IMG/VR virus record: IMGVR_UViG_3300017963_000003
Span: 1-64,000 of that record
Source of the DNA: a virus
DNA: 64,000 bases
Reading direction: 5' to 3' (one strand)
The position numbers and the translations under genes are program-made. Below, piece by piece: positions 1 to 64,000 of this stretch (the stretch's first letter is position 1; each line of letters begins with the position of its first letter). The notes beneath the pieces are model-generated. The model was not told the origin of the DNA. It was given only the letters and a program-made list of their open reading frames with translations, and made no database searches.

Positions 1-1269
1 GCCCATGGGAGGCGCGGCAGCCGGAGGAGCAGCGGCAGCCGGCGGTGCGCCCATGGGAGGCGCGGCAGCCGGAGGAGCAGCGGCAGCCGGAGGAGCAGCG
101 GCAGCCGGAGGAGCAGCGGCAGCCGGAGGAGCAGCGGCAGCCGGAGGAGCAGCGGCAGCCGGCGGTGCGCCAACGGGGGAAGCACCCACCGGAGGAGCGC
201 CCGCAGGCATACCAGCGGGAACACCGACAGGAGCACTCGAAGCGTCAGGGGCAGCGTTGTAATCCGCACCGGCCTGGGACTGTTGCTGCTGTGAGACGTA
301 GAACCGTCCCTCCTCGTACGAAAGGAGGTGAACGAAGTCCGTCGGGTCCACCATAGCCGACTGGTTCTGAATGTAGGCAAGCCACGCATCGTCGTAGGCG
401 TAGTACCGGTTGACGAACATGACGTCGTACTCCGTCTTCATCAGCGAGCCGGGCTTGCACTTCGAGGTGTCCTTGACCACAGAGAGAACCGGGAAGCCCT
501 GATCGGTAGGGCTGAAGAAAGCGAACCCTCCTCCACCCGCGACCTCAGCACTCGCCGTGTACAGGTTGAGAAGCTTTGCGTGGACCTTCTTCGGAGCGAA
601 CCAGATCTGGTGAGCGACCTGGGCCTCGTCACCCTCGTCGCGCGGACGAACCCCCAAGAACTTGTCGTGGTCGAACACCATGATGACGTACTTGCTGGCG
701 GCCTGCATGCTCCTGGCCATCTTGCGCTCGGCCGACAGGATGGGATCGTTGTCTACGTACTGCCAGTAGCCGTCCTTGGAGAGAGACTTCTTGTCGACGC
801 CACACGACTCCCACCGGGCGTTGTACGCATCCCAGTGGCGCTGCTCTTCCTCGCAAAACGCACACCGAACCGGCTGATCGAAGAGCGGTCCACAACCGAG
901 GCTCTCCACGAGGTACTTGTTCATCTCGATGGGACAGAGCACCGTGCTGTACCCGATTGTTCCATCAGGTCGAGAGAAGTTCTGGACGTTGTGCACCGGA
1001 AGCTTGAAGTAGAAGGTGTTGATGGGGTTGGACGCATCGAGCGCCACCAAACCACCTCCCGGTCCTACCATCCCGTACTTCTGAACCATCTCCGCCGTCG
1101 GGTTGAAAAGACGCCAGTAATGCGGAGAGAAGAGAGGGACGAGGATGTTGTTGGTGTGAGTGGCACCAGCCTTGTCCGGAAGAGGCTTCCACAACTCTCT
1201 CGGGGAGGAGCCGCCCTTCTTCGACTCTGCCTCCTGCTCACGCTGATAGGGCATAGAAAAACCGTTCAT
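1..1269 (-). CDS. Possible single-stranded DNA-binding protein with Ala/Pro-rich tail (3' end cut by window edge)
   Basis: I read this frame directly from the ATG at 1269; it is open to the left edge. The start sits in an ATGA overlap with the upstream gene and has a GGAGG Shine-Dalgarno. About 340 residues of ordinary sequence are followed by an Ala/Pro/Gly tail built from an 18-bp tandem repeat. A cysteine cluster (C112, C126, C136, C139) is followed by a segment with Q-W-x-A-P-K-K-V-H-A-K-L. This order, zinc cysteines then a basic aromatic segment, recalls gp32-type phage ssDNA-binding proteins, and the gene ends a block of replication genes. That assignment is inference. An acidic C-terminal tip, normal for SSBs, cannot be checked because the end is outside the window. 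Confidence 0.45.
   Translation of the reverse strand, partial: MNGFSMPYQREQEAESKKGGSSPRELWKPLPDKAGATHTNNILVPLFSPHYWRLFNPTAEMVQKYGMVGPGGGLVALDASNPINTFYFKLPVHNVQNFSRPDGTIGYSTVLCPIEMNKYLVESLGCGPLFDQPVRCAFCEEEQRHWDAYNARWESCGVDKKSLSKDGYWQYVDNDPILSAERKMARSMQAASKYVIMVFDHDKFLGVRPRDEGDEAQVAHQIWFAPKKVHAKLLNLYTASAEVAGGGGFAFFSPTDQGFPVLSVVKDTSKCKPGSLMKTEYDVMFVNRYYAYDDAWLAYIQNQSAMVDPTDFVHLLSYEEGRFYVSQQQQSQAGADYNAAPDASSAPVGVPAGMPAGAPPVGASPVGAPPAAAAPPAAAAPPAAAAPPAAAAPPAAAAPPAAAPPMGAPPAAAAPPAAAPPMG
11..165. repeat. 18-bp tandem repeat coding for an Ala/Ala/Ala/Pro/Pro tail
   Basis: The plus strand shows about five head-to-tail copies of an 18-bp unit (GGAGGAGCAGCGGCAGCC), flanked by variant copies with GGCGGTGCGCC and CCCATGGGAGGC. 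The unit length is a multiple of three. On the minus strand it encodes Pro-Pro-Ala-Ala-Ala-Ala repeats in the C-terminal tail of the possible SSB, so copy number can change without breaking the frame. Confidence 0.9.
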
Positions 1270-1919
1270 GAACTTCCTCCCATTTGCCGCATCAAGGCGG
1301 CTTCGTCGAGGGCCATTGGCCCGATGTTCCCTTTTTTGGCCATCTGCATCTTGGCGTACAGATCCAGATGGAAGGATTGGCTGTTCAGCCGGTCCGCTAC
1401 CTTGTGTACGATCTCGAACTCTTCTTGAAGACGGCGCAAGGTATCCACCACCGTCTCGAAGTACCAAGCGCTCTCGCCCAGCAAGTACTTGTACATATCG
1501 GCGTAATACTCCTCTGCGGAACCCTTGTACCCCTTGCGGGATGCCAGGTTGAACGCCGCCGTACAGAACTTCATACGCTCATTATCGGACGCATCCGCAG
1601 TATAGATCTGGATGGCGGTATCCTGGATCACAGAAGCCGTCGGCTTGTTGTCGCCGTAAGAAGACAAGAGAGCCCGAGCATAGCTATTACTGTGCGCCCA
1701 CCACTTCCGTGACCAGTTCTCCTTGAAGCCCTCGTACCTACTCTTCAGACGAATCGCCAAGGCCTCCCAGTACGCCTGGATACCGGCATGCGTCTGAAGC
1801 ATCTCCTCCACGTCCTCCGGGCGAAACGTGAGCATCTGCTGTACGTCCTGCTCGGGCAGGTTCTCGTTCAGAGACACCGTGACGTAACCCCCGTTGACAC
1901 CTATGGAGAAGTTACCCAT
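1266..1919 (-). CDS. Hypothetical protein, possible UvsY-like recombination mediator
   Basis: The 217-residue product is mostly alpha-helical in composition. A basic aromatic segment lies around residues 55-75 (W, R, K and Y rich, including K-W-W). A long helix at about 145-190 contains L-L-G-E-S-A-W-Y-F-E-T-V-V. The layout, a basic helical region followed by a C-terminal amphipathic helix ending in an E-F-E-I-V-H-K-like stretch, loosely recalls T4 UvsY, which loads recombinase on SSB-coated DNA. Its stop overlaps the start of the SSB-like gene (ATGA), which fits such a role. No diagnostic motif is present, so the function is a guess; the gene itself is well supported by position and packing. 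Confidence 0.4.
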   Translation of the reverse strand: MGNFSIGVNGGYVTVSLNENLPEQDVQQMLTFRPEDVEEMLQTHAGIQAYWEALAIRLKSRYEGFKENWSRKWWAHSNSYARALLSSYGDNKPTASVIQDTAIQIYTADASDNERMKFCTAAFNLASRKGYKGSAEEYYADMYKYLLGESAWYFETVVDTLRRLQEEFEIVHKVADRLNSQSFHLDLYAKMQMAKKGNIGPMALDEAALMRQMGGSS

Positions 1920-2570
1920 CTACTCACTGCCCTGAGAGCCGCCTTGCGGGAACTGGCCCGGCGTGAGACCCAAATTGTTGAGCCCCTGCACGTAATCCGA
2001 AGCGTCGTCCAAGCTCAGCCCCACCCCAGACGGGCCGATGATGCCCTGCGTCCAGAACACACCGAACTTGTGCAGAACCTTCGAAAAGTCCTGGGTATCG
2101 TGCCCGAGGTTGCCATCCATGCCGGGCTTGATGTGCAGCATCTCGTGGTAAAGCGTGATCGTCTCCAAGATATCGATCATCTTCTCGGACTCTTCGCCCG
2201 CACCGACCTTGGCACGGATGGCGCTGTCGTTGAGCGTAATGACGTACCGGGGATCGAGAAGACTGGCTTGACTCTTCACGAAAGACGTCAGATCGAGCAA
2301 CCCGGCGTGAACCAAAGAGGCGATGATGTGCCGGTAAACAGTAGGCTGGGACTTCGAACCCACGTAGCGGCATTCCCCGAGCCACTTGCCGTTATTTACC
2401 CCTATCGCCCTTACGAATACGACGCGCTGAAGGTCGATGTGCCCCAGGTCCTCCGAAAATTTCTCGACCAACGCTTCTGCTCGATCCCGAAGAGACTCTT
2501 CGAGCACCCACCGGTCGCCCTTCGGACCCACCAGCTCCAGCACCTCGTTCAACAGATCCCGTTCTTCCAT
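1920..2570 (-). CDS. Putative phage metallopeptidase-like protein
   Basis: The ATG at 2570 has an AGGAGT Shine-Dalgarno seven bases upstream, so I prefer it to the upstream TTG at 2594. The product is about 216 residues. It carries H-E-M-L-H (residues 142-146) followed by G-H-D-T-Q-D-F at about 156-162, a zincin-like HExxH motif with a downstream histidine. This matches the pattern of the family annotated as putative phage metallopeptidase. An earlier G-x-C-R-Y segment around residue 66-70 fits the same family. The substrate is unknown. The 5' part overlaps the reading frame of the zinc-ribbon gene upstream by up to about 180 bases. It is followed directly by the possible recombination mediator. 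Confidence 0.6.
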   Translation of the reverse strand: MEERDLLNEVLELVGPKGDRWVLEESLRDRAEALVEKFSEDLGHIDLQRVVFVRAIGVNNGKWLGECRYVGSKSQPTVYRHIIASLVHAGLLDLTSFVKSQASLLDPRYVITLNDSAIRAKVGAGEESEKMIDILETITLYHEMLHIKPGMDGNLGHDTQDFSKVLHKFGVFWTQGIIGPSGVGLSLDDASDYVQGLNNLGLTPGQFPQGGSQGSE

Positions 2571-2757
2571 CTCTGAGACTCCTATACTCCTCAAGGGTCA
2601 ATTTGCGGATCTCAAAAAACCCACAGATACGGCACCACAGCTGAAGGTGACACGCCTCGTCTGTGACCACCGTCCCTCGTACCCGGAGGAAGCGATCTTC
2701 GCAGTTCGGACACCTCTGACGATCAAACCACGAATCTCTGTACTCCTCACTTCGCAA
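2392..2757 (-). CDS. Small zinc-ribbon protein overlapping its neighbours
   Basis: In this frame the sequence reads C-P-N-C then, 22 residues later, C-R-I-C-G, a clean two-CxxC zinc ribbon with L-Q-L-W before the second knuckle. The likely start is the TTG at 2757, inside the last codons of dnaX; an AAGG lies nine bases before it, so the start is weak. The frame stays open to 2392, deep inside the metallopeptidase-like gene, where it turns Gly/Arg/Ser rich and looks like shadow coding. Either the two genes overlap by about 180 bases out of phase, or the true end involves a frameshift. The zinc-ribbon half is convincing; the 3' end is not. Confidence 0.45.
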   Translation of the reverse strand: MRSEEYRDSWFDRQRCPNCEDRFLRVRGTVVTDEACHLQLWCRICGFFEIRKLTLEEYRSLRDGRTGSVERGAGAGGSEGRPVGARRVSSGSSRSVGREIFGGPGAHRPSARRIRKGDRGK

Positions 2758-3829
2758 CGCTGCATACCTTGGCCGCGAACATGCTCCAAACAACCTTGGG
2801 GTCTGGAGCGTACCGCATGAGCTGGGAAGTCTCCTCCCACTCTCGAACCAGGTACCGAACGTCATCGAGACCTAACCTTAAATTACAAGAAAGGGACTCG
2901 TAGGGTAGCCCAGTTTTGTACGCCCCGGTATCTGCGGGGATACCCGACAGGTAGAGCATAAAATCGTGCAGCAGCGTAGGGATTCCGTCCAAAAACAGCG
3001 TACGCAGGTCCCGACCCTCAGAGTTCCACGAACGGATTTCCTCCATGAAGACCCGGAGATTTTTCTGATCGAGGACCTCAGCCATATCACCGAACTCCTC
3101 CCTCGAAACTACCCCCACAGCCTCCTTGAGAAGGTTGACGTCCAGAGGACCATCCCCGGAAGCGATAACCAGGGATTCCAAAATCTGCTGGGTATCCCTC
3201 AACGATCCACCGCCGAGCAGGCTCAGTCGCTCGACGAACTCCTCCGTATGCGACTTACCTTCGGTCTGGAGAATACGCCGTACCCCCTCTGCTACCTCGG
3301 AAGAAGTGAAGGACCTCAGCGGCATCGACAGACACCGTGACCGCAACGTGTCCGACAGCTTCTGGGGGTCTGTGGTTACGAGTAGGAAGACGGTGTTCCG
3401 AGGGGGCTCCTCTACAAGCTTCAACAAGGCTGCCTGGGCTCCTTTGGAGAGCATGTGACACTCGTCGAAAATGATCACCCGGTATCGGTGGACGATGACC
3501 TGCTTCAGCAGACCCTCTAGCTCGCGGACATCATCTACGCCGTTGTAGGTAGCAGCATCACGCTCCAGGATGGACTGGTGGCTATCGTAAAGCTCCCTAC
3601 ACGAGGAGCACACCCCACAGACATCCCCGGCTTGCATGAAGCTGTCGCAGTTCAAAGCCCGCGCGTACAAACGGGCCAAGGTGGTCTTCCCGGTCCCCCT
3701 GATTCCCGCAAAAAGTACCGCCCCCGGAACCCTGCCCATCAGGATCGAGTTCACCAGGATGCGCACAGACACCGGCTGTCCGATGACCTCTGAGAATGAC
3801 CGAGGACGGTACTTGATCGAGAACTGCAT
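2747..3829 (-). CDS. dnaX: DnaX-like clamp loader ATPase (gamma/tau type)
   Basis: The 360-residue product is an AAA+ clamp loader subunit that uses ATP to open and place the sliding clamp on primed DNA. It starts with the typical Y-R-P-R-S-F-x-E-V-I-G-Q. Walker A (G-x-x-G-T-G-K-T-T) lies at about residues 41-50, a Cys4 zinc module (C-x10-C-x2-C-x2-C) at 61-76, Walker B D-E-C-H at about 119-122, and the S-R-C arginine-finger motif near 167. The ATG at 3829 is one base past the upstream stop and gives the canonical N-terminus; the longer frame to 3994 is Ser/Arg-rich shadow. It is short for bacterial DnaX and lacks a tau-type tail, as expected in phages. Confidence 0.88.
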   Translation of the reverse strand: MQFSIKYRPRSFSEVIGQPVSVRILVNSILMGRVPGAVLFAGIRGTGKTTLARLYARALNCDSFMQAGDVCGVCSSCRELYDSHQSILERDAATYNGVDDVRELEGLLKQVIVHRYRVIIFDECHMLSKGAQAALLKLVEEPPRNTVFLLVTTDPQKLSDTLRSRCLSMPLRSFTSSEVAEGVRRILQTEGKSHTEEFVERLSLLGGGSLRDTQQILESLVIASGDGPLDVNLLKEAVGVVSREEFGDMAEVLDQKNLRVFMEEIRSWNSEGRDLRTLFLDGIPTLLHDFMLYLSGIPADTGAYKTGLPYESLSCNLRLGLDDVRYLVREWEETSQLMRYAPDPKVVWSMFAAKVCSVAK

Positions 3830-3830
3830 G

Positions 3831-4754
3831 CTACTTGTAGTAGGAGAGGTCCCTCTCGTAGAACTCCTTGAACGCCTGCTTGATACGCACCACCCGAGGA
3901 GTCTTGTTCTCAGGCTTACCCCAACCCCAGTTGCCGAACTTGGACCGGTTGACGCGCTTCCACGCCTCCACGAAGACCTGCTCCGGCCAATCACCGATGC
4001 GCTTCTTGGAGTTCTGGAACAGCCGATAGGCCGCAGCAGGGTTGTTCTGCCACAGGTTCAAGAAGAGGGCCACGCAGCCGCTCGACCACCCCGCCTCCTG
4101 GTCCGCCATGACCAGATCATTGATCGTAGCTCCCCCAAGAGGGCTACGGGGGTGTTGCATCTGGCGTGAGAACTCCTGCTCCGCGAAATGGGCCTGGGCA
4201 GCGGCCATCCCGAACGCACAACCCATATCCGCGAACAGACGAGCGAGACGGAGAGCGAACCGCTTCTGGCTCTGGAAGCTGTCCGGGTGCGCAACACGAC
4301 CCATGCAGATGTCGACGATCTTCTTCTTCTGGGCTTTCTTACGAGGATCGAGCACCTGCGCTTGAACGCCCCCAGGTACCCACACGAACTTACCCCCAGT
4401 GATCCTGAAACCGAACTGCTCGAACTTCTGGCAACCAGTCTCTTCGTCACAGCAGATCACGTCGAAGAGGGTATCGTGATCGTCCTCCGCACCGTCAAAG
4501 TCGTAACAAGGGATCGACTTGAGGCTCTCCAGGAACTTCTGGAGTCGACCGCTCGTGAACGTCCACTGCATGAACCCAAAGGTGACTCCGGTCTCGTCAT
4601 ACATGACCACAGTGTCGTGCGCGCCCTCACACCGAGCCACGACACCGAGAACACGCTGCATCGGGGTAAGAGGCCCCGGAGGGTCGTAAAGGTTCTCCCC
4701 TCGTACACGAGGGCCTCCCCCGTCCTTCCACTTCACCCACGTCGCCTTAGCCAT
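3831..4754 (-). CDS. Lysozyme-like protein, possible endolysin
   Basis: The 307-residue protein has near its N-terminus C-E-G-A-H-D (E43), then Y-D-E-T-G-V-T-F-G-F-M-Q-W-T, then G-R-L-Q-K-F-L. An early Glu followed by a G-x-T-F-G-x-x-Q-W element is the arrangement seen in lysozyme-like peptidoglycan hydrolases, so a muramidase or transglycosylase role is likely. The rest includes a Lys-rich stretch near 135-145 and W/G-rich segments near the C-terminus; no known wall-binding domain was recognised. There is no signal peptide or membrane segment. It overlaps the end of the zinc-finger gene by eight bases. It sits among replication genes, far from the lysis-like cluster at 56-58 kb. It could instead be virion-associated. 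Confidence 0.45.
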   Translation of the reverse strand: MAKATWVKWKDGGGPRVRGENLYDPPGPLTPMQRVLGVVARCEGAHDTVVMYDETGVTFGFMQWTFTSGRLQKFLESLKSIPCYDFDGAEDDHDTLFDVICCDEETGCQKFEQFGFRITGGKFVWVPGGVQAQVLDPRKKAQKKKIVDICMGRVAHPDSFQSQKRFALRLARLFADMGCAFGMAAAQAHFAEQEFSRQMQHPRSPLGGATINDLVMADQEAGWSSGCVALFLNLWQNNPAAAYRLFQNSKKRIGDWPEQVFVEAWKRVNRSKFGNWGWGKPENKTPRVVRIKQAFKEFYERDLSYYK

Positions 4755-5571
4755 TGGAGGACCCCTTCTTCTTCGTGGCCTTCTTCTTCGTGGCCTTCTT
4801 CCCGTCCACCAGCAACGGCACCTTGCGCGTAGCGACCTTCTTCTTCGCGACCTTCTTCTTCGCGACCTTCTTCTTCGCGACCTTCTTCTTCGCGACCTTC
4901 TTCTTCGCGACCTTCTTCTTCGCGACCTTCTTCTCGTGCACCCGCATGTGAGCCTTCAATCCAGCGGCAGACTTAGCCTTGAAACCACAAACGGGGCAAC
5001 GGAGGGCCTTATCGGTCTCGATGGCCTCCTCGGCGGCCTTGCGCTTAGACCGGAAAGCGTCGTCTCCCGTGTATTCGCACTTCGTCTCCCTGTGGAGGTT
5101 GAAGTCGTCCTCGTCACGGAAACCGAGACCGCAATCGGGACACCAGAAGGGGATCTCATCCTCGGGAGCCGTAGAACGCTCCGGACGGAGTCCCTTCTTC
5201 TTCTGCATGAAGTACTGCAACCGCTCCATGAGCATCCGGTAGGACGTGTAGGAGGTACCATCCCGGTCGGTGAGGACGTCCCGGATAGAACGACGCATCA
5301 CGGATAGGTCAAAGAGATTCTCCTTCAAGAACGTCAAGACCCCCAAAATGGAACGCACGTTGTGCCGGCGAGCACGAGCCGACGCCAAAGCCCTCTCGTG
5401 GAACCGGATCTGTCCCTCCAGCTCCGCGTCTTCCTCTCGAAAAGACTCCAAGATGAGATCGAACTTCGTCAAGACAGCGCCCTTGAAGTCGTTGCTGGAC
5501 CCAAAAACTTCCTCAGCCATCTTTGCGTGAACGTCCTCGACGTCCAAGTTCTTCTTCTTCGATTCAGTCAT
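4747..5571 (-). CDS. Double C2H2 zinc-finger protein with lysine-rich histone-like tail
   Basis: The ATG at 5571 has an ideal GGAGGAGAGG Shine-Dalgarno, giving about 274 residues. The N-terminal half is charged and helical. Two zinc fingers follow: C-P-D-C-x12-H-x4-C (an imperfect finger) around residues 145-167, and C-P-V-C-x12-H-x3-H around 190-215. The C-terminus is seven copies of a K-K-V-A-K unit followed by A-T-K-K-K repeats, resembling histone H1 or bacterial AlgP/HupB-type tails. DNA binding and compaction, or masking of phage or host DNA, is a reasonable inference. It lies between DNA polymerase and the lysozyme-like gene. A related single-finger protein is encoded at 20397-21716. 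Confidence 0.7.
   Translation of the reverse strand: MTESKKKNLDVEDVHAKMAEEVFGSSNDFKGAVLTKFDLILESFREEDAELEGQIRFHERALASARARRHNVRSILGVLTFLKENLFDLSVMRRSIRDVLTDRDGTSYTSYRMLMERLQYFMQKKKGLRPERSTAPEDEIPFWCPDCGLGFRDEDDFNLHRETKCEYTGDDAFRSKRKAAEEAIETDKALRCPVCGFKAKSAAGLKAHMRVHEKKVAKKKVAKKKVAKKKVAKKKVAKKKVAKKKVATRKVPLLVDGKKATKKKATKKKGSSNG
4831..4935. repeat. 15-bp tandem repeat coding for K-K-V-A-K units
   Basis: A 15-bp unit (CGCGACCTTCTTCTT on the plus strand) is repeated about seven times with no mismatches in the core. It encodes the lysine-rich tail of the zinc-finger protein. Near-identity of the copies at DNA level suggests recent expansion or homogenisation by slippage or recombination. Confidence 0.92.
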
Positions 5572-5581
5572 CCTCTCCTCC

Positions 5582-7789
5582 TTACACAGCGTCTTCTTGG
5601 ATGTGCTTGTCACTCCAACGCTGCACAATTTCAGTGTCCACCAACAACGGTACCCGGAACTGTGTCATCTCTCTGAGCCGGACAGTCATCGCGTCATCCA
5701 TGATCGCGCACACCTGATCGATGCAAGAAGTATGGGCGTACACTACCAATTCATCGTGGATATGCAAAATAGGTGCTGCGGGCAACTCGTGACGATGGAT
5801 CTCCTGGTTGATCCAGACCAGCGATAAGGAAGCCATGTCCACGGCAGTACCCTGAATAGGGCTGTTGACGGATTGACGCAGCGCGCGACCCACCTTGCCC
5901 TTCACGTAGCGAGCTTCCCTGTTGATGACGCACGAGTGGAGATGCGGGCACGCCTTGCACTTCTCGAACTGCCTGCTCTTGACTGCCCGCATGTGATCAC
6001 GAAGCTGCTCGGTAGTGATCTGATAGAGTTCCTGAGGATCGATGCCAAGCCATAGTGGGTACGGGCCGTCCTTGTAGCACGGAGGACGCGACTCCCACTT
6101 GGGAGCGGCTACGGTAGGCGGTACCTGTAGTTGAGCATCGGGAAGATGACGTCTACGCCCAAACAGGTTGTTCACGTACCCGTAAGCCTTAACGAACGCG
6201 TGCGTATCATCGATCCATTGACGAAGCACAGGGGCTGCCCCGAAGTAGTCGTCGTTTATAAGAGTGTGTGCCTCATCAGGGGTCATCCCGAGCCTCTCCG
6301 CCAAGGAGAACTCGCTCTGCCCGTAAATGATACCGAAGTTGACCGTCTTGGCCTTGGAGCGATCCGCCTTATGCTGCCGCTTCACCTCCTCGGGTGAGAG
6401 ATTCGGATGCCAGATCTTGGCAGCCATGGCCGCGTGCATGTCGTGCCCTGCGTTGAAACCATCGATCCAGACCGGCTCTCCTGATAAGTGAGCAGCCACC
6501 CGCAATTCGATCTGGGAGAAATCCTTGAAGATCAACCTGTAGTCATCCGCAGCGCACCACATCGACTTCACGATCAAGCCGCCGTTCTCTGGTCTGGGCA
6601 ACGTGGTGAGGTTCGGGTCGGCGCACTTCAGACGCCCAGTAGCAGAATCCATCCAGAACGTAGGGTGGACCCACCCCACTCGACCTCCATTGGTGACCTC
6701 CTCCACCTTGTCGAGAGCCGCCTCCGCGTACAAACCGTGGATCTGCTGCGCTCTACGGAAATTGAGCAAAGGTTCTCGAATAGGGTGCTCAAGACCCTTC
6801 AAGGCGTCTGCATCGGTAACCCACTCCTTATGCTTGTTCTTCTTCCCTGGCAGACCCAGCGTTTCGAAAAGCATCTGACCGAGCTGCTTGGGTGAACCCA
6901 CGTTGAACTTCGCCCCGCACATCTGGTGTACCGCTCGCTCAGAATCCAGGAGAACCTTCGCCTGCTCGTTGAGAACCTGACGCGCCACCTTGAGGTCGAG
7001 CGGAACCCCGTGCAGCTCCATCAAGGTCAGCGTGTGCTGGAGCGGCATGATGAGATTGTTGAAAACCCACGTCAGCCCCTCTTCCTCCAGCATGGGCGTG
7101 AAAACGAACTTGAGAGCCAACGTGAGGTCGGCATCAGCACAAGCGTAGGGGTATAGGACCTTCAACGGCACCTTGGAGTACCGCTTCATGTGCTGATCGT
7201 AGAACTGGAGAGCCTGCTGGAGGTCGTCCTTGAAGTAGCTAGCCCCTTGAGACAGGTACGCGTCCGAAATACCGAGCTTGATCACCTTTCCGTCGACGGA
7301 GAAATCGGACTTCAGCGCGTGAGAAGACACCAGCCGCTCCTCGTCGAGAAGAGCGTGAGCGAGCATGGTGTCGAACGTCAAGTTCCTAGTGTGGATGCCC
7401 ATCAGAGCGGCTAGCTGCCGAACATCGAACTTTCCGTTATGGGCGACCTTGGGAATGTCGGTCTCCAAGATCTCCTTGAGGGACCCCTCGGCGTTTTGTT
7501 GACGAGCACCCCAGTACGGGCCGTCGTCGGAACGACTCACCGGGACGTATGCCGCCGTACCCGCTTCCCACGGAAGTGCCTGGGTACGGCCCCATGCGAA
7601 CGAGATGCCCGCTACGCGGTGAACAAAGTCTTCGGGAAGCTTCTTCTTACCCTTCCAGGTAGGGTGGTTGGTCTCGATGTCGAAAGCGAATTCAGCAGAA
7701 CGCCCCAACTCCTCAAGAAGCCATGACAACTTCTTGGGGGTGTCGACGAGGTGGTAAGAAGGGGGCGCCTCTACCTTCGAGAAGAACAT
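5582..7789 (-). CDS. polA: Family A DNA polymerase with 3'-5' exonuclease domain
   Basis: The 735-residue protein is the replicative or repair DNA polymerase. The proofreading domain shows F-D-I-E-T (about residue 33), N-G-K-F-D (about 115) and the Exo III region D-A-D-L-T (about 218). The polymerase domain shows motif A D-F-S-Q-I-E-L-R (about 422), motif B K-T-V-N-F-G-I-I-Y-G (about 480) and motif C H-D-E-L-V-V (about 678). There is no N-terminal 5'-3' exonuclease domain; that activity is encoded separately at 18803-20347. The ATG at 7789 follows CGGAGGTGGTAG, a strong Shine-Dalgarno. The stop lies just upstream of the zinc-finger gene, in one transcription unit with clamp and primase. Confidence 0.95.
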   Translation of the reverse strand: MFFSKVEAPPSYHLVDTPKKLSWLLEELGRSAEFAFDIETNHPTWKGKKKLPEDFVHRVAGISFAWGRTQALPWEAGTAAYVPVSRSDDGPYWGARQQNAEGSLKEILETDIPKVAHNGKFDVRQLAALMGIHTRNLTFDTMLAHALLDEERLVSSHALKSDFSVDGKVIKLGISDAYLSQGASYFKDDLQQALQFYDQHMKRYSKVPLKVLYPYACADADLTLALKFVFTPMLEEEGLTWVFNNLIMPLQHTLTLMELHGVPLDLKVARQVLNEQAKVLLDSERAVHQMCGAKFNVGSPKQLGQMLFETLGLPGKKNKHKEWVTDADALKGLEHPIREPLLNFRRAQQIHGLYAEAALDKVEEVTNGGRVGWVHPTFWMDSATGRLKCADPNLTTLPRPENGGLIVKSMWCAADDYRLIFKDFSQIELRVAAHLSGEPVWIDGFNAGHDMHAAMAAKIWHPNLSPEEVKRQHKADRSKAKTVNFGIIYGQSEFSLAERLGMTPDEAHTLINDDYFGAAPVLRQWIDDTHAFVKAYGYVNNLFGRRRHLPDAQLQVPPTVAAPKWESRPPCYKDGPYPLWLGIDPQELYQITTEQLRDHMRAVKSRQFEKCKACPHLHSCVINREARYVKGKVGRALRQSVNSPIQGTAVDMASLSLVWINQEIHRHELPAAPILHIHDELVVYAHTSCIDQVCAIMDDAMTVRLREMTQFRVPLLVDTEIVQRWSDKHIQEDAV

Positions 7790-8365
7790 CTACCACCTCC
7801 GCGCAGAAGCAGACGTGCTGTCACCCCAGTTGTCGCGCACGTACATCCACGCCCGGAGCAACACGATGATGAGATCACGGAGGTCCCGTTGCTGGATGAA
7901 GAACTCCCTCTCCCGATCTCCCGCTCCGTTAACGTACTCCCTCCAGCAACACACCGAGAAGGAGGTCACCTCTCCTTCCTCGGTGGCCACAAGCTCCGCG
8001 ACCACCGACCCTTTGCTGAACTCCTTGAGAGACGTAACGTCCTGCATGACCGCAGAGGGCTCAAGCTCCTTGAGACCTGAGCAGGAGCTGCCGGACATCT
8101 CCGGCACTTCACGTGCGCCGTCACCGTCACGCATCTCCTTGTGACGCTCAGAGATGTAGGTCATCGCTTCCACGACCGACATCACCATCAACGGAATATT
8201 GGGGACTCGGGTGAACGGAGAAAAATACCGAGCAGTACCCTCTACACACTCCGTGGCGCACACGACATCGAAGAACACCTTCTGCGCCGACCCTACATAC
8301 TTGTGGTAGACCTCGACAACCACCCCCGAATCACCAAACTCAGCGACTTTCACAGAATCCACCAT
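7790..8365 (-). CDS. Hypothetical protein
   Basis: The 191-residue product has no motif I recognise. Its N-terminal half is beta-like (V-V-V-E-V, K-V-F-F-D-V-V). A Gly/Asp/Ser-rich linker lies near residues 80-100, and a C-terminal helix contains D-L-I-I-V-L-L-R-A-W. Cysteines occur as isolated residues and as S-C-S and C-C, without a zinc pattern. The ATG overlaps the upstream stop as TGATG, and the stop is adjacent to the polymerase start, so it is co-translated with the replication genes. A polymerase accessory role is possible only by position. Confidence 0.75.
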   Translation of the reverse strand: MVDSVKVAEFGDSGVVVEVYHKYVGSAQKVFFDVVCATECVEGTARYFSPFTRVPNIPLMVMSVVEAMTYISERHKEMRDGDGAREVPEMSGSSCSGLKELEPSAVMQDVTSLKEFSKGSVVAELVATEEGEVTSFSVCCWREYVNGAGDREREFFIQQRDLRDLIIVLLRAWMYVRDNWGDSTSASARRW

Positions 8366-9057
8366 CAGCCGTCACCCTTACCTTTACGGAGGTTCTCCAC
8401 ATCGACGCGTCGGACGTATGCGGCGCGATCTACGAGAATCTTCTCGATTTTCCCCTTCTTGACAAGGTTGAACATCGCCACATGAGTCAAACCTTGCATC
8501 CGGGCCGCTTCCGCAACAGTCACCAACTCGTTTCCGTCGTCGTCACGGAGCTTCTTAGGGGTTGATGGGGCAGCTTGAGCCTCTTCGGGTTCTTCGGTCT
8601 CTATCTCCAGGTCCATCTGCGCCTTGTCCTTGGGGGCTTCTTCGGACTCAACAACCTCAAGCTGACCCTCGCGAAGGACGTGACGCTCCATAACCAGATC
8701 GTACAACTCCTGGAAGCTCAGCTCTCGCAGGTTATGCTTAACGCATGACAAGAACTTCTTCCGCTTAGAAAAACCTATACCCAACCTCACGCCGTAAACG
8801 GCCAAACAGAAGTGGTGCACGTCACAGGTAATGTCGCAAGGACGACCTATGATGTTACCACACTTAGGACACTTCTGACCGCCGTCCATGGGGGCCAAGA
8901 TGTTACAGATGTGACTCTCTAGCTGAGGATCAGAGAAGCACTCCCGTCCGATGACTTCCTCCCCGAGCCTAGAGGAGTAGTGCCGGTTCATCTCCTTCAG
9001 CACATCCTCGTCGAGGAGTACTTTCGGTGCTACCTTGGGCTTCTCGTTGCTCGACAC
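8365..9057 (-). CDS. Zinc-motif protein with C-terminal MerR/excisionase-like helix-turn-helix
   Basis: The 230-residue product starts at a GTG with an AGGAGG Shine-Dalgarno. Residues 63-84 contain C-P-K-C then C-D-I-T-C-D-V-H-H-F-C, a probable zinc site. An acidic linker (about 140-170) leads to a C-terminal segment with V-T-V-A-E-A-A-R, a turn, K-K-G-K-I-E-K and a closing R-R-V-D-V-E-N-L. That is the usual layout of a helix-turn-helix of the excisionase/MerR (HTH_17) type. DNA binding is therefore likely. Whether it regulates transcription or acts in replication initiation is unknown. It lies between the sliding clamp and an unknown gene in front of polymerase. Confidence 0.6.
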   Translation of the reverse strand: MSSNEKPKVAPKVLLDEDVLKEMNRHYSSRLGEEVIGRECFSDPQLESHICNILAPMDGGQKCPKCGNIIGRPCDITCDVHHFCLAVYGVRLGIGFSKRKKFLSCVKHNLRELSFQELYDLVMERHVLREGQLEVVESEEAPKDKAQMDLEIETEEPEEAQAAPSTPKKLRDDDGNELVTVAEAARMQGLTHVAMFNLVKKGKIEKILVDRAAYVRRVDVENLRKGKGDG

Positions 9058-9066
9058 GACTACCTC

Positions 9067-10215
9067 CTAGACGGGCGCCTTGATGAGAAGAGTAACGTCG
9101 GCTCCAGTCTCATCGGTGATGACCAGAGACGTCTCGTCCTTGTCATAGAAAACCAAATGCTCCTGATGGAGCTTCATCGAGTTGATCGCTCGGTTCTTGT
9201 GAACCCTGAAGGGGATCATGTCGGTCGCTCCCCCCACAAGGCACTCTACCAACTCCTGAACCTCGCACCCGTTGTGCGTCTTGGCGCTCACGCTCCACAC
9301 CGGGTTTCCGCTCGACCCTATACCGGACACCGAGAACACTACCAGCGACTCCTCGGTACCCACCACAGTCGACACCAGGTCCAGCACTTCCAAGAACCTC
9401 TTTTTGTTGAAAACGTACTTCCTGCCGGCAGGATCGATCTGCATTACCCCCGATTGAAGACCCAACGCGTCGGCGTAACATATTGGCAGATCGTCATAGA
9501 GCTTCGGGGTGAGTACGATCACGGAACTGCGTAACTGGTAGCCGAACATGTTCGAAGAGAAGAAAAAGTTCTGCACCTCGTCCTTGAACACTTGAAGTGC
9601 CTTCGACTGGGAGAACGGCAACACGTGCCGGGCACCCGACCACGGCGCATCGTCCCAGAGAGACAGAGTAGGGTGTGCGCACAACCGAACAGCGGTTTCG
9701 CTGAACTTGACGACACGGCACAGACCTTCAACGGTGTTGTCAATCAGTATGCCCGAAAACCTGGGCGTCTCACCGATAGATCCCCCGCAAGTCACAATAG
9801 ACTGAGCGAGCCACAGAATCGACTCAGTGTCCTCCTGACGGAGACACGACAGCTCCGGTAGAGCCGGCTGCTTGACGTACGACGCGGCAGGGAACTTGAC
9901 GGAGATGTTGTCCTCGACGACCAAGAGGAAGTTTTTACGAGGCGTGAACTTGATCTTACTCCCCTCGTAGAGCCTCTTGAAAAGAGCAACGAACTTGGGC
10001 GACTCGACCCCCATGTTGAAGGTCTTGCCACCTTCCACAGGGTGAGAGGCGAACACCACGGCTTCGGAGTCCTGGGAGAACAGGTAGAAGTTGGTACCAT
10101 CGTACGAGATGTACACATAGTCGTTCTTGGGACTACACTTCTCGATAGCCCGACAAAAATCAAAACCGAACTTGTAGTCGACAACGAAGCTGGAGCCGTC
10201 AACACTTACTAGCAT
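9067..10215 (-). CDS. dnaN: Sliding clamp, DnaN-like beta subunit
   Basis: The 382-residue length is close to bacterial DnaN (about 366). The sequence is beta-rich with three similar-sized segments. The central part contains E-T-P-R-F-S-G-I-L-I-D followed by V-V-K-F-S-E-T-A-V-R-L-C-A-H-P, matching the DnaN pattern of a conserved N-G-V-L/I-L strand followed by the A-T-D-G-H-R-L-A region, with the consensus partly lost. The genome also encodes a DnaX-like loader and family A polymerase, so a beta clamp is expected. Sequence identity to DnaN looks low; structure prediction would settle it. Its ATG overlaps the last codons of the sigma-like gene. Confidence 0.65.
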   Translation of the reverse strand: MLVSVDGSSFVVDYKFGFDFCRAIEKCSPKNDYVYISYDGTNFYLFSQDSEAVVFASHPVEGGKTFNMGVESPKFVALFKRLYEGSKIKFTPRKNFLLVVEDNISVKFPAASYVKQPALPELSCLRQEDTESILWLAQSIVTCGGSIGETPRFSGILIDNTVEGLCRVVKFSETAVRLCAHPTLSLWDDAPWSGARHVLPFSQSKALQVFKDEVQNFFFSSNMFGYQLRSSVIVLTPKLYDDLPICYADALGLQSGVMQIDPAGRKYVFNKKRFLEVLDLVSTVVGTEESLVVFSVSGIGSSGNPVWSVSAKTHNGCEVQELVECLVGGATDMIPFRVHKNRAINSMKLHQEHLVFYDKDETSLVITDETGADVTLLIKAPV

Positions 10216-11057
10216 ACCTGGTCTGCCTTGATGTAGATGGGCTCACAGCCCTTCTTCTCCGGATACAACTTGTGCACGACACTCACTGTCCTAGAGATCT
10301 CCCGACGAGCCACCTCGATCCTGCGGTAGGACATCCCTAAACGACGGGAAAGGGCCACGTCGGTCGCCCCAGGATCATCACAGAGGCTCTCCAGCACACC
10401 CTGCGCGGTCAAGGAGATGCGCTCAGAGATATTGCGGACCAAACGGGCTGCCTCGATCCTCACCTCCGGCTCAGGGCCACCGTCAGTCAAGTGCTCCAGC
10501 ACCTCGTCCCCCGTGGGGTGCTCGAAAGAACTCAGCCCACCCTCAGCCCGAGAGTCCCCGGCGTACTCCGGAAAGTCGACGTCTACGTGATGCGCGAACC
10601 CACCCTCCCCGGCATCGTAGCCGCGTTTTTCCGTCCGAGTCGACTTGACCAGGTTGAATGCCTTCCCGAGAAGACGGTTATATAGCAACGACTCTATTTT
10701 TGCGGTCTTCACGACCTCTACAGAGGACTCGTCCACCCAGATTTCCTCTGGGACCTTTGTCGTTCGGGGAGTAGAGAGGAGGACCGCGCGTCCGTCTTTG
10801 CGCAGCATGTGGTACAGGCGACGATTCCTCCGAAAAAGAGGGGATCTGTACAGCTCCATGACGTCTGCAACAGAAAGAAGCAGTTCACCGAGAACCTCCT
10901 CCTCTGGCAGAAACGTCGACTTCGCCGTGTCCACCGTCAACCTGAAGATCAGGCCACGCCACTTCTGGACCGCTAGAGCCAGACCAGGATGCTCGTCGTG
11001 TAGACGACGGATGACCTGATCGATGACTACCAAGGCAGAACGCTGACGATTCTTCAC
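10209..11057 (-). CDS. Putative sigma-like transcription factor
   Basis: The 282-residue product starts at a GTG (GTGA overlap with primase, GGAGGG Shine-Dalgarno). The C-terminal 70 residues read like sigma region 4: L-T-A-Q-G-V-L-E-S-L, then D-V-A-L-S-R-R-L-G-M-S-Y-R-R-I-E-V-A-R-R-E-I, a helix-turn-helix after a T-x-x-x-x-V-L-E element. The middle contains a basic Y-N-R-L-L-G-K-A-F-N-L-V-K helix as found in phage sigma-like factors, then an acidic linker. It may direct host RNA polymerase to phage promoters; the TTTAGAATCCC boxes before structural genes are candidate targets. The family is inferred by eye, so another DNA-binding role remains possible. Confidence 0.5.
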   Translation of the reverse strand: MKNRQRSALVVIDQVIRRLHDEHPGLALAVQKWRGLIFRLTVDTAKSTFLPEEEVLGELLLSVADVMELYRSPLFRRNRRLYHMLRKDGRAVLLSTPRTTKVPEEIWVDESSVEVVKTAKIESLLYNRLLGKAFNLVKSTRTEKRGYDAGEGGFAHHVDVDFPEYAGDSRAEGGLSSFEHPTGDEVLEHLTDGGPEPEVRIEAARLVRNISERISLTAQGVLESLCDDPGATDVALSRRLGMSYRRIEVARREISRTVSVVHKLYPEKKGCEPIYIKADQVC

Positions 11058-12031
11058 AGTCCCTCCGTACGTGACCGCACCTGCGCCAACCTGGAAGCGG
11101 AGAGCGCCCCTGGGTCTTCGTCCTTCTCAAGATGAACCAAAGCAGGATCTAGCCCGAACGCACACAACTCGTCGTAGATCTTACGACCGTAGTCGACCAC
11201 CTTGCCGTTCCTCTTCTGAACAACAGCATCCCCGTCCATGCACACGACAAGCTTCACCCCGAGACGCACCGAAAGATCCCGCAACCGATTCAGCTGAGCT
11301 GCGCTGGCTTCCTTGGTGAACAACCCCACCGCTTCGCAACCCAGCTTCGCCATGTTCCAGACATCGCTCGGACCTTCTACGACCCACAGCTCACCAGACG
11401 TACCGGAGACGAGCCAACCTCCGTAGAGAACGTTCTGGATGGGGGAACCCGTTGGGGTTCTCCACCGCAGCTTGGCGTCAGGATTCAGATACCGGACCTG
11501 GAACGTGATGTACGCCCCGTTTAGATCGTAAACAGGAACCACGATGGAGTCCCCAATGAAGATGCCCGCACTGTCTCCGCTACGTCCGTACAAGAGACCA
11601 AAACGACCAACTATCTCCGGACCAATCCCCCTCTCGGTCAGGTACGCCACAGACACGATGGGTTCTACCTGGGGGGCCTGCGGAAACTCACTGATCCAGT
11701 AGTTTCGCTTCTTCTCCGGATGGGCAGCAAGGAGGGCTTCGATGTCTGGGGTGACCTGGGTGACACGGAGGTCCCGGTACACCTGAGCCCAGCTCTCGAT
11801 CCCCTCCATGAGCTTGTAGAAGTACGCGAACGACCCCCTGACGCCACAACGCGGAGAACCGCATACAAAAACGCCACGGTCTATATCTATGCTGAACGAC
11901 GGAGAATTGTCGTCATGGAAAGGGCACTGGGTGTGTAGCTGGCCGCCAGAACTAGGCGTTTTATCAGGGAACTTCGAAAGTATATACCCACGAACGTCCA
12001 AAAAACACCTACCAGACACGTAGAGACTCAC
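11054..12031 (-). CDS. dnaG: DnaG-type DNA primase
   Basis: The 325-residue protein makes RNA primers. A CHC2-type zinc domain lies at the N-terminus: C-P-F-H-D-D at about residues 33-38, then C-G-S-P-R-C-G-V-R-G at about 55-64. The Toprim catalytic core follows with V-V-E-G-P-S-D-V-W (about 212-220) and C-M-D-G-D-A (about 262-267). It is shorter than bacterial DnaG and lacks the helicase-interaction domain. The GTG at 12031 has no clear Shine-Dalgarno and lies just downstream of a TATAGT element; a TTG at 12001 preceded by GGTAGGTG is an alternative start that keeps the zinc domain intact. Confidence 0.9.
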   Translation of the reverse strand: MSLYVSGRCFLDVRGYILSKFPDKTPSSGGQLHTQCPFHDDNSPSFSIDIDRGVFVCGSPRCGVRGSFAYFYKLMEGIESWAQVYRDLRVTQVTPDIEALLAAHPEKKRNYWISEFPQAPQVEPIVSVAYLTERGIGPEIVGRFGLLYGRSGDSAGIFIGDSIVVPVYDLNGAYITFQVRYLNPDAKLRWRTPTGSPIQNVLYGGWLVSGTSGELWVVEGPSDVWNMAKLGCEAVGLFTKEASAAQLNRLRDLSVRLGVKLVVCMDGDAVVQKRNGKVVDYGRKIYDELCAFGLDPALVHLEKDEDPGALSASRLAQVRSRTEGL

Positions 12032-12042
12032 ATAGCGTGAGC

Positions 12043-12076
12043 ACTATACCTAGCACATACAAAAAGGGGCTGTCAA
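12043..12076 (-). promoter_or_regulatory. TTGACA-type promoter candidate before primase
   Basis: The minus strand carries TTGACA (12071-12076) and, 22 bases on, TATAGT (12043-12048) within CTAGGTATAGTGCT. The two hexamers are each good, but the spacing is longer than the usual 17. It is one of only three intergenic gaps in the replication region with a TTGACA. If TATAGT is the real -10, the transcript would begin almost at the annotated GTG of primase. Confidence 0.4.
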
Positions 12077-12100
12077 GAAAAATCCACTGAACAAAAGAAC

Positions 12101-12114
12101 GGTACCTAAGTACC
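12101..12114 (-). terminator. Weak hairpin at the end of the helicase gene
   Basis: On the minus strand GGTAC-TTAG-GTACC spans the helicase stop codon and is followed by GTTCTTTTGTT. The five-pair stem and moderately U-rich tail could give partial termination before the primase promoter candidate. Confidence 0.3.
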
Positions 12115-13452
12115 CGTTATGTATGGATTTATCTTAACTGCATGAGCCCAGAGACGGTGAAGTTCCCTAGAAATCGTCATCCGGGGCAAATCCGCGTCCA
12201 AAACAACCTCCGGTATAGTGATAGACCCTCCCCGGACGAACTGAGGACTGAGAACGATGATCCCCTCCGCCTTCTCCTCATCGGTCTGATCGATGGCAAT
12301 ACTCAGATCGAGAGCCCTGGAGATGTCCGTGCTGAGACCACGATGCTTCAAGCCGATACGCTCGACCGTTGCGCCTTCCATGTTCGCCTGAGAGGCCACG
12401 AAAAGCGGAACCGAGAACTTCTCGGCATGCCGCTTGAGGTCCCACACGATCTGCTTTTGGTCACGGCGCTCTTCACGGAAAGAACGGCTAGGCGCAATAA
12501 TGTTCAGGTAGTCCCACACTTCGACATCCGGAATCCAACCTTCTTTCACGCGGAAGTGTTCCAGCTCTGACTCGATGTCCGGGACGGTCGTCTCCTCCGG
12601 AGTTGCCTTGATGACCTTCAGCCGATTACCCCACGTGCTCATCCACCGGAAGGTGGCATCCATGGCGTCCTTCTCTGCCTGTGTCAGCAGGAGGCCGGAG
12701 ACGCGTTCGTAGTTCAGCTCACTGAACATAGCGTCATAGCGGTCCATGGTCATCTCCTGGGAGTTCTCGTACGTCACATGCAGGACGTTGAAACCCTGCA
12801 AGAGCGTCGAGTACCCCATCGCGTTCAAGAAGATGGACTTGTACCGCTTGAAGGGGGCGAGAAAATCGACAAGCATCGGAGCGCGGATGGTGAACTGCGC
12901 GTCCAGACCTTGAATACCGGTAAGCACCCGTGGACTTGTCGCCGGGTTGTCACGGAGGACACGACGACGCTCGACACGCTCCTCGTAGGTCGACGCGTAG
13001 TCGACAATTTCCAACTGAGAACCCTCCACGACACGGCGACCTTCGAGGACAGCCTCGTGCAGCTCGTCGAAGAGAAAATCAATGCGAGAAGTCCGAGCGA
13101 ACCCCTCATAGGCCGACCGCGTCTTAGTGTTGGCGACACAGTACGCCACGTAGGCCCGGAATCGATCCGAAGCATCCTGCTCGAACGTAAGTTGCTTCGC
13201 GTACAGATTCCAGATCTGGAGACGGTGCTTCTCCCGAACGTCTTCGTCCTCAAGGGACAAAAACTCCTGCTCCATGAAGTCCCACACCGGAGGACTCCAG
13301 TCGCGCTCACGAAGGAGCTTCACCATCCACTGGTAGGACTCGACCTGGAAGTGCTCGGGCTGCGTAGAGTGAAGGACGTCCGGATCGATAACGCCTGACC
13401 GCTGAACAACGGCGGCCAGGAACTCCTCCTCTACGCGAACATCGATTTTCAT
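12106..13452 (-). CDS. DnaB-like replicative helicase with degenerate Walker A
   Basis: The 448-residue protein has an N-terminal helical domain and a RecA-like C-terminal domain. Recognisable helicase elements are V-L-H-V-T-Y-E-N-S (motif 1a, normally S-x-E), V-W-D-Y-L-N-I-I (Walker B region, normally V-D-Y-L) and V-P-L-F-V-A-S-Q-A-N (motif 3). Where G-x4-G-K-S/T should be there is A-P-F-K-R-Y-K-S (about residues 197-204): the Lys and Ser are kept but both glycines are lost. The ATG at 13452 overlaps the loader stop as ATGA. Position between a DnaC-like loader and primase supports the replicative helicase role. The altered P-loop may be a lineage trait. Confidence 0.75.
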   Translation of the reverse strand: MKIDVRVEEEFLAAVVQRSGVIDPDVLHSTQPEHFQVESYQWMVKLLRERDWSPPVWDFMEQEFLSLEDEDVREKHRLQIWNLYAKQLTFEQDASDRFRAYVAYCVANTKTRSAYEGFARTSRIDFLFDELHEAVLEGRRVVEGSQLEIVDYASTYEERVERRRVLRDNPATSPRVLTGIQGLDAQFTIRAPMLVDFLAPFKRYKSIFLNAMGYSTLLQGFNVLHVTYENSQEMTMDRYDAMFSELNYERVSGLLLTQAEKDAMDATFRWMSTWGNRLKVIKATPEETTVPDIESELEHFRVKEGWIPDVEVWDYLNIIAPSRSFREERRDQKQIVWDLKRHAEKFSVPLFVASQANMEGATVERIGLKHRGLSTDISRALDLSIAIDQTDEEKAEGIIVLSPQFVRGGSITIPEVVLDADLPRMTISRELHRLWAHAVKINPYITGT

Positions 13453-14192
13453 ACCGGCCACTCACTCATGCCATCAGCGGTTCTGAAGTCCTCGCCGCCC
13501 CCGACCTCTACCTGCCGAAAAACACGACCCCCAATGACGCCGTCAGGACGAATCTCCAGCACCGAGTCCAGAACACCACCGTAGAACCCCGAAAGACTCG
13601 ACGGGGCATAGTTGGAAGTGATGATGGTGGGGAGCCGATGATCGAGCCGGTGGTGCATGATACGGTGCAGCATCGTAATGTTGGACTCTTTTTTCCAGTC
13701 TGCACTACGGGACTCCGTCCCGAGGTCATCGATAACGAGGACAGACGCGCGCCACGTCTCTTCGTCCCAACCCCTGCGCTCTTTCTCGCACATGGCGTGA
13801 ATGTTCTCGAAAGCATAGGTACGGCGGGGATCGTAGTTCTCAGTCTTCGACAACGTCCACAAGAGCACGTACAGCAGGTAGTGCGCCAAGGTGGTCTTCC
13901 CGCGACCGTTCTCTTTCGAGAAGATGTACAGACACAGCCCCTTCGACATCACCTCGAAAGGGTTGTAGAGAAAGTACTGAACCGCTTCCGCACCGTTCTC
14001 TATCATCGGGAGTTGGTACTGAGGTGAGCTAACCAGGTCCAGGGTGTGCTCGTGGAAACCACCCCCTACGAGACGGTTGAACGCCCGAAACTTGATCGCA
14101 CACGCACACAGCTCGTCACCGAGGTAACCCGTACCTCGGCACGCAGGACAATCGCGCTGGATCTTGATTCGCAGCGGTGACCAGTCGCTCAT
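13449..14192 (-). CDS. DnaC-like helicase loader ATPase
   Basis: The 247-residue AAA+ protein probably loads the DnaB-like helicase encoded next. A zinc-type cluster (C-P-A-C-x9-C-A-C) lies at residues 15-30. Walker A G-R-G-K-T-T is at about 95-100, Walker B V-L-V-I-D-D-L-G at about 149-156, and sensor-like T-I-I-T-S-N-Y at about 190-196, all in the DnaC/DnaI order. Length matches the family. The stop overlaps the helicase start, which fits translational coupling of loader and helicase. Confidence 0.88.
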   Translation of the reverse strand: MSDWSPLRIKIQRDCPACRGTGYLGDELCACAIKFRAFNRLVGGGFHEHTLDLVSSPQYQLPMIENGAEAVQYFLYNPFEVMSKGLCLYIFSKENGRGKTTLAHYLLYVLLWTLSKTENYDPRRTYAFENIHAMCEKERRGWDEETWRASVLVIDDLGTESRSADWKKESNITMLHRIMHHRLDHRLPTIITSNYAPSSLSGFYGGVLDSVLEIRPDGVIGGRVFRQVEVGGGEDFRTADGMSEWPV

Positions 14193-14893
14193 TCCTCGGA
14201 CAACTCCTTCAGCGTCTTAGAAGACTCCGAGTGGGAGACTCCATGAGCTTCCTGCCACGCCACAAGCGCGTTCACAACGATCTGAGACCACCCCTCCAGA
14301 ACCCGCAAGCGGTGAAGTTCCTTCAACGGAAGCCACCGAAGGTTCTTCCCCTCAGACAGCATCTGTAGGCGCTGAGAGTCCCCCAGATCGACCTGTGCCT
14401 CCAATATGAGCCCAAGATGGACCCTCCCCACCTCGTCGCTCTCGTCATACAGGATACCCCTCACTCGCAGCTTATCGTGCAGAACAGAGCTGGCCGGAAA
14501 ATGCTTACCGCCGTCCACGTACACCAACTCCTCGTCGATCTCCCGGAGTGCCGCGTGGTACACCATCCGCTTCCAAAAAGTCTGCGCGTCGTCCTTGTTG
14601 ATGTGGCCCCCGATACCGATGGAGTGCTTGGCGTCCAGACGGGATTCTCGGCCACCGGACCGTTGGTAGGTCAGGAACATTCCGTCGCAGGAAATGACGT
14701 TGTACGGGATGACCTGCTTGTACTGCGGACTCTTCTCTGCCTCGTCCCGGTCCACGAAGAACGCCCCCGACAGGAGACCCCAAAAAGCCTCGACAGCCTC
14801 ATCCCCGAACACCAACGGGCTATCCGCGAGTCCCGGCACCAGATTCAGTTCACTCTCCTTGATCACCCACACCCACTCTCGCTCGTTGGTCAT
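14189..14893 (-). CDS. Nudix-domain protein
   Basis: The ATG at 14893 overlaps the upstream stop as ATGA and has a GGAGG Shine-Dalgarno, giving 234 residues. The Nudix box is visible at about residues 93-120: G-G-H-I-N then, at the right spacing, A-A-L-R-E-I-D-E-E-L, with the R-E-x-x-E-E core intact. The G-H-I variant at its start resembles predicted phosphoesterase MutT subgroups. It likely hydrolyses a nucleoside-diphosphate-linked substrate, possibly in nucleotide-pool cleaning or removal of nucleotide caps or cofactors; the sequence does not tell which. It is co-transcribed with the helicase loader. Confidence 0.75.
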   Translation of the reverse strand: MTNEREWVWVIKESELNLVPGLADSPLVFGDEAVEAFWGLLSGAFFVDRDEAEKSPQYKQVIPYNVISCDGMFLTYQRSGGRESRLDAKHSIGIGGHINKDDAQTFWKRMVYHAALREIDEELVYVDGGKHFPASSVLHDKLRVRGILYDESDEVGRVHLGLILEAQVDLGDSQRLQMLSEGKNLRWLPLKELHRLRVLEGWSQIVVNALVAWQEAHGVSHSESSKTLKELSEE

Positions 14894-16041
14894 CCTCTTT
14901 TCCTCCATCGAACATCACGGATCGCCCGATACGGTGACACGTTGATCCCGACGTCGTTCCAGATGTCGGGATAAAGACCCCACTTGCTGTACTCCTCCCA
15001 CGTTGGCGAACCTGACAACAGCCGAGCGTCGTCCCACGAGTGCTTGAACTCCACAAAGTTCTCCGGGAGGCACGAAATGCACAGATACTTGTTGTTGGCG
15101 TAGTGACGCTTGCCCCGACGCTGCGTGCCATCCGAATAGTAATAGTACCCGTCCGCACGGATAGAAACTATCTGAGATGCGTCCTCGGAGTCGTCCGAAG
15201 AGGGCCTCCACCCCTTGGGGATGCAAGAATCTGGAAAGTCGCACTCAGCTGACAACCCCAAAAACTCCCGAATCGGGCGCCACGGATCGTTCTGGGTCTT
15301 CTTCAGAACTCTCATATCGGGGTCAAGGGCGTTGACGTTCACTATCGCCATGATGCCTACGTGATCGTCGGGACTGATCTCGACGCACCTAGAGAACTTC
15401 TGCTGAAGCCACCACAAGTAGTCGACACCCTCCGCTTTGAGAGAACGGATACGGTCGGTGATTCTGTGGTAGAGCACCAGGTACTTCTTCGGAGCACGTT
15501 TCCCGGAAGAAAACGACTTCGGCTCCGGACCCACAAAAACGCCTTTCCCGAAGTACGCCCGGCGTCGATGCTCGATCTGCAAGCGGATGAACTCCAGCAT
15601 GAAGAACGCCACCTCGTCGACAGCCTCCCGAGAACCAGCGTGCTCCCGGAATTTCTCGAACCACGTCCAGTGGATACGCTGGTTGAGAAGCAGCGTCGGA
15701 CGTTCCCACATCTCGTAGGGCGTCATCAAGCACGACAAGACCAGGTAGGACTTCCAGTGAACGTCCATCTCGTCCATCCGATAGAGGAACATCCGAAAGT
15801 TGTCGCGCTTGATCTTCAGGTACTTGTAAGGGTCCTCCTCGTGCCATGGCTTCATCAGCCCCGAGTACCCCATGTAGGCCCACATCTGCCCCGAGAGTTC
15901 GATGATCTCCGGAAAAATGGGGTCTGGGTCTGGGCGTGTGGTCTTGTCAAAATAGATCGGAGACAGCCCTTGCTCGGACGCCTTCAAAATAGGGTGACCG
16001 TGGAGATCAGTACGCACCATCTGGTCCAGGAACTCGTTCAC
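14890..16041 (-). CDS. Hypothetical protein, conserved-looking, replication region
   Basis: The 383-residue product is rich in Trp, Tyr and Arg and has no motif I recognise. The N-terminal half is helical (W-A-Y-M-G-Y, then W-x-x-F-E-K-F-R). A basic linker lies near 165-185, and cysteines occur late as C-D-F-P-D-S-C and C-I-S-C, which could bind a metal. There is no signal peptide or membrane segment. It lies between the SNF2-type helicase and the Nudix gene with an ATGA overlap, so it is expressed with DNA metabolism genes. No function is proposed. Confidence 0.7.
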   Translation of the reverse strand: MNEFLDQMVRTDLHGHPILKASEQGLSPIYFDKTTRPDPDPIFPEIIELSGQMWAYMGYSGLMKPWHEEDPYKYLKIKRDNFRMFLYRMDEMDVHWKSYLVLSCLMTPYEMWERPTLLLNQRIHWTWFEKFREHAGSREAVDEVAFFMLEFIRLQIEHRRRAYFGKGVFVGPEPKSFSSGKRAPKKYLVLYHRITDRIRSLKAEGVDYLWWLQQKFSRCVEISPDDHVGIMAIVNVNALDPDMRVLKKTQNDPWRPIREFLGLSAECDFPDSCIPKGWRPSSDDSEDASQIVSIRADGYYYYSDGTQRRGKRHYANNKYLCISCLPENFVEFKHSWDDARLLSGSPTWEEYSKWGLYPDIWNDVGINVSPYRAIRDVRWRKRG

Positions 16042-16049
16042 ACTTCACC

Positions 16050-17861
16050 TCACAGAGACAAGTACCGCAAGAGGTCCTCACGTCCCATCTCTACCAGCTT
16101 TTCGTTACTCGTCGTGATCGCATCGGCCATGTCCTGCTTGCCCAGCAGCTTGTCCCGGATCAGCTCATCCACCGAGGCCACCACATCCAGAAAAACTACC
16201 GTCGCTGGTTTGGCGCGGATCATATCGAGCCTGGTCGGAGCGGACGCCGCTACCCGGCGGTGGATACGGTCCAGGGACTGCTTGTACAGAGTGAATGAGT
16301 ACGGACGGTCTATGTAGATCGACGTGCGGCCTCGCGCCAAGAAGTCGACCCCCGTCCCTGCCTTGGCCGGAATGCACACCGCGACCCTCGGAGACGCGGC
16401 GTTCTCGAACTGGTCTGCGATAACTGCCAGCTCGTCGTTACCCACCCCTCCGTAGATCTTGACCGCTCCGTAGGTGGAGTTGTAGCGCTCGTAGAGCAGC
16501 TCCACCCCCTTCCGGTACTCCGTCCACAAAACGACCTTGGCCTCTGGATCGGAAAGCACCTCTTCGAGGACCGAATCGCACTCCACGTACTTCGCAGACT
16601 CCCCCTCCTCGTCCAGAAGACTCGGATGGTTCATCACCTGACGTAGCCGCAAAACCGTCGAGTTGTCAGAGAGAAAGCGGTACAGGTTGACCATGCTGTC
16701 ACGAGGAAGATCGGCAACGATCTCCCCGCAAATGGTCTTGTACAGAGCCAGCTGCTTGCCTGACATCTCGACGTCTCTGACCATGAACACCCGGTCCGGG
16801 AACCCAGTCATGTCGTCCTTGGTGCGCCTGATCGACACCGCCTCCAGCAGACCCTTCAGCTCGTCGAGATTCTTGAAGCCCACCACCTTGCGGTGGGTCC
16901 CTCTATGCCCGTACGTGACGTTCTTCTTGACCACAAAATGGTTCTCGAACTTGTTCTGATGGGGAACCGTGTCCAGGGACAGAGAACGGAGGACGACGAA
17001 AGCGTTCAACGGGCTCTCGCTGACGGGAGTACCGGTCATCAGGATCGCACGAGGTCGATTACCCTCTCGATCCCTGGAGTCGTTCAGCAACGACAAAACA
17101 CACTTCGTACGCTTCGCGTCCGGGTTCTTGTACATGTGGAACTCGTCAACGATAATCATATCCCACTGCATATCCCGGAGGAGCTTCAAAATCTGGCCAC
17201 CCCACTGCTTGCCGCCCCCGATAAGGTTCTCCGGATGGATGAGCAAGACGTCCCACTCGGTGTCCTTGTTCCCTTGGATAAAGCTGAGCGCTCTCTTGCG
17301 TCCGTTCGGGACCGCCAAGGGCTTCAAATGTGTGTGCTTTTTGATCTCCTTCAGGAAACCGATCTGCACTGTGTAAGGGCAAATAAGGAGCGAACGACGT
17401 ACCTTCGGACCCAAGGCAACGACAGTCGCCAGGGCTTCCAAACTCTTGCCAACTCCCATCTCGTCGAAAATCCCCACACGCCGATTGTTGTACGCGAAGG
17501 AGATCGCAGAGAGCTGATCTTCGTACGGAACCGTCTTCAACTTACCGTCGAGAAGACCGCTCACGAACTGATTGTTGACGCCCTTCTTGATCTCTTCGTT
17601 GCGCACCCGCTGTGAGTGAATCCACGTGATCCACTGGAAAGCATCCTCGTGGATGGTTCGCCCCTCCACGAGACCCAGCATATCGAGACGGTGCCGGAGC
17701 ATCGCCATGTCGTAGTAAGAGATTGTCCAGGTGTTCTCGTCCACCTCGTACGACGACAGCAGACCACGCACTACCAGGTACACCCGCTCGTAGTAGGGAT
17801 GCCGGGGATCTAACTGAACGCAGATGCGTTTCCCCTTGAGAGAGATCTCAATCAAAATCAC
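16050..17861 (-). CDS. SNF2/UvsW-type superfamily 2 helicase
   Basis: The 603-residue protein shows the SF2 motifs: D-E-M-G-V-G-K-S (Walker A, about 130-138), V-D-E-F-H (motif II, about 236-240), M-T-G-T-P-V-S (motif III, about 275-281), V-V-L-W-T-E-Y (motif IV area) and Q-S-L-D-R-I-H-R-R-V (motif VI, about 525-535). The D-E-M-G-x-G-K form and the D-R-x-H-R ending are those of SNF2-like ATPases. It probably remodels DNA structures such as recombination or fork intermediates. The start is GTG at 17861, immediately after GAGGG; the TTG at 17855 has better spacing and is an alternative. Confidence 0.88.
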   Translation of the reverse strand: MILIEISLKGKRICVQLDPRHPYYERVYLVVRGLLSSYEVDENTWTISYYDMAMLRHRLDMLGLVEGRTIHEDAFQWITWIHSQRVRNEEIKKGVNNQFVSGLLDGKLKTVPYEDQLSAISFAYNNRRVGIFDEMGVGKSLEALATVVALGPKVRRSLLICPYTVQIGFLKEIKKHTHLKPLAVPNGRKRALSFIQGNKDTEWDVLLIHPENLIGGGKQWGGQILKLLRDMQWDMIIVDEFHMYKNPDAKRTKCVLSLLNDSRDREGNRPRAILMTGTPVSESPLNAFVVLRSLSLDTVPHQNKFENHFVVKKNVTYGHRGTHRKVVGFKNLDELKGLLEAVSIRRTKDDMTGFPDRVFMVRDVEMSGKQLALYKTICGEIVADLPRDSMVNLYRFLSDNSTVLRLRQVMNHPSLLDEEGESAKYVECDSVLEEVLSDPEAKVVLWTEYRKGVELLYERYNSTYGAVKIYGGVGNDELAVIADQFENAASPRVAVCIPAKAGTGVDFLARGRTSIYIDRPYSFTLYKQSLDRIHRRVAASAPTRLDMIRAKPATVVFLDVVASVDELIRDKLLGKQDMADAITTSNEKLVEMGREDLLRYLSL

Positions 17862-18276
17862 CCCTCAAGAACTCGTCAACCTCAGACTCCCGCTTATCCT
17901 GCTCGGACACCGACGCCATCTCCAAGACACGACCCTTCAGGAGGGGGTACCCCTTGCACCCTACCCCCTTGACCTCGATCTCGCGTACAGGAGCCCCAGG
18001 GCTCAAGTAGTAGAGCGACTCGAACGTCCTACGCTCGTCCGCCCCCACGTTGACCAACGACGTCTTGACCGAGATCCGAATAACGTCACCCGAGTCGGCC
18101 TCACCCTTCCACAGGTACCACAGGATGCCCTTGGAAGACTCCAACCGCGACGTCAGGTACTTGCCGCACTTGTCCTGCCACGAACACTCCTCGTCGTTGA
18201 TCCACGCACGGATGAGCTGGCCCTCTCGACGTCGTTGAGCCGTCTTCTGGTAGCCAATCTGTACGATGAACTTCAC
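17848..18276 (-). CDS. Hypothetical protein
   Basis: The 142-residue product starts at a GTG overlapping the upstream stop (GTGA). It is beta-rich in the middle (I-R-I-S-V-K-T-S-L-V-N-V, then V-R-E-I-E-V-K-G-V-G) with a charged C-terminal helix. Two cysteines in the first half (E-C-S-W-x-x-K-C) and one later do not form a known zinc motif. It overlaps the start of the SNF2-like helicase by 14 bases and may be translationally coupled with it. No function recognised. Confidence 0.7.
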   Translation of the reverse strand: MKFIVQIGYQKTAQRRREGQLIRAWINDEECSWQDKCGKYLTSRLESSKGILWYLWKGEADSGDVIRISVKTSLVNVGADERRTFESLYYLSPGAPVREIEVKGVGCKGYPLLKGRVLEMASVSEQDKRESEVDEFLRGDFD

Positions 18277-18806
18277 TCGCCACCCTGCGGAGCTGTGCTG
18301 ACCTCCTCAACAACCTGCTGCCACTCGGCGTCGGCCTCATTGAGGGGCAAGCCGGTCTTCGCCGTCGGAGGAAGCTTGGCCTCCATCCACCGAACAACGA
18401 GATCTACGAGAGATTTCGCCACAGGAACATCAGGAACACCGCTGATGCCCGACGGCTGGAACTCTTGGTACTTGAACTTCTCGTAGACCTTCGCCGGAGG
18501 AACCCCGAACTGAAGAAGCAGCGAAAGGGCGATGGACCACATGTCCGCGAGACCATGCAACTCGTGCCCGTGCTTGCCCATCCGGATGAACACCTCGCCA
18601 GGGGTACCGTCGGGGTAGCAACCCACCGTGAAGTACCCCTTGATCTCCGTGATCTCCTTCTTCTCGTTCTCACGAGTCAGGGTGAACCGCACCGTACGGC
18701 TCTTGCGCTCATCGAGAAGGGGACGACGGATAGGCTCGTCCCCGTAGCACTCGTGGAGTCCAACCAGAGAGGTCTCGATGTCGACCGGCTGTTCTTTCTT
18801 GATCAT
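18273..18806 (-). CDS. Lone TSCPD-type domain, related to the C-terminus of class II ribonucleotide reductase
   Basis: The 177-residue product contains G-C-Y-P-D-G-T-P-G-E-V-F-I-R-M-G-K-H-G, then S-I-A-L-S-L-L-L-Q-F-G-V-P, then F-K-Y-Q-E-F-Q-P-S-G, and S-L-V-D-L-V-V-R-W near the end. This is the order found in the C-terminal TSCPD-type domain of adenosylcobalamin-dependent ribonucleotide reductases. The catalytic ten-stranded barrel with its glycyl or thiyl radical residues is absent, so this is not a reductase by itself. It may bind nucleotides or modulate a host enzyme. It overlaps the exonuclease/UDG gene by ATGA. Confidence 0.75.
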   Translation of the reverse strand: MIKKEQPVDIETSLVGLHECYGDEPIRRPLLDERKSRTVRFTLTRENEKKEITEIKGYFTVGCYPDGTPGEVFIRMGKHGHELHGLADMWSIALSLLLQFGVPPAKVYEKFKYQEFQPSGISGVPDVPVAKSLVDLVVRWMEAKLPPTAKTGLPLNEADAEWQQVVEEVSTAPQGGE

Positions 18807-20347
18807 CGCGTCACCTTGTCCAGAAAAGTTCTGATCGTGGTCGCCGCGTAATCCATATCACGCGAGGTCTTGACAGACCGAAGTGCTCCCGAAGGGTGCA
18901 CGCAGATAGCCACCTTGGCGTCAACGTCCCCCACGAGACCAGTAGGGTTCTCCAGGATTTCCCCACAGTGCTTGGACACCCGGCTCCGATACGGCGTCAC
19001 CGCAGACATCGCTTCGTTCCCGAAGCAGATGATGAACTTGGGCTTGAGCAGATCCAGCTCGGCGCGCAGATACGGAAGGCACGCCATGACCTCGGGGTAC
19101 GTAGGGGGTCGATTGTTCTCCGAATAGCACTTGCAGGTGTTGGTGATCCAGCACTCCGACCGGCTAACACCGATCTGCTCAAGAAATCGATCCAACCGGG
19201 ACCCCGCAGGGGCCTCGGGGAAGAAGGGCACGCCGTTCTCCAGCTCCTGCGCCCCTGGGTTGCGACCGAGGAGAAGAATCTCGCGATCTTCCGCCCCCGA
19301 AGCGTACGTGGGGCCTTTATCCCCGCAATGAGACCTCAGCTCACAACGGTTGCACTCCGAGATGGCCCAATCGACCTCCCTCAGAGAGCCCCAGGACGGA
19401 TTCTGCGCGCCGTAAGCTTCCATGTAGTCCACCATGCCCGTCAGGTCCGTTACACGGTCTGGAAGGAGCCCTGACGGCACAGGATAGCGTCTCCCTATGT
19501 GCTCCGACAAGATCTGAACCCGCATAGGGTCCCTGTAGAGGGGTTTGGACACCTGTTCGAGGAGAACTTGGCGTTCCTTCTCAGAAAGACAGTGAATCGC
19601 CTCCCGTAGAGATGGAATCTTGACGAGCCGGTACATCTCGGCAAGAAAATCCCCCTCGGGGAGTATCTTGGAGGTGGATTTCTTCTCGTCGAGTTCCTTG
19701 GCGTGCTCCGGGTTGAGCAGCTCGCCAAGACTCCCGAACCGGCGCAACAAAGCAGACCCGGTTTTCGGCCCAACCCCCTTCACCCCCGGAAGATTGTCCG
19801 AGGCATCCCCAACGAGAGCCTTCAGATCGGGAATCTGAGCACAATCCACCTCGAAGTGAGCCTGCGCGGACGTCTGATCCACGAACAGCTCCTTCTGATG
19901 GTCGTAGACGTGGACCCGGTCGCTCACGAGCTGCCAGAGATCGCGATCTCCGGTCGCCAGGATGACTTCCCAGCCACCGAGGACGTACGCGAAGTACTCA
20001 GCGAGCCACGCCAATACGTCGTCGGCCTCCACCCCGTGGACAACTACCTGACGGACTCCGTACGCGTCGAGATACCGGCGTGCGAGCATCAACTGCTCGT
20101 CGAGGGCCTCCAGATCGATGGCAGAGTCCCTCTTTTTCTGCGCCCGGTGGGCTTTGTACTCCGAGTACAGCTCCGTCCGCCACCGAGATTTCCCCCTATC
20201 CCAGCACACCACAACATCCTGAGGCGTGAATTTCGACATCACCTCGAAGAAGTAAGTGATGACCTTCTGAGCGATGCCCTCGATGGGGCTGGAGTGGGCG
20301 GCACGCCACAGAAGAGGGTTACCGTCGATGAGAAGCACGCGACTCAT
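18803..20347 (-). CDS. 5'-3' exonuclease (FEN/PIN-H3TH) fused to family 4-like uracil-DNA glycosylase
   Basis: The 514-residue protein has two enzymes in one chain. Residues 1-310 are a flap-type 5'-3' exonuclease: L-I-D-G-N near the start, E-A-D-D-V, T-G-D-R-D-L and the H3TH region G-D-x-S-D-N-L-P-G-V-x-G-V-G-P-K-T (about 179-195). From about 329 a uracil-DNA glycosylase of the iron-sulfur type begins: C-N-R-C, G-R-N-P-G-A-Q-E, P-F-F, T-N-T-C-K-C, a further Cys about 15 residues on, and C-V-H-P-S-G. The four spaced cysteines fit an Fe-S site. The ATG at 20347 is preferred to an upstream TTG. The exonuclease supplies the activity missing from the polymerase. Confidence 0.88.
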   Translation of the reverse strand: MSRVLLIDGNPLLWRAAHSSPIEGIAQKVITYFFEVMSKFTPQDVVVCWDRGKSRWRTELYSEYKAHRAQKKRDSAIDLEALDEQLMLARRYLDAYGVRQVVVHGVEADDVLAWLAEYFAYVLGGWEVILATGDRDLWQLVSDRVHVYDHQKELFVDQTSAQAHFEVDCAQIPDLKALVGDASDNLPGVKGVGPKTGSALLRRFGSLGELLNPEHAKELDEKKSTSKILPEGDFLAEMYRLVKIPSLREAIHCLSEKERQVLLEQVSKPLYRDPMRVQILSEHIGRRYPVPSGLLPDRVTDLTGMVDYMEAYGAQNPSWGSLREVDWAISECNRCELRSHCGDKGPTYASGAEDREILLLGRNPGAQELENGVPFFPEAPAGSRLDRFLEQIGVSRSECWITNTCKCYSENNRPPTYPEVMACLPYLRAELDLLKPKFIICFGNEAMSAVTPYRSRVSKHCGEILENPTGLVGDVDAKVAICVHPSGALRSVKTSRDMDYAATTIRTFLDKVTR

Positions 20348-20396
20348 GCTCTTAAAATACAAGATGGGGTTGAAGGTGGCAGAACTAGGGGTTGGG

Positions 20397-21716
20397 CTAC
20401 TCGGCTAGACGGTTCACCAGAAGTCGTTCCCTGTCGTCCTCCTTGCGAGGCTGCTCTACCTCACGAATGAACTCCGCAGGAACCAGCCTCTGGCCTTGAG
20501 TGTTCACCTCACCCTTCAAGGCATTCCACTTGGGAACGTCGAGAACAAGCCTGAGGCAGTCGTCGAACCCGTTGGCCGTGAGCCACTCGACGATGCGCGC
20601 CTCGTCCCGCTTGATCACCGTATCCCCGACCGAAACGACCACCTGAGCCGCAAAACCGCCGTCTTCTAGGTACTTGGAGGGCTTGCCCGGCTCCGACTCC
20701 ACTCCGTGCTCCTTCACGTAAGCCATGAGAGGTGCACGAAGCTCCTTCTGGACCTCCTCGAAGGCCTTCTTGTACTCAGCCTGGGCATCACGGGCCGCAG
20801 CGTACCTCTGAAGATCCTCGCAGTACTTCACGCGAAGCTGAGCCTGCTCCTCCTGGAGTCGCTGCTCCTCGAAGTAGTCGTACTCGGGCTCGTCGATATC
20901 TCGCTCACCGTCATCAGGCTTGAAGCCCAGCGCCCCCATCGAGGGCTCGACCGGAGACAGCTTGAGGACACGGACATGACCCGCCAGGACCTGCTTCTCC
21001 TGGACCGCCCAGAGCGCCTCTCCGCCTTCGGCACGACAGATCAGCATCACGTCTCCCTGCACGACCTCCTTCTGGAGCACCTGAACCGTCAGATCCTCGA
21101 CATCGACTGCCTGCCAGGAAGCCGTCTGGGGGTTCTGCCACCAGGTAGGGCCGTTCAGGATGAGAGCAGACCCCACGGGCACCGTCAGAATAACAGCAGG
21201 CGGCACTTCCGGAGGTGGAGGAGCGTCCGGAATCGGGTCCGCAGCCGGAGCGGTGATCGTCTGGTTCCCTTCGAGGGGAGGGGTGACCTCCACGGGCGTT
21301 GAGGTCGGGACAGTAGACGAGACATTCTCGGTCGACGGGACCTCCGGCTCCGCAGGAACCTCCTCGGTTTTCTCGGGAGCCTTCTCTGCCTCCTCAGGAG
21401 CAACAGGCTTCGTCGCAGTCGTCTTCTGAGGTGCCTTGCGGGCCGGGACTGCGGGAGCTGCCGGCGCGGCCTCCCCGTCATCGACCACAGGGTCCGGAGG
21501 GACGTTCCCCATCTTCTCCAGCTCCGCCTTATGCTTGAGCTTCATGTGGGTCTTCACGTACCTCTCGGCCTTGAAACCACCTTTTCCGCAAATCGCGCAC
21601 TTCCACTTGGTCCCCTCGGACATCATCTCCTCCTTGGCAGATCGTACCCTGTCTAAGGTCCTCTCAAGCGGAGGCGTGAGAGCCCTTTCTACAGCACCGA
21701 GAGCCTTTGCAAACAT
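20397..21716 (-). CDS. C2H2 zinc-finger protein with Pro/Ala-rich linker
   Basis: The ATG at 21716 has a GGAGG with seven-base spacing; a second ATG pair at about 21626 also has AAGGAGGAG. The 439-residue product has one finger near residues 39-60 (C-A-I-C-G-K-x..., H-M-K-L-K-H). A long Ala/Pro/Glu-rich linker (about 75-185) includes P-P-P-P stretches. The C-terminal half contains a charged helical region with E-E-Q-R-L-Q-E-E-Q and a compact domain around 330-420. The function of that domain is not recognised. A DNA- or protein-tethering role is plausible from the finger. It is the first gene downstream of the regulator gene. Confidence 0.65.
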   Translation of the reverse strand: MFAKALGAVERALTPPLERTLDRVRSAKEEMMSEGTKWKCAICGKGGFKAERYVKTHMKLKHKAELEKMGNVPPDPVVDDGEAAPAAPAVPARKAPQKTTATKPVAPEEAEKAPEKTEEVPAEPEVPSTENVSSTVPTSTPVEVTPPLEGNQTITAPAADPIPDAPPPPEVPPAVILTVPVGSALILNGPTWWQNPQTASWQAVDVEDLTVQVLQKEVVQGDVMLICRAEGGEALWAVQEKQVLAGHVRVLKLSPVEPSMGALGFKPDDGERDIDEPEYDYFEEQRLQEEQAQLRVKYCEDLQRYAAARDAQAEYKKAFEEVQKELRAPLMAYVKEHGVESEPGKPSKYLEDGGFAAQVVVSVGDTVIKRDEARIVEWLTANGFDDCLRLVLDVPKWNALKGEVNTQGQRLVPAEFIREVEQPRKEDDRERLLVNRLAE

Positions 21717-21763
21717 CGATTGTCCTCCCGTACAGCCCACATACAAGCCAACGAGGCAACCTT

Positions 21764-21787
21764 ACTATAGCATTGAGGCTCTGTCAA
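21764..21787 (-). promoter_or_regulatory. TTGACA/TATAGT elements before the zinc-finger gene
   Basis: The minus strand has TTGACA at 21782-21787 and TATAGT at 21764-21769, only 12 bases apart. Both hexamers look good, but the spacing is too short for a standard sigma-70 promoter. TTTCAT 17 bases upstream of TATAGT could be the true -35. The gap (21717-21795) holds no gene. Confidence 0.35.
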
Positions 21788-21795
21788 TGAAAAAA

Positions 21796-22245
21796 TCAGG
21801 AGGCGTCTTCGGAGTCCGGCGGGGTGAGGTCAGCGAAGGGGTCCCGAATCGGGGAAAGGTTCTTGATCCCCGTGATGACCATGTTGACGACGAACGCGTT
21901 CTTGGACATCTCCGCGCGCTTGGAGAACTCGACAATACGGTCATGAACAGACGAAGGGAAGCTGACCAGCATCTTCCTCGGGATGTCCGGTGCGTACTCC
22001 GTCCCTGTCAACTTCCACTGGCGTACACCGCGCCGAACCTTGTCCTCGACCACCCGGTGCTCTCTCAAAACACGAAGATTGTTCCCCACCTTTGACAAGG
22101 TGTGAGTCTCCGCGAACTTCATCTCCAAGAACTTGACCACCATCTCGGTAGTCACCCACTCGTGCTCGCGCTCTAGGTACCCCAGAGCCTCGATGATCTT
22201 GTGACGCAGGACAATAAGGGGGTCTTCCTGCCGGCCCGTGCTCAT
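21796..22245 (-). CDS. DNA-binding regulator: winged-helix-like plus ribbon-helix-helix-like domains
   Basis: The 149-residue product has two recognisable DNA-binding layouts. Residues about 30-80 (T-T-E-M-V-V-K-F-L, S-K-V-G-N-N-L-R-V-L-R-E-H, V-R-R-G-V-R-Q-W-K-L) look like a winged helix with a basic wing. Residues about 88-125 (K-M-L-V-S-F-P-S-S-V-H-D-R-I, E-M-S-K-N-A-F-V-V-N-M-V) match the strand-helix-helix of ribbon-helix-helix proteins. It has a strong GAGAGGAGGA Shine-Dalgarno, its own TTGACA/TATATC promoter and a palindrome in its leader, which suggests autoregulation. It is the first gene after the structural block in transcription order. Confidence 0.65.
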   Translation of the reverse strand: MSTGRQEDPLIVLRHKIIEALGYLEREHEWVTTEMVVKFLEMKFAETHTLSKVGNNLRVLREHRVVEDKVRRGVRQWKLTGTEYAPDIPRKMLVSFPSSVHDRIVEFSKRAEMSKNAFVVNMVITGIKNLSPIRDPFADLTPPDSEDAS

Positions 22246-22258
22246 GAGAATCCTCCTC

Positions 22259-22274
22259 TCCGGTATACACCGGA
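22259..22274. promoter_or_regulatory. Inverted repeat in the leader of the regulator gene, candidate operator
   Basis: TCCGGT-atac-ACCGGA is a perfect six-base inverted repeat with a four-base centre. It sits between the predicted transcription start and the Shine-Dalgarno of the regulator at 21796-22245. It could be an operator for that regulator or a small mRNA hairpin. Confidence 0.5.
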
Positions 22275-22291
22275 AGCCTTAACATCTTGAA

Positions 22292-22320
22292 GATATATCA
22301 CGAATCCCGGAGGCTGTCAA
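22292..22320 (-). promoter_or_regulatory. Sigma-70-type promoter before the regulator gene
   Basis: On the minus strand TTGACA (22315-22320) is followed after exactly 17 bases by TATATC (22292-22297). This is the most canonical promoter in the window. It would transcribe the regulator and the replication block beyond it, starting about 40 bases upstream of the regulator start codon. Confidence 0.65.
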
Positions 22321-22333
22321 TAGAGGGGAGTCT

Positions 22334-25300
22334 CTATACCCAGGTGTAGATGGGGGGAGTACCGCCGTTATAAGACGTGAAGTTGGTGAAGGTCAACGTC
22401 TCATAGAAGCACCCGCCGTAGTAGTTTGAAGGCCAGCCGCCAGATTTCGCCAAGTAGACTTTAGGGGTATCGGAAAGCAGAGAAACGGATGCAACAACGT
22501 GAATGGCATTTCCGTTGAAGAAGAATTCCGGAAGCCTCCCCGCACCGCCCGTATTCAGCAGAGACTGCACGTGCATCACGTAAGGGTGGTTTGCGGAAAC
22601 TGCCCCTGAGTTCCCCTCCCAGTTGAACGCACTCGTACTCGTGCACGTGGTGTAGAAAGTATTCCCTTCTACGTGAACAAGAGGGTATTCCCCGTTAGCA
22701 GCATCCCACCCAGAAGCCGGGAGGATGTAGAGAGCATGGAGCGGAGTAGGAACTCCGGTGAACACGGAGTCCGTATCATCGAAAACACACCCCTTGATCG
22801 AATACTGGGAAGGGTACGACGTCGGCATCCTCAAGTAGCAGAGATAACCGTAAGTGGACGAACCATTCGTGCCTGCAACGGTCTGTACACCTCCCCCAGG
22901 ACCTGCCCTTGTCGTCAGGAGACAACCGTCGATGGTCACGTTAGCGCAGTCCCTGGCCTTGATGCACGCGCTACCCGCCGGAACGTCCAAAGTGGACCCA
23001 TTGAAGATCGGCTGGAGGAGCATCTTGTTGCCGCTTAGAGAAACCCCAGCGCAATCATCCCCGTACACCACGCAATGCGAGCCTGAACCACCCCCGAGGC
23101 TGCTATAGGGGTTCCCGTTGTACGCCGCAGCCACGACCACGTTGTCGCTGATCAGAGAAAGAGGGGTGGAGGTGGCGGCGTAGATCCCCGTCCCGTTCCC
23201 GTAGATGTAGTTGTTGTTCACGGAAACTTGATTGGCGATCTTTCCGAAGAAACCCGCCCGGAGACCGCTCAGCACGTTTCCGCTGACCGTGCAGTTGATC
23301 GGCACCCTGTCCGAAGAAGACGTACTCCCCATGTAGAGCGCCGCTCCGTTAGACGAGTTGTCCCCGTTCAGGATCACGGTATTACCGGACACCGCGCTGT
23401 CCGCCAAGGCGTGGTCCACGTCGATCCCAGCCACCCGGAAAGAGGTCGTCGACATCCCAGGAAGGATGACAACGTTATCGTTGATAGTGGCACCCTGGAT
23501 TCCCTGCGTGCCCACCACATAGCTAGTACCGCTGATGTAGATCCCGCGAGTGCTGTTACCACTGGACCTGAGACCGTACAGGATGTTCGCGTCCACAGTG
23601 AGGCCCCTGGTATGGTCTCCCCCGGAAGAGGTGTGGTCCAGGGTGATGCGGATACCACGAACCGACCCCTCGGACGACAGACCTCCCATCAGGTTCTCGC
23701 TCACAGAGATCATCGAGAGGTCGGGCTCCGTCACCGTCAAATCGCACTCGACGATGACCCCCGTCAGCTCGCTGCTCAAGTAGTGCCCGGAAGAAGTACC
23801 CTTCACGAAAGCCGTCATGAAGTTACCGTCGATCTTCAGAACACCAGCTGTGTTCAGGACCGGGAAGCTATTGATGTTGGCCCGAACACCCAAATGGTAG
23901 AGATACGTCATCGTGTTGCGGGAGATCTCCACCCCGTAACACGCCCCTTCCAGGAGAACACCCCCTCCAAGATACGAGAACGCGTTCCCCGTAACGGAAA
24001 TACCACCTCCGTCGAGGAGCAGCACCCCTGTGATGATCTGCGTCGACGATCCAGAGTGCCTATCAACGTTGTTCCCCTCGATATGCACTGAGAACAGCTG
24101 ATCGACGATGATGCCCGTAGGGGAGTTGAGTTGCGCTCCGTTGTTGCCGATCCTGATCGTGTTGTCCCTGATGTAGATGTCTCTCGTATCGATACTGGAA
24201 GAAGATGTATTCTGCACCAGAATACCAGCACCGATAGCAGAATCATTCGTGTCAGGAACCTCGATGTAGTTCCCCTCCAGGTGGAGGTCTGCCACATCGA
24301 AGAGCGAGATCGCTATCGGGTAGATCGAGGGGACGCTGTAGATTCGGTTGTTCCGGACCGACCAGCTCGTCATCCCGTCGGCCTTGAGACCTGCGCCAAA
24401 GATAAACGGACAACCGATGGATACGTTGTTCTCGATAGTGACGTTGTTGACAGACGTCTCACCGATCACAAGCAGCTCCCAGGCCACGAAAGGGGCTCCC
24501 GTGCTGAAGTGATAGCAATCCCGGATCGTGGTCAAGGAACCGGCAGCGAAAGTGATCGAAGTAGCATCGTTGTTGACGATGTTGACCCCTTCGACCACGC
24601 AACCCTGCTGGACGTGCCAGTTGTAATCAGCTGCGACGTTACACTGGACGACAGCGCCAACAGGGCTCACGGAGAGCCCCTTCACGCCGCGAACATTCAC
24701 ATACTGCGGCTGCCAGACCGGAAAATCGATGGTCACGCTGCCGATGATGTTGATCCAGTGGGCACCGAGATTCTCGGTGCCGGACATCGCGTGACGCGCA
24801 TACTCAAACGCCGCGAAGAGGTTGTCGTACGCCGCCTGCCCGTGGTGGGCAACGCTGGTAGCGATACGAGACGCTACCGACCACGGATCGGTGACGTGGT
24901 TCACGTTCTGGGTGAAGTCGACAATCCGCGTAATGTCAGTGGAATCCGTAGCCAGATAGTAGAGGAGAACCCCTCGTTCCGGAGGATCTCCCGGACCCGA
25001 GAAGTGGTAGGTATCCGAAACGTTCGGGATGTTCTCCGTCAGCCCAAGAACGTACCTCATAGCCGCAGAGACGTCACCGCCGTAGCCCCCTGTGATGTCG
25101 AGAACGTGATAGTTGCCCTCCATGTCAGCCCACACGAACTGAGACGTGCTGGGGAGAGCCGAAACCGTCTGCACGGAATCCGCCACGATCCTCTGCCCAC
25201 GGCAGTAATAGGCACCTCCGTTGATATCGATGCCGAACCCGGTGCCCCCGTAGTCGTACCCAAATTCGTTGTAGACACCGTTACGCCGCATCACGCAGCC

Positions 25301-27076
25301 CGAACGTCCAAGCTCGTTATTCGGGGAGTAGATGAGGTCCTGTAGCGCGCTATCCGCCATGTTGCGCTTACAGGTGTTGCCCCAGTGACGCTTGTCCACA
25401 GAGTTCCGGCTGGAGCTGAGAGGGTTGTACCCGAGAACCCAAGAAGGTCCCGTAGGCTCGTAGTAGTACACCAGGGACGCGATGTGCATGTACTCATCGG
25501 TACCGTCGGTGAGAGACGCGAAGATGGTAATCGTGTCCGAAGCATTCGCCAGAGGCAAAAACTCGTCAGAAGCCACAGCGGAGAACGTGGGGTTGACCCA
25601 CAGATCGATCCAGTGGACGCCGTCAGCGGCATAGAGCCTGATAGCCTGCGGAGGGACGGCAACCGAGGTCACCGTGACCGGCTTGCCTCCATCCCAGATG
25701 AACGTCCACGGCGCCCCTCCCGTGCACTGCACCTCCAACGTCGCGCTGCCGGAGGGGTAGTTGTCGCTCATGTCGACGATCCAACAGCCCGTGACGTTGC
25801 GAGAGTGGCCGGAAGGCGAACCAGGGAAGGCCGCCTTCATCTCGTGGATCATATCCCCTTCGTCGGTCACCAAGACCTCGTAGAGATACGCCGACTTGTC
25901 CGTCGGAGGCGTGATAGTGACAGCCGACGTAGGTTCGACGGTAGTCAGCTTCTGCCCGTTCACGTAGTAGGTGTCGCCGCCTACAGCACCTACGACAGTG
26001 TAGGTGTCCGGGGTCTGTGTCTCGTCGATACTCACGGAGAGGAAGTTGGGCTGCGATATCCACGAGATCCCATTACAGTGCATGAGGTTCTGATGCTCAT
26101 CCAGTAGCGAGAACGACTCCCCGGTGATGTCGTCCAAAGACAACGCATGGGGGTTGGTGGGGGATAGAACACCCGTACCAAGCATGTTTCGATGCAGGGA
26201 GTCCTCGCCCGTCAGCCTCGGGATGTCCTGGTAGTAGAGATTAGAGATCGTGATGGTCTCCGTCATCGGGAACGTACCCGACGTCGGAAGAACCGACGTG
26301 GCGACAGAAATCCTGATGTACTCACCTGCACCATCAGGGACATCGATGGTCGCGTCAGCGCTGATCGTCTGCGTGGCACCTGCTCCGTTGGAGGTGGTCC
26401 ACGTGAAGTCATAAGTACTCGGAGCCGTGTAATCGTACTCAAGCGTGCCATCACCGACCGGGGTGTCCGGAGAGACCGCCAAGACGTCCACACCGAGAAT
26501 CGTCGTCAAGGCCCGAGGAGTCGCGTACAGGATGTTGTTGAACTCCAACGGGTGCTGAATACTGCTCGCGGTCAAGTCCGAAGCCGGTCCGTTGGCGGTC
26601 ACCTTGGCCAGGATCATGCACCTGTCCTGCGCGTCGTTGGCCAGATTGTCGTCCGTGGCGGCAAGCGCCAAGAACTCCGCCTCGGTGTAAACCCGAAGAC
26701 GCCAACCCATCTCGGAGAAGATAGGGTAGGTGTGTTGATCGCTCTCGTGGGGCTGACTGTGAGTGTTGTTCTCGGTGTAGATGGCCAACACGTAGTTGAC
26801 CACGCCGCTCGTCTCGTCCGACAACGCGATGTCGAAGTAATCGCTGTCGCTCTCCAGGTACTCACCGTTAGGAGCGAAACCCCCAAACTGCGTCACGTCG
26901 ATGTGCGTGTACGGGCCTGGGCCAAAGGTATTCACCGACACTACACCGCCGTACAGGATGCCCCTGCTTGTCCAGTCCAGGCGATTCCTGAGAATCTCGG
27001 CAGCCTTGGTGGTCTCGGTACGACGCAGCGCAATGTGGTCAACAGTTACGCCATCAGGATAGAGAGAACCCAGCAT
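22334..27076 (-). CDS. Large tail-spike/adhesin with parallel beta-helix region
   Basis: The 1580-residue product starts at an ATG with an AGGAGG Shine-Dalgarno. After an N-terminal attachment-like part, residues about 730-1400 carry many short repeats of the form V-x-I-x-N-N-x-I/V with G, S and N turns (for example N-V-T-I-E-N-N, I-Y-I-R-D-N-T-I, V-E-G-N-N), typical of right-handed parallel beta-helix spikes that bind or cut surface polysaccharide. No catalytic residues can be assigned by eye. A Y-D-F-T-W-like module near residues 200-275 resembles two modules in the 1200-residue protein upstream. It has its own TTTAGAATCCC promoter and a leader hairpin, unlike the other tail genes. Confidence 0.8.
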   Translation of the reverse strand: MLGSLYPDGVTVDHIALRRTETTKAAEILRNRLDWTSRGILYGGVVSVNTFGPGPYTHIDVTQFGGFAPNGEYLESDSDYFDIALSDETSGVVNYVLAIYTENNTHSQPHESDQHTYPIFSEMGWRLRVYTEAEFLALAATDDNLANDAQDRCMILAKVTANGPASDLTASSIQHPLEFNNILYATPRALTTILGVDVLAVSPDTPVGDGTLEYDYTAPSTYDFTWTTSNGAGATQTISADATIDVPDGAGEYIRISVATSVLPTSGTFPMTETITISNLYYQDIPRLTGEDSLHRNMLGTGVLSPTNPHALSLDDITGESFSLLDEHQNLMHCNGISWISQPNFLSVSIDETQTPDTYTVVGAVGGDTYYVNGQKLTTVEPTSAVTITPPTDKSAYLYEVLVTDEGDMIHEMKAAFPGSPSGHSRNVTGCWIVDMSDNYPSGSATLEVQCTGGAPWTFIWDGGKPVTVTSVAVPPQAIRLYAADGVHWIDLWVNPTFSAVASDEFLPLANASDTITIFASLTDGTDEYMHIASLVYYYEPTGPSWVLGYNPLSSSRNSVDKRHWGNTCKRNMADSALQDLIYSPNNELGRSGCVMRRNGVYNEFGYDYGGTGFGIDINGGAYYCRGQRIVADSVQTVSALPSTSQFVWADMEGNYHVLDITGGYGGDVSAAMRYVLGLTENIPNVSDTYHFSGPGDPPERGVLLYYLATDSTDITRIVDFTQNVNHVTDPWSVASRIATSVAHHGQAAYDNLFAAFEYARHAMSGTENLGAHWINIIGSVTIDFPVWQPQYVNVRGVKGLSVSPVGAVVQCNVAADYNWHVQQGCVVEGVNIVNNDATSITFAAGSLTTIRDCYHFSTGAPFVAWELLVIGETSVNNVTIENNVSIGCPFIFGAGLKADGMTSWSVRNNRIYSVPSIYPIAISLFDVADLHLEGNYIEVPDTNDSAIGAGILVQNTSSSSIDTRDIYIRDNTIRIGNNGAQLNSPTGIIVDQLFSVHIEGNNVDRHSGSSTQIITGVLLLDGGGISVTGNAFSYLGGGVLLEGACYGVEISRNTMTYLYHLGVRANINSFPVLNTAGVLKIDGNFMTAFVKGTSSGHYLSSELTGVIVECDLTVTEPDLSMISVSENLMGGLSSEGSVRGIRITLDHTSSGGDHTRGLTVDANILYGLRSSGNSTRGIYISGTSYVVGTQGIQGATINDNVVILPGMSTTSFRVAGIDVDHALADSAVSGNTVILNGDNSSNGAALYMGSTSSSDRVPINCTVSGNVLSGLRAGFFGKIANQVSVNNNYIYGNGTGIYAATSTPLSLISDNVVVAAAYNGNPYSSLGGGSGSHCVVYGDDCAGVSLSGNKMLLQPIFNGSTLDVPAGSACIKARDCANVTIDGCLLTTRAGPGGGVQTVAGTNGSSTYGYLCYLRMPTSYPSQYSIKGCVFDDTDSVFTGVPTPLHALYILPASGWDAANGEYPLVHVEGNTFYTTCTSTSAFNWEGNSGAVSANHPYVMHVQSLLNTGGAGRLPEFFFNGNAIHVVASVSLLSDTPKVYLAKSGGWPSNYYGGCFYETLTFTNFTSYNGGTPPIYTWV

Positions 27077-27096
27077 GTATCAGCCTCCTGCTACAT

Positions 27097-27130
27097 GCCC
27101 GTCGGTATCGAGGAGATGTGACCGACGGGC
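27097..27130. promoter_or_regulatory. 10-bp perfect inverted repeat in the tail-spike leader
   Basis: GCCCGTCGGT (27097-27106) and ACCGACGGGC (27121-27130) form a perfect ten-pair GC-rich stem with a 14-base loop. On the minus strand it lies between the TTTAGAATCCC promoter and the tail-spike Shine-Dalgarno, ending about ten bases before it. It lacks a U-tract, so it is more likely an mRNA control structure or protein site than a terminator. Confidence 0.7.
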
Positions 27131-27156
27131 CTCGGAACACGTTTCCGGTTCCACCC

Positions 27157-27187
27157 ACTCTACCATCTCGGAGGTGGGGATTCTAAA
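27157..27187 (-). promoter_or_regulatory. TTTAGAATCCC-type promoter before the tail-spike gene
   Basis: The minus strand has TTTAGAATCCC (27177-27187) followed after 14 bases by TAGAGT (27157-27162). The 11-base box is identical to boxes at 51565-51575 and 58815-58825, each in front of a structural gene. Confidence 0.65.
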
Positions 27188-27345
27188 CCCAAGGAACCTC
27201 CAAGAAGAAACCCTGCCAAACAGAGAATCCCTACGAAAAAGGACACAAGCAGGAACGCCAAGGAGACGTCCTCAGCGAAAGAATAATACGGCAATTTCGA
27301 ACCCTTAGGTGCTATAGGAGTAACCCCCACGACGCCCCTACACAT
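27160..27345 (-). CDS. Possible small membrane protein
   Basis: The frame encodes up to 61 residues with one strongly hydrophobic segment (V-S-L-A-F-L-L-V-S-F-F-V-G-I-L-C-L-A) and a short polar tail. The first ATG (27345) overlaps the upstream stop but lacks a Shine-Dalgarno; a TTG after AAGGGT at about 27294 is an alternative that keeps the whole segment. The 3' end of the frame contains the TTTAGAATCCC box of the tail-spike promoter, so the DNA would be both coding and regulatory. It could be spurious, but a clean transmembrane helix is unlikely by chance. Confidence 0.4.
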   Translation of the reverse strand: MCRGVVGVTPIAPKGSKLPYYSFAEDVSLAFLLVSFFVGILCLAGFLLGGSLGLESPPPRW

Positions 27346-30300
27346 TCGTCAAGCCGGGAACATACGCCCCCGGACCGAAGAGATGCAGACCCTTGAGCAA
27401 CACGGAGTGCATCCTGAAATCCCTCAGGTCTCGAACACCGCTCACCGACAACCGTAGCTGATGGATGACGTGGCCACCTGCGGGCTGGGTCACGTCGACG
27501 TTCTCGTTGCGCTCGATCTCTACCCAGGAAGCGGCCAAGCACGCCGAAGAGTCTACCCCGGAACGATGCTCGAACTTGATGGTCAGCTCGTTCTGGACGT
27601 ACATCCTGGCTTCCTGATGAGTCAGGAAGTACTGAGCACCCTCCAGGTACTGCGAGGAGTCCATGCTGACCGTAAAGGGATCAACGAACCGCCAGTTGGC
27701 CGGAGAGATTTCCCGACGCTCCTCGGGACCTTCGAAGTAGAGAGAAGCCTGCGCCTGGTCCATGTTCGAACGCCGGTCGAGTGCAGCACGCCGAGTCTCC
27801 CTGTTGAAGTACACCGGGACAGTGGCCTCTCGGGTGAGAACGTTGTGCTCCATCCGGTTCCACAAGAGGTAGTCTGCAAGCCACATGTAGTCCTGGTAGG
27901 GACTTCCTAGATCGAGAAGAGGTGTCGTGAGCTGGTAAACCGGATTGTAGTTCATCGTGTAAGACGACGACGGCTTGTAGTCGGCGGGGTTGATGAACTG
28001 GATCTGGTTGGACGAGTTGAACTGCCAGAGATCGTTCGGTACGGAGATGCCGTCTTCGAACAAGATCGCAGCTACCTGGTCCATGTCAGACTCGTAGAGA
28101 AGTGAAGCCGTGTAAGGTGCACCCGCACTGAACGTCAACTGCTCCCCTTTTACCGGCAGCAACGACGGAGACAAGAAGGAGTACCGGAACGGCGTCGTAG
28201 GGACGATATCCAGGTTGACCAAAGTGGCAACGGAGAAGTCGGCCTCACCGATAGAGCCGTGCACGTTCACCGGCACTCCGTTAGAGTCGAACTCCGTCAC
28301 ATCGAAGATATCGAGTGACGAATGCGCCGGCATGATGTCGCGCGTACGACCCTGCTGCACGGTGTTGTCGGTAATGGCGATGGTCTTGGAGGTAGTAACC
28401 GCTGGGGGACTGCCGGTGGGCAGCGGCAATAGCGAGTACACCACGTCTACCTCGATCTCAGAGCCATCGGGAGCCACCAAGATGTAGCTTCCATCACTGG
28501 GGATGGACACCCACCCGGCCCCTGGAGTCCACGACGTGCCGTAAGGAGTCCACCGGAACCGACGAAGGTCACCCACAGAGTTGTACTCGTACTCGAACGC
28601 TCCGTTCCCGGCTGGCGTGTCATCAGAGAGACGAATGATCTGGGCACCCGCGAACACCCTCTCGCGGCTCGCCTCCTTGAAGTGCAGACCGAGGTACTTC
28701 TGCGTCGTCGTCCGTAGTTCTTCCGGAGACCACGAGAAGACCAGCTCACCGAAGAACTGTCGGTGCCGATACCGGGGGACGGTGACCTCCCCGAGAGCCC
28801 TGGAAGTGATGTACTCGATGTCGATCCGAGGATCATCCACCGAGACCTCCATCCCTGGAGTTGCCTGAGCCATCTCCACGGACACCAGAACCTCGTTCGG
28901 GATCAATCCAGCGGGAATGATCTGCTCTACTTCCACGTAGGTAGCCTTTTCGATCCCCGTACCGCCAGCATCGGTGGCCACTGGAGTCAATGTGCCTGAA
29001 CGCCACGTAGCTCCACCGTCGAAGCTGAAGCTCAGAACAGCCTGAACAGCGGTGGCGTTGTGGGACAAAATCCACGCGGAGAACTTGGCCTTGAAGCCCT
29101 CGTAGTCGTAGAGGAGACCGGAGTTCTTCTGCGGGGACAACCCTCCGCGCTCCACCATAGGAGCCGGATACTGAAGGGCGCGACCCCTGAAGTTCACGTA
29201 GTCCCCGGCAGCGTCACGGTAGACGTACCTGAAAGCCGGACACGGGGCCAACGGATGTGTCCTGCCCCGTATCACACGAGAAGGTTCGATCCTGGAAGTT
29301 GCTCCCGCACCCCATCCGGTGAGGTACCACGCATCCGGTGTTTCAGGATCTCCTACCGACGTGTCATCGAAGATATCAACAAGACCTGCCGTGACAACCG
29401 CCGGTAGCGCAGAGGTGTCCACAGTCACCCAGGTCCCCTTCGTCGACGACAGCTGATGTGCTTTCTTGCTGTAGTTGGTCGAGAAAGCGTAGATGAAGCT
29501 GACCGTAGAGGACCCGTAGGTGGGGAGATCATCCAGGAACACGTGCACCGTCAGGGTATGCCCCAGGGCGTCCGTCAGCGTGTAGGTGCCGTCTTCGGTG
29601 ATCGTCACCCATCCGAGACCGGGTGCCCACGTACCACCTGGAGAACCCCATCTCAATCGTTGCACCGGGGGTGTGACGGTCCCGTCGTAGTAGTACTCCA
29701 AGGTGGAATCCGTATCGACCCGGATAGCACCCATGATGTTACGAAAGGTCACCCCCGCTAGCGTACCCGTAGGCGCAAATACGATGTCACCCGGCTCCAC
29801 GCCGAAGATCTCGACCGCCGCGTTCAGAGGTCCCGGCTCGACGCAGACCCAAGGCTTCGTGAACCCGTACGCAAACAGGACCTTGGAGTTGTAGGACGAG
29901 AAGATGGTCAAGCCCGCAGCGGCGTTCACAAACGCCACTACTTGCGCCACAGACGGAGTAGGGTAGCCGGGGATGGTGCTGAGATCGACCGTAAGGGTAC
30001 CATTCCCCCAGTTGAGGTAGAGATAACGAGTGGTCGCGTTCAAGACGAAAGGACCCGCTCGTCCGAGAATAGAAGGCGGATTGGTCTCCACCGGTCCAGG
30101 GAGGAACATCTCCCCGTCAACGGCTTTCACCGGAAGACCAGGGGTGAACAACGTGCCCCACCGAAGCTCCTGCGTGACAGGGTTGTACTGGAGCGCCATG
30201 GAAGGCGCACCGCCGGAAACGTCAGCCTCGGGCGTGCCGAGAACCACCCCAGGAACGCCAGCACCGCTGTACTGCGAGTACGCCGACCTCTCCAGGAATC

Positions 30301-30940
30301 GATGATTATCGAGCATCGACTGGTCTAGCACCCAGTTCGGCCCCCAGAACCGACGAGTGTATCCGAACGGAGGGATCTGAGTGAACGCGGCTACAGAGGT
30401 CTCCAAGCCGCGCACTTTTCCGCCATAGTTTCGATACGCATTATGCATCTCGTGCACTACGTACCGATACGTATCGAGGTCCTGACCCAAGTCGTTGTAG
30501 ACCCCGATATTCTTCCCGAAACGATCCTCGATACCGTTAATGGTAACCGTCTCGATGGACAGGTCGTCCTTGGCTTCTTGCCAGTCGTCGTCCATCCCCT
30601 CGAAGACCTCAGCATAAGCGACATGCCAGATCGCACTCTCGCGAACGGTGACCCAACTCGGGAGACGACGACCGTTAGCGAGATTCACGAGCAGGAACTC
30701 GTTCTCCCCCAGGTTGAGGTGGCGACTGAAAACCACGTTCCCTTGGCTGTCAGAGGTGACGTGTCCGGAGAAAAACTCGTTGATGTAGAGCCCGAACTGC
30801 GTGTTCGGATACGCCGTACGGAGACGAATATCCGTGTTCCCGTGCCGGTAGGGAATGATGGTACCCTTGGCCTCGTAGAAGGGACCATCGATGACAGCCT
30901 TGACCAGCTCAGCGTACCTGTTCACACCTTCGAGAGCCAT
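27338..30940 (-). CDS. Large baseplate/tail-fibre-associated protein with internal repeated module
   Basis: The 1200-residue product begins at an ATG with GGAGG. It is beta-rich and Gly/Thr/Pro-rich, as in tail adhesins. Two similar segments are visible, at about residues 408-480 and 775-850: each runs from an E-Y-x-Y strand through R-x-R-W, a W-x-P-G-x-G-W-V turn, D-G-x-Y-x-L and a closing E-V/T-V-x-V strand. A related third copy lies in the tail spike. The N-terminal region has no clear homologue by eye. It follows the J-like and TIG-like genes in the same transcription unit, so it is probably attached to the baseplate. Confidence 0.65.
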   Translation of the reverse strand: MALEGVNRYAELVKAVIDGPFYEAKGTIIPYRHGNTDIRLRTAYPNTQFGLYINEFFSGHVTSDSQGNVVFSRHLNLGENEFLLVNLANGRRLPSWVTVRESAIWHVAYAEVFEGMDDDWQEAKDDLSIETVTINGIEDRFGKNIGVYNDLGQDLDTYRYVVHEMHNAYRNYGGKVRGLETSVAAFTQIPPFGYTRRFWGPNWVLDQSMLDNHRFLERSAYSQYSGAGVPGVVLGTPEADVSGGAPSMALQYNPVTQELRWGTLFTPGLPVKAVDGEMFLPGPVETNPPSILGRAGPFVLNATTRYLYLNWGNGTLTVDLSTIPGYPTPSVAQVVAFVNAAAGLTIFSSYNSKVLFAYGFTKPWVCVEPGPLNAAVEIFGVEPGDIVFAPTGTLAGVTFRNIMGAIRVDTDSTLEYYYDGTVTPPVQRLRWGSPGGTWAPGLGWVTITEDGTYTLTDALGHTLTVHVFLDDLPTYGSSTVSFIYAFSTNYSKKAHQLSSTKGTWVTVDTSALPAVVTAGLVDIFDDTSVGDPETPDAWYLTGWGAGATSRIEPSRVIRGRTHPLAPCPAFRYVYRDAAGDYVNFRGRALQYPAPMVERGGLSPQKNSGLLYDYEGFKAKFSAWILSHNATAVQAVLSFSFDGGATWRSGTLTPVATDAGGTGIEKATYVEVEQIIPAGLIPNEVLVSVEMAQATPGMEVSVDDPRIDIEYITSRALGEVTVPRYRHRQFFGELVFSWSPEELRTTTQKYLGLHFKEASRERVFAGAQIIRLSDDTPAGNGAFEYEYNSVGDLRRFRWTPYGTSWTPGAGWVSIPSDGSYILVAPDGSEIEVDVVYSLLPLPTGSPPAVTTSKTIAITDNTVQQGRTRDIMPAHSSLDIFDVTEFDSNGVPVNVHGSIGEADFSVATLVNLDIVPTTPFRYSFLSPSLLPVKGEQLTFSAGAPYTASLLYESDMDQVAAILFEDGISVPNDLWQFNSSNQIQFINPADYKPSSSYTMNYNPVYQLTTPLLDLGSPYQDYMWLADYLLWNRMEHNVLTREATVPVYFNRETRRAALDRRSNMDQAQASLYFEGPEERREISPANWRFVDPFTVSMDSSQYLEGAQYFLTHQEARMYVQNELTIKFEHRSGVDSSACLAASWVEIERNENVDVTQPAGGHVIHQLRLSVSGVRDLRDFRMHSVLLKGLHLFGPGAYVPGLTNV

Positions 30941-30942
30941 CT

Positions 30943-31944
30943 CTAGTATCCTCCACCGAGACCCTTCGACGCATCACTGGGAGTGACGAGCTGGGTATCG
31001 TTCACGATGTCCATCTCTACCCCGGATTGAGCGCTGTTGATCGATCTCAAGCCGTCCACATAGTAGTACCTGTACGAATCCCTGGAGGTGGCCTTGTCGT
31101 TACCCACAACGGAGACGTCCACCTCCCCCTCGTAGGCCGCCGACTGCCACGCATCGTCCCGGCTCGCCGGCACCAGACCGCGTACTCGTTTATCGGAGAC
31201 CACCACAGTGTCATGCACAGGCTGGTTCTGAAAAACCGCGAACGGTCTGTAGTAGAACCACTCCACACGAGCCACGTCGACGTCGTAAGAAGCTGACCCG
31301 TTGAAAGAGTAGATGACGAAATGCGCTGGGTTAACGATGTACCTCACAGAGCGCATCACTACCGAACCGTTCGCGATGAAGTACACGTCGGTTCCCCAAC
31401 GCAGTATCTTGAACATCGAGAGACCGGTCGTCCAGGGAAGCTCGATCTTCAACAGATCTACCGGAGAGCCTCCGACGTAGACTCCACATTCCAGACGAAG
31501 GTTCCCTTCATCTGAGAGATAGACAACCATGGCCGCGAAGTTAGAAGAGTCCACAAACAGGTTGAGGGCAAACAGAGCGACATTGCTCGAAGGGTTCGCA
31601 GTCGGAGCAGACAAGGACATACGGACTTCACCTTGGGTATCGCCCCACTGCTTCACCGACTGAACACCAGCGATGCTTGCCGGAGTAGTTCCGGTGGACA
31701 TCTGCAAGTGATCGGCCCCTACCGTGATCGAACCGCTCCCCGTCGAAGCGTCCGTCCACTTGAGGGGGTCAAGAACCGCTCCAGTGAAGTAGTCATCCCA
31801 CTGACGAGGATCGAACCCCTCACCGAGGATGACGAAGCGGTTACCTCCCGGAGCAGGGCCTTCGAGAGGGTCCACCGAGTGAACCACGGCCTGCGGGCCG
31901 TACAGGACCCCGCTACCGTACTTGAATAGCTGATAGTAGCCCAT
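30943..31944 (-). CDS. Baseplate/tail protein: IPT/TIG-like domain split by a lectin-like insertion
   Basis: The 333-residue product opens with an IPT/TIG pattern (V-D-P-L-E-G-P-A-P-G-G-N-R-F-V-I-L-G-E-G-F, residues about 23-43). The matching second half (R-G-L-V-P-A-S, then G-E-V-D-V-S-V-V-G-N, Y-R-Y-Y-Y-V) appears only after residue 250. Between them lies about 200 residues resembling a jelly-roll lectin-like domain: D-D-Y-F-T-G-A-V-L-D-P-L-K-W, then alternating strands ending W-F-Y-Y-R-P. This looks like one domain inserted in a loop of another. A role in surface binding at the tail tip is inferred. The start overlaps the J-like gene stop (TAATG). Confidence 0.6.
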   Translation of the reverse strand: MGYYQLFKYGSGVLYGPQAVVHSVDPLEGPAPGGNRFVILGEGFDPRQWDDYFTGAVLDPLKWTDASTGSGSITVGADHLQMSTGTTPASIAGVQSVKQWGDTQGEVRMSLSAPTANPSSNVALFALNLFVDSSNFAAMVVYLSDEGNLRLECGVYVGGSPVDLLKIELPWTTGLSMFKILRWGTDVYFIANGSVVMRSVRYIVNPAHFVIYSFNGSASYDVDVARVEWFYYRPFAVFQNQPVHDTVVVSDKRVRGLVPASRDDAWQSAAYEGEVDVSVVGNDKATSRDSYRYYYVDGLRSINSAQSGVEMDIVNDTQLVTPSDASKGLGGGY

Positions 31945-33374
31945 TACGACACCAAGCTGACCACGAGGTCTGCGTCCTCGATGAAAGCGTGTTCGTATGG
32001 TCCGATTTCGATGTCCGACACCCCCGTACCGTCTTTCTCAGCCAAGGTCACGTAGACCCAGTTGTCCACACCGAAGATCTCAGCCACCTGAGCATCGATA
32101 TCAAACTCCTCCAGATTCTCCCCAAGCTTCAACCCGTTGATGTAGCTGATGACGCGCTCCCTGACCAAGTTGAGGACCGTAGTCGGGTTACCCGACTTCA
32201 CCTTCAGTTCCGCCTCGATCTCCACCAGCTTCGGCTGCGCCCACCGGAACAAGACGTCGGAGCCCATCACGAAGTACTCGGGCTGCGTGTAGTAAGAAGT
32301 GACGATGGTGATCATCGAGTTGTAGTTGTAGACAATCCGCAACGGGTCCCCGAGAGCAGGTGCCGTCCCTCCAAGGATGAACCGGATACCGTCCTGACCC
32401 CGGTCGCTGTAGGCGTAGATCCCTTCCCCGGTGACGACTTCGTAGTCAGTCCCTTCGGTATACACGGTCACGCCGCTCGAAACCGTCAAGACCGACATCA
32501 ACGGTTGCTTGGGAACCGGTATCAGCTCCCCCAGACCGGGATAGGTAGTGTCGAACGTGTCGTTGAGGGGAGCCTCTGCCATCAGCCAGACGTCGACTGC
32601 CCCGGCGTCGTCGGTATGCCGGGTCAGGTTGACGTCATTGCCGTACACAACATACACATCCTCGATATTGTTAAAGTTGTCCAACCCAAAAAGCGACAAA
32701 CCCGCCGGAGTCGACCCCTGATTCCCCCGCACTTGCATCAAGTAGCGCTCAGCAAGATCGCTATTGGTTTCTCGACCAAGACCACTGGTGGTGGCTTCCT
32801 TATTCGTCACGTACTCGAACGAAGAAAACGCACGGCGAAATTGAACAATCGTGTTCGCCCCCACCATCGAAGCTTCTCCGGCGAGAACACTCGCCACCGC
32901 AACATCAATTTCGTACCTCTCGGTCGCGGCGTTGTAATAGCTAGACGAGGGGACAGTCAGAGGACCGTACATCACCGCTGACTCAATCGTCCTGAAGTTG
33001 ATGACGTTCCCCGTCTGAGGGTTTGCTGTCGTAGCCAAAGGGAAATTGACGGGTATATGGATATCAGTCGTCGGAGGCTGAAGTCGGGAAAACGTCACTG
33101 TGGTCACTGCCGGAGAACCAGACCAGCGGATCATCCCTTCGTTGAACACAAACGCGTCCAGATCATCCGGGTTGAAGCGCTCCGCGTACCTCATGCTCAT
33201 CAGCTGGCTGAGATAGACGGTGTTGTCGTGCATGTCCTTCATCACCGACGCCGGAGGGGTGACGAAGAGGTCCTTGACCGGACCTATCGAAGTGTCGAGG
33301 TTACCATCCCTCGCTGCCGCTGCATCGGAGATCTCACCTTCGAACTGAGCTACTGTTTTTCGTTGAATAACCAT
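31944..33374 (-). CDS. Baseplate J-like (wedge) protein
   Basis: The 476-residue product matches the layout of phage baseplate J proteins. It has an N-terminal helical part, a segment with F-N-P-D-D-L-D and G-M-I-R-W near residues 65-85, a middle region with P-V-N-F-P-L and E-A-S-M-V-G-A-N-T-I, then T-S-G-L-G-R-E-T-N-S-D-L-A-E-R-Y. The last segment recalls the conserved G-G-x-D-x-E-S-D-E-x-L-R-x-R of J-like proteins. The C-terminus contains L-V-R-E-R-V-I-S-Y-I-N and D-A-Q-V-A-E-I. It forms part of the wedge that links hub and fibres. The ATG has GAGGTAG upstream. It follows the gp25-like gene, the usual order. Confidence 0.75.
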   Translation of the reverse strand: MVIQRKTVAQFEGEISDAAAARDGNLDTSIGPVKDLFVTPPASVMKDMHDNTVYLSQLMSMRYAERFNPDDLDAFVFNEGMIRWSGSPAVTTVTFSRLQPPTTDIHIPVNFPLATTANPQTGNVINFRTIESAVMYGPLTVPSSSYYNAATERYEIDVAVASVLAGEASMVGANTIVQFRRAFSSFEYVTNKEATTSGLGRETNSDLAERYLMQVRGNQGSTPAGLSLFGLDNFNNIEDVYVVYGNDVNLTRHTDDAGAVDVWLMAEAPLNDTFDTTYPGLGELIPVPKQPLMSVLTVSSGVTVYTEGTDYEVVTGEGIYAYSDRGQDGIRFILGGTAPALGDPLRIVYNYNSMITIVTSYYTQPEYFVMGSDVLFRWAQPKLVEIEAELKVKSGNPTTVLNLVRERVISYINGLKLGENLEEFDIDAQVAEIFGVDNWVYVTLAEKDGTGVSDIEIGPYEHAFIEDADLVVSLVS

Positions 33375-33377
33375 GAT

Positions 33378-33812
33378 CTACCTCGTAGTACCCCCCAAAG
33401 AAAAATTAGGAAGATTACCCAACGTGTAAAAATCTACACGCCAACGGAAATTGCGAGGATCAGTCTCATCGCCCCACACCTGTATAGGCGAGAATGAATC
33501 CAGCAGCTCTCTGTAGGTACGCCGACTATACTGTTTGTGGCGCTGAGTCCACTGATACCGATTCAGGGAGTTCCTAAGGAGAGTCTGGAACTGGAACAAC
33601 GCAGGCATGCTCCAACCCAGCTCGGGCTCCCCATCTACGGCCCTCCCGACGACACGATTGAGCCCGGCACCGATCCCATCAGCGCGCACCCCCGTAGTGA
33701 GCACCATCCGACATTCCTGGCGTAGCTTCTCCTCGCCCGTGATAGTCTCGTACCCGTTGTTATCGTGGTACCGAACGATGTCACCATTTTCGATTTTCAG
33801 AGTCCAACTCAT
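33378..33812 (-). CDS. gp25-like baseplate wedge protein
   Basis: The 144-residue product contains Q-E-C-R-M-V-L-T-T, then G-A-G-L-N-R-V-V-G and a helical C-terminal half with W-x-V-D-F-Y. Small size, position directly before the J-like gene and the early I/L-x-x-V-L-x-T pattern suggest the gp25/W family that nucleates sheath assembly on the baseplate. The match is loose; the conserved E-R/P-x-x-x-D-F-G part is not obvious. The ATG at 33812 overlaps the upstream stop (ATGA). Confidence 0.5.
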   Translation of the reverse strand: MSWTLKIENGDIVRYHDNNGYETITGEEKLRQECRMVLTTGVRADGIGAGLNRVVGRAVDGEPELGWSMPALFQFQTLLRNSLNRYQWTQRHKQYSRRTYRELLDSFSPIQVWGDETDPRNFRWRVDFYTLGNLPNFSLGGTTR

Positions 33813-34312
33813 CACGGCACCGCCGATGCTGCTTCCATCATGGCCCAGTAATGAGCGTCATCGACAGACTCTACTAGGGCCACGAGTTCGTTCTTGATAC
33901 CCTCCCAGTACTGAAGAAGCACTTCCAGCTCGTCCGTGAAGGATACCACGTTCTTGTACCGTTCCCTCCAGACCGTGAGCGCAGACGTTGCGGTGTCGAA
34001 CAGCAACAGCGCAGGGTCGGTGATCATCTGGTAGAACTCCGGGCACAGTTCTTTCAAAGGGCCGTCCGGTATGTTCGTCAACGCGTCCCTGACCTGATCA
34101 ATGATCGTCTGGACAATCGCCCACGCAGCCTCCTCCAGAGCCTTCAAGATGTCGAACTGCGCCAACCAAGCCACGAGCCACTGAATCTGTAGATCGATGT
34201 ACTCGATGATGGCCAACAAGATGGCCTTCAGCGCCTCAAGCAGAGGAGCCACCTGTGCGTAGAGCCATCTCAAGATGCACAACGCGATAGTCCCTGCGCC
34301 TGTTAGAGCCAT
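33812..34312 (-). CDS. Hypothetical helical baseplate-region protein
   Basis: The 166-residue product is almost entirely helical, with an amphipathic hydrophobic N-terminal third (long runs of A, L, I and W without a charge gap typical of one membrane helix) and an acidic C-terminal half. It lies between the spike and gp25-like genes. It could be a small baseplate structural protein or, given its hydrophobicity, membrane-active at infection. No family was recognised. Confidence 0.65.
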   Translation of the reverse strand: MALTGAGTIALCILRWLYAQVAPLLEALKAILLAIIEYIDLQIQWLVAWLAQFDILKALEEAAWAIVQTIIDQVRDALTNIPDGPLKELCPEFYQMITDPALLLFDTATSALTVWRERYKNVVSFTDELEVLLQYWEGIKNELVALVESVDDAHYWAMMEAASAVP

Positions 34313-34321
34313 CCTGTCCTC

Positions 34322-35839
34322 CTACAACGTCATCGACTTCGTGGACAACGTACCGCTCAAGGCAGACAACAAGGTCTGCGCCGCTGTAGCCAATGTCTGG
34401 AAAGGAACAGACAGTGGCGTCAAGGGCGGAGATGATGTCGCCGTAGAAAGCGCCTGGAACGTCGTCGCCGTGAGAGTCAAGTATGCCGTCAACGCCGTGT
34501 TGAAAGTAGTACCCTTGATCAGCGGCTCTACCGCACCTGTTCCGAGCTGCAAAAGAGGAGCTTCGAAAGTCAAGTTGCCCAGACAAGTCACCACGGCAGG
34601 GCTTGCCCCAAGACTGATCGACCCCGACGCTAGGGAGATCGAAGGTGCCGTAAGAGTCATCGCCCCTGCGGAAGTGAGGTCCATGACGCCACCAGCAGTA
34701 AGACCTAGAAGACCGCCCACGGTTATGTCCCCGAGACCGCCAACAGCGACCCCGTAGTCACCACCCACATTCAAGGAGTACGAACCCCCAACAGTCAAAT
34801 CGTAGGTCCCCGTCGAAGTCCAGCTCGTAGAGGTGTTGAGAACAGTCCACGTCGAGACCGGGGTGAACCATTGGAAACCGGTAACCAACGGAGCGGAGAC
34901 TCCGTAGTTCCCCAGATTGTCTACAAGTTCCGTCCACAAGGCAACCTGGCCCGTCGCGTCGTCAAAAGTACGACGAAGAACGCGCGTAGCGGTGCCGGTC
35001 ATGGCCACCGATAGGTCCGGAGAAAAGACTTGGGGACCAACGATCTGCTTAGTCGTGTCGTCGACAACCTGACCCTCGGAGGTACGCACCATCAGGAGAC
35101 CGTTTTGGTCCACAGAAGTCAGCGAAGCGCGCCTAATGTAGTTGGTGTGCTCCTGCCCGACATTGCCAGCGCCCGGAGTGACCAAATCGTAGATGTAGCT
35201 CTCCTGGGAATCCACGCCGGGAACGAGGATGCGCCGGGCCGACCCAGCCCTGATCTCGGAAGAGTCTCCGTACCGGGTGTGCACGAGGTCGGATTGGATG
35301 CGTACCTCGCCGTTAGGCTTATCGAGAGTCACCGAGTGGGGACCTGCTGTCAGGGACGCTCGGTCCCCCAAGTAGAGAGCGCAATTCCGCGCGCTCTTGA
35401 ACGACCAGTCCCCCGGACGTAGCCGCTTACCCGAAGCATCCCCCCACCCGATGCCGCCCCTCTCTTCGTTAGCGTCATCGTACCTCTTAAAAGCAGAAAA
35501 ATCTATCGTGTGGTAGCTAAGGGAGAACGCATTCCCCATTGCGTCGAAACCCACCAACAGGGTATCGCCTATCTGGGGTAGATAGACACCCCACGAAGAA
35601 CGAAGATAGTTCTTGTCCGTATCACTTTGCTTCGGAGGGAAAGACCACCCCGCAAGAGGTATCGGGACTTCAGGACGCGGATGACCCCCTCCTTTCAGGA
35701 ACTCCACGCTCACCGTACCACGCTCCAAGTGCAAGTCCTTTACACGAACCATATGTATGGTTGAGTAAAACTCCCGGTAAAGACGTCTTTCCTCCAAGAT
35801 CGGAGAAGTACTGGGATTCATGTTGGAGCGGCCAGACAT
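34322..35839 (-). CDS. Baseplate central spike (gp5/gpV-like OB fold plus beta-helix)
   Basis: The 505-residue product has an N-terminal OB-like region with V-R-V-K-D-L, E-V-P-I-P-L, then W-G-V-Y-L-P-Q-I-G-D-T-L-L-V-G-F, the pattern of gp5/VgrG/gpV spike proteins. From about residue 355 it contains short repeats (Y-D-L-T-V-G-G-S-Y-S-L-N-V-G-G-D-Y) typical of the triple-stranded beta-helix needle, then an Ala/Thr/Ser-rich helical end. It likely punctures the host outer layer at the tail tip. No lysozyme domain is present, and no C-terminal metal-binding H-x-H tip was seen. The start has AAGGGT upstream and lies two bases past the hub gene. Confidence 0.82.
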   Translation of the reverse strand: MSGRSNMNPSTSPILEERRLYREFYSTIHMVRVKDLHLERGTVSVEFLKGGGHPRPEVPIPLAGWSFPPKQSDTDKNYLRSSWGVYLPQIGDTLLVGFDAMGNAFSLSYHTIDFSAFKRYDDANEERGGIGWGDASGKRLRPGDWSFKSARNCALYLGDRASLTAGPHSVTLDKPNGEVRIQSDLVHTRYGDSSEIRAGSARRILVPGVDSQESYIYDLVTPGAGNVGQEHTNYIRRASLTSVDQNGLLMVRTSEGQVVDDTTKQIVGPQVFSPDLSVAMTGTATRVLRRTFDDATGQVALWTELVDNLGNYGVSAPLVTGFQWFTPVSTWTVLNTSTSWTSTGTYDLTVGGSYSLNVGGDYGVAVGGLGDITVGGLLGLTAGGVMDLTSAGAMTLTAPSISLASGSISLGASPAVVTCLGNLTFEAPLLQLGTGAVEPLIKGTTFNTALTAYLTLTATTFQALSTATSSPPLTPLSVPFQTLATAAQTLLSALSGTLSTKSMTL

Positions 35840-35842
35840 TTT

Positions 35843-38350
35843 CTAACCCTTCGCGTTCTCTGACAAAAGCCTCGCGTAGTTGAACGGCGTCTCTCCTCCG
35901 AAATGCTGAAAGTCCTCTAGCTTAGGGGAAGTCCCTTCCTTGTAGACGCCTTTCCACCCCCTAGCCAGATTAACGTTAACCGTCGTATCGCAAGCGCTGT
36001 TGACGACCATGCTGTGCTGACAACTAACGATATTCGCCACGTAGTTCCTCTGCCTCCAGTACAACGGACGGTTCACCATGAGTCCAAAATGAGGGAGAGT
36101 CTGTAACCCGATATTACGAGCCTCCGCATTCGTCTTCCTTAGCTCCACCGCAGCAAAAAGACGGGCAGCCTCTTCAGAAGTGACCTCCGTCCAAGGACCT
36201 TTATCAGCTGCGGGGCGTACACCAAGCAGAGGAACAAGGCCGTGGGCTGCCGCCCACTGAAAGCGCCGAGAGTTGATGTCGTTGGCCTCTTCAACACGAG
36301 CGATGTTGTTCGGAGCTATTCGAGCCAACGTCTTGAGACCGTTATCGTTCAGCGAACTGCTGAAACCGAAGGTTTCGTGACGGTTAATAGTAAAGTAGTC
36401 AGAATAGTTAAAATTCTGCGCGTTGTAGGAACCACCGAACCCCTCCAACGTGAGCTGAAGATCCGAAGACAGCTCCATCATCTCCAAAATATCAGACTCC
36501 GTGTAGTCCCCGCTCGCAGCAGACCACTCCGACACCCATTCACGAAGCGGCTTCTCCCCTTCCTTTCGCAAACCCTGCAAACCTGCACGACCTTCGATCT
36601 CCGCATTCGTGATATGGGAGTCCTCTCCATCGAACATCCAAGGATCGAAATCGTAGAAAGGCATCTCGAAAACAAGGTCCCCCCTACCTGTGGAGTAAAA
36701 ACAGAACTGAATCTGCTCCGCCAAATCGTAAATGTAGGTAAGACGGTCACGAAAATCGGAATGGAGATCCCCCTGAGCCCCACTAACCATCTCGTTCATT
36801 ACGCCTGCGGAGAGACCGAGACCCAGACGCGTCGGGGCCACGTAAAACACACGACCACCCCCTACTGGATAGGTGTCTATGTCCGACCCAATGATGCTGA
36901 CAACGTCCACCACGCCGAGACCGTCAGAATTAGGGGCGGAGGTCTCGTCGGCAGCCATATCGGTTAGATCGTCAACACGAACCCGACTGTGCAACATGTC
37001 GTTGAGCTGACGCAGATTCCCCATCGTGATCGGACTTCCTGTGGCCTTCTCTAAACCGTCTAGCTCGGCGTCCCCGATGTAATATGCGTACACCCCCTTG
37101 GACTCTTCTTTGCGCTTAAACGTTACCCCGTGAGGAGCATACACCGGAGGGAAGAAGGACCCCTGGAACCTACTCTGCTTAGCGCCAATCAGGTACTCTT
37201 CCAAGGATGACCGCCGTTGAGTATCGGTCATCTTGTTGATTTCATCCAAACTCTTATAAACACCGTGCTTCTGAAGGAAGACCTGCACCTCTGAGTCACT
37301 GAAAGCCTCTACAGCCCGATTGGTCAACTCAGTCATGACCCCCTCGTAGGCTTCCTTACCGAAGAAGAGCATCTCCAGAATCTCGTACGCAGTAAAATGA
37401 GCAAATAGCTCCTGATACGCAACCCAGTTCAACGCGGCTACGTCGCCCGCACCCTCGAACGCAGGATCAAACTTGAAGATCTCCTGAATGCTCTTGTCGA
37501 GCCCAGCGTCTACGTTGAGCTGGAAATAAGAGTACCGAAGTGTTTTACTGACGTCAGTCCCTACGATAGTAACCGTGGACTCCTGATTCACCCCAACGTC
37601 TTCGGTGAAACCGTCTACAAAGCCGGAAAACATCCAGTACCATATGGTCGGGACAAAAGGATCGCGAAACGCAATTCTTATAGGATCGTTCGGATGGAAG
37701 ATGCAGTCACCTTCAGTAAAAGGGTACGTGTATATGTAATCTTCCAAAAAAATAGGAAACGCGTCCCAATCCTCTCCCAAGGCGTCTATGACCTTCTGAG
37801 ACTCCGGGGCATACTGCGTGGCCTTCTTTTCCACTACCGTCTTCTTTATGGAATCGGGGACAGAACCCTCCTCCCAGTTCTCCTGGAACCAACCCGAGGC
37901 AGCTCTCAACTCGTCATTGAATGCGCTAACCACGTCCACAAAAGACTGCCCCACCTGCTCATTGGCGAATGCCCCAAAAAAAGCCTCTAGTACATCTACG
38001 TCCTCCCCCGCTTCGTCGCGAAAGTACTGCTGCAACCCTGCGAAGAGGGTAACGTTGTCTTTAAGGTAGTTGACAAGCTGTTCCCGGCTGTCGCTAAGCG
38101 CAACCATATCGGTATGATCGATGATGTATTTGTCCAACGGGTTATGCAGAGTGATTGAACACGTAGAAGGAGCGCGATCCATGCTGCCCCCGGATTGGTT
38201 GACACGCACGTCTATAACGTCCCCCGACACCTCCTGCCCGTAAATGAAAACACGGAACGCCGGAAAAGCGGCGCGGTAGATGCCTTCTTGAGACGAGAGG
38301 ACCGACTGCTCCGTCCAGAGTTTTTCACCCAGTTTACCCAGTTCAACCAT
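35843..38350 (-). CDS. Baseplate hub protein (gp27/gpD-like)
   Basis: The 835-residue product precedes the spike, as tail hub genes usually do. Its start region (F-R-V-F-I-Y-G-Q-E-V-S-G-D-V-I-D-V-R-V, P-S-T-C-S-I-T-L-H-N-P) and the later F-S-G-F-V-D-G-F-T-E-D-V, V-T-I-V-G-T-D-V-S-K-T-L match the beta-barrel pattern of hub proteins that hold the spike. It is much longer than gp27 (391 residues), with a large helical insertion between about 90 and 190. The ATG at 38350 overlaps the upstream stop (TGATG). There is no hydrolase motif. Confidence 0.7.
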   Translation of the reverse strand: MVELGKLGEKLWTEQSVLSSQEGIYRAAFPAFRVFIYGQEVSGDVIDVRVNQSGGSMDRAPSTCSITLHNPLDKYIIDHTDMVALSDSREQLVNYLKDNVTLFAGLQQYFRDEAGEDVDVLEAFFGAFANEQVGQSFVDVVSAFNDELRAASGWFQENWEEGSVPDSIKKTVVEKKATQYAPESQKVIDALGEDWDAFPIFLEDYIYTYPFTEGDCIFHPNDPIRIAFRDPFVPTIWYWMFSGFVDGFTEDVGVNQESTVTIVGTDVSKTLRYSYFQLNVDAGLDKSIQEIFKFDPAFEGAGDVAALNWVAYQELFAHFTAYEILEMLFFGKEAYEGVMTELTNRAVEAFSDSEVQVFLQKHGVYKSLDEINKMTDTQRRSSLEEYLIGAKQSRFQGSFFPPVYAPHGVTFKRKEESKGVYAYYIGDAELDGLEKATGSPITMGNLRQLNDMLHSRVRVDDLTDMAADETSAPNSDGLGVVDVVSIIGSDIDTYPVGGGRVFYVAPTRLGLGLSAGVMNEMVSGAQGDLHSDFRDRLTYIYDLAEQIQFCFYSTGRGDLVFEMPFYDFDPWMFDGEDSHITNAEIEGRAGLQGLRKEGEKPLREWVSEWSAASGDYTESDILEMMELSSDLQLTLEGFGGSYNAQNFNYSDYFTINRHETFGFSSSLNDNGLKTLARIAPNNIARVEEANDINSRRFQWAAAHGLVPLLGVRPAADKGPWTEVTSEEAARLFAAVELRKTNAEARNIGLQTLPHFGLMVNRPLYWRQRNYVANIVSCQHSMVVNSACDTTVNVNLARGWKGVYKEGTSPKLEDFQHFGGETPFNYARLLSENAKG

Positions 38351-39102
38351 CACACCAACTCGTTAAAAAACTCAGTCCCCAGCGTGAGGGAAATGTACCT
38401 AAAAATGTCATCCATTGAAGGAATCGTTTCTGTCGCCACGAAAGAAAAAGAGTACGTCTTGCTGAAAGGGTTAGCCGCGTCGTCGGTAAACTCCAGCACA
38501 CGGTCAAAATGACCGATGAACTGAATCAACGCATTGGCCAACATAGGGCTACTGTACATGAAATAAAAACGATTAGGGTACCCCCCGAACGGATCAATAA
38601 CAGGCTCCCGCGTGAGGCTGTACAGGTTCCAGAAGTTCACGAGCTTCGAAGCACCTTGCAACGCCTCGATATCAAGCCCCTCCTGGTTCGTGACCGACTT
38701 CACCCAGTCCCGGAACTTCTTGATATTCTCAGAGAGATACTTGCTGTTGCGCTGCATCCCAGTACGGATGTTGATGTTCCCCGTCGCCCCAGCAAAACTG
38801 ATGTTGATGACGTCGTTGTTGCGACCCTTCGCGTTCGTCCAGTGATAGAACACAGCACCGGACTGCGTATCTCGCCTCGTAATCCTCTTGTTCTGCGAAA
38901 AGGTCACAGTCTCCGGATTCATCTTCATGCGCACAGGATCAATGCCGTTGTTCATACGTTGATCCGAAGTGAACATAAAAGGAACTCGATACGCAACATC
39001 CTCGTAGGGGTTGAGTATCCGATCAAGAATACGTTCTGTAGAAGGTGTAGGAGTCGTCTCCCCACCAAACGTATTACGCAAATTTTCCAAAAATGTCGCC
39101 AT
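38350..39102 (-). CDS. Baseplate/tail-tube-end protein, function not assigned
   Basis: The 250-residue product has a GAGG Shine-Dalgarno and sits between the last tape-measure-like gene and the hub. Typical features are M-N-P-E-T-V-T-F-S-Q-N-K-R-I-T-R, an aromatic F-Y-H-W, then I-S-F-A-G-A-T-G-N-I-N-I and a C-terminal strand Y-S-F-S-F-V-A-T-E. Position and the M-x-P-x-x-V/I start fit the small proteins (gp53/XkdP-like) that link tube and hub, often with a LysM tail, but no LysM motif is seen here. Confidence 0.6.
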   Translation of the reverse strand: MATFLENLRNTFGGETTPTPSTERILDRILNPYEDVAYRVPFMFTSDQRMNNGIDPVRMKMNPETVTFSQNKRITRRDTQSGAVFYHWTNAKGRNNDVINISFAGATGNINIRTGMQRNSKYLSENIKKFRDWVKSVTNQEGLDIEALQGASKLVNFWNLYSLTREPVIDPFGGYPNRFYFMYSSPMLANALIQFIGHFDRVLEFTDDAANPFSKTYSFSFVATETIPSMDDIFRYISLTLGTEFFNELV

Positions 39103-39110
39103 TACCTACC

Positions 39111-41906
39111 TCAGCCCGGAGCGAGCCCCAGCGCAGCAAGCTGGTTAGCCTGCTCCCCTTGGCGCTTCTTGGTTCGCTCTCGATGTTGCTTTCCGGTTGC
39201 CCATTCACGCGCCTCGCGACCAGCAGCGGTATCAGCTCCTGGCCTCCAGAAGAGGGCACGCTCGTAGTTCCGTCCTCCAGAAGGAATGGAACCTAAGAGA
39301 CCCCCACCCCTCATGAACGGCGGAAGTCCCTCGCCCTCGTTGGCGTGAATGAACCCCGTCGCACCCTTCGTCCAGTCCTGTGTCCCGGAATCACCTCTCA
39401 AGATGCTGCGCGCGAAATCAATCGTAGCCTGCGAGGGGCGACGGCGCGTAGCGTACTGGCGGTTGTACCGCTTATTGTTGTTCTGCTTCCCCCACCCCTT
39501 ACCGGAAGTGGCCTTGTTCTTGAGAGCACCCCCACCCCTGCCCTTGGCACGATTGATCAGAGTGTGCGCGATACCTACCAGCTCCTTCTTGCGCGCAGGA
39601 CTGTACCCTCCAGCTTCGCTCTGAAGGACACGAGCCAGCGCCTCCACGTCGTCCCCGGTGTACTTGCCCTCACTGGCAAGAGCCATACTGCTGAACTCTC
39701 CCTCCAGCTCCGCTTCCTCGGAAGCGAAGGAAAGCCCACAACGAGGGCAGTTGCCGCCGATCTCGAATGAAATGTTGCCCTGGGTGTCTACACCGCCCAC
39801 TTCGAGAGTGACTCCGCCTCCAGCCCACGGGCCGTCCCATTCCGACTGCGCAGCCTGAGGGTCCTTCTTTACCGAAGCAGGTGCCTTCGCCATCTGCTTG
39901 GGAGCCATCGAAGATTGACCCGACTGGAGCGATGCCACGGGGATCTGCACCACTTGAGACGGAGCGAACGCGTTGCCCGCACCCCGACCCTTGGTACCCG
40001 GCATCGATCTGAGTCGAGAAGACGCAGGATCGAAGTTCCAGGCCTCCTGGAGGGTCTTCATCGAGGTCCCCAGGACGTCAGAACCCATGCGCTTCATCGC
40101 CTTTGTCATCTGGGACAGACCCCGGTTCATCTTGCGCTTGTGCTCTTCCGTGTTCCCGAACAAGGCGTTGATGTCAGCCGCCAACCGATTATTGTCCTGC
40201 TGATCGCCGCTGATGCCGTTCACAATGAACTCAGGGAGGGCCTTGAAGAACGCAATCAGCCACGACACGGCCTGGATGACCATGCCCATGATACCCTGCC
40301 CTACCTTGGCCAGTCCCTTCATCCACGAGTTCATCGTGCGCTCGAATTTGCTGCGCTTGGTGGCCTCCACGCCAAACGACTTGGACAGGATCTCGGAATT
40401 CTGCTTGGCCGCCGTGGCTGCCTCTACGGTCTTCCCCTCCTTCATCTTGGAACCGATCTCGGCTATCAGACGGGCACCCTCAAACCCGAGACCCATCTGC
40501 TTCTCCATGTAGAACCGCGCGGTCTCCTCGTCCCCTCCAGTGGCCTCCATGGCGATGTCGTAGACGGCCTCGACGATTCGCGTGACTTCTCCACTGTTGT
40601 TGCCCTCGGCAACACGGCGGAATGCGTCCATCATCTTCTGCCGTGCTTCGAGTCCTCGACCGTAGCCGAGCCGTTCCCCGAGAATGATCTTCCAGGAATC
40701 CGACATCTTGGCGATCCCAGACGCCATCTGCTGTATCCCCATCGCGGCCTGCTTTCCCGCGAACTGCTTGGGAACACCCATCTTGGAGAACTGCTCCGTA
40801 ACGTGCGAGTAGATGTCCACGACGTTATCGATGTCGTACCCCATCTTGGCCAGCTCCTTGCCAGCATCCTCCACGTTCTTCACGTACTGCATCGCACCGA
40901 TACCGGAATCCCGACCCACCATGTACATCCGGGTCAAGGACTCCCTGGCCTCGTCAGTGGTCTTGCCGTAGTCGGCCATCAGGCCCACCATCCGCTTAGC
41001 GCTCTCCCCACCTCCCAGCTCGAACATCTTGTCCAGAGCCAGAGTCACCGTGACGGCACTGCTGTGGACGCCCTTGAGCCGCGTATCGACAGTCCGCGTC
41101 ATCTGATCGACGCTGACACCGCCGTCGACAAAAGCCTGGGCAACCGACTGAATCTGTTCCCGGTTGATCCCCATGTACTGCTGCAACGACTCCTGGATCG
41201 AGGACAGGTGACGAGTTCCAGAACGTACAGCCCCCTTCACCCCGTCATCGTAGGCGGCGATGAGGATGTTCTTCATCTCCCCGGCCTGGGCACGAACCCT
41301 GTCGCGGTCCATGTAGCCGTGGATCATGATGCCGATACCACCCGCTGCAAGGGCCTTCCACTTCGGCACCTTGAGCTTCTGCATCATGCCGCCGATCTTA
41401 CCCTTCAGCGTCCTCCACTCTGACCGAACCACCTGCTTGGACTTGTTGGCCGCCCAAGCACGCGCACCGCTCTTCTTACGGCCCTTGCTGTCACGCCCCT
41501 TAGCGCCTCCTCCGCCGTCCTCGGCGTCCACCTGACCCGCAACAGCGTCTGCCTTGTCTACAAGCCCCCTTGCGCCCGCTGAGAGGCTCTCAAAGTCCTT
41601 CTCGGCGGCCTTGACCGTCTTCTCCAGCTCGTCGAAGGACTTACCCATGCTCCCCGCGAGCTTCTCGAACTTCTGAGAAACCCCCTGGACGTACTCCTGC
41701 CCCATACCGGTCAGCTTCGACCCCTCCTTGAGGGTGGGATCGTTCTCCAGATCCGAGAACACGGTCTTGAAGCTGTCGCGTAGAGACGCACCGAGCGCAT
41801 CGATCATCTCAGTGTTGCGCTGAGATACCTCACTGATGGCGTCACCGAGTTCGGTGAACTTGAACCGAGCAGCATCGAGATGCTGTATGTCAACGATATC
41901 GGTCAT
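39111..41906 (-). CDS. Tape-measure-like protein 3 with C-terminal SleB-like hydrolase domain
   Basis: The 931-residue product is the last of three paralogous tape-measure-like proteins. It shares with the other two a G-Y-x-x-R-D-R-x-R segment after a Gly/Ala-rich helix (about 185-205), a long helical body and a membrane-like helix near 555-580. Unique to it is a C-terminal extension: residues about 752-800 read D-V-E-A-L-A-R-V-L-Q-S-E-A-G-G then V-G-I-A-H-T-L-I-N-R, the pattern of SleB/CwlJ-type cell-wall hydrolases with the Glu in place. A Cys-x2-Cys (C-P-R-C) precedes it. The domain could locally open peptidoglycan during DNA entry. The start overlaps the previous stop. Confidence 0.72.
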   Translation of the reverse strand: MTDIVDIQHLDAARFKFTELGDAISEVSQRNTEMIDALGASLRDSFKTVFSDLENDPTLKEGSKLTGMGQEYVQGVSQKFEKLAGSMGKSFDELEKTVKAAEKDFESLSAGARGLVDKADAVAGQVDAEDGGGGAKGRDSKGRKKSGARAWAANKSKQVVRSEWRTLKGKIGGMMQKLKVPKWKALAAGGIGIMIHGYMDRDRVRAQAGEMKNILIAAYDDGVKGAVRSGTRHLSSIQESLQQYMGINREQIQSVAQAFVDGGVSVDQMTRTVDTRLKGVHSSAVTVTLALDKMFELGGGESAKRMVGLMADYGKTTDEARESLTRMYMVGRDSGIGAMQYVKNVEDAGKELAKMGYDIDNVVDIYSHVTEQFSKMGVPKQFAGKQAAMGIQQMASGIAKMSDSWKIILGERLGYGRGLEARQKMMDAFRRVAEGNNSGEVTRIVEAVYDIAMEATGGDEETARFYMEKQMGLGFEGARLIAEIGSKMKEGKTVEAATAAKQNSEILSKSFGVEATKRSKFERTMNSWMKGLAKVGQGIMGMVIQAVSWLIAFFKALPEFIVNGISGDQQDNNRLAADINALFGNTEEHKRKMNRGLSQMTKAMKRMGSDVLGTSMKTLQEAWNFDPASSRLRSMPGTKGRGAGNAFAPSQVVQIPVASLQSGQSSMAPKQMAKAPASVKKDPQAAQSEWDGPWAGGGVTLEVGGVDTQGNISFEIGGNCPRCGLSFASEEAELEGEFSSMALASEGKYTGDDVEALARVLQSEAGGYSPARKKELVGIAHTLINRAKGRGGGALKNKATSGKGWGKQNNNKRYNRQYATRRRPSQATIDFARSILRGDSGTQDWTKGATGFIHANEGEGLPPFMRGGGLLGSIPSGGRNYERALFWRPGADTAAGREAREWATGKQHRERTKKRQGEQANQLAALGLAPG

Positions 41907-44212
41907 CGTGCGCCCATCCGGGTAGAGCTATTCTGAGAAACCCGTTTCCTCGATTCTATCAGAGAAGATGTCGTTCCTTTTTTACCCACAGCGGGTTTTG
42001 AAATACCGTCAGAAGACTCACTCACGTTGGAGTTCATCGTGCGGTCCTTGGCACGAGCCTCCCTGCGAACCTTCTGCGGAGAGCGGCGTCTAGACTTTCT
42101 ACCAGCCTGCGGTTTGTCTGCGGAGGAGACTGCCTTCTGGACCTTCCCTCGACGTTCCGTCTGATCAGGAACCGCCGCGTCCAGCTCCACGTCGGCGTCC
42201 GTATCGACATCGAGATCGTAGTCTCCGCTAGACAGAATATCCGGGTCTTCGTCGATCAGGTCCTCCCGAACCCTTTCCTCGTCAACGTCCATACCCCCAC
42301 CGTACCCAGGAGCCATCGGAGCCTCTACCGGGGCTTGATCACGCAAAACATCCAAGAGAGGGCCAAACGTCTCCCGAAACTCACCACCCAAGGCCTGTCC
42401 GGCGATCTCGAAACCACCGATGAGCTTCTCCCAGCTACCGGCCATCGTGTTGAAGACCTTGTTCTGCTGAGCGTAGATGCGGTGATACACCTCTTGACGC
42501 TCAGAAACAGGAGTCAAGAGAATCTGAGCCTCCCCTTTGAGGCCGACCATCAACACCGAGACCAGGTCCACCAGGATCGCCAGGATCGCCTCACCGATAC
42601 GCGCCATCCCGCGAATCAGCTCTCTCCGAGTACGGTGCAAAGAGGAGACACGCTCGCTCTCCGTCTGGAAAGCCTTGCGAAGCTCTTTTCGCTCTTTCTC
42701 GGACAGGTCCTCCAGCTTGCCACCCTCAGCTAGCTTCTCCCCCGCGTCCCAAACCAACTGAGCAGTCCGGTTCTTGACGTTCAGAAGCTTCGAAGTGGCG
42801 TAGATCCCCCGACTCCGCGACGTAGAGGTCTTGGACTTCAGAGTACGTACGGTGGAACGGATGAGATTCTCCAAAAACTGGTCATCATCCCCCTTAGAGA
42901 TGCGGCGCAGACCGTCGTCGAACCTCAGCATCAACGAAACCGCATCCGCCTCCTGGTCCTGGTACATGTCCCTAGCAAGAACGATCTTGAGCTGATCGTC
43001 CAGCTTCGTAAACGACGTCATCAGATCGGCTACAACACCTTCGGCCTGCTTCCCCGCGTACCTCTCGGACAACCCATGCGCGGAGTAGAAATCGATCACC
43101 TTCCCCGCGAAAACAGCAGCCGTCTCCGCCTGTACGCCCATTCGCGAAAGAGGATCAGCAGCAGACATAACGATGCGCGTGAAGTTACGAACACCGATAG
43201 CGCTCCGAGCACCGGCAGCGGTCAACCGAGTGTAGAACCCCGCAGCGTCATCCAACTTCATCCCGTAGTCGCGAACGAGACTCGTGATGTCCCCCATGGC
43301 CTCCGCCGTGGCGAAGTTGAAGTGCTTCCCTATACCCAGCGCCAGGGTGACGACGTTCTTCCCCACCTTCCCCAACCCATCATCAAAGGTCTTCAACATG
43401 TCAGAAGCGCGGAAGCCATTGTCGACCATCAACTTCACCGCGCCCTGGGTTTCTTTCCGACCCACACCCCATTGCCACTGGGCACGCTCACCCCAGTTGG
43501 CAAACCACCGAGTGGCTCTCCGGGAACTCGCTGAGAACAGCGAGTCCACACTACCCTCGAAGAGGTTGGCCATCTCGGACATCTCAGCACGCCGACGGTC
43601 ACGCTCTGTGTACCCGAGAACCATCGCCCCGATGAGACCACCGACAAAACCCGTAGCCACTCCCCCTGGAATCTTGCGCAGAACGCTCTGTAGCTGTTTC
43701 TTGACCGAAGCTGCCTCTTTGCCAACAAACTTCGCAAGACGTGATTGCCGCTCTTCGGCCTCATCAGTGGCGCTGTCTGCCTCCTGGGCCACCTTCTCGG
43801 TCGACTTCAGGGCCTCCTCGGCATCGTTCTTAGCCCCTGCCGTATCCGGGACCGGCGGAAGAGGTTGCGTCTTCTCGGGGGCTTCCCCTCGGGGGTCCTC
43901 GTTACCGAGAAAGTTTTCGATCTTCAACGACCGGAGCTTGTCGAGAGCGCTGCTCATGGTGCGCTCCTGTCGGTCGTACGCGCTGAGGCTGCTCTCAATC
44001 TTGGACACCGAGGCATCCGTCATGGGAAGAATCAACGGAGGAGGATCACCCACTGAACCGGAACCCAACGTGATGTCGTCCGATGCACGCATAACGCGCG
44101 CTGAAAGCATCTGAATCGTGTTCCCCAGCTCAGTGTATGCTCGCGTGGTACCCTCTAGCTGAGAACTCAGCCAAGGGAGATCAACTACGAGCCGTGGAAT
44201 ACCGTCGGTCAT
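41903..44212 (-). CDS. Tape-measure-like protein 2
   Basis: The 769-residue product is clearly paralogous to its upstream neighbour. Both carry P-G-G-V followed by a Gly-rich hydrophobic helix and G-Y-x-E-R-D-R, then R-A-T-R-W/F-F, K-E-T-Q, G-L/K-V-G-K-N-V, a conserved R-S-A-I/M-G-I/V segment, Y-A-G-K/N-Q-A, and the R-V-S-S-L-H-R/K-T-x-R-x-L-I/Y-R element before a hydrophobic helix. The C-terminus is basic (R-K-S-R-R-R-S). It starts and ends with ATGA overlaps, so the three genes are translationally linked. Together they probably form the tape measure or inner tail rod. Confidence 0.7.
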   Translation of the reverse strand: MTDGIPRLVVDLPWLSSQLEGTTRAYTELGNTIQMLSARVMRASDDITLGSGSVGDPPPLILPMTDASVSKIESSLSAYDRQERTMSSALDKLRSLKIENFLGNEDPRGEAPEKTQPLPPVPDTAGAKNDAEEALKSTEKVAQEADSATDEAEERQSRLAKFVGKEAASVKKQLQSVLRKIPGGVATGFVGGLIGAMVLGYTERDRRRAEMSEMANLFEGSVDSLFSASSRRATRWFANWGERAQWQWGVGRKETQGAVKLMVDNGFRASDMLKTFDDGLGKVGKNVVTLALGIGKHFNFATAEAMGDITSLVRDYGMKLDDAAGFYTRLTAAGARSAIGVRNFTRIVMSAADPLSRMGVQAETAAVFAGKVIDFYSAHGLSERYAGKQAEGVVADLMTSFTKLDDQLKIVLARDMYQDQEADAVSLMLRFDDGLRRISKGDDDQFLENLIRSTVRTLKSKTSTSRSRGIYATSKLLNVKNRTAQLVWDAGEKLAEGGKLEDLSEKERKELRKAFQTESERVSSLHRTRRELIRGMARIGEAILAILVDLVSVLMVGLKGEAQILLTPVSERQEVYHRIYAQQNKVFNTMAGSWEKLIGGFEIAGQALGGEFRETFGPLLDVLRDQAPVEAPMAPGYGGGMDVDEERVREDLIDEDPDILSSGDYDLDVDTDADVELDAAVPDQTERRGKVQKAVSSADKPQAGRKSRRRSPQKVRREARAKDRTMNSNVSESSDGISKPAVGKKGTTSSLIESRKRVSQNSSTRMGAR

Positions 44213-46578
44213 TCGCTGTTCGGCCTCTTGAGGATATTCTTCTGGGCTTCCTGGTTGGCAGTCCCGGCGTCACCGGCACTGAGCACCGTCTTGCCTTTGC
44301 TGGCACCCACCTGCTGGTCCACCTGGGAGCGCTTCTTCTGTCTCTTGTAAGCACGGCGTATACGAGCCAACTCTTTCTTCTGCAAATGCCCCTCTACGGC
44401 GCTCGCCCTCTCTTCCAGTGCCTGAGTGCGCCTACTCCACTTCTGGAAGTCTTCGCTCGGTGCCTCGCCTTCTTCAGGAGCGTGCATGAGCTTCATCATC
44501 TCCGACGCCCACGCAGCGTTCTTCAAGAAGTCGACCGTCATCTGGTCCTTGACCTGACGACGAAAGTCCTCGTCCCCCGCCAGGTCACTAAAAACACTCC
44601 CTAGCTCCTTGGCAGCCGCATCCGCATCCTCCAGAGAGGTAATAGGCCTCATGCCGCCGCCCGTAGGAACCTTGTAGTTCAGTGCGTCCAAAAGGGGCTT
44701 GAAGTCCCGTCCGAACTCCTTACCCAAGATGCCGGGAACCATACCCGCGCCCTTCATGATCTGGTCCACACCGGTACCCATGTGCGCGTTCAGCGTGTCG
44801 AGTTGATCACTGATGCGACTCAGCTCGGTCTGCACCTGACCGGGGCTACCTGAAACCGCAGCGGAAACGATATCCGGGAGCGCACGGATACCTGTCACGA
44901 TAACCCCTAGCAGCCCCACGAGAACCTTGATCAAGCCGCGACCGATCTCACCTATCGCACGGTAGAGACGACGCTGCGTCTTGTGCAACGATGATACCCG
45001 CTGACTCTCCGTCATGAAGGCACGACGCAGGTGCTTCGTCTCATCCTTCGACAGCTCGGACAAATCGTTGGTCCGCGCGAGCTTCTCCCCCAGATCGTAC
45101 AACGTCGCCGCCGTACGGTTATCCATACCCTGGTACTCCATGACACGGATGGATTGAGCACGACTACGACCACCGCGACTGGACCACTGAGTGAAAAGCA
45201 CCAACGCCTTCTGCATGAAGTCGTCGCCCCCACCCTCAGCAACACGAAGAAAACCGTCCTCCCACTTCTGGAGGGCGTCCAGCGCGTTCAGCTCAGGGAA
45301 CATCTGCTGCGCCAGAACAGCCTTCATGCTCGGGTTGAGGTTCGCGAGACCTGCGGACATGCCACCGATGACCTGCGAGGCCTGATTGCCCGCGTATCGG
45401 GGATCGAGCCCCATGTCCTCGTAGTGCTTCCGGATGGTCTCCATGACGGACGCAACGTTGGACACGTCAACGCCGTACTGCTGCATCGCGGAGGAGCCTG
45501 AGATGACAGAATCGACGAACCTACCGATACCCATCGCGCTACGCTGCCCCGCGAAAGCCAGCTTGACGTACTTGTCCGTAGCGGTATCGAGAGAATCACC
45601 AAGCTCAGTAGTGATCTTGATGATGTTGCTCATGGAGGTACCGGTCTTCTGGTTGAAGTGCTTGTCCACGGCGATGGACGCAACAGTCACGTTCTTGCCA
45701 ACAAGACCCAAGTCTTTGTTGTACGTGGTCATGAAGTCCTTCGACCGGTACCCAGCGTCAACCATGCTCTTCAGTACAGCCTGCGTTTCCTCCTTGGCCA
45801 CCCCGTAGAACCACTGCGCGGTCTCTTGGAACCCAGAGAAGAACCGAGTAGCTCGCTTCGATGCTTTCGAAGAAAGCGCCTCTCCGGTAGCTTCGAAGAC
45901 ATTCAGAATCTCTCCCGATTGCCACCGAAGACGGTCCCTCTCCTGATACCCCATGACCATCGCAGCCAGGAGACCCCCAGCGATGCCCCCGGCAGTCATA
46001 ACGCCGCCAGGAACATGACTGAGCACGCTCTTGACCTGACCCTTGGCGGCGTCCAGCTCAGACTTCAAGTACCGCTTAGCGCGGTTGATAACCATCACCG
46101 AGGCCTTATCGGCCTCCTGAATCTTCTTGATCGACTCCAAAGCCGCATGCTTGACCTCGTCGGAGGACATGCTGGCCAGGCGAACGCTCTCCTTGACGAT
46201 TTCCGCCTTGGCCTCCGCTGCGCTGAGCTGAGGAGGTGTGGGGTCCTTGGTAGCGGCCCCCATCTTGACCCCCGACAGGCGAGTCATGTCGTTAGCGATC
46301 TTCTCGCTATGACGTGACATCTCTTCGAGGAGGTTGGACGTAGAGCCTACCCCGGACTCCATGATCTGGACCGACCGCTCCATCTGCGGAGTGATCGAAG
46401 AGAGACTGACATTGACCGACGCCGCCTGCTCCTGGAGAGAGACCAGCTCTTCGTCCGTACGGGAAATGAGACCCTGAAGAGACCTGCCGAAATCCGTGTA
46501 GGTCCTCCGAACGTCGTCGATCTGAGCCTGGAACTTATCCAGGTCGAATCGAAGCAGGTACTCTTCAGTGGTCGCCAT
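44209..46578 (-). CDS. Tape-measure-like protein 1
   Basis: The 789-residue product directly follows the tail assembly chaperone pair, the standard position of the tape measure. It is helical, with a coiled-coil-like N-terminal 160 residues, a Gly/Ala hydrophobic helix and G-Y-Q-E-R-D-R-L-R (about 205-235), the shared central body, and a second hydrophobic segment near 550-590 (V-L-V-G-L-L-G-V-I-V-T-G). The C-terminal end is Lys/Gln rich. The ATG at 46578 forms a TGATG overlap with the chaperone frame. It fits with proteins 2 and 3 as a tandem gene family. Confidence 0.75.
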   Translation of the reverse strand: MATTEEYLLRFDLDKFQAQIDDVRRTYTDFGRSLQGLISRTDEELVSLQEQAASVNVSLSSITPQMERSVQIMESGVGSTSNLLEEMSRHSEKIANDMTRLSGVKMGAATKDPTPPQLSAAEAKAEIVKESVRLASMSSDEVKHAALESIKKIQEADKASVMVINRAKRYLKSELDAAKGQVKSVLSHVPGGVMTAGGIAGGLLAAMVMGYQERDRLRWQSGEILNVFEATGEALSSKASKRATRFFSGFQETAQWFYGVAKEETQAVLKSMVDAGYRSKDFMTTYNKDLGLVGKNVTVASIAVDKHFNQKTGTSMSNIIKITTELGDSLDTATDKYVKLAFAGQRSAMGIGRFVDSVISGSSAMQQYGVDVSNVASVMETIRKHYEDMGLDPRYAGNQASQVIGGMSAGLANLNPSMKAVLAQQMFPELNALDALQKWEDGFLRVAEGGGDDFMQKALVLFTQWSSRGGRSRAQSIRVMEYQGMDNRTAATLYDLGEKLARTNDLSELSKDETKHLRRAFMTESQRVSSLHKTQRRLYRAIGEIGRGLIKVLVGLLGVIVTGIRALPDIVSAAVSGSPGQVQTELSRISDQLDTLNAHMGTGVDQIMKGAGMVPGILGKEFGRDFKPLLDALNYKVPTGGGMRPITSLEDADAAAKELGSVFSDLAGDEDFRRQVKDQMTVDFLKNAAWASEMMKLMHAPEEGEAPSEDFQKWSRRTQALEERASAVEGHLQKKELARIRRAYKRQKKRSQVDQQVGASKGKTVLSAGDAGTANQEAQKNILKRPNSE

Positions 46579-47411
46579 CAATCACTCTCCACGATCACAG
46601 TCGGCCTGTCGAGGCTCGGTTCTGCCTCCACGGACTTGTCCGATGTGACTTGGACCGACACCAAATCAACGTGCTCCACAATGTGCTGCTGAGAATGCTC
46701 GCGCTTCATGTCATGCCGGGCTTGACCGATAGTGCGCGCAGCGACATCCGACAGGGAGTTTTCCTCGATGTCGTCTTTGTTGAGAACCAGAGACTCCAGA
46801 AGGGCCTGGTTGTCCCGACCACCCCAGGACATCATCCGTTGCAGCTCCTCAGGGGTGCTGTCGCACTCGACGTCGCCGTCGTCCTCCATGAAGGCTTCCA
46901 GCTCGTCGGGGGTCATCTCCACGACACCGGTATCGACGGGGCGACCGTCGTCACCAACCTGGCCCGATGCAGCGAGCTGACCCGCCACCTCCTGCTGGGT
47001 ATGGAGCTGTTCGGTACGGTCTTTGATCATCGAGAGGACGTCATCACGCCCAGTCATCACAGAAAGTGGCATGATCTCGTCAGGAGTAGGCATCCGAAGC
47101 AACCCCGTCTCCTCGTCCTCCACCGGACACAGGTTGAGGCCCAACATGCTCACCACCTGGTCTTTCACTATGTCCGCCATCAGCTCGATGTCCTTGTACC
47201 GATCCAAGTCCTCCTTGTTCATCGCCTCAAGCTCAAACACCCACTGGGTATCGTTCATCCCCTTGATACGGGGGTCCCCGATGGGGATCTGTCGCTTCGT
47301 CAAGACCTTGGCCTTGATCCGAAGGCGAGAAGCTATTCGTCGCCAGACGGGGAAGACTCGGTCCCAGTGGGCTTCTCGCCCTCTTCCGAACCCTCCCCGG
47401 AGGATTTTTTT
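46578..47411 (-). CDS. Tail assembly chaperone, downstream frame expressed by -1 frameshift (gpT-like)
   Basis: The frame is open from the A7 slippery run (47405-47411) to 46578 without a stop. After a shift it continues for about 275 residues through an Arg-rich bridge to a helical acidic domain (with M-T-P-D-E-L-E-A-F-M near the middle). The only independent start is a TTG at 47303 with just AAGG before it, so frameshift expression is favoured. The fusion with the upstream gene would be about 430 residues, like the G/GT chaperones that coat the tape measure during tail assembly. It overlaps the first tape-measure-like gene. Confidence 0.75.
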   Translation of the reverse strand, partial: KKILRGGFGRGREAHWDRVFPVWRRIASRLRIKAKVLTKRQIPIGDPRIKGMNDTQWVFELEAMNKEDLDRYKDIELMADIVKDQVVSMLGLNLCPVEDEETGLLRMPTPDEIMPLSVMTGRDDVLSMIKDRTEQLHTQQEVAGQLAASGQVGDDGRPVDTGVVEMTPDELEAFMEDDGDVECDSTPEELQRMMSWGGRDNQALLESLVLNKDDIEENSLSDVAARTIGQARHDMKREHSQQHIVEHVDLVSVQVTSDKSVEAEPSLDRPTVIVESD

Positions 47412-47869
47412 GCTGCGTCCTGGGCGTCCTCCCTACGCTGTTCGAGAGACTCCCAGAAACCCCACATCTCCTCCAGACGCTCCGGAGGACGCTCCGCCAG
47501 GTACTGCATCAGGTACTCGGCCGCGAAGTACTTCTGATTGTAACGCCCCCGACCATCGACGAGCTGCACGATCTGACGTCCCTCCTCGGTGCTCTCCCAC
47601 TCCTCGCGGAAGAACTCGAAGACAGGAATTCCGTTGATGGCGCGAATGCCGATGGACAGTGTGGGCAACCTCCAGGAAGAAACCGTCGAGATGCGCGACC
47701 CGGTGTTGATGAACGAGTTACGCCAGTTCGACTCTTCCTCCGTCAGCAGACGTATCGTCCACTCACGGCCCATCCACAGGAAAGTATCCTCGATGGTCTC
47801 GCCATCGAGTTCCCGAGCAAGGTCCAGCAACATCTTTTTGGGACTTTGATTGTCGTTTGAAGGCAACAC
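47333..47869 (-). CDS. Tail assembly chaperone, upstream frame (gpG-like)
   Basis: The GTG at 47869 has GAGGAG with eight-base spacing and gives 178 residues. The product has D-T-F-L-W-M-G-R-E-W-T-I-R-L-L, S-I-G-I-R-A-I-N-G-I-P-V-F-E-F-F and a charged helical end, the general build of phage tail assembly chaperones. After codon 155 the message contains A-AAA-AAA-T, the classic slippery heptamer in the right phase. Most ribosomes would stop at 47333; a fraction would shift -1 into the downstream frame. Two hairpins lie just upstream of the Shine-Dalgarno. Confidence 0.8.
   Translation of the reverse strand: MLPSNDNQSPKKMLLDLARELDGETIEDTFLWMGREWTIRLLTEEESNWRNSFINTGSRISTVSSWRLPTLSIGIRAINGIPVFEFFREEWESTEEGRQIVQLVDGRGRYNQKYFAAEYLMQYLAERPPERLEEMWGFWESLEQRREDAQDAAKKSSGEGSEEGEKPTGTESSPSGDE
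47405..47411 (-). promoter_or_regulatory. Programmed -1 ribosomal frameshift site (A AAA AAA)
   Basis: The minus strand reads GCA GCA AAA AAA TCC in the zero frame of the upstream chaperone. The heptamer A-AAA-AAA is correctly phased for a -1 slip, and the -1 frame is open for the next 275 codons. The gene order (chaperone frames, then tape measure) is where this recoding is widely conserved in tailed phages. Confidence 0.85.
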
Positions 47870-47885
47870 GGCTTTCGCTCCTCCT

Positions 47886-47924
47886 CCCGCTACGCGGGGT
47901 CTAATTGTGAGTCGCTTTCGCGAC
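47886..47924 (-). promoter_or_regulatory. Two small hairpins between tail-tube and chaperone genes
   Basis: On the minus strand GTCGC-GAAA-GCGAC (47911-47924, a GNRA tetraloop) is followed by CCCGC-GTA-GCGGG (47886-47898), which runs into the chaperone Shine-Dalgarno. There is no U-tract. They may stabilise the 3' end of the tube mRNA, act as a leaky terminator, or lower translation of the chaperones relative to the tube proteins. Confidence 0.5.
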
Positions 47925-47928
47925 AAAC

Positions 47929-48534
47929 CTACAACAGAGGTCTCACCTTGGTGTAGACCATCGTTGCGTTGACTGAGACGATACGGTCTCCTTGCGCTTG
48001 CATGTTCCGACCCAGACTGGTGAACCAGCAACCCGAGTACCAGAGCTTCTCCACGCTCACTTCCATCCCCTGAGGGACGGCCCCGGTGTCGATACCATCG
48101 AGGTCGTTCTCGGTCCCGATACCCAGTGCACCCCCGACCTTAGTGTTGCCGAGAGTGTTGAGCATGCTGTCGCTGACCGACTGAAGCCACGGGGTGAACG
48201 GGGAGTCGTCCTTCTTCCCGTACCTGACCCATTTCTCCTCAACGTCGAACGGGTTGTGCTGGTCGGTGAGCATGTAGAGTGCCTTGTCGGTCCCCCAGAT
48301 CTCCTCCATCTTCTTCGTGAAGAGATCGTACCTCGCCACCTGAACGGTCTGGGAAGACGAGATGCCGGCAACGTGCTCGATGGGCGCCCCGAGACCGACA
48401 GCGTTGATCTCGTACTTCGGCTTGACGTCCCTCGCCTGGGAAGGAGCCCACGTCTGGATATGTCCGATGGTCTTCCCGCCCGCTCTGATAGAGATCGCAT
48501 GGCTAGTGCGTACTTGCGTGACGGGTACTGGCAT
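47929..48534 (-). CDS. Tail-tube-like protein, long paralogue
   Basis: The 201-residue product is a paralogue of the gene just upstream. Both begin M-P-V-P, then R-T-S-H-A-I-S-I, share I-G-x-I-Q-T-W-A-P, T-V-Q-V-A-R-Y-D-L-F, K-M-E-E-I/V-W-G-T, and end G-C-W-F, G-R-N-M-Q-A-Q-G-D-R-I-V, V-N-A-T. This copy has about 55 extra residues after E-K-W-V-R-Y (Gly/Asp/Ser-rich, with K-V-G-G-A-L-G-I-G). Size, position after the sheath and before the chaperones point to the tail tube family. The insertion may mark a specialised ring such as a tube end. Confidence 0.68.
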   Translation of the reverse strand: MPVPVTQVRTSHAISIRAGGKTIGHIQTWAPSQARDVKPKYEINAVGLGAPIEHVAGISSSQTVQVARYDLFTKKMEEIWGTDKALYMLTDQHNPFDVEEKWVRYGKKDDSPFTPWLQSVSDSMLNTLGNTKVGGALGIGTENDLDGIDTGAVPQGMEVSVEKLWYSGCWFTSLGRNMQAQGDRIVSVNATMVYTKVRPLL

Positions 48535-48541
48535 GTGAGGC

Positions 48542-48988
48542 CTAGAGCGGTCGGATCTTGACGTAGTTGAGGGTCGCGTTGACCATCACGATACGGTCGC
48601 CCTGAGCTTGCATGTTGCGACCGATCTGCGAGAACCAGCAACCCTCGTAGTGGTAGAACTCGGTAGCGCCGTCCGGGTTTCTCCACTTCTCGCGCAGCTC
48701 CAAGGGATTGAGCTGGTCGGACAGCATCCAGAGAGCCTTCGCCGTACCCCAGACCTCCTCCATCTTGGAAGCAAAGAGGTCGTAACGCGCCACCTGGACG
48801 GTCAGGCCGGTGATGTTCCCCGGAACGTTCTCCGTCACCTCACCACTCGTCTCCGACCGCAACTCGTACGTTGGCGTTATGGTACGAGACTGGTTGGGCG
48901 CCCACGTCTGGATCTGCCCAATGGGCACCCCTCCTGCCAGGATCGATATTGCATGGCTGGTGCGGATGTTTGTCTGCGGAACTGGCAT
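48542..48988 (-). CDS. Tail tube protein, short paralogue
   Basis: The 148-residue product follows the tail sheath gene, the standard place of the tube protein in myoviruses, and has a strong GGGAGGAGG Shine-Dalgarno. Strand-forming segments (H-A-I-S-I, T-V-Q-V-A-R-Y-D-L-F, R-I-V-M-V-N-A-T-L-N-Y-V) alternate with one helix. It is the compact version of the pair and therefore the better candidate for the repeating tube subunit; the longer copy next to it has an insertion. The family was assigned by size, fold-like composition and synteny. Confidence 0.75.
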   Translation of the reverse strand: MPVPQTNIRTSHAISILAGGVPIGQIQTWAPNQSRTITPTYELRSETSGEVTENVPGNITGLTVQVARYDLFASKMEEVWGTAKALWMLSDQLNPLELREKWRNPDGATEFYHYEGCWFSQIGRNMQAQGDRIVMVNATLNYVKIRPL

Positions 48989-49011
48989 CTCTTAGCCTCC
49001 TCCCCTCTCGC

Positions 49012-51513
49012 CTACGCTGCCACGCTGAAGAAGGGGTTGTCGACGGAGAACTCACCGAAGAACCGCTTGGCCGGGTACTTCAGGTTGTACCAGTACTTGA
49101 AGTAGAACGTCCTCGGATCGGTCGAGGACTGGTACACCTGGATGTCCGTGGTGGCGTCGATGTCCCTCGGGAGACCGGAAGAATCGCGGTAAGCCGCGAT
49201 GGAACCGTTGTTGATGTTCGCCAGGATACCGAGCAGAATCCACTTCTTGCAGTCTGTGATGAAGTCCGCGAGGTCGTCCGGAACGATACCCACAACGTTG
49301 CTCGTGAGCAACGTATCGACAGTCTTGGTGACAGCGTCCTTCTGCGCACTCGCTGAAGGCTCCTCGAACTGCACCACCTTGCCCCCGCCGGCCTCGGTGG
49401 TGAGAGGATCGAGCATGACGAAGCGACCTGCGTCGTAGGTGACTACGAGGACACCTTTGTCCGCCAGAGCGTGCCGCTCCCCGCGCAGGTAGGTCCCGAA
49501 ACCGTCAGCGGTGAAGCCGGTGATCTGGAGACCGATGAGCGCCGACGAGGGACTCGGGAGACCCGCATAGATGGACGCCACCGCCGCCGCGATGTAGGTC
49601 CCGTCTAGATCGACGTTGACCTCCTGTCCCGTATCCAGGGTGAGGGTACGGGTAGCGTTCGGCGGAGCGATAAGGTGCATGCGCCCGCGCCCCGGAGAGT
49701 TGTTGCCCGGCTGGAGCGTCTGGGTGGACGCGAAGATCAAGGTCCCCGGCGTATCGGGATCACCGACGTCGGTGTCCCTGGCCATGCCGAACCAGCCGCG
49801 ACGATAGTGCTTCTCCAGCATCGACGACTCGCTGGACACATGGTTCATCTGGTAAACCATCGTCTCCAGCGCCGTATCGAGGGTCAACACTTCGGTGATG
49901 TTGACGTACTCCTTGGCCACGTCGATAGCAGAGTTGATCTGGGTCTGCGTGGGAGAACCCGGCACCGTGGCATCGTTGACCTGGACCAAGTAGAGCGAAG
50001 ACGCTCCGTTCTCGAAAGCAATCTCACCTGCGATACACAGATGGTTGCGGATGTAGTTGCTCAGGTTGAGCTGCGTCGTATACGCGTAGAGCTGGTCGAC
50101 ATCGAAGACCCGGTGAGCGGTGGAGTAGTCCGTGGAAGGCCGGGTGTAGTCGTAAGTGCTGTAGAAGGAGGTCCCGTAAGCGGGACGCTGTCCGGTCCCG
50201 TTCACGATGTAGGGCTGCGTGATGTTGCCGAAGATGGTCGTGAAGGCGTCGGTGGCGTTCGACAGGAACATGATCGAGGACGCGGCGCCCTTCTCGGCCG
50301 GCGTGTTCTCGAACGCATCCGGAGCTGTCAGCACCACCGTGTTGCCCAACACCTGCGCCACATGGCTGAACTCGGGACCGTAGGCGGTAGCGATGCTGTT
50401 CAGTGCCGTGTTGATGTCATCCGCCACCGTGGTCACGTTGGTCGGAGCGCCTGGGGTTAGCGTAACCGCCACCTGGGTGAGACCGTTGATCTGGATGAGC
50501 AACTGGTCGTTCACGCCGGCCACAATCGTCGGAGGAGACGCAACGAAGTCAACCGAAGTCACCGTAGCCTGCGACCACGAAGTGGTGTCCCAATCAAGAT
50601 CGTTGGAAGCACCATTCTCGTAATCGTAGTTCTTGATGTAGTCGATACCGCCCGGATACGAACCCACGCTGACAATGTCGGACAGCGGCGTCGAAGTGCC
50701 GGCTCCGGACAGAGCGTCTGTGAGCGTCTCGATTGAGATGTACTCGATGGTGTAGGTGGCGGCGGAGTTGTAAGCGGCGTCAGCAACCGTGATGGACGTC
50801 GCGGCCTGCACCCCACCCGAAGCCGCCGGAACCCACGCAGCGTTTGAAATGATGGACGCGGCGTCTTCTTCCATCGACAGGAAGACCTTCACGTCACTGG
50901 CAGACTCCGTCGAGGGAGACGTGAGAGTGATGTACTTCTGCGTCACACCAGCGACCGCCGCTGCCACCGCAGAGTATGCAGCACCGTAAGTGCTGTAGTA
51001 GGTCCCCAAGGGATTACCCAACTCGTAGTTGACGTATGCCGCGACCTCGTCCGCAGTCGCCGTAGCAGGGGCCGCGATGATGCCAACCGGGGCAACACCG
51101 AAATCGATGGTCACCGCGCGCTTCCCATCGAGAGACACGGTGAAGTTGTGAGTACCGCCAGCGGTGGATACGTCCACCGTGGCAGCGCCCCACTCCGAGC
51201 CGGTCAAGACCGCCGGGTTGAACGACCAATCTCCGAGACCCAGCTCGTTGTCGTTCATATACAGGACGGCCTCGTTGCGGGATCTGTTCGAAGCGTTCGA
51301 CAGAGTAGCCGTATGAGGGCTAGAAGACGCCACGGTCAAGGTCTCGTCGTACACCTTTCCGCGAACGATCTCCTCGTCGACGCTACGACGAGTCCGGGGC
51401 GCAATCCCGACCAGAGCGAGCGTTCTCTCGGACGTCACCGAAACGGAACCCGGAGTGATTACCTCCGAGATATATACGCCAGGGTCAACGTATCGTGAAA
51501 TCGAGATTGCCAT
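49012..51513 (-). CDS. Tail sheath protein
   Basis: The 833-residue product begins with the sheath signature Y-V-D-P-G-V-Y-I-S-E followed by V-S-V-T-S-E-R-T-L-A-L-V-G. The C-terminal 150 residues contain D-G/A-R-F-V-M-L, D-L-A-D-F-I-T-D, and a final domain with F-K-Y-W-Y-N-L-K-Y-P-A-K-R, as in contractile sheath subunits. The middle 400 residues are Thr/Ala/Ser-rich beta domains that would decorate the outside of the sheath; the protein is longer than T4 gp18 (659). It has its own TTTAGAATCCC promoter and a GGGAGGA Shine-Dalgarno, consistent with high expression. Confidence 0.9.
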   Translation of the reverse strand: MAISISRYVDPGVYISEVITPGSVSVTSERTLALVGIAPRTRRSVDEEIVRGKVYDETLTVASSSPHTATLSNASNRSRNEAVLYMNDNELGLGDWSFNPAVLTGSEWGAATVDVSTAGGTHNFTVSLDGKRAVTIDFGVAPVGIIAAPATATADEVAAYVNYELGNPLGTYYSTYGAAYSAVAAAVAGVTQKYITLTSPSTESASDVKVFLSMEEDAASIISNAAWVPAASGGVQAATSITVADAAYNSAATYTIEYISIETLTDALSGAGTSTPLSDIVSVGSYPGGIDYIKNYDYENGASNDLDWDTTSWSQATVTSVDFVASPPTIVAGVNDQLLIQINGLTQVAVTLTPGAPTNVTTVADDINTALNSIATAYGPEFSHVAQVLGNTVVLTAPDAFENTPAEKGAASSIMFLSNATDAFTTIFGNITQPYIVNGTGQRPAYGTSFYSTYDYTRPSTDYSTAHRVFDVDQLYAYTTQLNLSNYIRNHLCIAGEIAFENGASSLYLVQVNDATVPGSPTQTQINSAIDVAKEYVNITEVLTLDTALETMVYQMNHVSSESSMLEKHYRRGWFGMARDTDVGDPDTPGTLIFASTQTLQPGNNSPGRGRMHLIAPPNATRTLTLDTGQEVNVDLDGTYIAAAVASIYAGLPSPSSALIGLQITGFTADGFGTYLRGERHALADKGVLVVTYDAGRFVMLDPLTTEAGGGKVVQFEEPSASAQKDAVTKTVDTLLTSNVVGIVPDDLADFITDCKKWILLGILANINNGSIAAYRDSSGLPRDIDATTDIQVYQSSTDPRTFYFKYWYNLKYPAKRFFGEFSVDNPFFSVAA

Positions 51514-51544
51514 CTGGAATCCTCCCTTAGATTCGTTGTGACCT

Positions 51545-51575
51545 AGTATAGCGTGCCCGGCCTCGGGATTCTAAA
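51545..51575 (-). promoter_or_regulatory. TTTAGAATCCC-type promoter before the tail sheath
   Basis: On the minus strand TTTAGAATCCC (51565-51575) is followed after 14 bases by TATACT (51545-51550), and the sheath Shine-Dalgarno comes about 20 bases later. The gap 51514-51584 holds no gene. Confidence 0.72.
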
Positions 51576-51584
51576 GACAAGGGG

Positions 51585-52742
51585 TCAACCTATCTTCAAG
51601 TAATTGGCACCGAAATAGTCCCCTTGGGGCAGCTCCTCGGTACTCACCAGATCCGTCTCGCGGATAAAGGTGTACTCGCCTCTGTTGAAGGGCCGATCCA
51701 CGAAGTCCGCCGTCACCACAGGCACGCTACCCCGGATGGAGTGGATAAACGCCTGCTGCTCTCCGCCCTGTCGGGGTACGTTGTACTCGCCAGCCCAGGT
51801 GAATTCTCTCTTCAAGATGATCTGGAACCACTCCGGAGGGCTCAACTCGGGGTCGTCGTATGAACGCCCGAGCATCTGGAAGAACTGACGTGACATGTAA
51901 AAAGTGAAAAAATCGTACACCAGATCGGCCAAAGCCGTACGGGTGTTCAAGCTGTCCGCGACCACATCGATGTTGATGGTGAGATCGGCAGCCACGGCAT
52001 ACCTACGATACGGAGGGTTGACCTCGTAGTCGAGGTACGTGACGTACTGACCGGTCTTGTACCCCAACGCCAACAAGCAATCAGGGGTACCTCCGATGAC
52101 CTCCATAGCGTTCGGAGTTCCGTGAGCGGCAGGTCCCCCGCTGACGATCTGAAGCTGTCCGGTACCGTTCTTCTGCGCGTGAGTATACAGGACCTGGGCG
52201 TTGATGGCTTGGATGACATCGTCCACCGTAGCGCTGTGGATATCCGGGAACAGGATGTCCTCGAACAGAATCACAGTATCCACAGGATCGTTGTCCAGCC
52301 CGAGAGGCCACGTACGGATATGAAGCTCCCACCCCGGTGAGAGGTCGTAAGGACCCCCATTCTCAGCGGTCAGGCGAGGAAGAGTCTGATTCGTCACCGC
52401 GTGAACATCACCAAGACCCAACGCCTTCTCTTTGGCGTTGGCAGACGTAATCACCACCATCGGAAACTTGTCCGGAGTGTCCCCAAAGCTCATGATGAAG
52501 TTCATCACGGTCTCCATGGACTGCGTGGTGTTGTTGGTTCCCATGTGAGCGAACTTCTCGATGGCCGGGAACTCTCCGATCTTAGCCCGGATGTCATCCG
52601 AACGGTAATCGAAGAAACGACGAATCTCGGACGCGAAGGCGTCCTTGGTCGTCTCGATCAGCTGACCAAACCTGGGCGGATCGTCAGGATCGAACGGCTG
52701 CGTGGGTCGGTACTCGCGCGGCCCTGAGAAGTCATCAACCAT
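51585..52742 (-). CDS. Unknown virion/connector or tail-completion protein
   Basis: The 385-residue product has an acidic Pro-rich N-terminus and a mixed alpha/beta body (I-N-I-D-V-V-A-D-S-L-N-T-R, F-F-T-F-Y-M-S-R-Q-F-F). It has no signal peptide, membrane segment or enzyme motif that I recognise. It is the last gene of the connector block before the sheath, where tail terminator or sheath-completion proteins are often encoded. The start overlaps the upstream stop (TAATG). Confidence 0.65.
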   Translation of the reverse strand: MVDDFSGPREYRPTQPFDPDDPPRFGQLIETTKDAFASEIRRFFDYRSDDIRAKIGEFPAIEKFAHMGTNNTTQSMETVMNFIMSFGDTPDKFPMVVITSANAKEKALGLGDVHAVTNQTLPRLTAENGGPYDLSPGWELHIRTWPLGLDNDPVDTVILFEDILFPDIHSATVDDVIQAINAQVLYTHAQKNGTGQLQIVSGGPAAHGTPNAMEVIGGTPDCLLALGYKTGQYVTYLDYEVNPPYRRYAVAADLTINIDVVADSLNTRTALADLVYDFFTFYMSRQFFQMLGRSYDDPELSPPEWFQIILKREFTWAGEYNVPRQGGEQQAFIHSIRGSVPVVTADFVDRPFNRGEYTFIRETDLVSTEELPQGDYFGANYLKIG

Positions 52743-53458
52743 TAGGCCCTCTCGTCCATATCCGGATCATACGTGTACGGGCGCATGTACTCGTCCCTCA
52801 GGGTATCCATGGCATCCCGCCAGTCGGACTCCTGCTGCTCCAGCGCGCGAACCCTCCGAGCCACCTCGGAGGTGTCGACCCCGAACATCTTGGCTGCGAT
52901 GTGGATCGACAGCCCCCGACCCTGATCCCGAGCAGCCATGTCCTGTAGAGCCCACGCCGCAGCGTCCTCTACAGGATCGGTAGACGCGTACTTCTCCTCC
53001 ATCTCGTTGAGATGAGTGTAGTACTTGGGGTCCTCGACCAGGTGGTCGAGGGCGATCTCCAGCGCGAGCTTGGGGTCGTCGGTGTGCTCCATCTCCACGC
53101 GAACACCCTCGAAGACCTGACACAGGCAGAAATCGCTCGGGTACATATCGTCCCCGAGACCACCGTCGAGACGATCACCTTCAGCGGCACGACGACGGAG
53201 CGCAACCTTGATCATCGAGTCCAGGTACCCAAGCACCTTCTCTGCGTTGTGCTCGTACGCCAACTCGTAGATCTCCTCAACGTCAGCCCCGGCATCCATG
53301 AGCCGGTCAACGTAGCTCACATCGTCGGACATCACAGCATCCCAGAGGTACTGGTGGTACTCCGGAGGAAGGGCGGCTTTGCGCTTCTCCATGAAAGACG
53401 CCATGCGGACTTCCGCACCCTCCAAGAAACCGCGCTTCATCAGGCTTCGAGTGAACAT
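52742..53458 (-). CDS. DUF5661-like protein
   Basis: The 238-residue product contains G-V-R-V-E-M-E-H-T, then L-A-L-E-I-A-L-D-H-L-V-E-D-P-K-Y-Y-T-H-L-N-E-M-E-E (about 117-152). This matches my memory of the DUF5661 pattern (E-x-E-H, I-A-x-x-H-L, D-Y-Y, L-x-x-M-E). Two cysteines (F-C-L-C-Q) lie before it. An N-terminal ankyrin-like stretch (D-R-L-M-D-A-G-A-D-V-E-E-I) is followed by basic residues. The function of the domain is unknown. It has an AGGAGGACAGA Shine-Dalgarno and is co-transcribed with connector genes. Confidence 0.6.
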   Translation of the reverse strand: MFTRSLMKRGFLEGAEVRMASFMEKRKAALPPEYHQYLWDAVMSDDVSYVDRLMDAGADVEEIYELAYEHNAEKVLGYLDSMIKVALRRRAAEGDRLDGGLGDDMYPSDFCLCQVFEGVRVEMEHTDDPKLALEIALDHLVEDPKYYTHLNEMEEKYASTDPVEDAAAWALQDMAARDQGRGLSIHIAAKMFGVDTSEVARRVRALEQQESDWRDAMDTLRDEYMRPYTYDPDMDERA

Positions 53459-53467
53459 TCTGTCCTC

Positions 53468-54580
53468 CTACCAAACGAGACTCATGGGCTCGACCGGGTC
53501 TGCAATACGAATCTTGAACGTCTGTGACGTGATGATGTACCCAAAGGGATCGGAGTTCTTCCAGGTCGTGGTCACGTACCGGTTGCCTGCACGCGCGCCA
53601 TCGAGAACCTCGATCAGCACGTTCGGACCCTTGATCATCTCTTCCTCGCTCCCCACGGTGATCGTGGGATCGAACAAGGACAATCCGGCTGTCCAGAACT
53701 CCAACCCGTCCTCCAGCGGGATGTCACCGTACTCCTGCTTCTTGTACCCCGTCGTCGGAGGCTCTCGCATGATGAGAATCCAGGGACCCATCCTGTAGGA
53801 GCCGCCAACGTCCTCCCTGCTGAGAGCGATGGTGGCGTACCTGGCCCGGACGACCTCGAAAAAAGGCGACAGAACGTTCGCGGTATCCCTGGTCAAGGTA
53901 GCCCGGAAACGGATGTTGCCGCTGCTCGGGTTGACCGTCAGCAAGTCACAGATCGGGCTCCAGCTACCGCCAGAGTCCAGAGAGAACTCCACAACGACGT
54001 CAGAGACGCCGTCCTCGCGCACCAGAGACCAGTAGTCGGCTTCCCAGGTAGAACCCAGGACGTCACGGATAAACGGCTTGTCAGCGCTCTCGATAGTACC
54101 TGAGAGTGCATCATCTACGAGTTCGAGCTTGGCCGATTTGAAATTCTTGGACAGGCGCAGGTTCGTCAACGTCGCGTCAACGTCCATGCCGGTCATCCAG
54201 AGGGTTTCGTAGCCGAACTTGAAGAACCCAGGAACCTTTCCCACTCCGTGACAGGCAGAGCACTTCCGATCCGGTTGCTGGTTCGACTCCTTGTAGCACC
54301 CGCACTTGACGCCGTCCTCGACACCCTGCCAGAGATCAGCACGAATACTACCGGCGAGAATCTGCTCGATCAGGAGCGCCCTCTCCTTGGAGAGTTGCTG
54401 CTCACCGAAGACGTGGGAATGAATGTCGCGACCCCAGTAGCCGACGGCCATGTGTCCCAGGTCCATACAACCCGGACGCTTCGGCCCGCACACACCTTGG
54501 TCGCCGTCACCGTTGCCGTTCGAGCCGTTCCCGTTTCCGGAACCGTTGCCGTTAAGGCCACTGGGAGTACACGTGGTCAC
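53468..54580 (-). CDS. Unknown virion protein with Gly/Asn-rich N-terminus and Cys-rich motif
   Basis: The 370-residue product starts at a GTG with GGAGG. Residues 10-27 are a Gly/Asn/Asp/Ser-rich low-complexity stretch. A Cys-rich segment around 92-115 (C-G-C, then C-S-A-C-H-G-V-G-K) resembles half of a DnaJ-type zinc centre and probably binds zinc. The remainder is beta-rich. A head-tail connector or neck role is possible from its position between capsid and sheath genes. Confidence 0.6.
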   Translation of the reverse strand: MTTCTPSGLNGNGSGNGNGSNGNGDGDQGVCGPKRPGCMDLGHMAVGYWGRDIHSHVFGEQQLSKERALLIEQILAGSIRADLWQGVEDGVKCGCYKESNQQPDRKCSACHGVGKVPGFFKFGYETLWMTGMDVDATLTNLRLSKNFKSAKLELVDDALSGTIESADKPFIRDVLGSTWEADYWSLVREDGVSDVVVEFSLDSGGSWSPICDLLTVNPSSGNIRFRATLTRDTANVLSPFFEVVRARYATIALSREDVGGSYRMGPWILIMREPPTTGYKKQEYGDIPLEDGLEFWTAGLSLFDPTITVGSEEEMIKGPNVLIEVLDGARAGNRYVTTTWKNSDPFGYIITSQTFKIRIADPVEPMSLVW

Positions 54581-54744
54581 CGTCCCTCCAAAAGCTCCTC
54601 GAACAACTCATCGAGCGGCCGACCCTGTCCGCCGTCGTACTCATCGATCAGCTTCCGCCACCGTCCATCATCGAAAAGGTTGACCGTCTTCTGGTTGTCC
54701 TTCTTGGCAGGATCGAAGAGGTCTGCTCGGATCTCTTCGGTCAT
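54577..54744 (-). CDS. Small acidic hypothetical protein
   Basis: The ATG at 54744 overlaps the upstream stop as TGATG and has GGAG nine bases before it, giving 55 residues; the GTG at 54759 is an alternative. The product is charged and helical, with acidic patches (E-E-I, D-E-L-F-E-E-L-L-E). No motif was recognised. Its stop overlaps the next GTG start, so it is part of the same translation chain. Confidence 0.6.
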   Translation of the reverse strand: MTEEIRADLFDPAKKDNQKTVNLFDDGRWRKLIDEYDGGQGRPLDELFEELLEGR

Positions 54745-55652
54745 CAGCTCGAACTCCACAGGTTACGGAACAAGGACCCTGGAGGTGCACTGGCCAGCAT
54801 CATCGAGAACGCCATGTCCATACGAACCTCGACACCTATGGTACCGGAGTTGATGAAGTGTCGCTTGAAGTTGGGAACACGCTCCTCCAGCTCAGCGCGG
54901 AGCTGCTGGATGTACCCCGCCAGAGGCGTGGCGTGTTGCAGAACAAAGCTGTGACCGGAATCCGAGAAGTTCGGAACGTCGGTGTCGATGGAGAACAGGA
55001 GCTGACTCGTGATTCCCTGGTAGAGCGCAGCCCGGAGTAGGATGTCCGAATGCAGCTCAATGGGGAAGTAATCGATATTGTGCCACATCGGATAGGGCTG
55101 GAAGGTGTTGATGTACGCCAACCCCAGCTTGAGGAAGAGAGCCAGCATGCCGTCGGTGTACCCGATGAAGCAGTACTTCTCTGGCAGGTTGGGCTTGACC
55201 GTCTTGTCGATGAGCAAACGAAGAGCCGGCAGCAACGACAAGGTTCTCGGCGTAACCACCTCTACAACCTGCGTACGGTATGCATCCTCGGAGGTAGCGT
55301 TCTGCCGCGAGTGCCAATTGAACAACAACGTCTGCGCCGTGTCCGTCTCGCCGTCCTCGGAACCAAACCTGAGATAGTACTTTCCCGTAGTGAGGTTCTT
55401 CAAACGCCGTTGATCGGGATCGGCCAACGGCGGGTTGTAGGCCTCGGAGTAGATGACGTTGCCGCCAACATCCGTGACCTCGACCTCCAGCTCGCCTTTG
55501 GGATCTCCAGCCGCGTCAACACCCGTCTCAATGTCAATGACGGACCCCGTGGAGTCTTGCAGCTCTATGTCTATTCGACGCACCGCATTCGTACGAACAA
55601 GCTCCGTCATGTTCGCCACGGACGGGTGCTCAGCTCCGGGCTGGATGATCAA
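54744..55652 (-). CDS. Unknown virion/connector protein
   Basis: The 302-residue product appears to start at a TTG (55652) with AGGAGAG upstream. The N-terminal 110 residues are beta-rich with D-I-E-L-Q-D-S-T-G and L-R-F-G-S-E-D-G-E. The C-terminal 190 residues are helical and hydrophobic, with M-L-A-L-F-L-K-L-G-L-A-Y-I and a closing M-A-F-S-M-M-L-A-S-A-P-P-G-S. No family was recognised. Position suggests a head-to-tail joining function. Confidence 0.6.
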   Translation of the reverse strand: MIIQPGAEHPSVANMTELVRTNAVRRIDIELQDSTGSVIDIETGVDAAGDPKGELEVEVTDVGGNVIYSEAYNPPLADPDQRRLKNLTTGKYYLRFGSEDGETDTAQTLLFNWHSRQNATSEDAYRTQVVEVVTPRTLSLLPALRLLIDKTVKPNLPEKYCFIGYTDGMLALFLKLGLAYINTFQPYPMWHNIDYFPIELHSDILLRAALYQGITSQLLFSIDTDVPNFSDSGHSFVLQHATPLAGYIQQLRAELEERVPNFKRHFINSGTIGVEVRMDMAFSMMLASAPPGSLFRNLWSSS

Positions 55653-55653
55653 C

Positions 55654-56040
55654 CTACTCTCCTACGATCAGGACGTACACGTTCGCGTCGAGGACACCAG
55701 GATTGGTGATCTCCAACGCTGTCAAGGTCGCGCCGTTCCACATGATGAAACCGCCCTCAGCGAGGTTAAAGACCTCCGTGCCGCCATTGACCTTGTACGT
55801 GACCGCCTTGTCGGTCCCCACATAGACGAACTTGCCGTCCGCGACGGTACCGAAGTTCACCGGCTGGATACCGGCAGGCGCGATGGTGTACTCGAACACC
55901 ACCTTCTCGGCGTAAGTCACCTCAACGCCAGTGTCAGAGTCGTCAGGGGTCACTTCCGGGGTTCCGATGATGATCGGCGTGGTGGAACCGCCCGGAGAGT
56001 TCGGAAGGGTCATGCGCCCCGTCACCGCCAGAGTTGCCAT
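55654..56040 (-). CDS. Small beta-rich virion protein, unassigned
   Basis: The 128-residue product has AGGAG upstream of its ATG. It is rich in Val, Thr, Gly and Pro (T-T-P-I-I-I-G-T-P-E-V-T-P, F-V-Y-V-G-T-D-K-A-V-T-Y-K-V) and ends with a strand-like V-Y-V-L-I-V-G-E. Size and composition would fit a capsid decoration or small tail protein. It stands between the lysis-like cluster and connector genes. Confidence 0.6.
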   Translation of the reverse strand: MATLAVTGRMTLPNSPGGSTTPIIIGTPEVTPDDSDTGVEVTYAEKVVFEYTIAPAGIQPVNFGTVADGKFVYVGTDKAVTYKVNGGTEVFNLAEGGFIMWNGATLTALEITNPGVLDANVYVLIVGE

Positions 56041-56052
56041 GTCGTGTCTCCT

Positions 56053-56505
56053 CTATCTCGTTTCGGCCAAACCGAAATTCAAACCCACAGCGAGCGCAGC
56101 AGCACCCACAAAACCGACACTGAACCAAAGAATGGGAGATCGATACCACTTCCGCAAAGACTCGATCTCGCTCTCGTAGTAGTCTTGCTGAGCCTCTGTC
56201 ACCGAGACCTGATCGTTGAAAGCCTTTTCCCACTTGCCGGAGATCTTCTCAGTGATCTCTATGTCACGCTTCAGCAGTAACGTGTAGTCCTCGAACTTCT
56301 CAACCTTCAGCTCCAGCTTCGATACCTTGAGACGGAGCGGAGGAAGCTCCTTGAGGTCCTTGAGCATCCGGGTCGCGCTCTCTTCGGGGAACCAGAAACC
56401 CGGATGGCCCTCGTGCTCCAGCTCGACACTCTCCACGTCCTCCGCGAGAACAACTGACGGTGTCAGCAGGGTGATGAAGACGAAGACGAGAAGGAGCAGC
56501 CTCAT
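56053..56505 (-). CDS. Signal-peptide protein with coiled coil and C-terminal membrane helix (lysis or envelope candidate)
   Basis: The 150-residue product begins with M-R-L-L-L-L-V-F-V-F and a likely cleavage after V-V-L-A, a normal signal peptide. A Lys/Glu-rich coiled-coil-like stretch follows (about 50-115). Residues about 125-145 are a Trp/Phe/Ala/Gly-rich membrane helix. An exported, membrane-anchored coiled-coil protein fits spanin-like lysis proteins or envelope-modifying proteins. The Shine-Dalgarno is weak (AAGGG at 11 bases). There is no lipobox cysteine. Confidence 0.55.
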   Translation of the reverse strand: MRLLLLVFVFITLLTPSVVLAEDVESVELEHEGHPGFWFPEESATRMLKDLKELPPLRLKVSKLELKVEKFEDYTLLLKRDIEITEKISGKWEKAFNDQVSVTEAQQDYYESEIESLRKWYRSPILWFSVGFVGAAALAVGLNFGLAETR

Positions 56506-56510
56506 GGCGA

Positions 56511-56816
56511 CTAAAGACCCTTAGGGGCACCGGACGGTGTCGTGTCTATCGCAGTGAACTCTTCCACGATGCGCTCTACGGCATCCAACCGCTCAGAGGC
56601 TTCCTCGTGTTTCCCCTCATCAGCGAGCCTGTGCGCCTGGTCCCAAGCGTCCCACGCCATATCGTACCAGTACCCACCCGTATCGAGGAGCCGGTCCTCT
56701 ATCGCCGCCAGCTCCTCTTTCCAGTAGTGAAGAGAATCCCACGCCAGGTATTCTTCCTGCGCGGTCTTGCTGGCAATACGATAAAGGGAATCATCGCTGA
56801 AAGTGGTATTCCTCAT
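56511..56816 (-). CDS. Small hypothetical protein in the lysis-like cluster
   Basis: The 101-residue product is acidic, Trp/Tyr-rich and helical (Y-L-A-W-D-S-L-H-Y-W, Y-W-Y-D-M-A-W-D-A-W-D). It lacks a signal peptide or membrane helix. The start follows the upstream stop by one base. No function recognised; it is bracketed by two membrane proteins. Confidence 0.6.
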   Translation of the reverse strand: MRNTTFSDDSLYRIASKTAQEEYLAWDSLHYWKEELAAIEDRLLDTGGYWYDMAWDAWDQAHRLADEGKHEEASERLDAVERIVEEFTAIDTTPSGAPKGL

Positions 56817-56817
56817 G

Positions 56818-57168
56818 CTAGTACCTCAGCTTTCTGAACTCTTCGAGCTTCTCCTTCGAAGAGAGACGGTCTACCTCGTCCCGCTCGTTCTTAATCTTCT
56901 CGTTGAGCTTCTCAATGTCTGCATCAATGGCTTTGATCTCTTCCTCTACGTCGCCCTCGCGCTCGCGAATGATGTCGCGCTTCCCTTCGAGACGCGCAAC
57001 CTCTCGCTCGGCCTTGAGCACCTTAACCTTGTGCTGCTGAATGAGGCGCTTCTTCTGATCTCGGATAATGGTCGCCCCGAAAAACGCAGCGAAAAGGAGC
57101 ACGACAGTACCCGCGATCCACTCCCAGTTACGCTTCAACCAGCGCCAAGCTTTCTTCAGCCAAGACAT
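56818..57168 (-). CDS. Membrane-anchored coiled-coil protein, spanin-like
   Basis: The 116-residue product has a basic N-terminus (K-K-A-W-R-W-L-K-R), one membrane helix (I-A-G-T-V-V-L-L-F-A-A-F-F-G-A, about 18-33) and then about 80 residues of strongly charged heptad-like coiled coil. This N-in, C-out layout is that of inner-membrane spanins (Rz-like), which disrupt the outer membrane at the end of lysis in Gram-negative hosts. No outer-membrane lipoprotein partner nested in it was found. It overlaps the upstream stop by TGATG. Confidence 0.5.
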   Translation of the reverse strand: MSWLKKAWRWLKRNWEWIAGTVVLLFAAFFGATIIRDQKKRLIQQHKVKVLKAEREVARLEGKRDIIREREGDVEEEIKAIDADIEKLNEKIKNERDEVDRLSSKEKLEEFRKLRY

Positions 57169-57950
57169 CAGCGGTTACGACCAACAGCGTCCTCTGCACC
57201 TTCAAGTCCCTCAACAATCAGTTCCAGCGCGTCCCAGTCATTCAGCATATAGTGCACAGAGTAATCCAGAAGATTCTGCGCGTAAAACAACGCTTCCGGG
57301 GCCGTCAAATTGGCCGTATGCGCGTTCCTATTGATGAATCTGGAAATATAGCTCAAGAGTTCCGTCCAGTCCAAAACCCCAGGGACTCCGCCATGCATAA
57401 GAGCGTCTACGCGATCCTCGTCCATGACAGGAGCGTCCTCCTGCGCCACTCTATCGAGAGACCTTCCACCCTTACGTTCGTGCGGTCGCTGACCGTAGAT
57501 GTCGCTCTGGCAATACGGACATTCTCCGTACTCCTCCAGCTCACCGCTCCACTCCCCGCAATACGGACACCGACGCTCCTCCTCTGACTCCTCGTGCTGG
57601 CGCTCCGCCTCTTCGAGCCAGTCACCCCACGACGAGATGAAAAAACCCTCCGCGTCCGTATACATCAGGGTAGGGACATAGGTATCTCCGGCGTTGAGAT
57701 AAAGGACCTCCTGATCCCTGAGAGGGCCGCCGCTCTCGTACGGCAGCACCTCCACGCCGAAACTCATGACGTCATTCTCGTTCAGGTATTTATCCGCCTC
57801 TTCGAGCGCCGCATGCGGAGGAAGAGCACTCTCCTCGACGATCCCCAGAGCCTCGTTCAACACACGCAACTCATCGCCATGTCCGGCGCGCTTGGGTCCG
57901 TACTGCTTGGCCAGCCGCTTCAACCCGGCATCCTTGATCGCACGTTCCAT
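57168..57950 (-). CDS. Hypothetical protein with zinc ribbon
   Basis: The 260-residue product contains C-P-Y-C-G-E-W then, 15 residues on, C-P-Y-C-Q-S (about 128-150), a standard two-CxxC zinc ribbon flanked by acidic residues. The C-terminal half is helical (L-L-S-Y-I-S-R-F-I, A-L-F-Y-A-Q-N-L-L-D-Y-S). No enzyme motif was recognised. It sits between the holin candidate and the spanin-like gene. Confidence 0.6.
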   Translation of the reverse strand: MERAIKDAGLKRLAKQYGPKRAGHGDELRVLNEALGIVEESALPPHAALEEADKYLNENDVMSFGVEVLPYESGGPLRDQEVLYLNAGDTYVPTLMYTDAEGFFISSWGDWLEEAERQHEESEEERRCPYCGEWSGELEEYGECPYCQSDIYGQRPHERKGGRSLDRVAQEDAPVMDEDRVDALMHGGVPGVLDWTELLSYISRFINRNAHTANLTAPEALFYAQNLLDYSVHYMLNDWDALELIVEGLEGAEDAVGRNR

Positions 57951-57953
57951 GAC

Positions 57954-58274
57954 TCAACCCTCCCGAGAACCGGCCTTAGCCATCAGCTTGGCCTTGCTGG
58001 CAAACGTACGAGTAAGAGCCTTGTAGATCAGGCTCGAACACGTACCGAGCGCACCACCGATGAGCAGCTTGTCCGCGAAGGACTCCGGAGGAAGCAGTAA
58101 TCCCCCAACCATGCCCAAGAGAATCGGGATGAACGGAAGGATGCGCATCCCGACATGATGCTTGGTGAAAAACTTCTTGAAGCCCTGCTTGAACGCCTGC
58201 ACGACTCCAGCCACTACCACAGCGAGACCCACGTAAGGGCCATACTCGGTCAGAATGACGATGAACTCTTCCAC
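57954..58274 (-). CDS. Three-helix membrane protein, holin candidate
   Basis: The 106-residue product (GTG start, AGGAGG Shine-Dalgarno) has three hydrophobic segments: about 11-28 (G-P-Y-V-G-L-A-V-V-V-A-G-V-V), 45-62 (I-L-P-F-I-P-I-L-L-G-M-V-G-G) and 68-88 (L-L-I-G-G-A-L-G-T-C-S-S-L-I), with a basic linker and a basic C-terminus. Size and topology match class I holins, which release or trigger the endolysin. It is the first gene of a small group of membrane and coiled-coil proteins. A role in DNA entry or superinfection exclusion is also possible. Confidence 0.55.
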   Translation of the reverse strand: MEEFIVILTEYGPYVGLAVVVAGVVQAFKQGFKKFFTKHHVGMRILPFIPILLGMVGGLLLPPESFADKLLIGGALGTCSSLIYKALTRTFASKAKLMAKAGSREG

Positions 58275-58283
58275 GATGTCCTC

Positions 58284-58754
58284 CTAGCCCGACTCGGAGA
58301 CGGTCTCCGACACGAAGACAACCTTGCACCGGAGGGGGGCTCCGCCGCCACAGTTGTTGTAGATGTGCAACGCACGCGCCCGGTTACCGTCCTCCCGAAC
58401 ACGCCAACCATCCCGGACTCGGTCAGCCGGGAAGATCTCCAGGTTGGTAGAACCCTGAAAAACAGTCAGCGGAAACGTAATAGTGTTCGCCGGAAGAGTA
58501 ACCGTCGACCCCTGCTGAATACCCGTCTCGTAGTTCGGGACAGCGTAAGCCTTGGCTGGTTGACCGTAGCCGCCGCCGTAGAAGGTCTTGACGATGACGT
58601 TACCCGCACCAGCCGGAGTCTTCGGACCGTCGTAGAGCGGAATGATGTCGATGGTCAGGTTCTTGATCGGCTCGCTGACAGGGGCATCCGTCACCCTGAT
58701 CTCCTGACCATCAGGGAGATCGATCTCGATCTCTCGCTGCCTGTATCTTCCCAT
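58284..58754 (-). CDS. Small beta-rich virion protein, unassigned
   Basis: The 156-residue product is the first gene after a TTTAGAATCCC promoter. It is beta-rich with Gly-rich loops (Y-G-G-G-Y-G, N-C-G-G-G-A) and strands such as L-T-I-D-I-I-P-L and R-C-K-V-V-F-V-S. No membrane segment or enzyme motif is present. Composition fits a capsid decoration or head-associated protein. Confidence 0.6.
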   Translation of the reverse strand: MGRYRQREIEIDLPDGQEIRVTDAPVSEPIKNLTIDIIPLYDGPKTPAGAGNVIVKTFYGGGYGQPAKAYAVPNYETGIQQGSTVTLPANTITFPLTVFQGSTNLEIFPADRVRDGWRVREDGNRARALHIYNNCGGGAPLRCKVVFVSETVSESG

Positions 58755-58793
58755 GATTCACCTCTTTAGACGTACGTGTCCTGGTGACTATAT

Positions 58794-58825
58794 ACGATAG
58801 CATAGTCGAATGTGGGGATTCTAAA
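58794..58825 (-). promoter_or_regulatory. TTTAGAATCCC-type promoter before the 58284-58754 gene
   Basis: On the minus strand TTTAGAATCCC (58815-58825) is followed after 15 bases by TATCGT (58794-58799); TATATA a few bases later is an alternative -10. The gap 58755-58854 holds no gene. Confidence 0.65.
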
Positions 58826-58854
58826 ATTGAAGAGGAAGTTCTCAGAAGGAGGAG

Positions 58855-59700
58855 CTAGAAGCGCGCACCCAACTCACGCTCTGCCCACTTCTTCACCGAC
58901 GGGTAGAAACCGTGTCCGAGCAAGTACTCCAGATCTCCCCGCGTGAGCTGCTGCCCCTCGTCGAGATCCCGCAACTCGTCCAACATCGGCCCGGCCTTCA
59001 TCCGGTCCTTCTCCTCGACGTCGTCCCCCACGCTGTTGCAGATGCCCACTACACGCGCCGTGACCTTGTCCTGGGGGTCCATGGGCTCCGCCTCACGCTC
59101 CTCGGCCATCTGCTCGATGGTCTTGCGCGGCTCCGGAGAGGGCTTCGTGAAAGTGCGTCGGTTCTGGAGGTCAGACTGCTCCTGGTGAGCCATGTCGATG
59201 GCCTCCTCAGCCGAGATACCGTACTGAGCACCGAGCTTCTCGTAGTACTCCAAGTACTCCCCCTCGTCCATGAGGACGAGTACCGGCGGACGGCGGTTGA
59301 CCATCTTGCGCAGGTCCGTGGACGCCTTGATGGCGTGGAACGGAACGAGCTGCGTCAAGTTGATCGGCTTCTTCCCCTTCGGGATGAGGATCGACTCGGT
59401 GCGACCCACGATAAGCTCGAACTGGAGCGACACCTGAGTGTTACTGCGGTTCTGCACGTAGACGTCGCGCTCCTCACGGAAGTACTCCGTGAAGTTGGTG
59501 ATGATCGGAACCCTGTTACCTTGACCGTTCATGACAACCTCCCTGGGATCTCTCGCCAGTTTGATGATGAAAGGCTCTCGCTTCACCACGACAGCCTTCC
59601 CCTTCTTGACCAGTTTTCTCGCCCTGGCGGGATGGGTGTACGACAGGACGGACCCGGACGTGTCCAAAACCGGGACCCGCGAACCTGTCGTACGTACCAT
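58855..59700 (-). CDS. RRXRR-domain protein, probably virion-associated
   Basis: The 281-residue product starts with V-P-V-L-D-T-S-G, then H-P-A-R-A-R-K-L-V-K-K-G-K-A-V-V-V-K-R-E-P-F-I-I-K-L (about 24-49). This is the RRXRR pattern known from the N-terminus of IscB-type nucleases and some HNH proteins. Here no HNH or RuvC motif follows; instead a beta segment and a charged helical C-terminus (with D-E-G-Q-Q-L-T-R-G-D-L-E-Y-L-L) are present. It lies immediately after the capsid gene, so a structural use of the domain is likely. The Shine-Dalgarno is AAGG. Confidence 0.7.
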   Translation of the reverse strand: MVRTTGSRVPVLDTSGSVLSYTHPARARKLVKKGKAVVVKREPFIIKLARDPREVVMNGQGNRVPIITNFTEYFREERDVYVQNRSNTQVSLQFELIVGRTESILIPKGKKPINLTQLVPFHAIKASTDLRKMVNRRPPVLVLMDEGEYLEYYEKLGAQYGISAEEAIDMAHQEQSDLQNRRTFTKPSPEPRKTIEQMAEEREAEPMDPQDKVTARVVGICNSVGDDVEEKDRMKAGPMLDELRDLDEGQQLTRGDLEYLLGHGFYPSVKKWAERELGARF

Positions 59701-59737
59701 CAGTGACCTTCAGGTGTGCCAGGGTGTTACCCTACCT

Positions 59738-59791
59738 CCCGCCGAAGCGGGGTTCATCGGATTAGGCGGCGGCGCGCGATGCGCCGCCGCC
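59738..59791 (-). terminator. Two strong hairpins after the capsid gene
   Basis: On the minus strand an 11-pair GC stem (59765-59775 with 59781-59791, five-base loop) is followed by CCCGC-TTCG-GCGGG (59738-59751), a UUCG-type tetraloop. Neither is followed by a clear U-tract. They would be very stable in RNA and may act as partial terminators or as 3' stabilisers of the capsid message. Confidence 0.65.
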
Positions 59792-59814
59792 TGCACCTGC
59801 TTCCACGTCACGCG

Positions 59815-61077
59815 CTACTTCTGGCCCTTGGCGCAGGAGCGAGCGTTGGCAATCGCGAACCCGACCATCTCGATGAAGGCCCAGCCCTTGACCGTCTCCT
59901 GGTGGCTGTACTTGTTGTACGGCTCGGAGAACAGCTCGATCCTGACACCCATCTCGCCCATGTAATCCGCGCCCGTCGTGGCATAGAAGCTTCCGGGCTC
60001 GATCACCTCTTCAACCCCCGTGCCTGCGGCGGTCAGAATCTGGGCGTTCAGGACGTTGCCGATGTAGCCCGCGAGGATCAACTCGCGCTCCGTCACCGGG
60101 TCCACGCTGGTCGACATGGTCTTGACGATGTCGCTCAGCTCGGACCGCGAGATCAGGAAGTTCTCGACCATCAGACGATGGCGCTCGACCTGGAACCGGA
60201 CGTCCTCGAAGGCGCCGATGCCCAACGTCGCGAACGTGGTCACGGCGTTGTCGGTCTGCGCGGCCTCGTCGATGAGGCTGATCGCAGCCTTGTCCTCCTG
60301 AAGCTCGATCTCCTGACGCGCGGTGTCCTGCGCCCGGTCGAGGACATCGAAGTTCATCTGGTAGATGTCCATGATGTCGATGGCCGGGAAGCTCGTCACC
60401 TTCCACTCGGGCGGGGTGATCCACTTCGTCTTGATGCGGCTCTCGGGGGACTGACCGTCCTGGCCGATGACCCACGCCGTCGAACGGATGTCCAGCGGGA
60501 TACGGAACAGCTCGGCCTGGGCCAGCTTCCGAACCCGGTAGATCTTCCGCGCGAAGCCCTCGTAGTCGAGGATCGCCTTGATCGGGAGCGCCAGCTCCTG
60601 ACCGACGATGTGGAAGCCCTGTCCGGTCGGGTCGGTGAGCGCGGCGGCGAGAATGTCGCGCCGAGCTTCCTTGCTGATCGAGGTCTCCGTGTCGGGACGG
60701 TAGAAGGAGAGCGCCTGAGCGTTCTTCTTCGTGACCTCGTTCATCAGCTGATGGATCTGCGTCATCGCCTCGCGCTTGTCGTGCGCGTTGATCTCACCCC
60801 TGCCGTCGAACATGCGACGGTCGGTGCTGCTGGCGGTGGCGCGACGGCTCGACGGAAGGTCGTACCGCTGCGGGTTGAACGTGCCGTTGCCCTCGAAGAG
60901 GCCCTCGTCGCGCTTGTTGGCGAAGCGGCCCGGACGTACGGCCATGCGGTCACGCGGCTGCTCGGAAGCCTCGCGACGGGGAGCGCGCTGTCGCCGGGTC
61001 TGGTCGCCATTCCTCTGCGCGGACCGCGAGGGGCCGGGGCGACGATTCTTGCTGATGCTCTTGAACGGATTGGACAT
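59815..61077 (-). CDS. Major capsid protein
   Basis: The 420-residue product has a very strong Shine-Dalgarno (GGAAGGAGG). The first about 100 residues are Arg/Pro/Gln-rich and disordered-looking, perhaps a cleaved scaffold-like arm. The remaining body has the alpha/beta composition of HK97-fold capsid proteins: a long helix with R-Q-E-I-E-L-Q-E-D-K-A-A-I-S-L-I-D-E-A-A, strands around P-P-E-W-K-V-T-S-F-P-A, and a final G-W-A-F-I-E-M-V-G-F-A-I-A-N-A. Its place after a scaffold-like gene and before strong hairpins supports a highly expressed capsid gene. Confidence 0.75.
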   Translation of the reverse strand: MSNPFKSISKNRRPGPSRSAQRNGDQTRRQRAPRREASEQPRDRMAVRPGRFANKRDEGLFEGNGTFNPQRYDLPSSRRATASSTDRRMFDGRGEINAHDKREAMTQIHQLMNEVTKKNAQALSFYRPDTETSISKEARRDILAAALTDPTGQGFHIVGQELALPIKAILDYEGFARKIYRVRKLAQAELFRIPLDIRSTAWVIGQDGQSPESRIKTKWITPPEWKVTSFPAIDIMDIYQMNFDVLDRAQDTARQEIELQEDKAAISLIDEAAQTDNAVTTFATLGIGAFEDVRFQVERHRLMVENFLISRSELSDIVKTMSTSVDPVTERELILAGYIGNVLNAQILTAAGTGVEEVIEPGSFYATTGADYMGEMGVRIELFSEPYNKYSHQETVKGWAFIEMVGFAIANARSCAKGQK

Positions 61078-61091
61078 CGTCAGCCTCCTTC

Positions 61092-61871
61092 CTAGCTGGT
61101 GGGTCCGCCGGCATACTGGACGCCGAGGAACGGGTCATCGGGGGTCGGGACCTGGTAGACGCGGCCGATGTACGGACCGGCGCCACCCTTCGTCACGAGA
61201 CCCTCCATGTTGGCAGCCGAAGTGCCAGCGGTGAGGGCATCGTTGACCGCGAAGGTCTGGGCGACATCGTACTGGGTCGTAAAGATCAGTGACCAGTCGT
61301 TGATCACGGTGATCTTCCGATCCTGAATGTCAACGTCATTCAGGAAGTTCCAGAAGTTGCGGCCCTCGAACTTCAGCTCCTGCTCGGTCACCGTGTACTG
61401 GTAGTCCACGCCGACGATCTCGCCGTCAGCGATGGTACCGCCAGCCACGCGGGTGATCTGACCGTTGGTGTAGTTCGCCGTGTAGTCGCTACCGGCGCCC
61501 TCGGTGTAGACCGTACCCGTGGTCAGGTTGTAGACCCGAACACCGCCCGTCGCGCCCGGAACCCACAGGTTCGAATGCGCGAGATTGGTGGCGGCTACGC
61601 CAACGAGCTGGATCTGCTCGCCAACGACAGACGCGTAGAGCGTGTTCGCCTTCGTGTACTTCGCGAAGCCGAAGGGATTCGTCGCGCCGCCGTTACCACA
61701 GATCTCGATCTCCTGGCTGCTGTTCAACTGAACGAGCATCCCGGCCCGGAACGTGGAAGAAGCGGAAGCGACGAAATGCCCCAGGTTCCGCGTGTACTGG
61801 GAGCGCATCAGGTCGATACCGATTGCTCGGCTCGATACCCGAAACGCCTCCATGCGCGGTGAGAAAGACAT
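61092..61871 (-). CDS. Capsid-associated (decoration-like) protein
   Basis: The 259-residue product has a GAGGAG Shine-Dalgarno and lies between scaffold and capsid genes. It is beta-rich, with a Gly/Ala/Thr-rich middle (G-A-T-G-G-V-R-V-Y, T-V-Y-T-E-G-A-G-S-D-Y-T) and a C-terminal helix-poor end. Such a protein next to the capsid gene is often a decoration or head accessory protein, but no family was recognised. Confidence 0.6.
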   Translation of the reverse strand: MSFSPRMEAFRVSSRAIGIDLMRSQYTRNLGHFVASASSTFRAGMLVQLNSSQEIEICGNGGATNPFGFAKYTKANTLYASVVGEQIQLVGVAATNLAHSNLWVPGATGGVRVYNLTTGTVYTEGAGSDYTANYTNGQITRVAGGTIADGEIVGVDYQYTVTEQELKFEGRNFWNFLNDVDIQDRKITVINDWSLIFTTQYDVAQTFAVNDALTAGTSAANMEGLVTKGGAGPYIGRVYQVPTPDDPFLGVQYAGGPTS

Positions 61872-61903
61872 TCGTTTGCTCCTCTGCTTTGCCTACTTCG
61901 AAG

Positions 61904-63871
61904 CTACTGGCCCTGGACCCCGCCGAGACGTCCGAGTCTACGTCCCAGAAGAGTGCTTCCACCAATAGCGCTACGAAGATCAGCGACACCTGAAGATTGC
62001 GGAGGGCTGGATGCAGGAGCCCCATCGACCTCGAAATTGCCCTCGGCGGCTTCCCTACGAACCAGAGAAGCGCGACGAGAGGTACGTCGCATATCAGTCG
62101 CCTCGGCAGATCCCCTCACAGCAACCGGAGCGAGGTTCCTGAGGTCCTCCTCCGCGTCCTTGAGGTACGAGGCGTCCTTGGCCATCAGGTCGGCGGCTTT
62201 CTCCAAGAGAGCCTCCACGAACCTGTCATGACCTTCTGCGGTAATCAGCTCCGTCAGATCGACGGCGGCGGAAACGTCCATACCCGAATAGACGTCACCG
62301 TTGGCGAACTCGATGTCACCGGACTCCGCCGACAGGACGTCGACGGCGGCAACCTTGATCGGGTGCTCCTCATGGTTGAGGCGCATCCGCGACGACGCCA
62401 CCCGGACCGCACGAGCGAACTTCCGGACGAAGTCCTCCTTGGCCTCAGCGACAGCCTTCTTCGTCCGCTCGTCGTAGAGCTTCTTGAAGTTGGCGTGCGC
62501 CGAACGAATCACGTCATCTCCGCCCGAGAGAACATCACCTTCGGAACCGTTGTGCTGCTCCTGGGCGTTGGTGTCGGCGTCGGAAGTGGAGTCCATGGAC
62601 GGCTTGGAGGGCTTCTTCTCCTCGATGACGTTCTCGGCTTCGTCGAGGATGTCCTTGGTCTCGCCCTCAGCCTTCTTGCGAGCTTCGAAAGTAAGGCGCG
62701 CTCGCCGCAGGACAGCCCTGCGCTCACCGCTCAGGGTGCGCGGGGTCACCTTGTCGGGCTTCTCCCTGGTATCAACCTCGCCACCGGGAAGCGCCGAGTC
62801 CGGATCGGAGTCGTCGTACTCCTGACGGTTGACGTCCTCGGCGTCCGCGAGGATGCCCTGATTCTTCGGCTCGACTTCCTCGGCGCTGTTCAGCTCGATG
62901 TCATCGTCGACACCGGCAGCCCGCAGCATCTTCGCGTTACAGAACTCAGCGGCCTTGCTAAACCCCTGGTAAACAGCGAGCCCGTACACACGGTTGGCCA
63001 AACGCCGAAGAGCTTCGGGGTCGTTGCGATACTTGTCAGCAGGAACTGCGTGGAAGATCGCGCCATGATCCTCGTGATGCGCGACCAGCGTACGGCTTCG
63101 GGTGATGGCGATCTTGATCTTCTTCGCCCTGGCAGGCATCGTAGTGTCCTCGTGAGCCATCGAACCCTCCCCGGCATCCGAGATGCCCATCTCCTCCGCT
63201 GAAGGAGAAGTGCCGGCTTCCTCTGCGCGCTCCTGAAGCTCCTGGATGTCTCCGTGCTCCTGCTCCTGCGCACGCCGCAACGTGGCCTCGCGCTCCTTGG
63301 AGAGGTCCGGCTTGTCGTCCTTCTTTTCCTCGGGCTTGTCGTCCTTCTTTTCCTCGGGCTTGTCGTCCTTCTTGGGAGGCTTCTCCTCGCCGGACTCGTC
63401 CTTCTTGGGAGGCTTCTCCTCGTCGGGCTTTCCACCCATCGAGGGCACCGGCTTGTCGTCGAGCTTGACCTCGATGGGATCGCCGCCACCCATCTCCTTG
63501 ACCTTCTCCGTGATCGGAGACGAGGGACCATCGGTAGCCTTCTCCTTGACGTCCGCCAGCTCGTCTTCCAGAATCTCGGCCTCCTCAGCCCTCTCGATCT
63601 CTTCCTTGATGATTCCCTCGGTCTTCAGGAAGTCGACGATCACGTTGTACGCCGCGTCGGCATCGGGAGCCTTCTCCAGCTCCATGAGAACCTTCTCGAA
63701 CCCCGGAGGGGCGGACATGGCCGTCCGGTTCAATACCGACTTACGAACGAGATCCATGGTCTCGGATTCGATGCGCTCCTGGTCTGATGCCGAGAGGTTG
63801 ATCGTGCCCTTGGCGTGAAGATCCGCCACGGTCTTGAAGAGCTTGAATCGTTCGGTAAACGGCATTGTCAT
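61904..63871 (-). CDS. Prohead core/scaffold-like protein with charged repeat region
   Basis: The 655-residue product is very rich in Lys, Glu, Asp and Ala. Residues about 150-195 contain K-P-E-E-K-K-D-D type repeats from a 24-bp DNA repeat. Two compact segments stand out: about 240-320 (I-K-I-A-I-T-R-S-R-T-L-V-A-H-H-E-D-H) and about 480-600 (H-E-E-H-P-I-K-V-A-A-V-D-V-L). An acidic helical protein just before the capsid gene fits an internal scaffold or core; a maturation protease fused to it is possible but no catalytic motif was certain. The C-terminus is basic (R-R-L-G-R-L). Confidence 0.6.
   Translation of the reverse strand: MTMPFTERFKLFKTVADLHAKGTINLSASDQERIESETMDLVRKSVLNRTAMSAPPGFEKVLMELEKAPDADAAYNVIVDFLKTEGIIKEEIERAEEAEILEDELADVKEKATDGPSSPITEKVKEMGGGDPIEVKLDDKPVPSMGGKPDEEKPPKKDESGEEKPPKKDDKPEEKKDDKPEEKKDDKPDLSKEREATLRRAQEQEHGDIQELQERAEEAGTSPSAEEMGISDAGEGSMAHEDTTMPARAKKIKIAITRSRTLVAHHEDHGAIFHAVPADKYRNDPEALRRLANRVYGLAVYQGFSKAAEFCNAKMLRAAGVDDDIELNSAEEVEPKNQGILADAEDVNRQEYDDSDPDSALPGGEVDTREKPDKVTPRTLSGERRAVLRRARLTFEARKKAEGETKDILDEAENVIEEKKPSKPSMDSTSDADTNAQEQHNGSEGDVLSGGDDVIRSAHANFKKLYDERTKKAVAEAKEDFVRKFARAVRVASSRMRLNHEEHPIKVAAVDVLSAESGDIEFANGDVYSGMDVSAAVDLTELITAEGHDRFVEALLEKAADLMAKDASYLKDAEEDLRNLAPVAVRGSAEATDMRRTSRRASLVRREAAEGNFEVDGAPASSPPQSSGVADLRSAIGGSTLLGRRLGRLGGVQGQ
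63318..63424. repeat. 24-bp direct repeats in the scaffold-like gene
   Basis: The unit GTCGTCCTTCTTTTCCTCGG plus GCTT occurs in tandem, and a related CTTCTTGGGAGGCTTCTCCTC unit repeats next to it. Both encode Lys/Asp/Glu/Pro-rich repeats in frame. Confidence 0.8.
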
Positions 63872-63881
63872 CAGACCTCTC

Positions 63882-64000
63882 CTAACGTCCCGCCAAAGCT
63901 GAGTTAATCAGCCCAGCCAGGGACTCCGGGATCTTACTGGCGTTCTTCGCAACGTAGGTGGTGATCTCACGCACCTGATCTTCTGTCAAGGAATGAGCCT
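63882..64000 (-). CDS. C-terminal end of an unknown protein (partial)
   Basis: I read this frame directly from the edge to a TAG at 63882-63884. The last residues read S-L-T-E-D-Q-V-R-E-I-T-T-Y-V-A-K-N, then P-E-S-L-A-G-L-I-N-S-A-L-A-G-R. It is helical and too short to assign. In head gene order the gene before the scaffold is often a portal or protease, but nothing here shows that. The stop is ten bases before the scaffold-like start. Confidence 0.7.
   Translation of the reverse strand, partial: AHSLTEDQVREITTYVAKNASKIPESLAGLINSALAGR

Follow-up and report, generated by a model that had tools for sequence, protein, structure and literature searches.

The window analysed here covers positions 1-64,000 of a virus record that is 192,260 bases long. 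It carries three tandem genes, a, b and c, for diverged paralogs of a tape measure protein (TMP), and the last of them ends in a domain that resembles a cell-wall hydrolase. We propose that the three proteins run alongside each other inside a single tail tube and form a heteromeric bundle, with an a:b:c heterotrimer as the likeliest form, that the tail has the length given by an ordinary single chain, and that c alone brings the enzyme. To us, the chances that this is the true arrangement seem about even. Tape measure proteins, enzyme-bearing tapes and TMP-related effectors of injection systems are already known. No phage with two or three paralogous tapes is described in the literature searched, outside which most subscription papers lie. 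In the accessible text of three papers where "two" stands near the tape measure (PMC8407745, PMC3556154, PMC5028729), the word refers to two chaperones.

Organization of the tail module

The following genes of the window were considered; the names sheath, tube, chaperone and hub are positional.

49012-51513, minus strand: sheath-like protein, 833 aa, named from gene order
48542-48988, minus strand: tail-tube-like protein A, 148 aa; phrog_985, E 2.7e-7 (virion structural protein in PHROG), tube role by position
47929-48534, minus strand: tail-tube-like protein B, 201 aa, paralog of tube A; phrog_985, E 4.8e-6 (virion structural protein in PHROG), tube role by position
47333-48031, minus strand: first tail chaperone position, ORF of 232 aa, function by position only
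46578-47303, minus strand: second tail chaperone position, 241 aa, function by position only
44209-46578, minus strand: gene a, TMP paralog, 789 aa, transcribed first of the three, without recognisable enzyme domain
41903-44212, minus strand: gene b, TMP paralog, 769 aa, sister of a in the tree, without recognisable enzyme domain; weak TMP_3, PhageMin_Tail and phrog_1272 matches
39111-41906, minus strand: gene c, TMP paralog, 931 aa, with an enzyme-like C-terminus
38350-39102, minus strand: tube-initiator-like protein, 250 aa, directly 3' of c; weak PF23980 and phrog_1011 matches, conserved family A15
35843-38353, minus strand: hub-position protein, 836 aa, named by position; no hydrolase domain in Pfam
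31944-33374, minus strand: baseplate wedge subunit, 476 aa; phrog_6, E 1.7e-24

The three TMP-like genes are transcribed in the order 789, 769 and 931 aa, all from the minus strand. These sizes, and the place of the genes after those for the chaperones (known by position), agree with an earlier sequence-only reading of the window; the 789 residues of a are counted from an ATG, and the mechanical ORF begins one codon upstream at a TTG. Genes a and b overlap by ATGA at 44209-44212 and b and c at 41903-41906, and the gene upstream of a overlaps it by TGATG. The ATGA overlaps are the pattern expected for coupled translation, in a module where dense packing is common throughout anyway. The first chaperone-position ORF probably has an internal true start, since its homology begins at about residue 38-45.

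The sheath-like protein had no match in a Pfam, PHROG or PDB sequence search, and its naming leans partly on the character of its sequence; profiles of the sheath, tube A and initiator likewise found nothing among PDB sequences. The phrog_6 match of the wedge subunit supports a contractile (myovirus-type) tail. A DNA polymerase and helicases are also present in the window, together with a major head protein at 59815-61077 (phrog_2522, E 1.7e-58), which speaks against a contractile injection system, a tail-like particle that lacks capsid genes.

Paralogy of the three proteins

BLASTP confirmed that a, b and c are colinear, diverged paralogs in tandem, as had been noticed from the sequence. The pairs scored 322 bits for a-b (E 1e-102, 33% identity over 650 columns), 157 bits for a-c (E 1e-43, 23% identity) and 156 bits for b-c (E 2e-43, 25% identity). 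Against these stands a best control score of 38.5 bits among 814 controls, which were run with a as the only query. They comprised versions of b and c, of which 600 had been shuffled locally and 200 reversed, with or without shuffling, and in addition 14 other tail-region proteins of the window, unaltered. Three places in the whole 192,260-base record matched a at E 0.001 or better, namely a, b and c themselves. The motifs that the sequence-only reading had listed were also looked up: GYxxRDR stands in all three proteins (GYQERDR, GYTERDR and GYMDRDR), as does Y/F-A-G-K/N-Q-A, and RVSSLH is limited to a and b. The central element R-S-A/G-I/M-G, which had been given for all three, holds exactly in a (RSAMG) and b (RSAIG); the c sequence has DSGIG there.

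Identification as tape measure proteins

We regard a, b and c as TMPs because of their position, their predicted fold and weak Pfam matches. They come after the tube and chaperone-position genes and before the hub, in synteny with the rest of the family and with Virus Rctr197k (KX853510.1), which has the same order of sheath, two tubes, two chaperone-position genes, TMP, initiator and hub. Rctr197k differs in having one TMP of 669 aa in its whole 197,311-base record, without a Pfam hydrolase in it. Among 28 copies that are not hydrolase carriers, Pfam TMP_3 was found in 5 (best E 9e-4) and PhageMin_Tail in 2 (best 4.9e-4). The Pfam TMP matches of b fall below the curated cutoffs, and b alone of the window's three touches phrog_1272 (tail length tape measure protein), at E 0.009.

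The AlphaFold2 model of a, made from a 39-sequence alignment, has a mean pLDDT of 73.0. It shows a helix through the Gly-rich stretch, long C-terminal helices and two further parts:

46021-46542, minus strand: two long N-terminal helices of a (residues 13-186), modelled at low to middling confidence
45004-45867, minus strand: short-helix core of a (residues 238-525), modelled mostly at pLDDT 80-95

Foldseek with this model gave 85 matches in BFVD at E 0.001 or better (best 4.6e-8), with low TM-scores of 0.14-0.32 by query length; among the best 50 of the 85, 29 bear the name tape measure or minor tail protein, 20 are unnamed and 1 is uncharacterized. Against PDB structures the model had no Foldseek match at E 0.001, and when all TMPs were searched against PDB sequences, most hits were designed proteins of helical or coiled-coil type and one, at E 0.26, was a tape measure chain. 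The diffocin TMP is described, in the accessible text of PMC10996793, with the same kind of short-helix domain as the core of a, which the two thus have in common. The tapes of diffocin (CD1366), 80alpha, JBD30 and T5 are alike to those of the window in being long helical chains with hydrophobic helices, encoded between the tube or chaperone genes and the baseplate genes.

Copy number among relatives

A tblastn search of 50,697 named phage records found only one relative, Rctr197k, with its single TMP copy. The reach to it is weak from a (E 0.04) and absent from c, and a relative's sheath reached it at 2e-166. The other relatives were obtained from IMG/VR scans and from species genomes. Altogether 25 distinct phages have a complete TMP region, with one copy in 10 of them, two in 6, three in 9 and more than three in none; nine whole records were searched, and the counts elsewhere cover the tail module, copies far from it being possible in those phages. 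Among the whole records, that of the window and six others gave three copies each, Rctr197k gave one, and the L029 record of 50,679 bases gave none. The phages are distributed as follows.

Three copies, a-b-c adjacent: the window, L008, L011, L012, L024, L025
Three copies, second clade (clade II), with the initiator gene between first and second copy: L026, L027, L028
Two copies: L036, L035, L041, L095, L113, L092
One copy: L014 (Rctr197k), L038, L040, L042, L043, L048, L100, L102, L110, L071

The a-b-c set is therefore kept in order in six distinct phages. The tally leaves out, as the same phage, L009 and L010 (1 and 0 mismatches to L008), contigs of the window's own phage and repeat loci of one contig and, as the same phage over the TMP genes, L034 and L037 (0 and 2 mismatches to L036) and L093 (0 to L092). 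Also left out are the loci that break off before or within the TMPs (L017, L018, L030, L039, L046, L090, L099, L111, L115) or in the initiator (L072), the cut L029 and L047 (one weak TMP match, 45.6 bits), L044 with its near relative L045 (TMP identity unproven), and L049-L052 (remote tube or initiator match only). The proteins L018_a and L072_t are outside the tally and were kept in the trees and enzyme counts.

Duplication history

The tree of 51 proteins places a, b, c, x, y, D1, D2, D3, p, q and the single copies each in one group, where x and y are the first and second copy of L041, L095, L113 and L092, p and q are the two copies of L035 and L036, and D1-D3 the copies of clade II; a, b, c, x, y, D1, D2 and D3 are all starred in it. 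Support was 96/91 for a+b, 100/100 for a+b+x (with x as sister), 100/100 for c+y, 100/99 for D1+D2+D3 and 99/93 for the singles; the tree was midpoint-rooted for drawing, and the program flagged long branches in the single-copy group and an odd composition for L100_t, L041_x and L041_y. The AU test, with groups named after inspection of the tree, rejected both a grouping of c+y with D3, the enzyme-bearing copies of the two clades (p 0.003), and one of a+b+x with D1+D2, the non-enzyme copies (p 0.006). Smaller trees agreed with this at lower support: with 29 proteins the union of D1 with D2+D3 had 64/54, and with 40 proteins a+b stood against L041_x at 86/68 and L041_y fell inside c. In a sheath tree built before L095, L113 and L092 were known, the single-copy phages likewise form a group, as do clade II and the joint set of clade I and L041.

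From this topology, the lineage of the window first had an ancestor of a and b together with c, a and b split later, and clade II tripled separately. The trees imply that duplication was stepwise and that the a/b split came after the two-copy phages had branched off. The a-b-c set is an old orthologous set. It is suggested that tandem duplication turned a homomeric, one-protein tape into a two-protein and then a three-protein tape, and all three of these states are represented among the living relatives.

Chain length and tail length

Length was measured over the stretch common to all copies, which begins at the N-terminus and runs up to the second hydrophobic helix. This shared part is 555 +/- 17 aa in multi-copy phages (39 copies, 514-594) and 524 +/- 30 aa in single-copy relatives (11 copies, 481-587), and in the window it is 566 aa in a, 560 in b and 556 in c. 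These values show that chain length is independent of copy number. An expectation of 500-575 aa for every copy was given up, as 6 of 11 new copies fell outside it (range 481-594).

The sequence-only reading had asked whether the tail is unusually long, adding up the three proteins to about 2,490 residues. If they worked end to end, the summed 2,489 aa of the three tandem genes would measure a very long tail of about 373-423 nm at 0.15-0.17 nm per residue, and tapes do change length within one gene by tandem duplication of short units, according to the accessible text of PMC3271669. With each duplication, such an arrangement would make the tail two or three times as long, whereas each protein here is about as long as a single-copy TMP (642-740 aa), plus the extra end in the enzyme-bearing copy. 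Since chain length stays flat across copy numbers, a tripled tail is unlikely, and we consider the joint measurement of one long tail very improbable; the suggestion of an unusually long tail found no support.

One hydrolase-like copy in each multi-copy phage

Each of the 15 multi-copy phages has a hydrolase-like C-terminus on just one of its copies. Of these carriers, 4 have a Pfam match above cutoff and 4 one below; the other 7, which are six c and L041_y, have no Pfam match of their own and are assigned by homology with L095_y and L113_y and by the SleB-like model of the window's c. At E 0.05 in Pfam, a hydrolase family was found in 0/25 other copies and 0/11 single-copy TMPs, a contrast of 15 with 11 that, given shared ancestry, amounts to about three independent cases. 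The prediction of one enzyme copy had been written down before three of the two-copy phages and five of the single-copy phages, one of these being cut, came to light, and all three two-copy phages fit it. The hub proteins had no Pfam hydrolase at E 0.05 in 10/10 tested (8 from single-copy and 2 from three-copy phages). Two features of c are involved:

39318-39677, minus strand: SleB-like domain (lytic transglycosylase fold) of c, about residues 744-863, from the predicted structure
39735-39749, minus strand: CPRCG element before the enzyme domain of c, from the sequence

The C-terminus of c, as modelled, resembles SleB and is a putative cell-wall hydrolase. VIA-align placed it on the SleB catalytic domain of 4fet with Z 9.2 (3.1 A over 101 residues) and of 4f55 with Z 8.3, the next row being 2.9; for comparison, models that lack a clear match often reach a best Z of 7 to 8. 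The fragment model has a mean pLDDT of 63.3, with 83-95 for fragment residues 51-110 and 131-160 and 50-67 by block for 111-130. Plain Foldseek with it gave no match at E 0.001, Pfam gave none for the C-terminal domain of the window's c, and the c profile had three matches among PDB sequences (E 0.09-0.38), all to unrelated proteins. Pfam Hydrolase_2 was found below its cutoff of 27 in L095_y (23.0 bits) and L113_y (23.4 bits). A profile of the c end, built from seven sequences, also recovered the three newly added y copies but none of the remaining TMPs in the set of 51, and a CxxC at the CPRCG place is present in 10/10 c/y orthologs and in 0/12 of the other copies compared. L092_y has an M15 peptidase above the Pfam cutoff in place of the SleB-like domain; the c-end profile covers only the linker there, so the enzyme of this copy has been exchanged. 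Clade II has a glucosaminidase above cutoff in L026_3 and L028_3 and SLT below cutoff in L027_3, and M23 is above cutoff in L035_p and below it in the fragment of L036_p that was searched. Phmmer with the C-termini of L095_y, L092_y and L027_3 returned nothing useful.

The exchanged end of L092_y could also be understood if one copy, of a or a/b type, were the tape and the others, above all c, were TMP-derived cargo, ejected as wall-cutting or membrane-acting effectors. TMP-related effectors with variable C-termini, including Sle1 and Tme, are reported for contractile injection systems in the accessible text of PMC13277306, and the likeness lies in a TMP-like protein with a variable C-terminal domain that is cargo of a contractile tube. 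Those effectors belong to injection systems, whereas the record of the window encodes a major head protein and the TMP copies in it are closely related to one another. The short-helix core and the second hydrophobic helix are retained at near-equal spacing in every copy, and a and b have no recognisable payload, which is unlike cargo. We consider such cargo unlikely.

The TMPs may also be interchangeable, each virion holding a homomer or a random mix, with a variety that would suit ejection into different hosts or past different envelope proteins. Fast divergence of TMPs between near-equal sheaths would fit this, as in L011 and L012, whose sheaths are 95% identical and whose TMPs are 40-55% identical. 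Free interchange predicts loss and shuffling, and what is seen instead is that fixed-order orthologous sets persist through deep divergence, with the hydrolase-like end confined to one copy in 15/15 phages. This makes interchange quite improbable in our opinion.

A proposed heteromeric tape with the enzyme on one strand

Most solved tapes are trimers. In the accessible text of the papers concerned, the diffocin tape is a full-length homotrimer with its N-termini at the collar and its C-termini on the spike (PMC10996793), that of 80alpha is present in 3 copies (PMC7048315) and that of JBD30 is a trimer (PMC11445458); T4 gp29 is listed as 3 copies, its oligomer not being determined there (PMC3004832). 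The tapes of diffocin, 80alpha, JBD30 and T5 come from one gene and form a trimer in the tube lumen, whereas the window has three diverged genes; here the stoichiometry, the presence of all three proteins in the virion, the activity of the enzyme and any advantage are inferred. Taken with the copy-number and enzyme data, the solved tapes point to a tape of unlike strands, probably a heterotrimer, in which one strand bears the enzyme. The hetero-complex of all three proteins that the sequence-only reading had raised is thus a serious possibility, its stoichiometry being our proposal.

In the proposed arrangement, three strands would form a coiled bundle in the tube and set a tail length of an ordinary single chain. 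The strands would be specialised: a and b would retain only the ruler, core and membrane-helix parts, and c alone would keep the SleB-like cell-wall hydrolase at its C-terminal end, which would lie at the baseplate as in known tails. We hold it possible, with a confidence somewhat short of even, that the heterotrimer is an obligate one with one each of a, b and c, that it was reached stepwise and independently in the two clades, that copy number is capped at three because there are three strands, and that each tail has a single enzyme. A possible advantage would be one enzyme per tail, compared with three in a narrow lumen for a homotrimer, and the enzyme might be exchanged without touching the other strands. 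A single TMP carries a peptidoglycan hydrolase motif in TM4, according to the accessible text of PMC1796659. TMPs of the TM4 type are alike in bearing a cell-wall enzyme and differ in that the enzyme is on a single TMP there and on one of 2-3 paralogs here. Since hydrolases occur on single TMPs in other phages, an enzyme-bearing tape does not require duplication, and the steric advantage is a guess.

It is still debated how many copies the tape has and with what symmetry (trimer or hexamer), and how globular enzymes fit the narrow tube is a second standing question on which this family bears. With one, two or three distinct tape genes, it offers a natural labelled system: the strands are distinguishable by sequence, so that stoichiometry, register and enzyme number are directly measurable. 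If the proposed arrangement is true, it would be a homomer-to-heteromer transition inside a virus tail. Charge complementarity between the copies was also considered as a sign of hetero-pairing and was discarded, as the segment charges had no pattern.

Several observations speak against a heterotrimer. A hexameric tape is suggested for Pam3, as told in the accessible text of PMC10996793. Chain lengths are unequal within one phage: between copies, the N-terminal parts are 12-44 aa apart in the nine phages with three copies (13 aa in the window), 44-63 aa in L041, L092, L113 and L095, the four two-copy phages of the window's lineage, 10 aa in L036 and 28 aa in L035. The missed band of 500-575 aa, the 7 carriers that lack a Pfam match and the lower support in the smaller trees count on the same side. 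Lastly, a pair of paralogs (E 2e-33) occupies the TMP place in L044 and L045; both proteins match the TMP profile weakly and have no Pfam hydrolase, and the end of the first L044 protein may, judged by eye, resemble a transglycosylase, which the libraries searched did not bear out.

Discussion

The position of the initiator gene distinguished the two clades in which the tape measure protein (TMP) is present in three copies. In clade II (loci L026, L027 and L028), this gene is placed between TMP copies 1 and 2, whereas in clade I, the lineage of the window, it is located after the last copy. In a more distant relative, L044, the place of the TMP is held by two paralogous proteins of 760 and 657 aa (L044:11561-15817), and this pair is probably the product of a separate duplication. 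The tail-tube-like gene has been duplicated too, with two paralogs in the window (47929-48534 and 48542-48988). Three such genes in tandem were found in four relatives with a single TMP (L038, L040, L042 and L043), and likewise in the cut contig L039.

In the related loci L011, L012 and L018, the sheath showed 95-98% identity, in contrast to only 44-55% for TMP a, the first of the window's three paralogs. Judged from these sequence comparisons, the sheath may have been recently exchanged, or the tape may be evolving very fast. In addition, sheath-like ORFs of 1,046 aa (L025:6836-9976) and 913 aa (L113:10001-12742) were observed. Since several close relatives have 825-835 aa, their greater length suggests that domains have been inserted.

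The tape carries a predicted bacterial-wall hydrolase, which argues for bacterial hosts of this phage family, despite the assignment of L030 (QMZE01000009.1) to the genome bin Archaeoglobales archaeon B35_G2; the binning or the host is therefore in question. L030 contains the sheath and tubes of the family, and L030 and an IMG/VR contig (entered as L030 and L017/L097) are both 17,766 long.

Downstream of the baseplate genes, the window contains two very large ORFs:
22334-27076, minus strand, ORF of 1,580 aa
27338-30940, minus strand, ORF of 1,200 aa
A counterpart of the 1,200-aa ORF is present in Virus Rctr197k.
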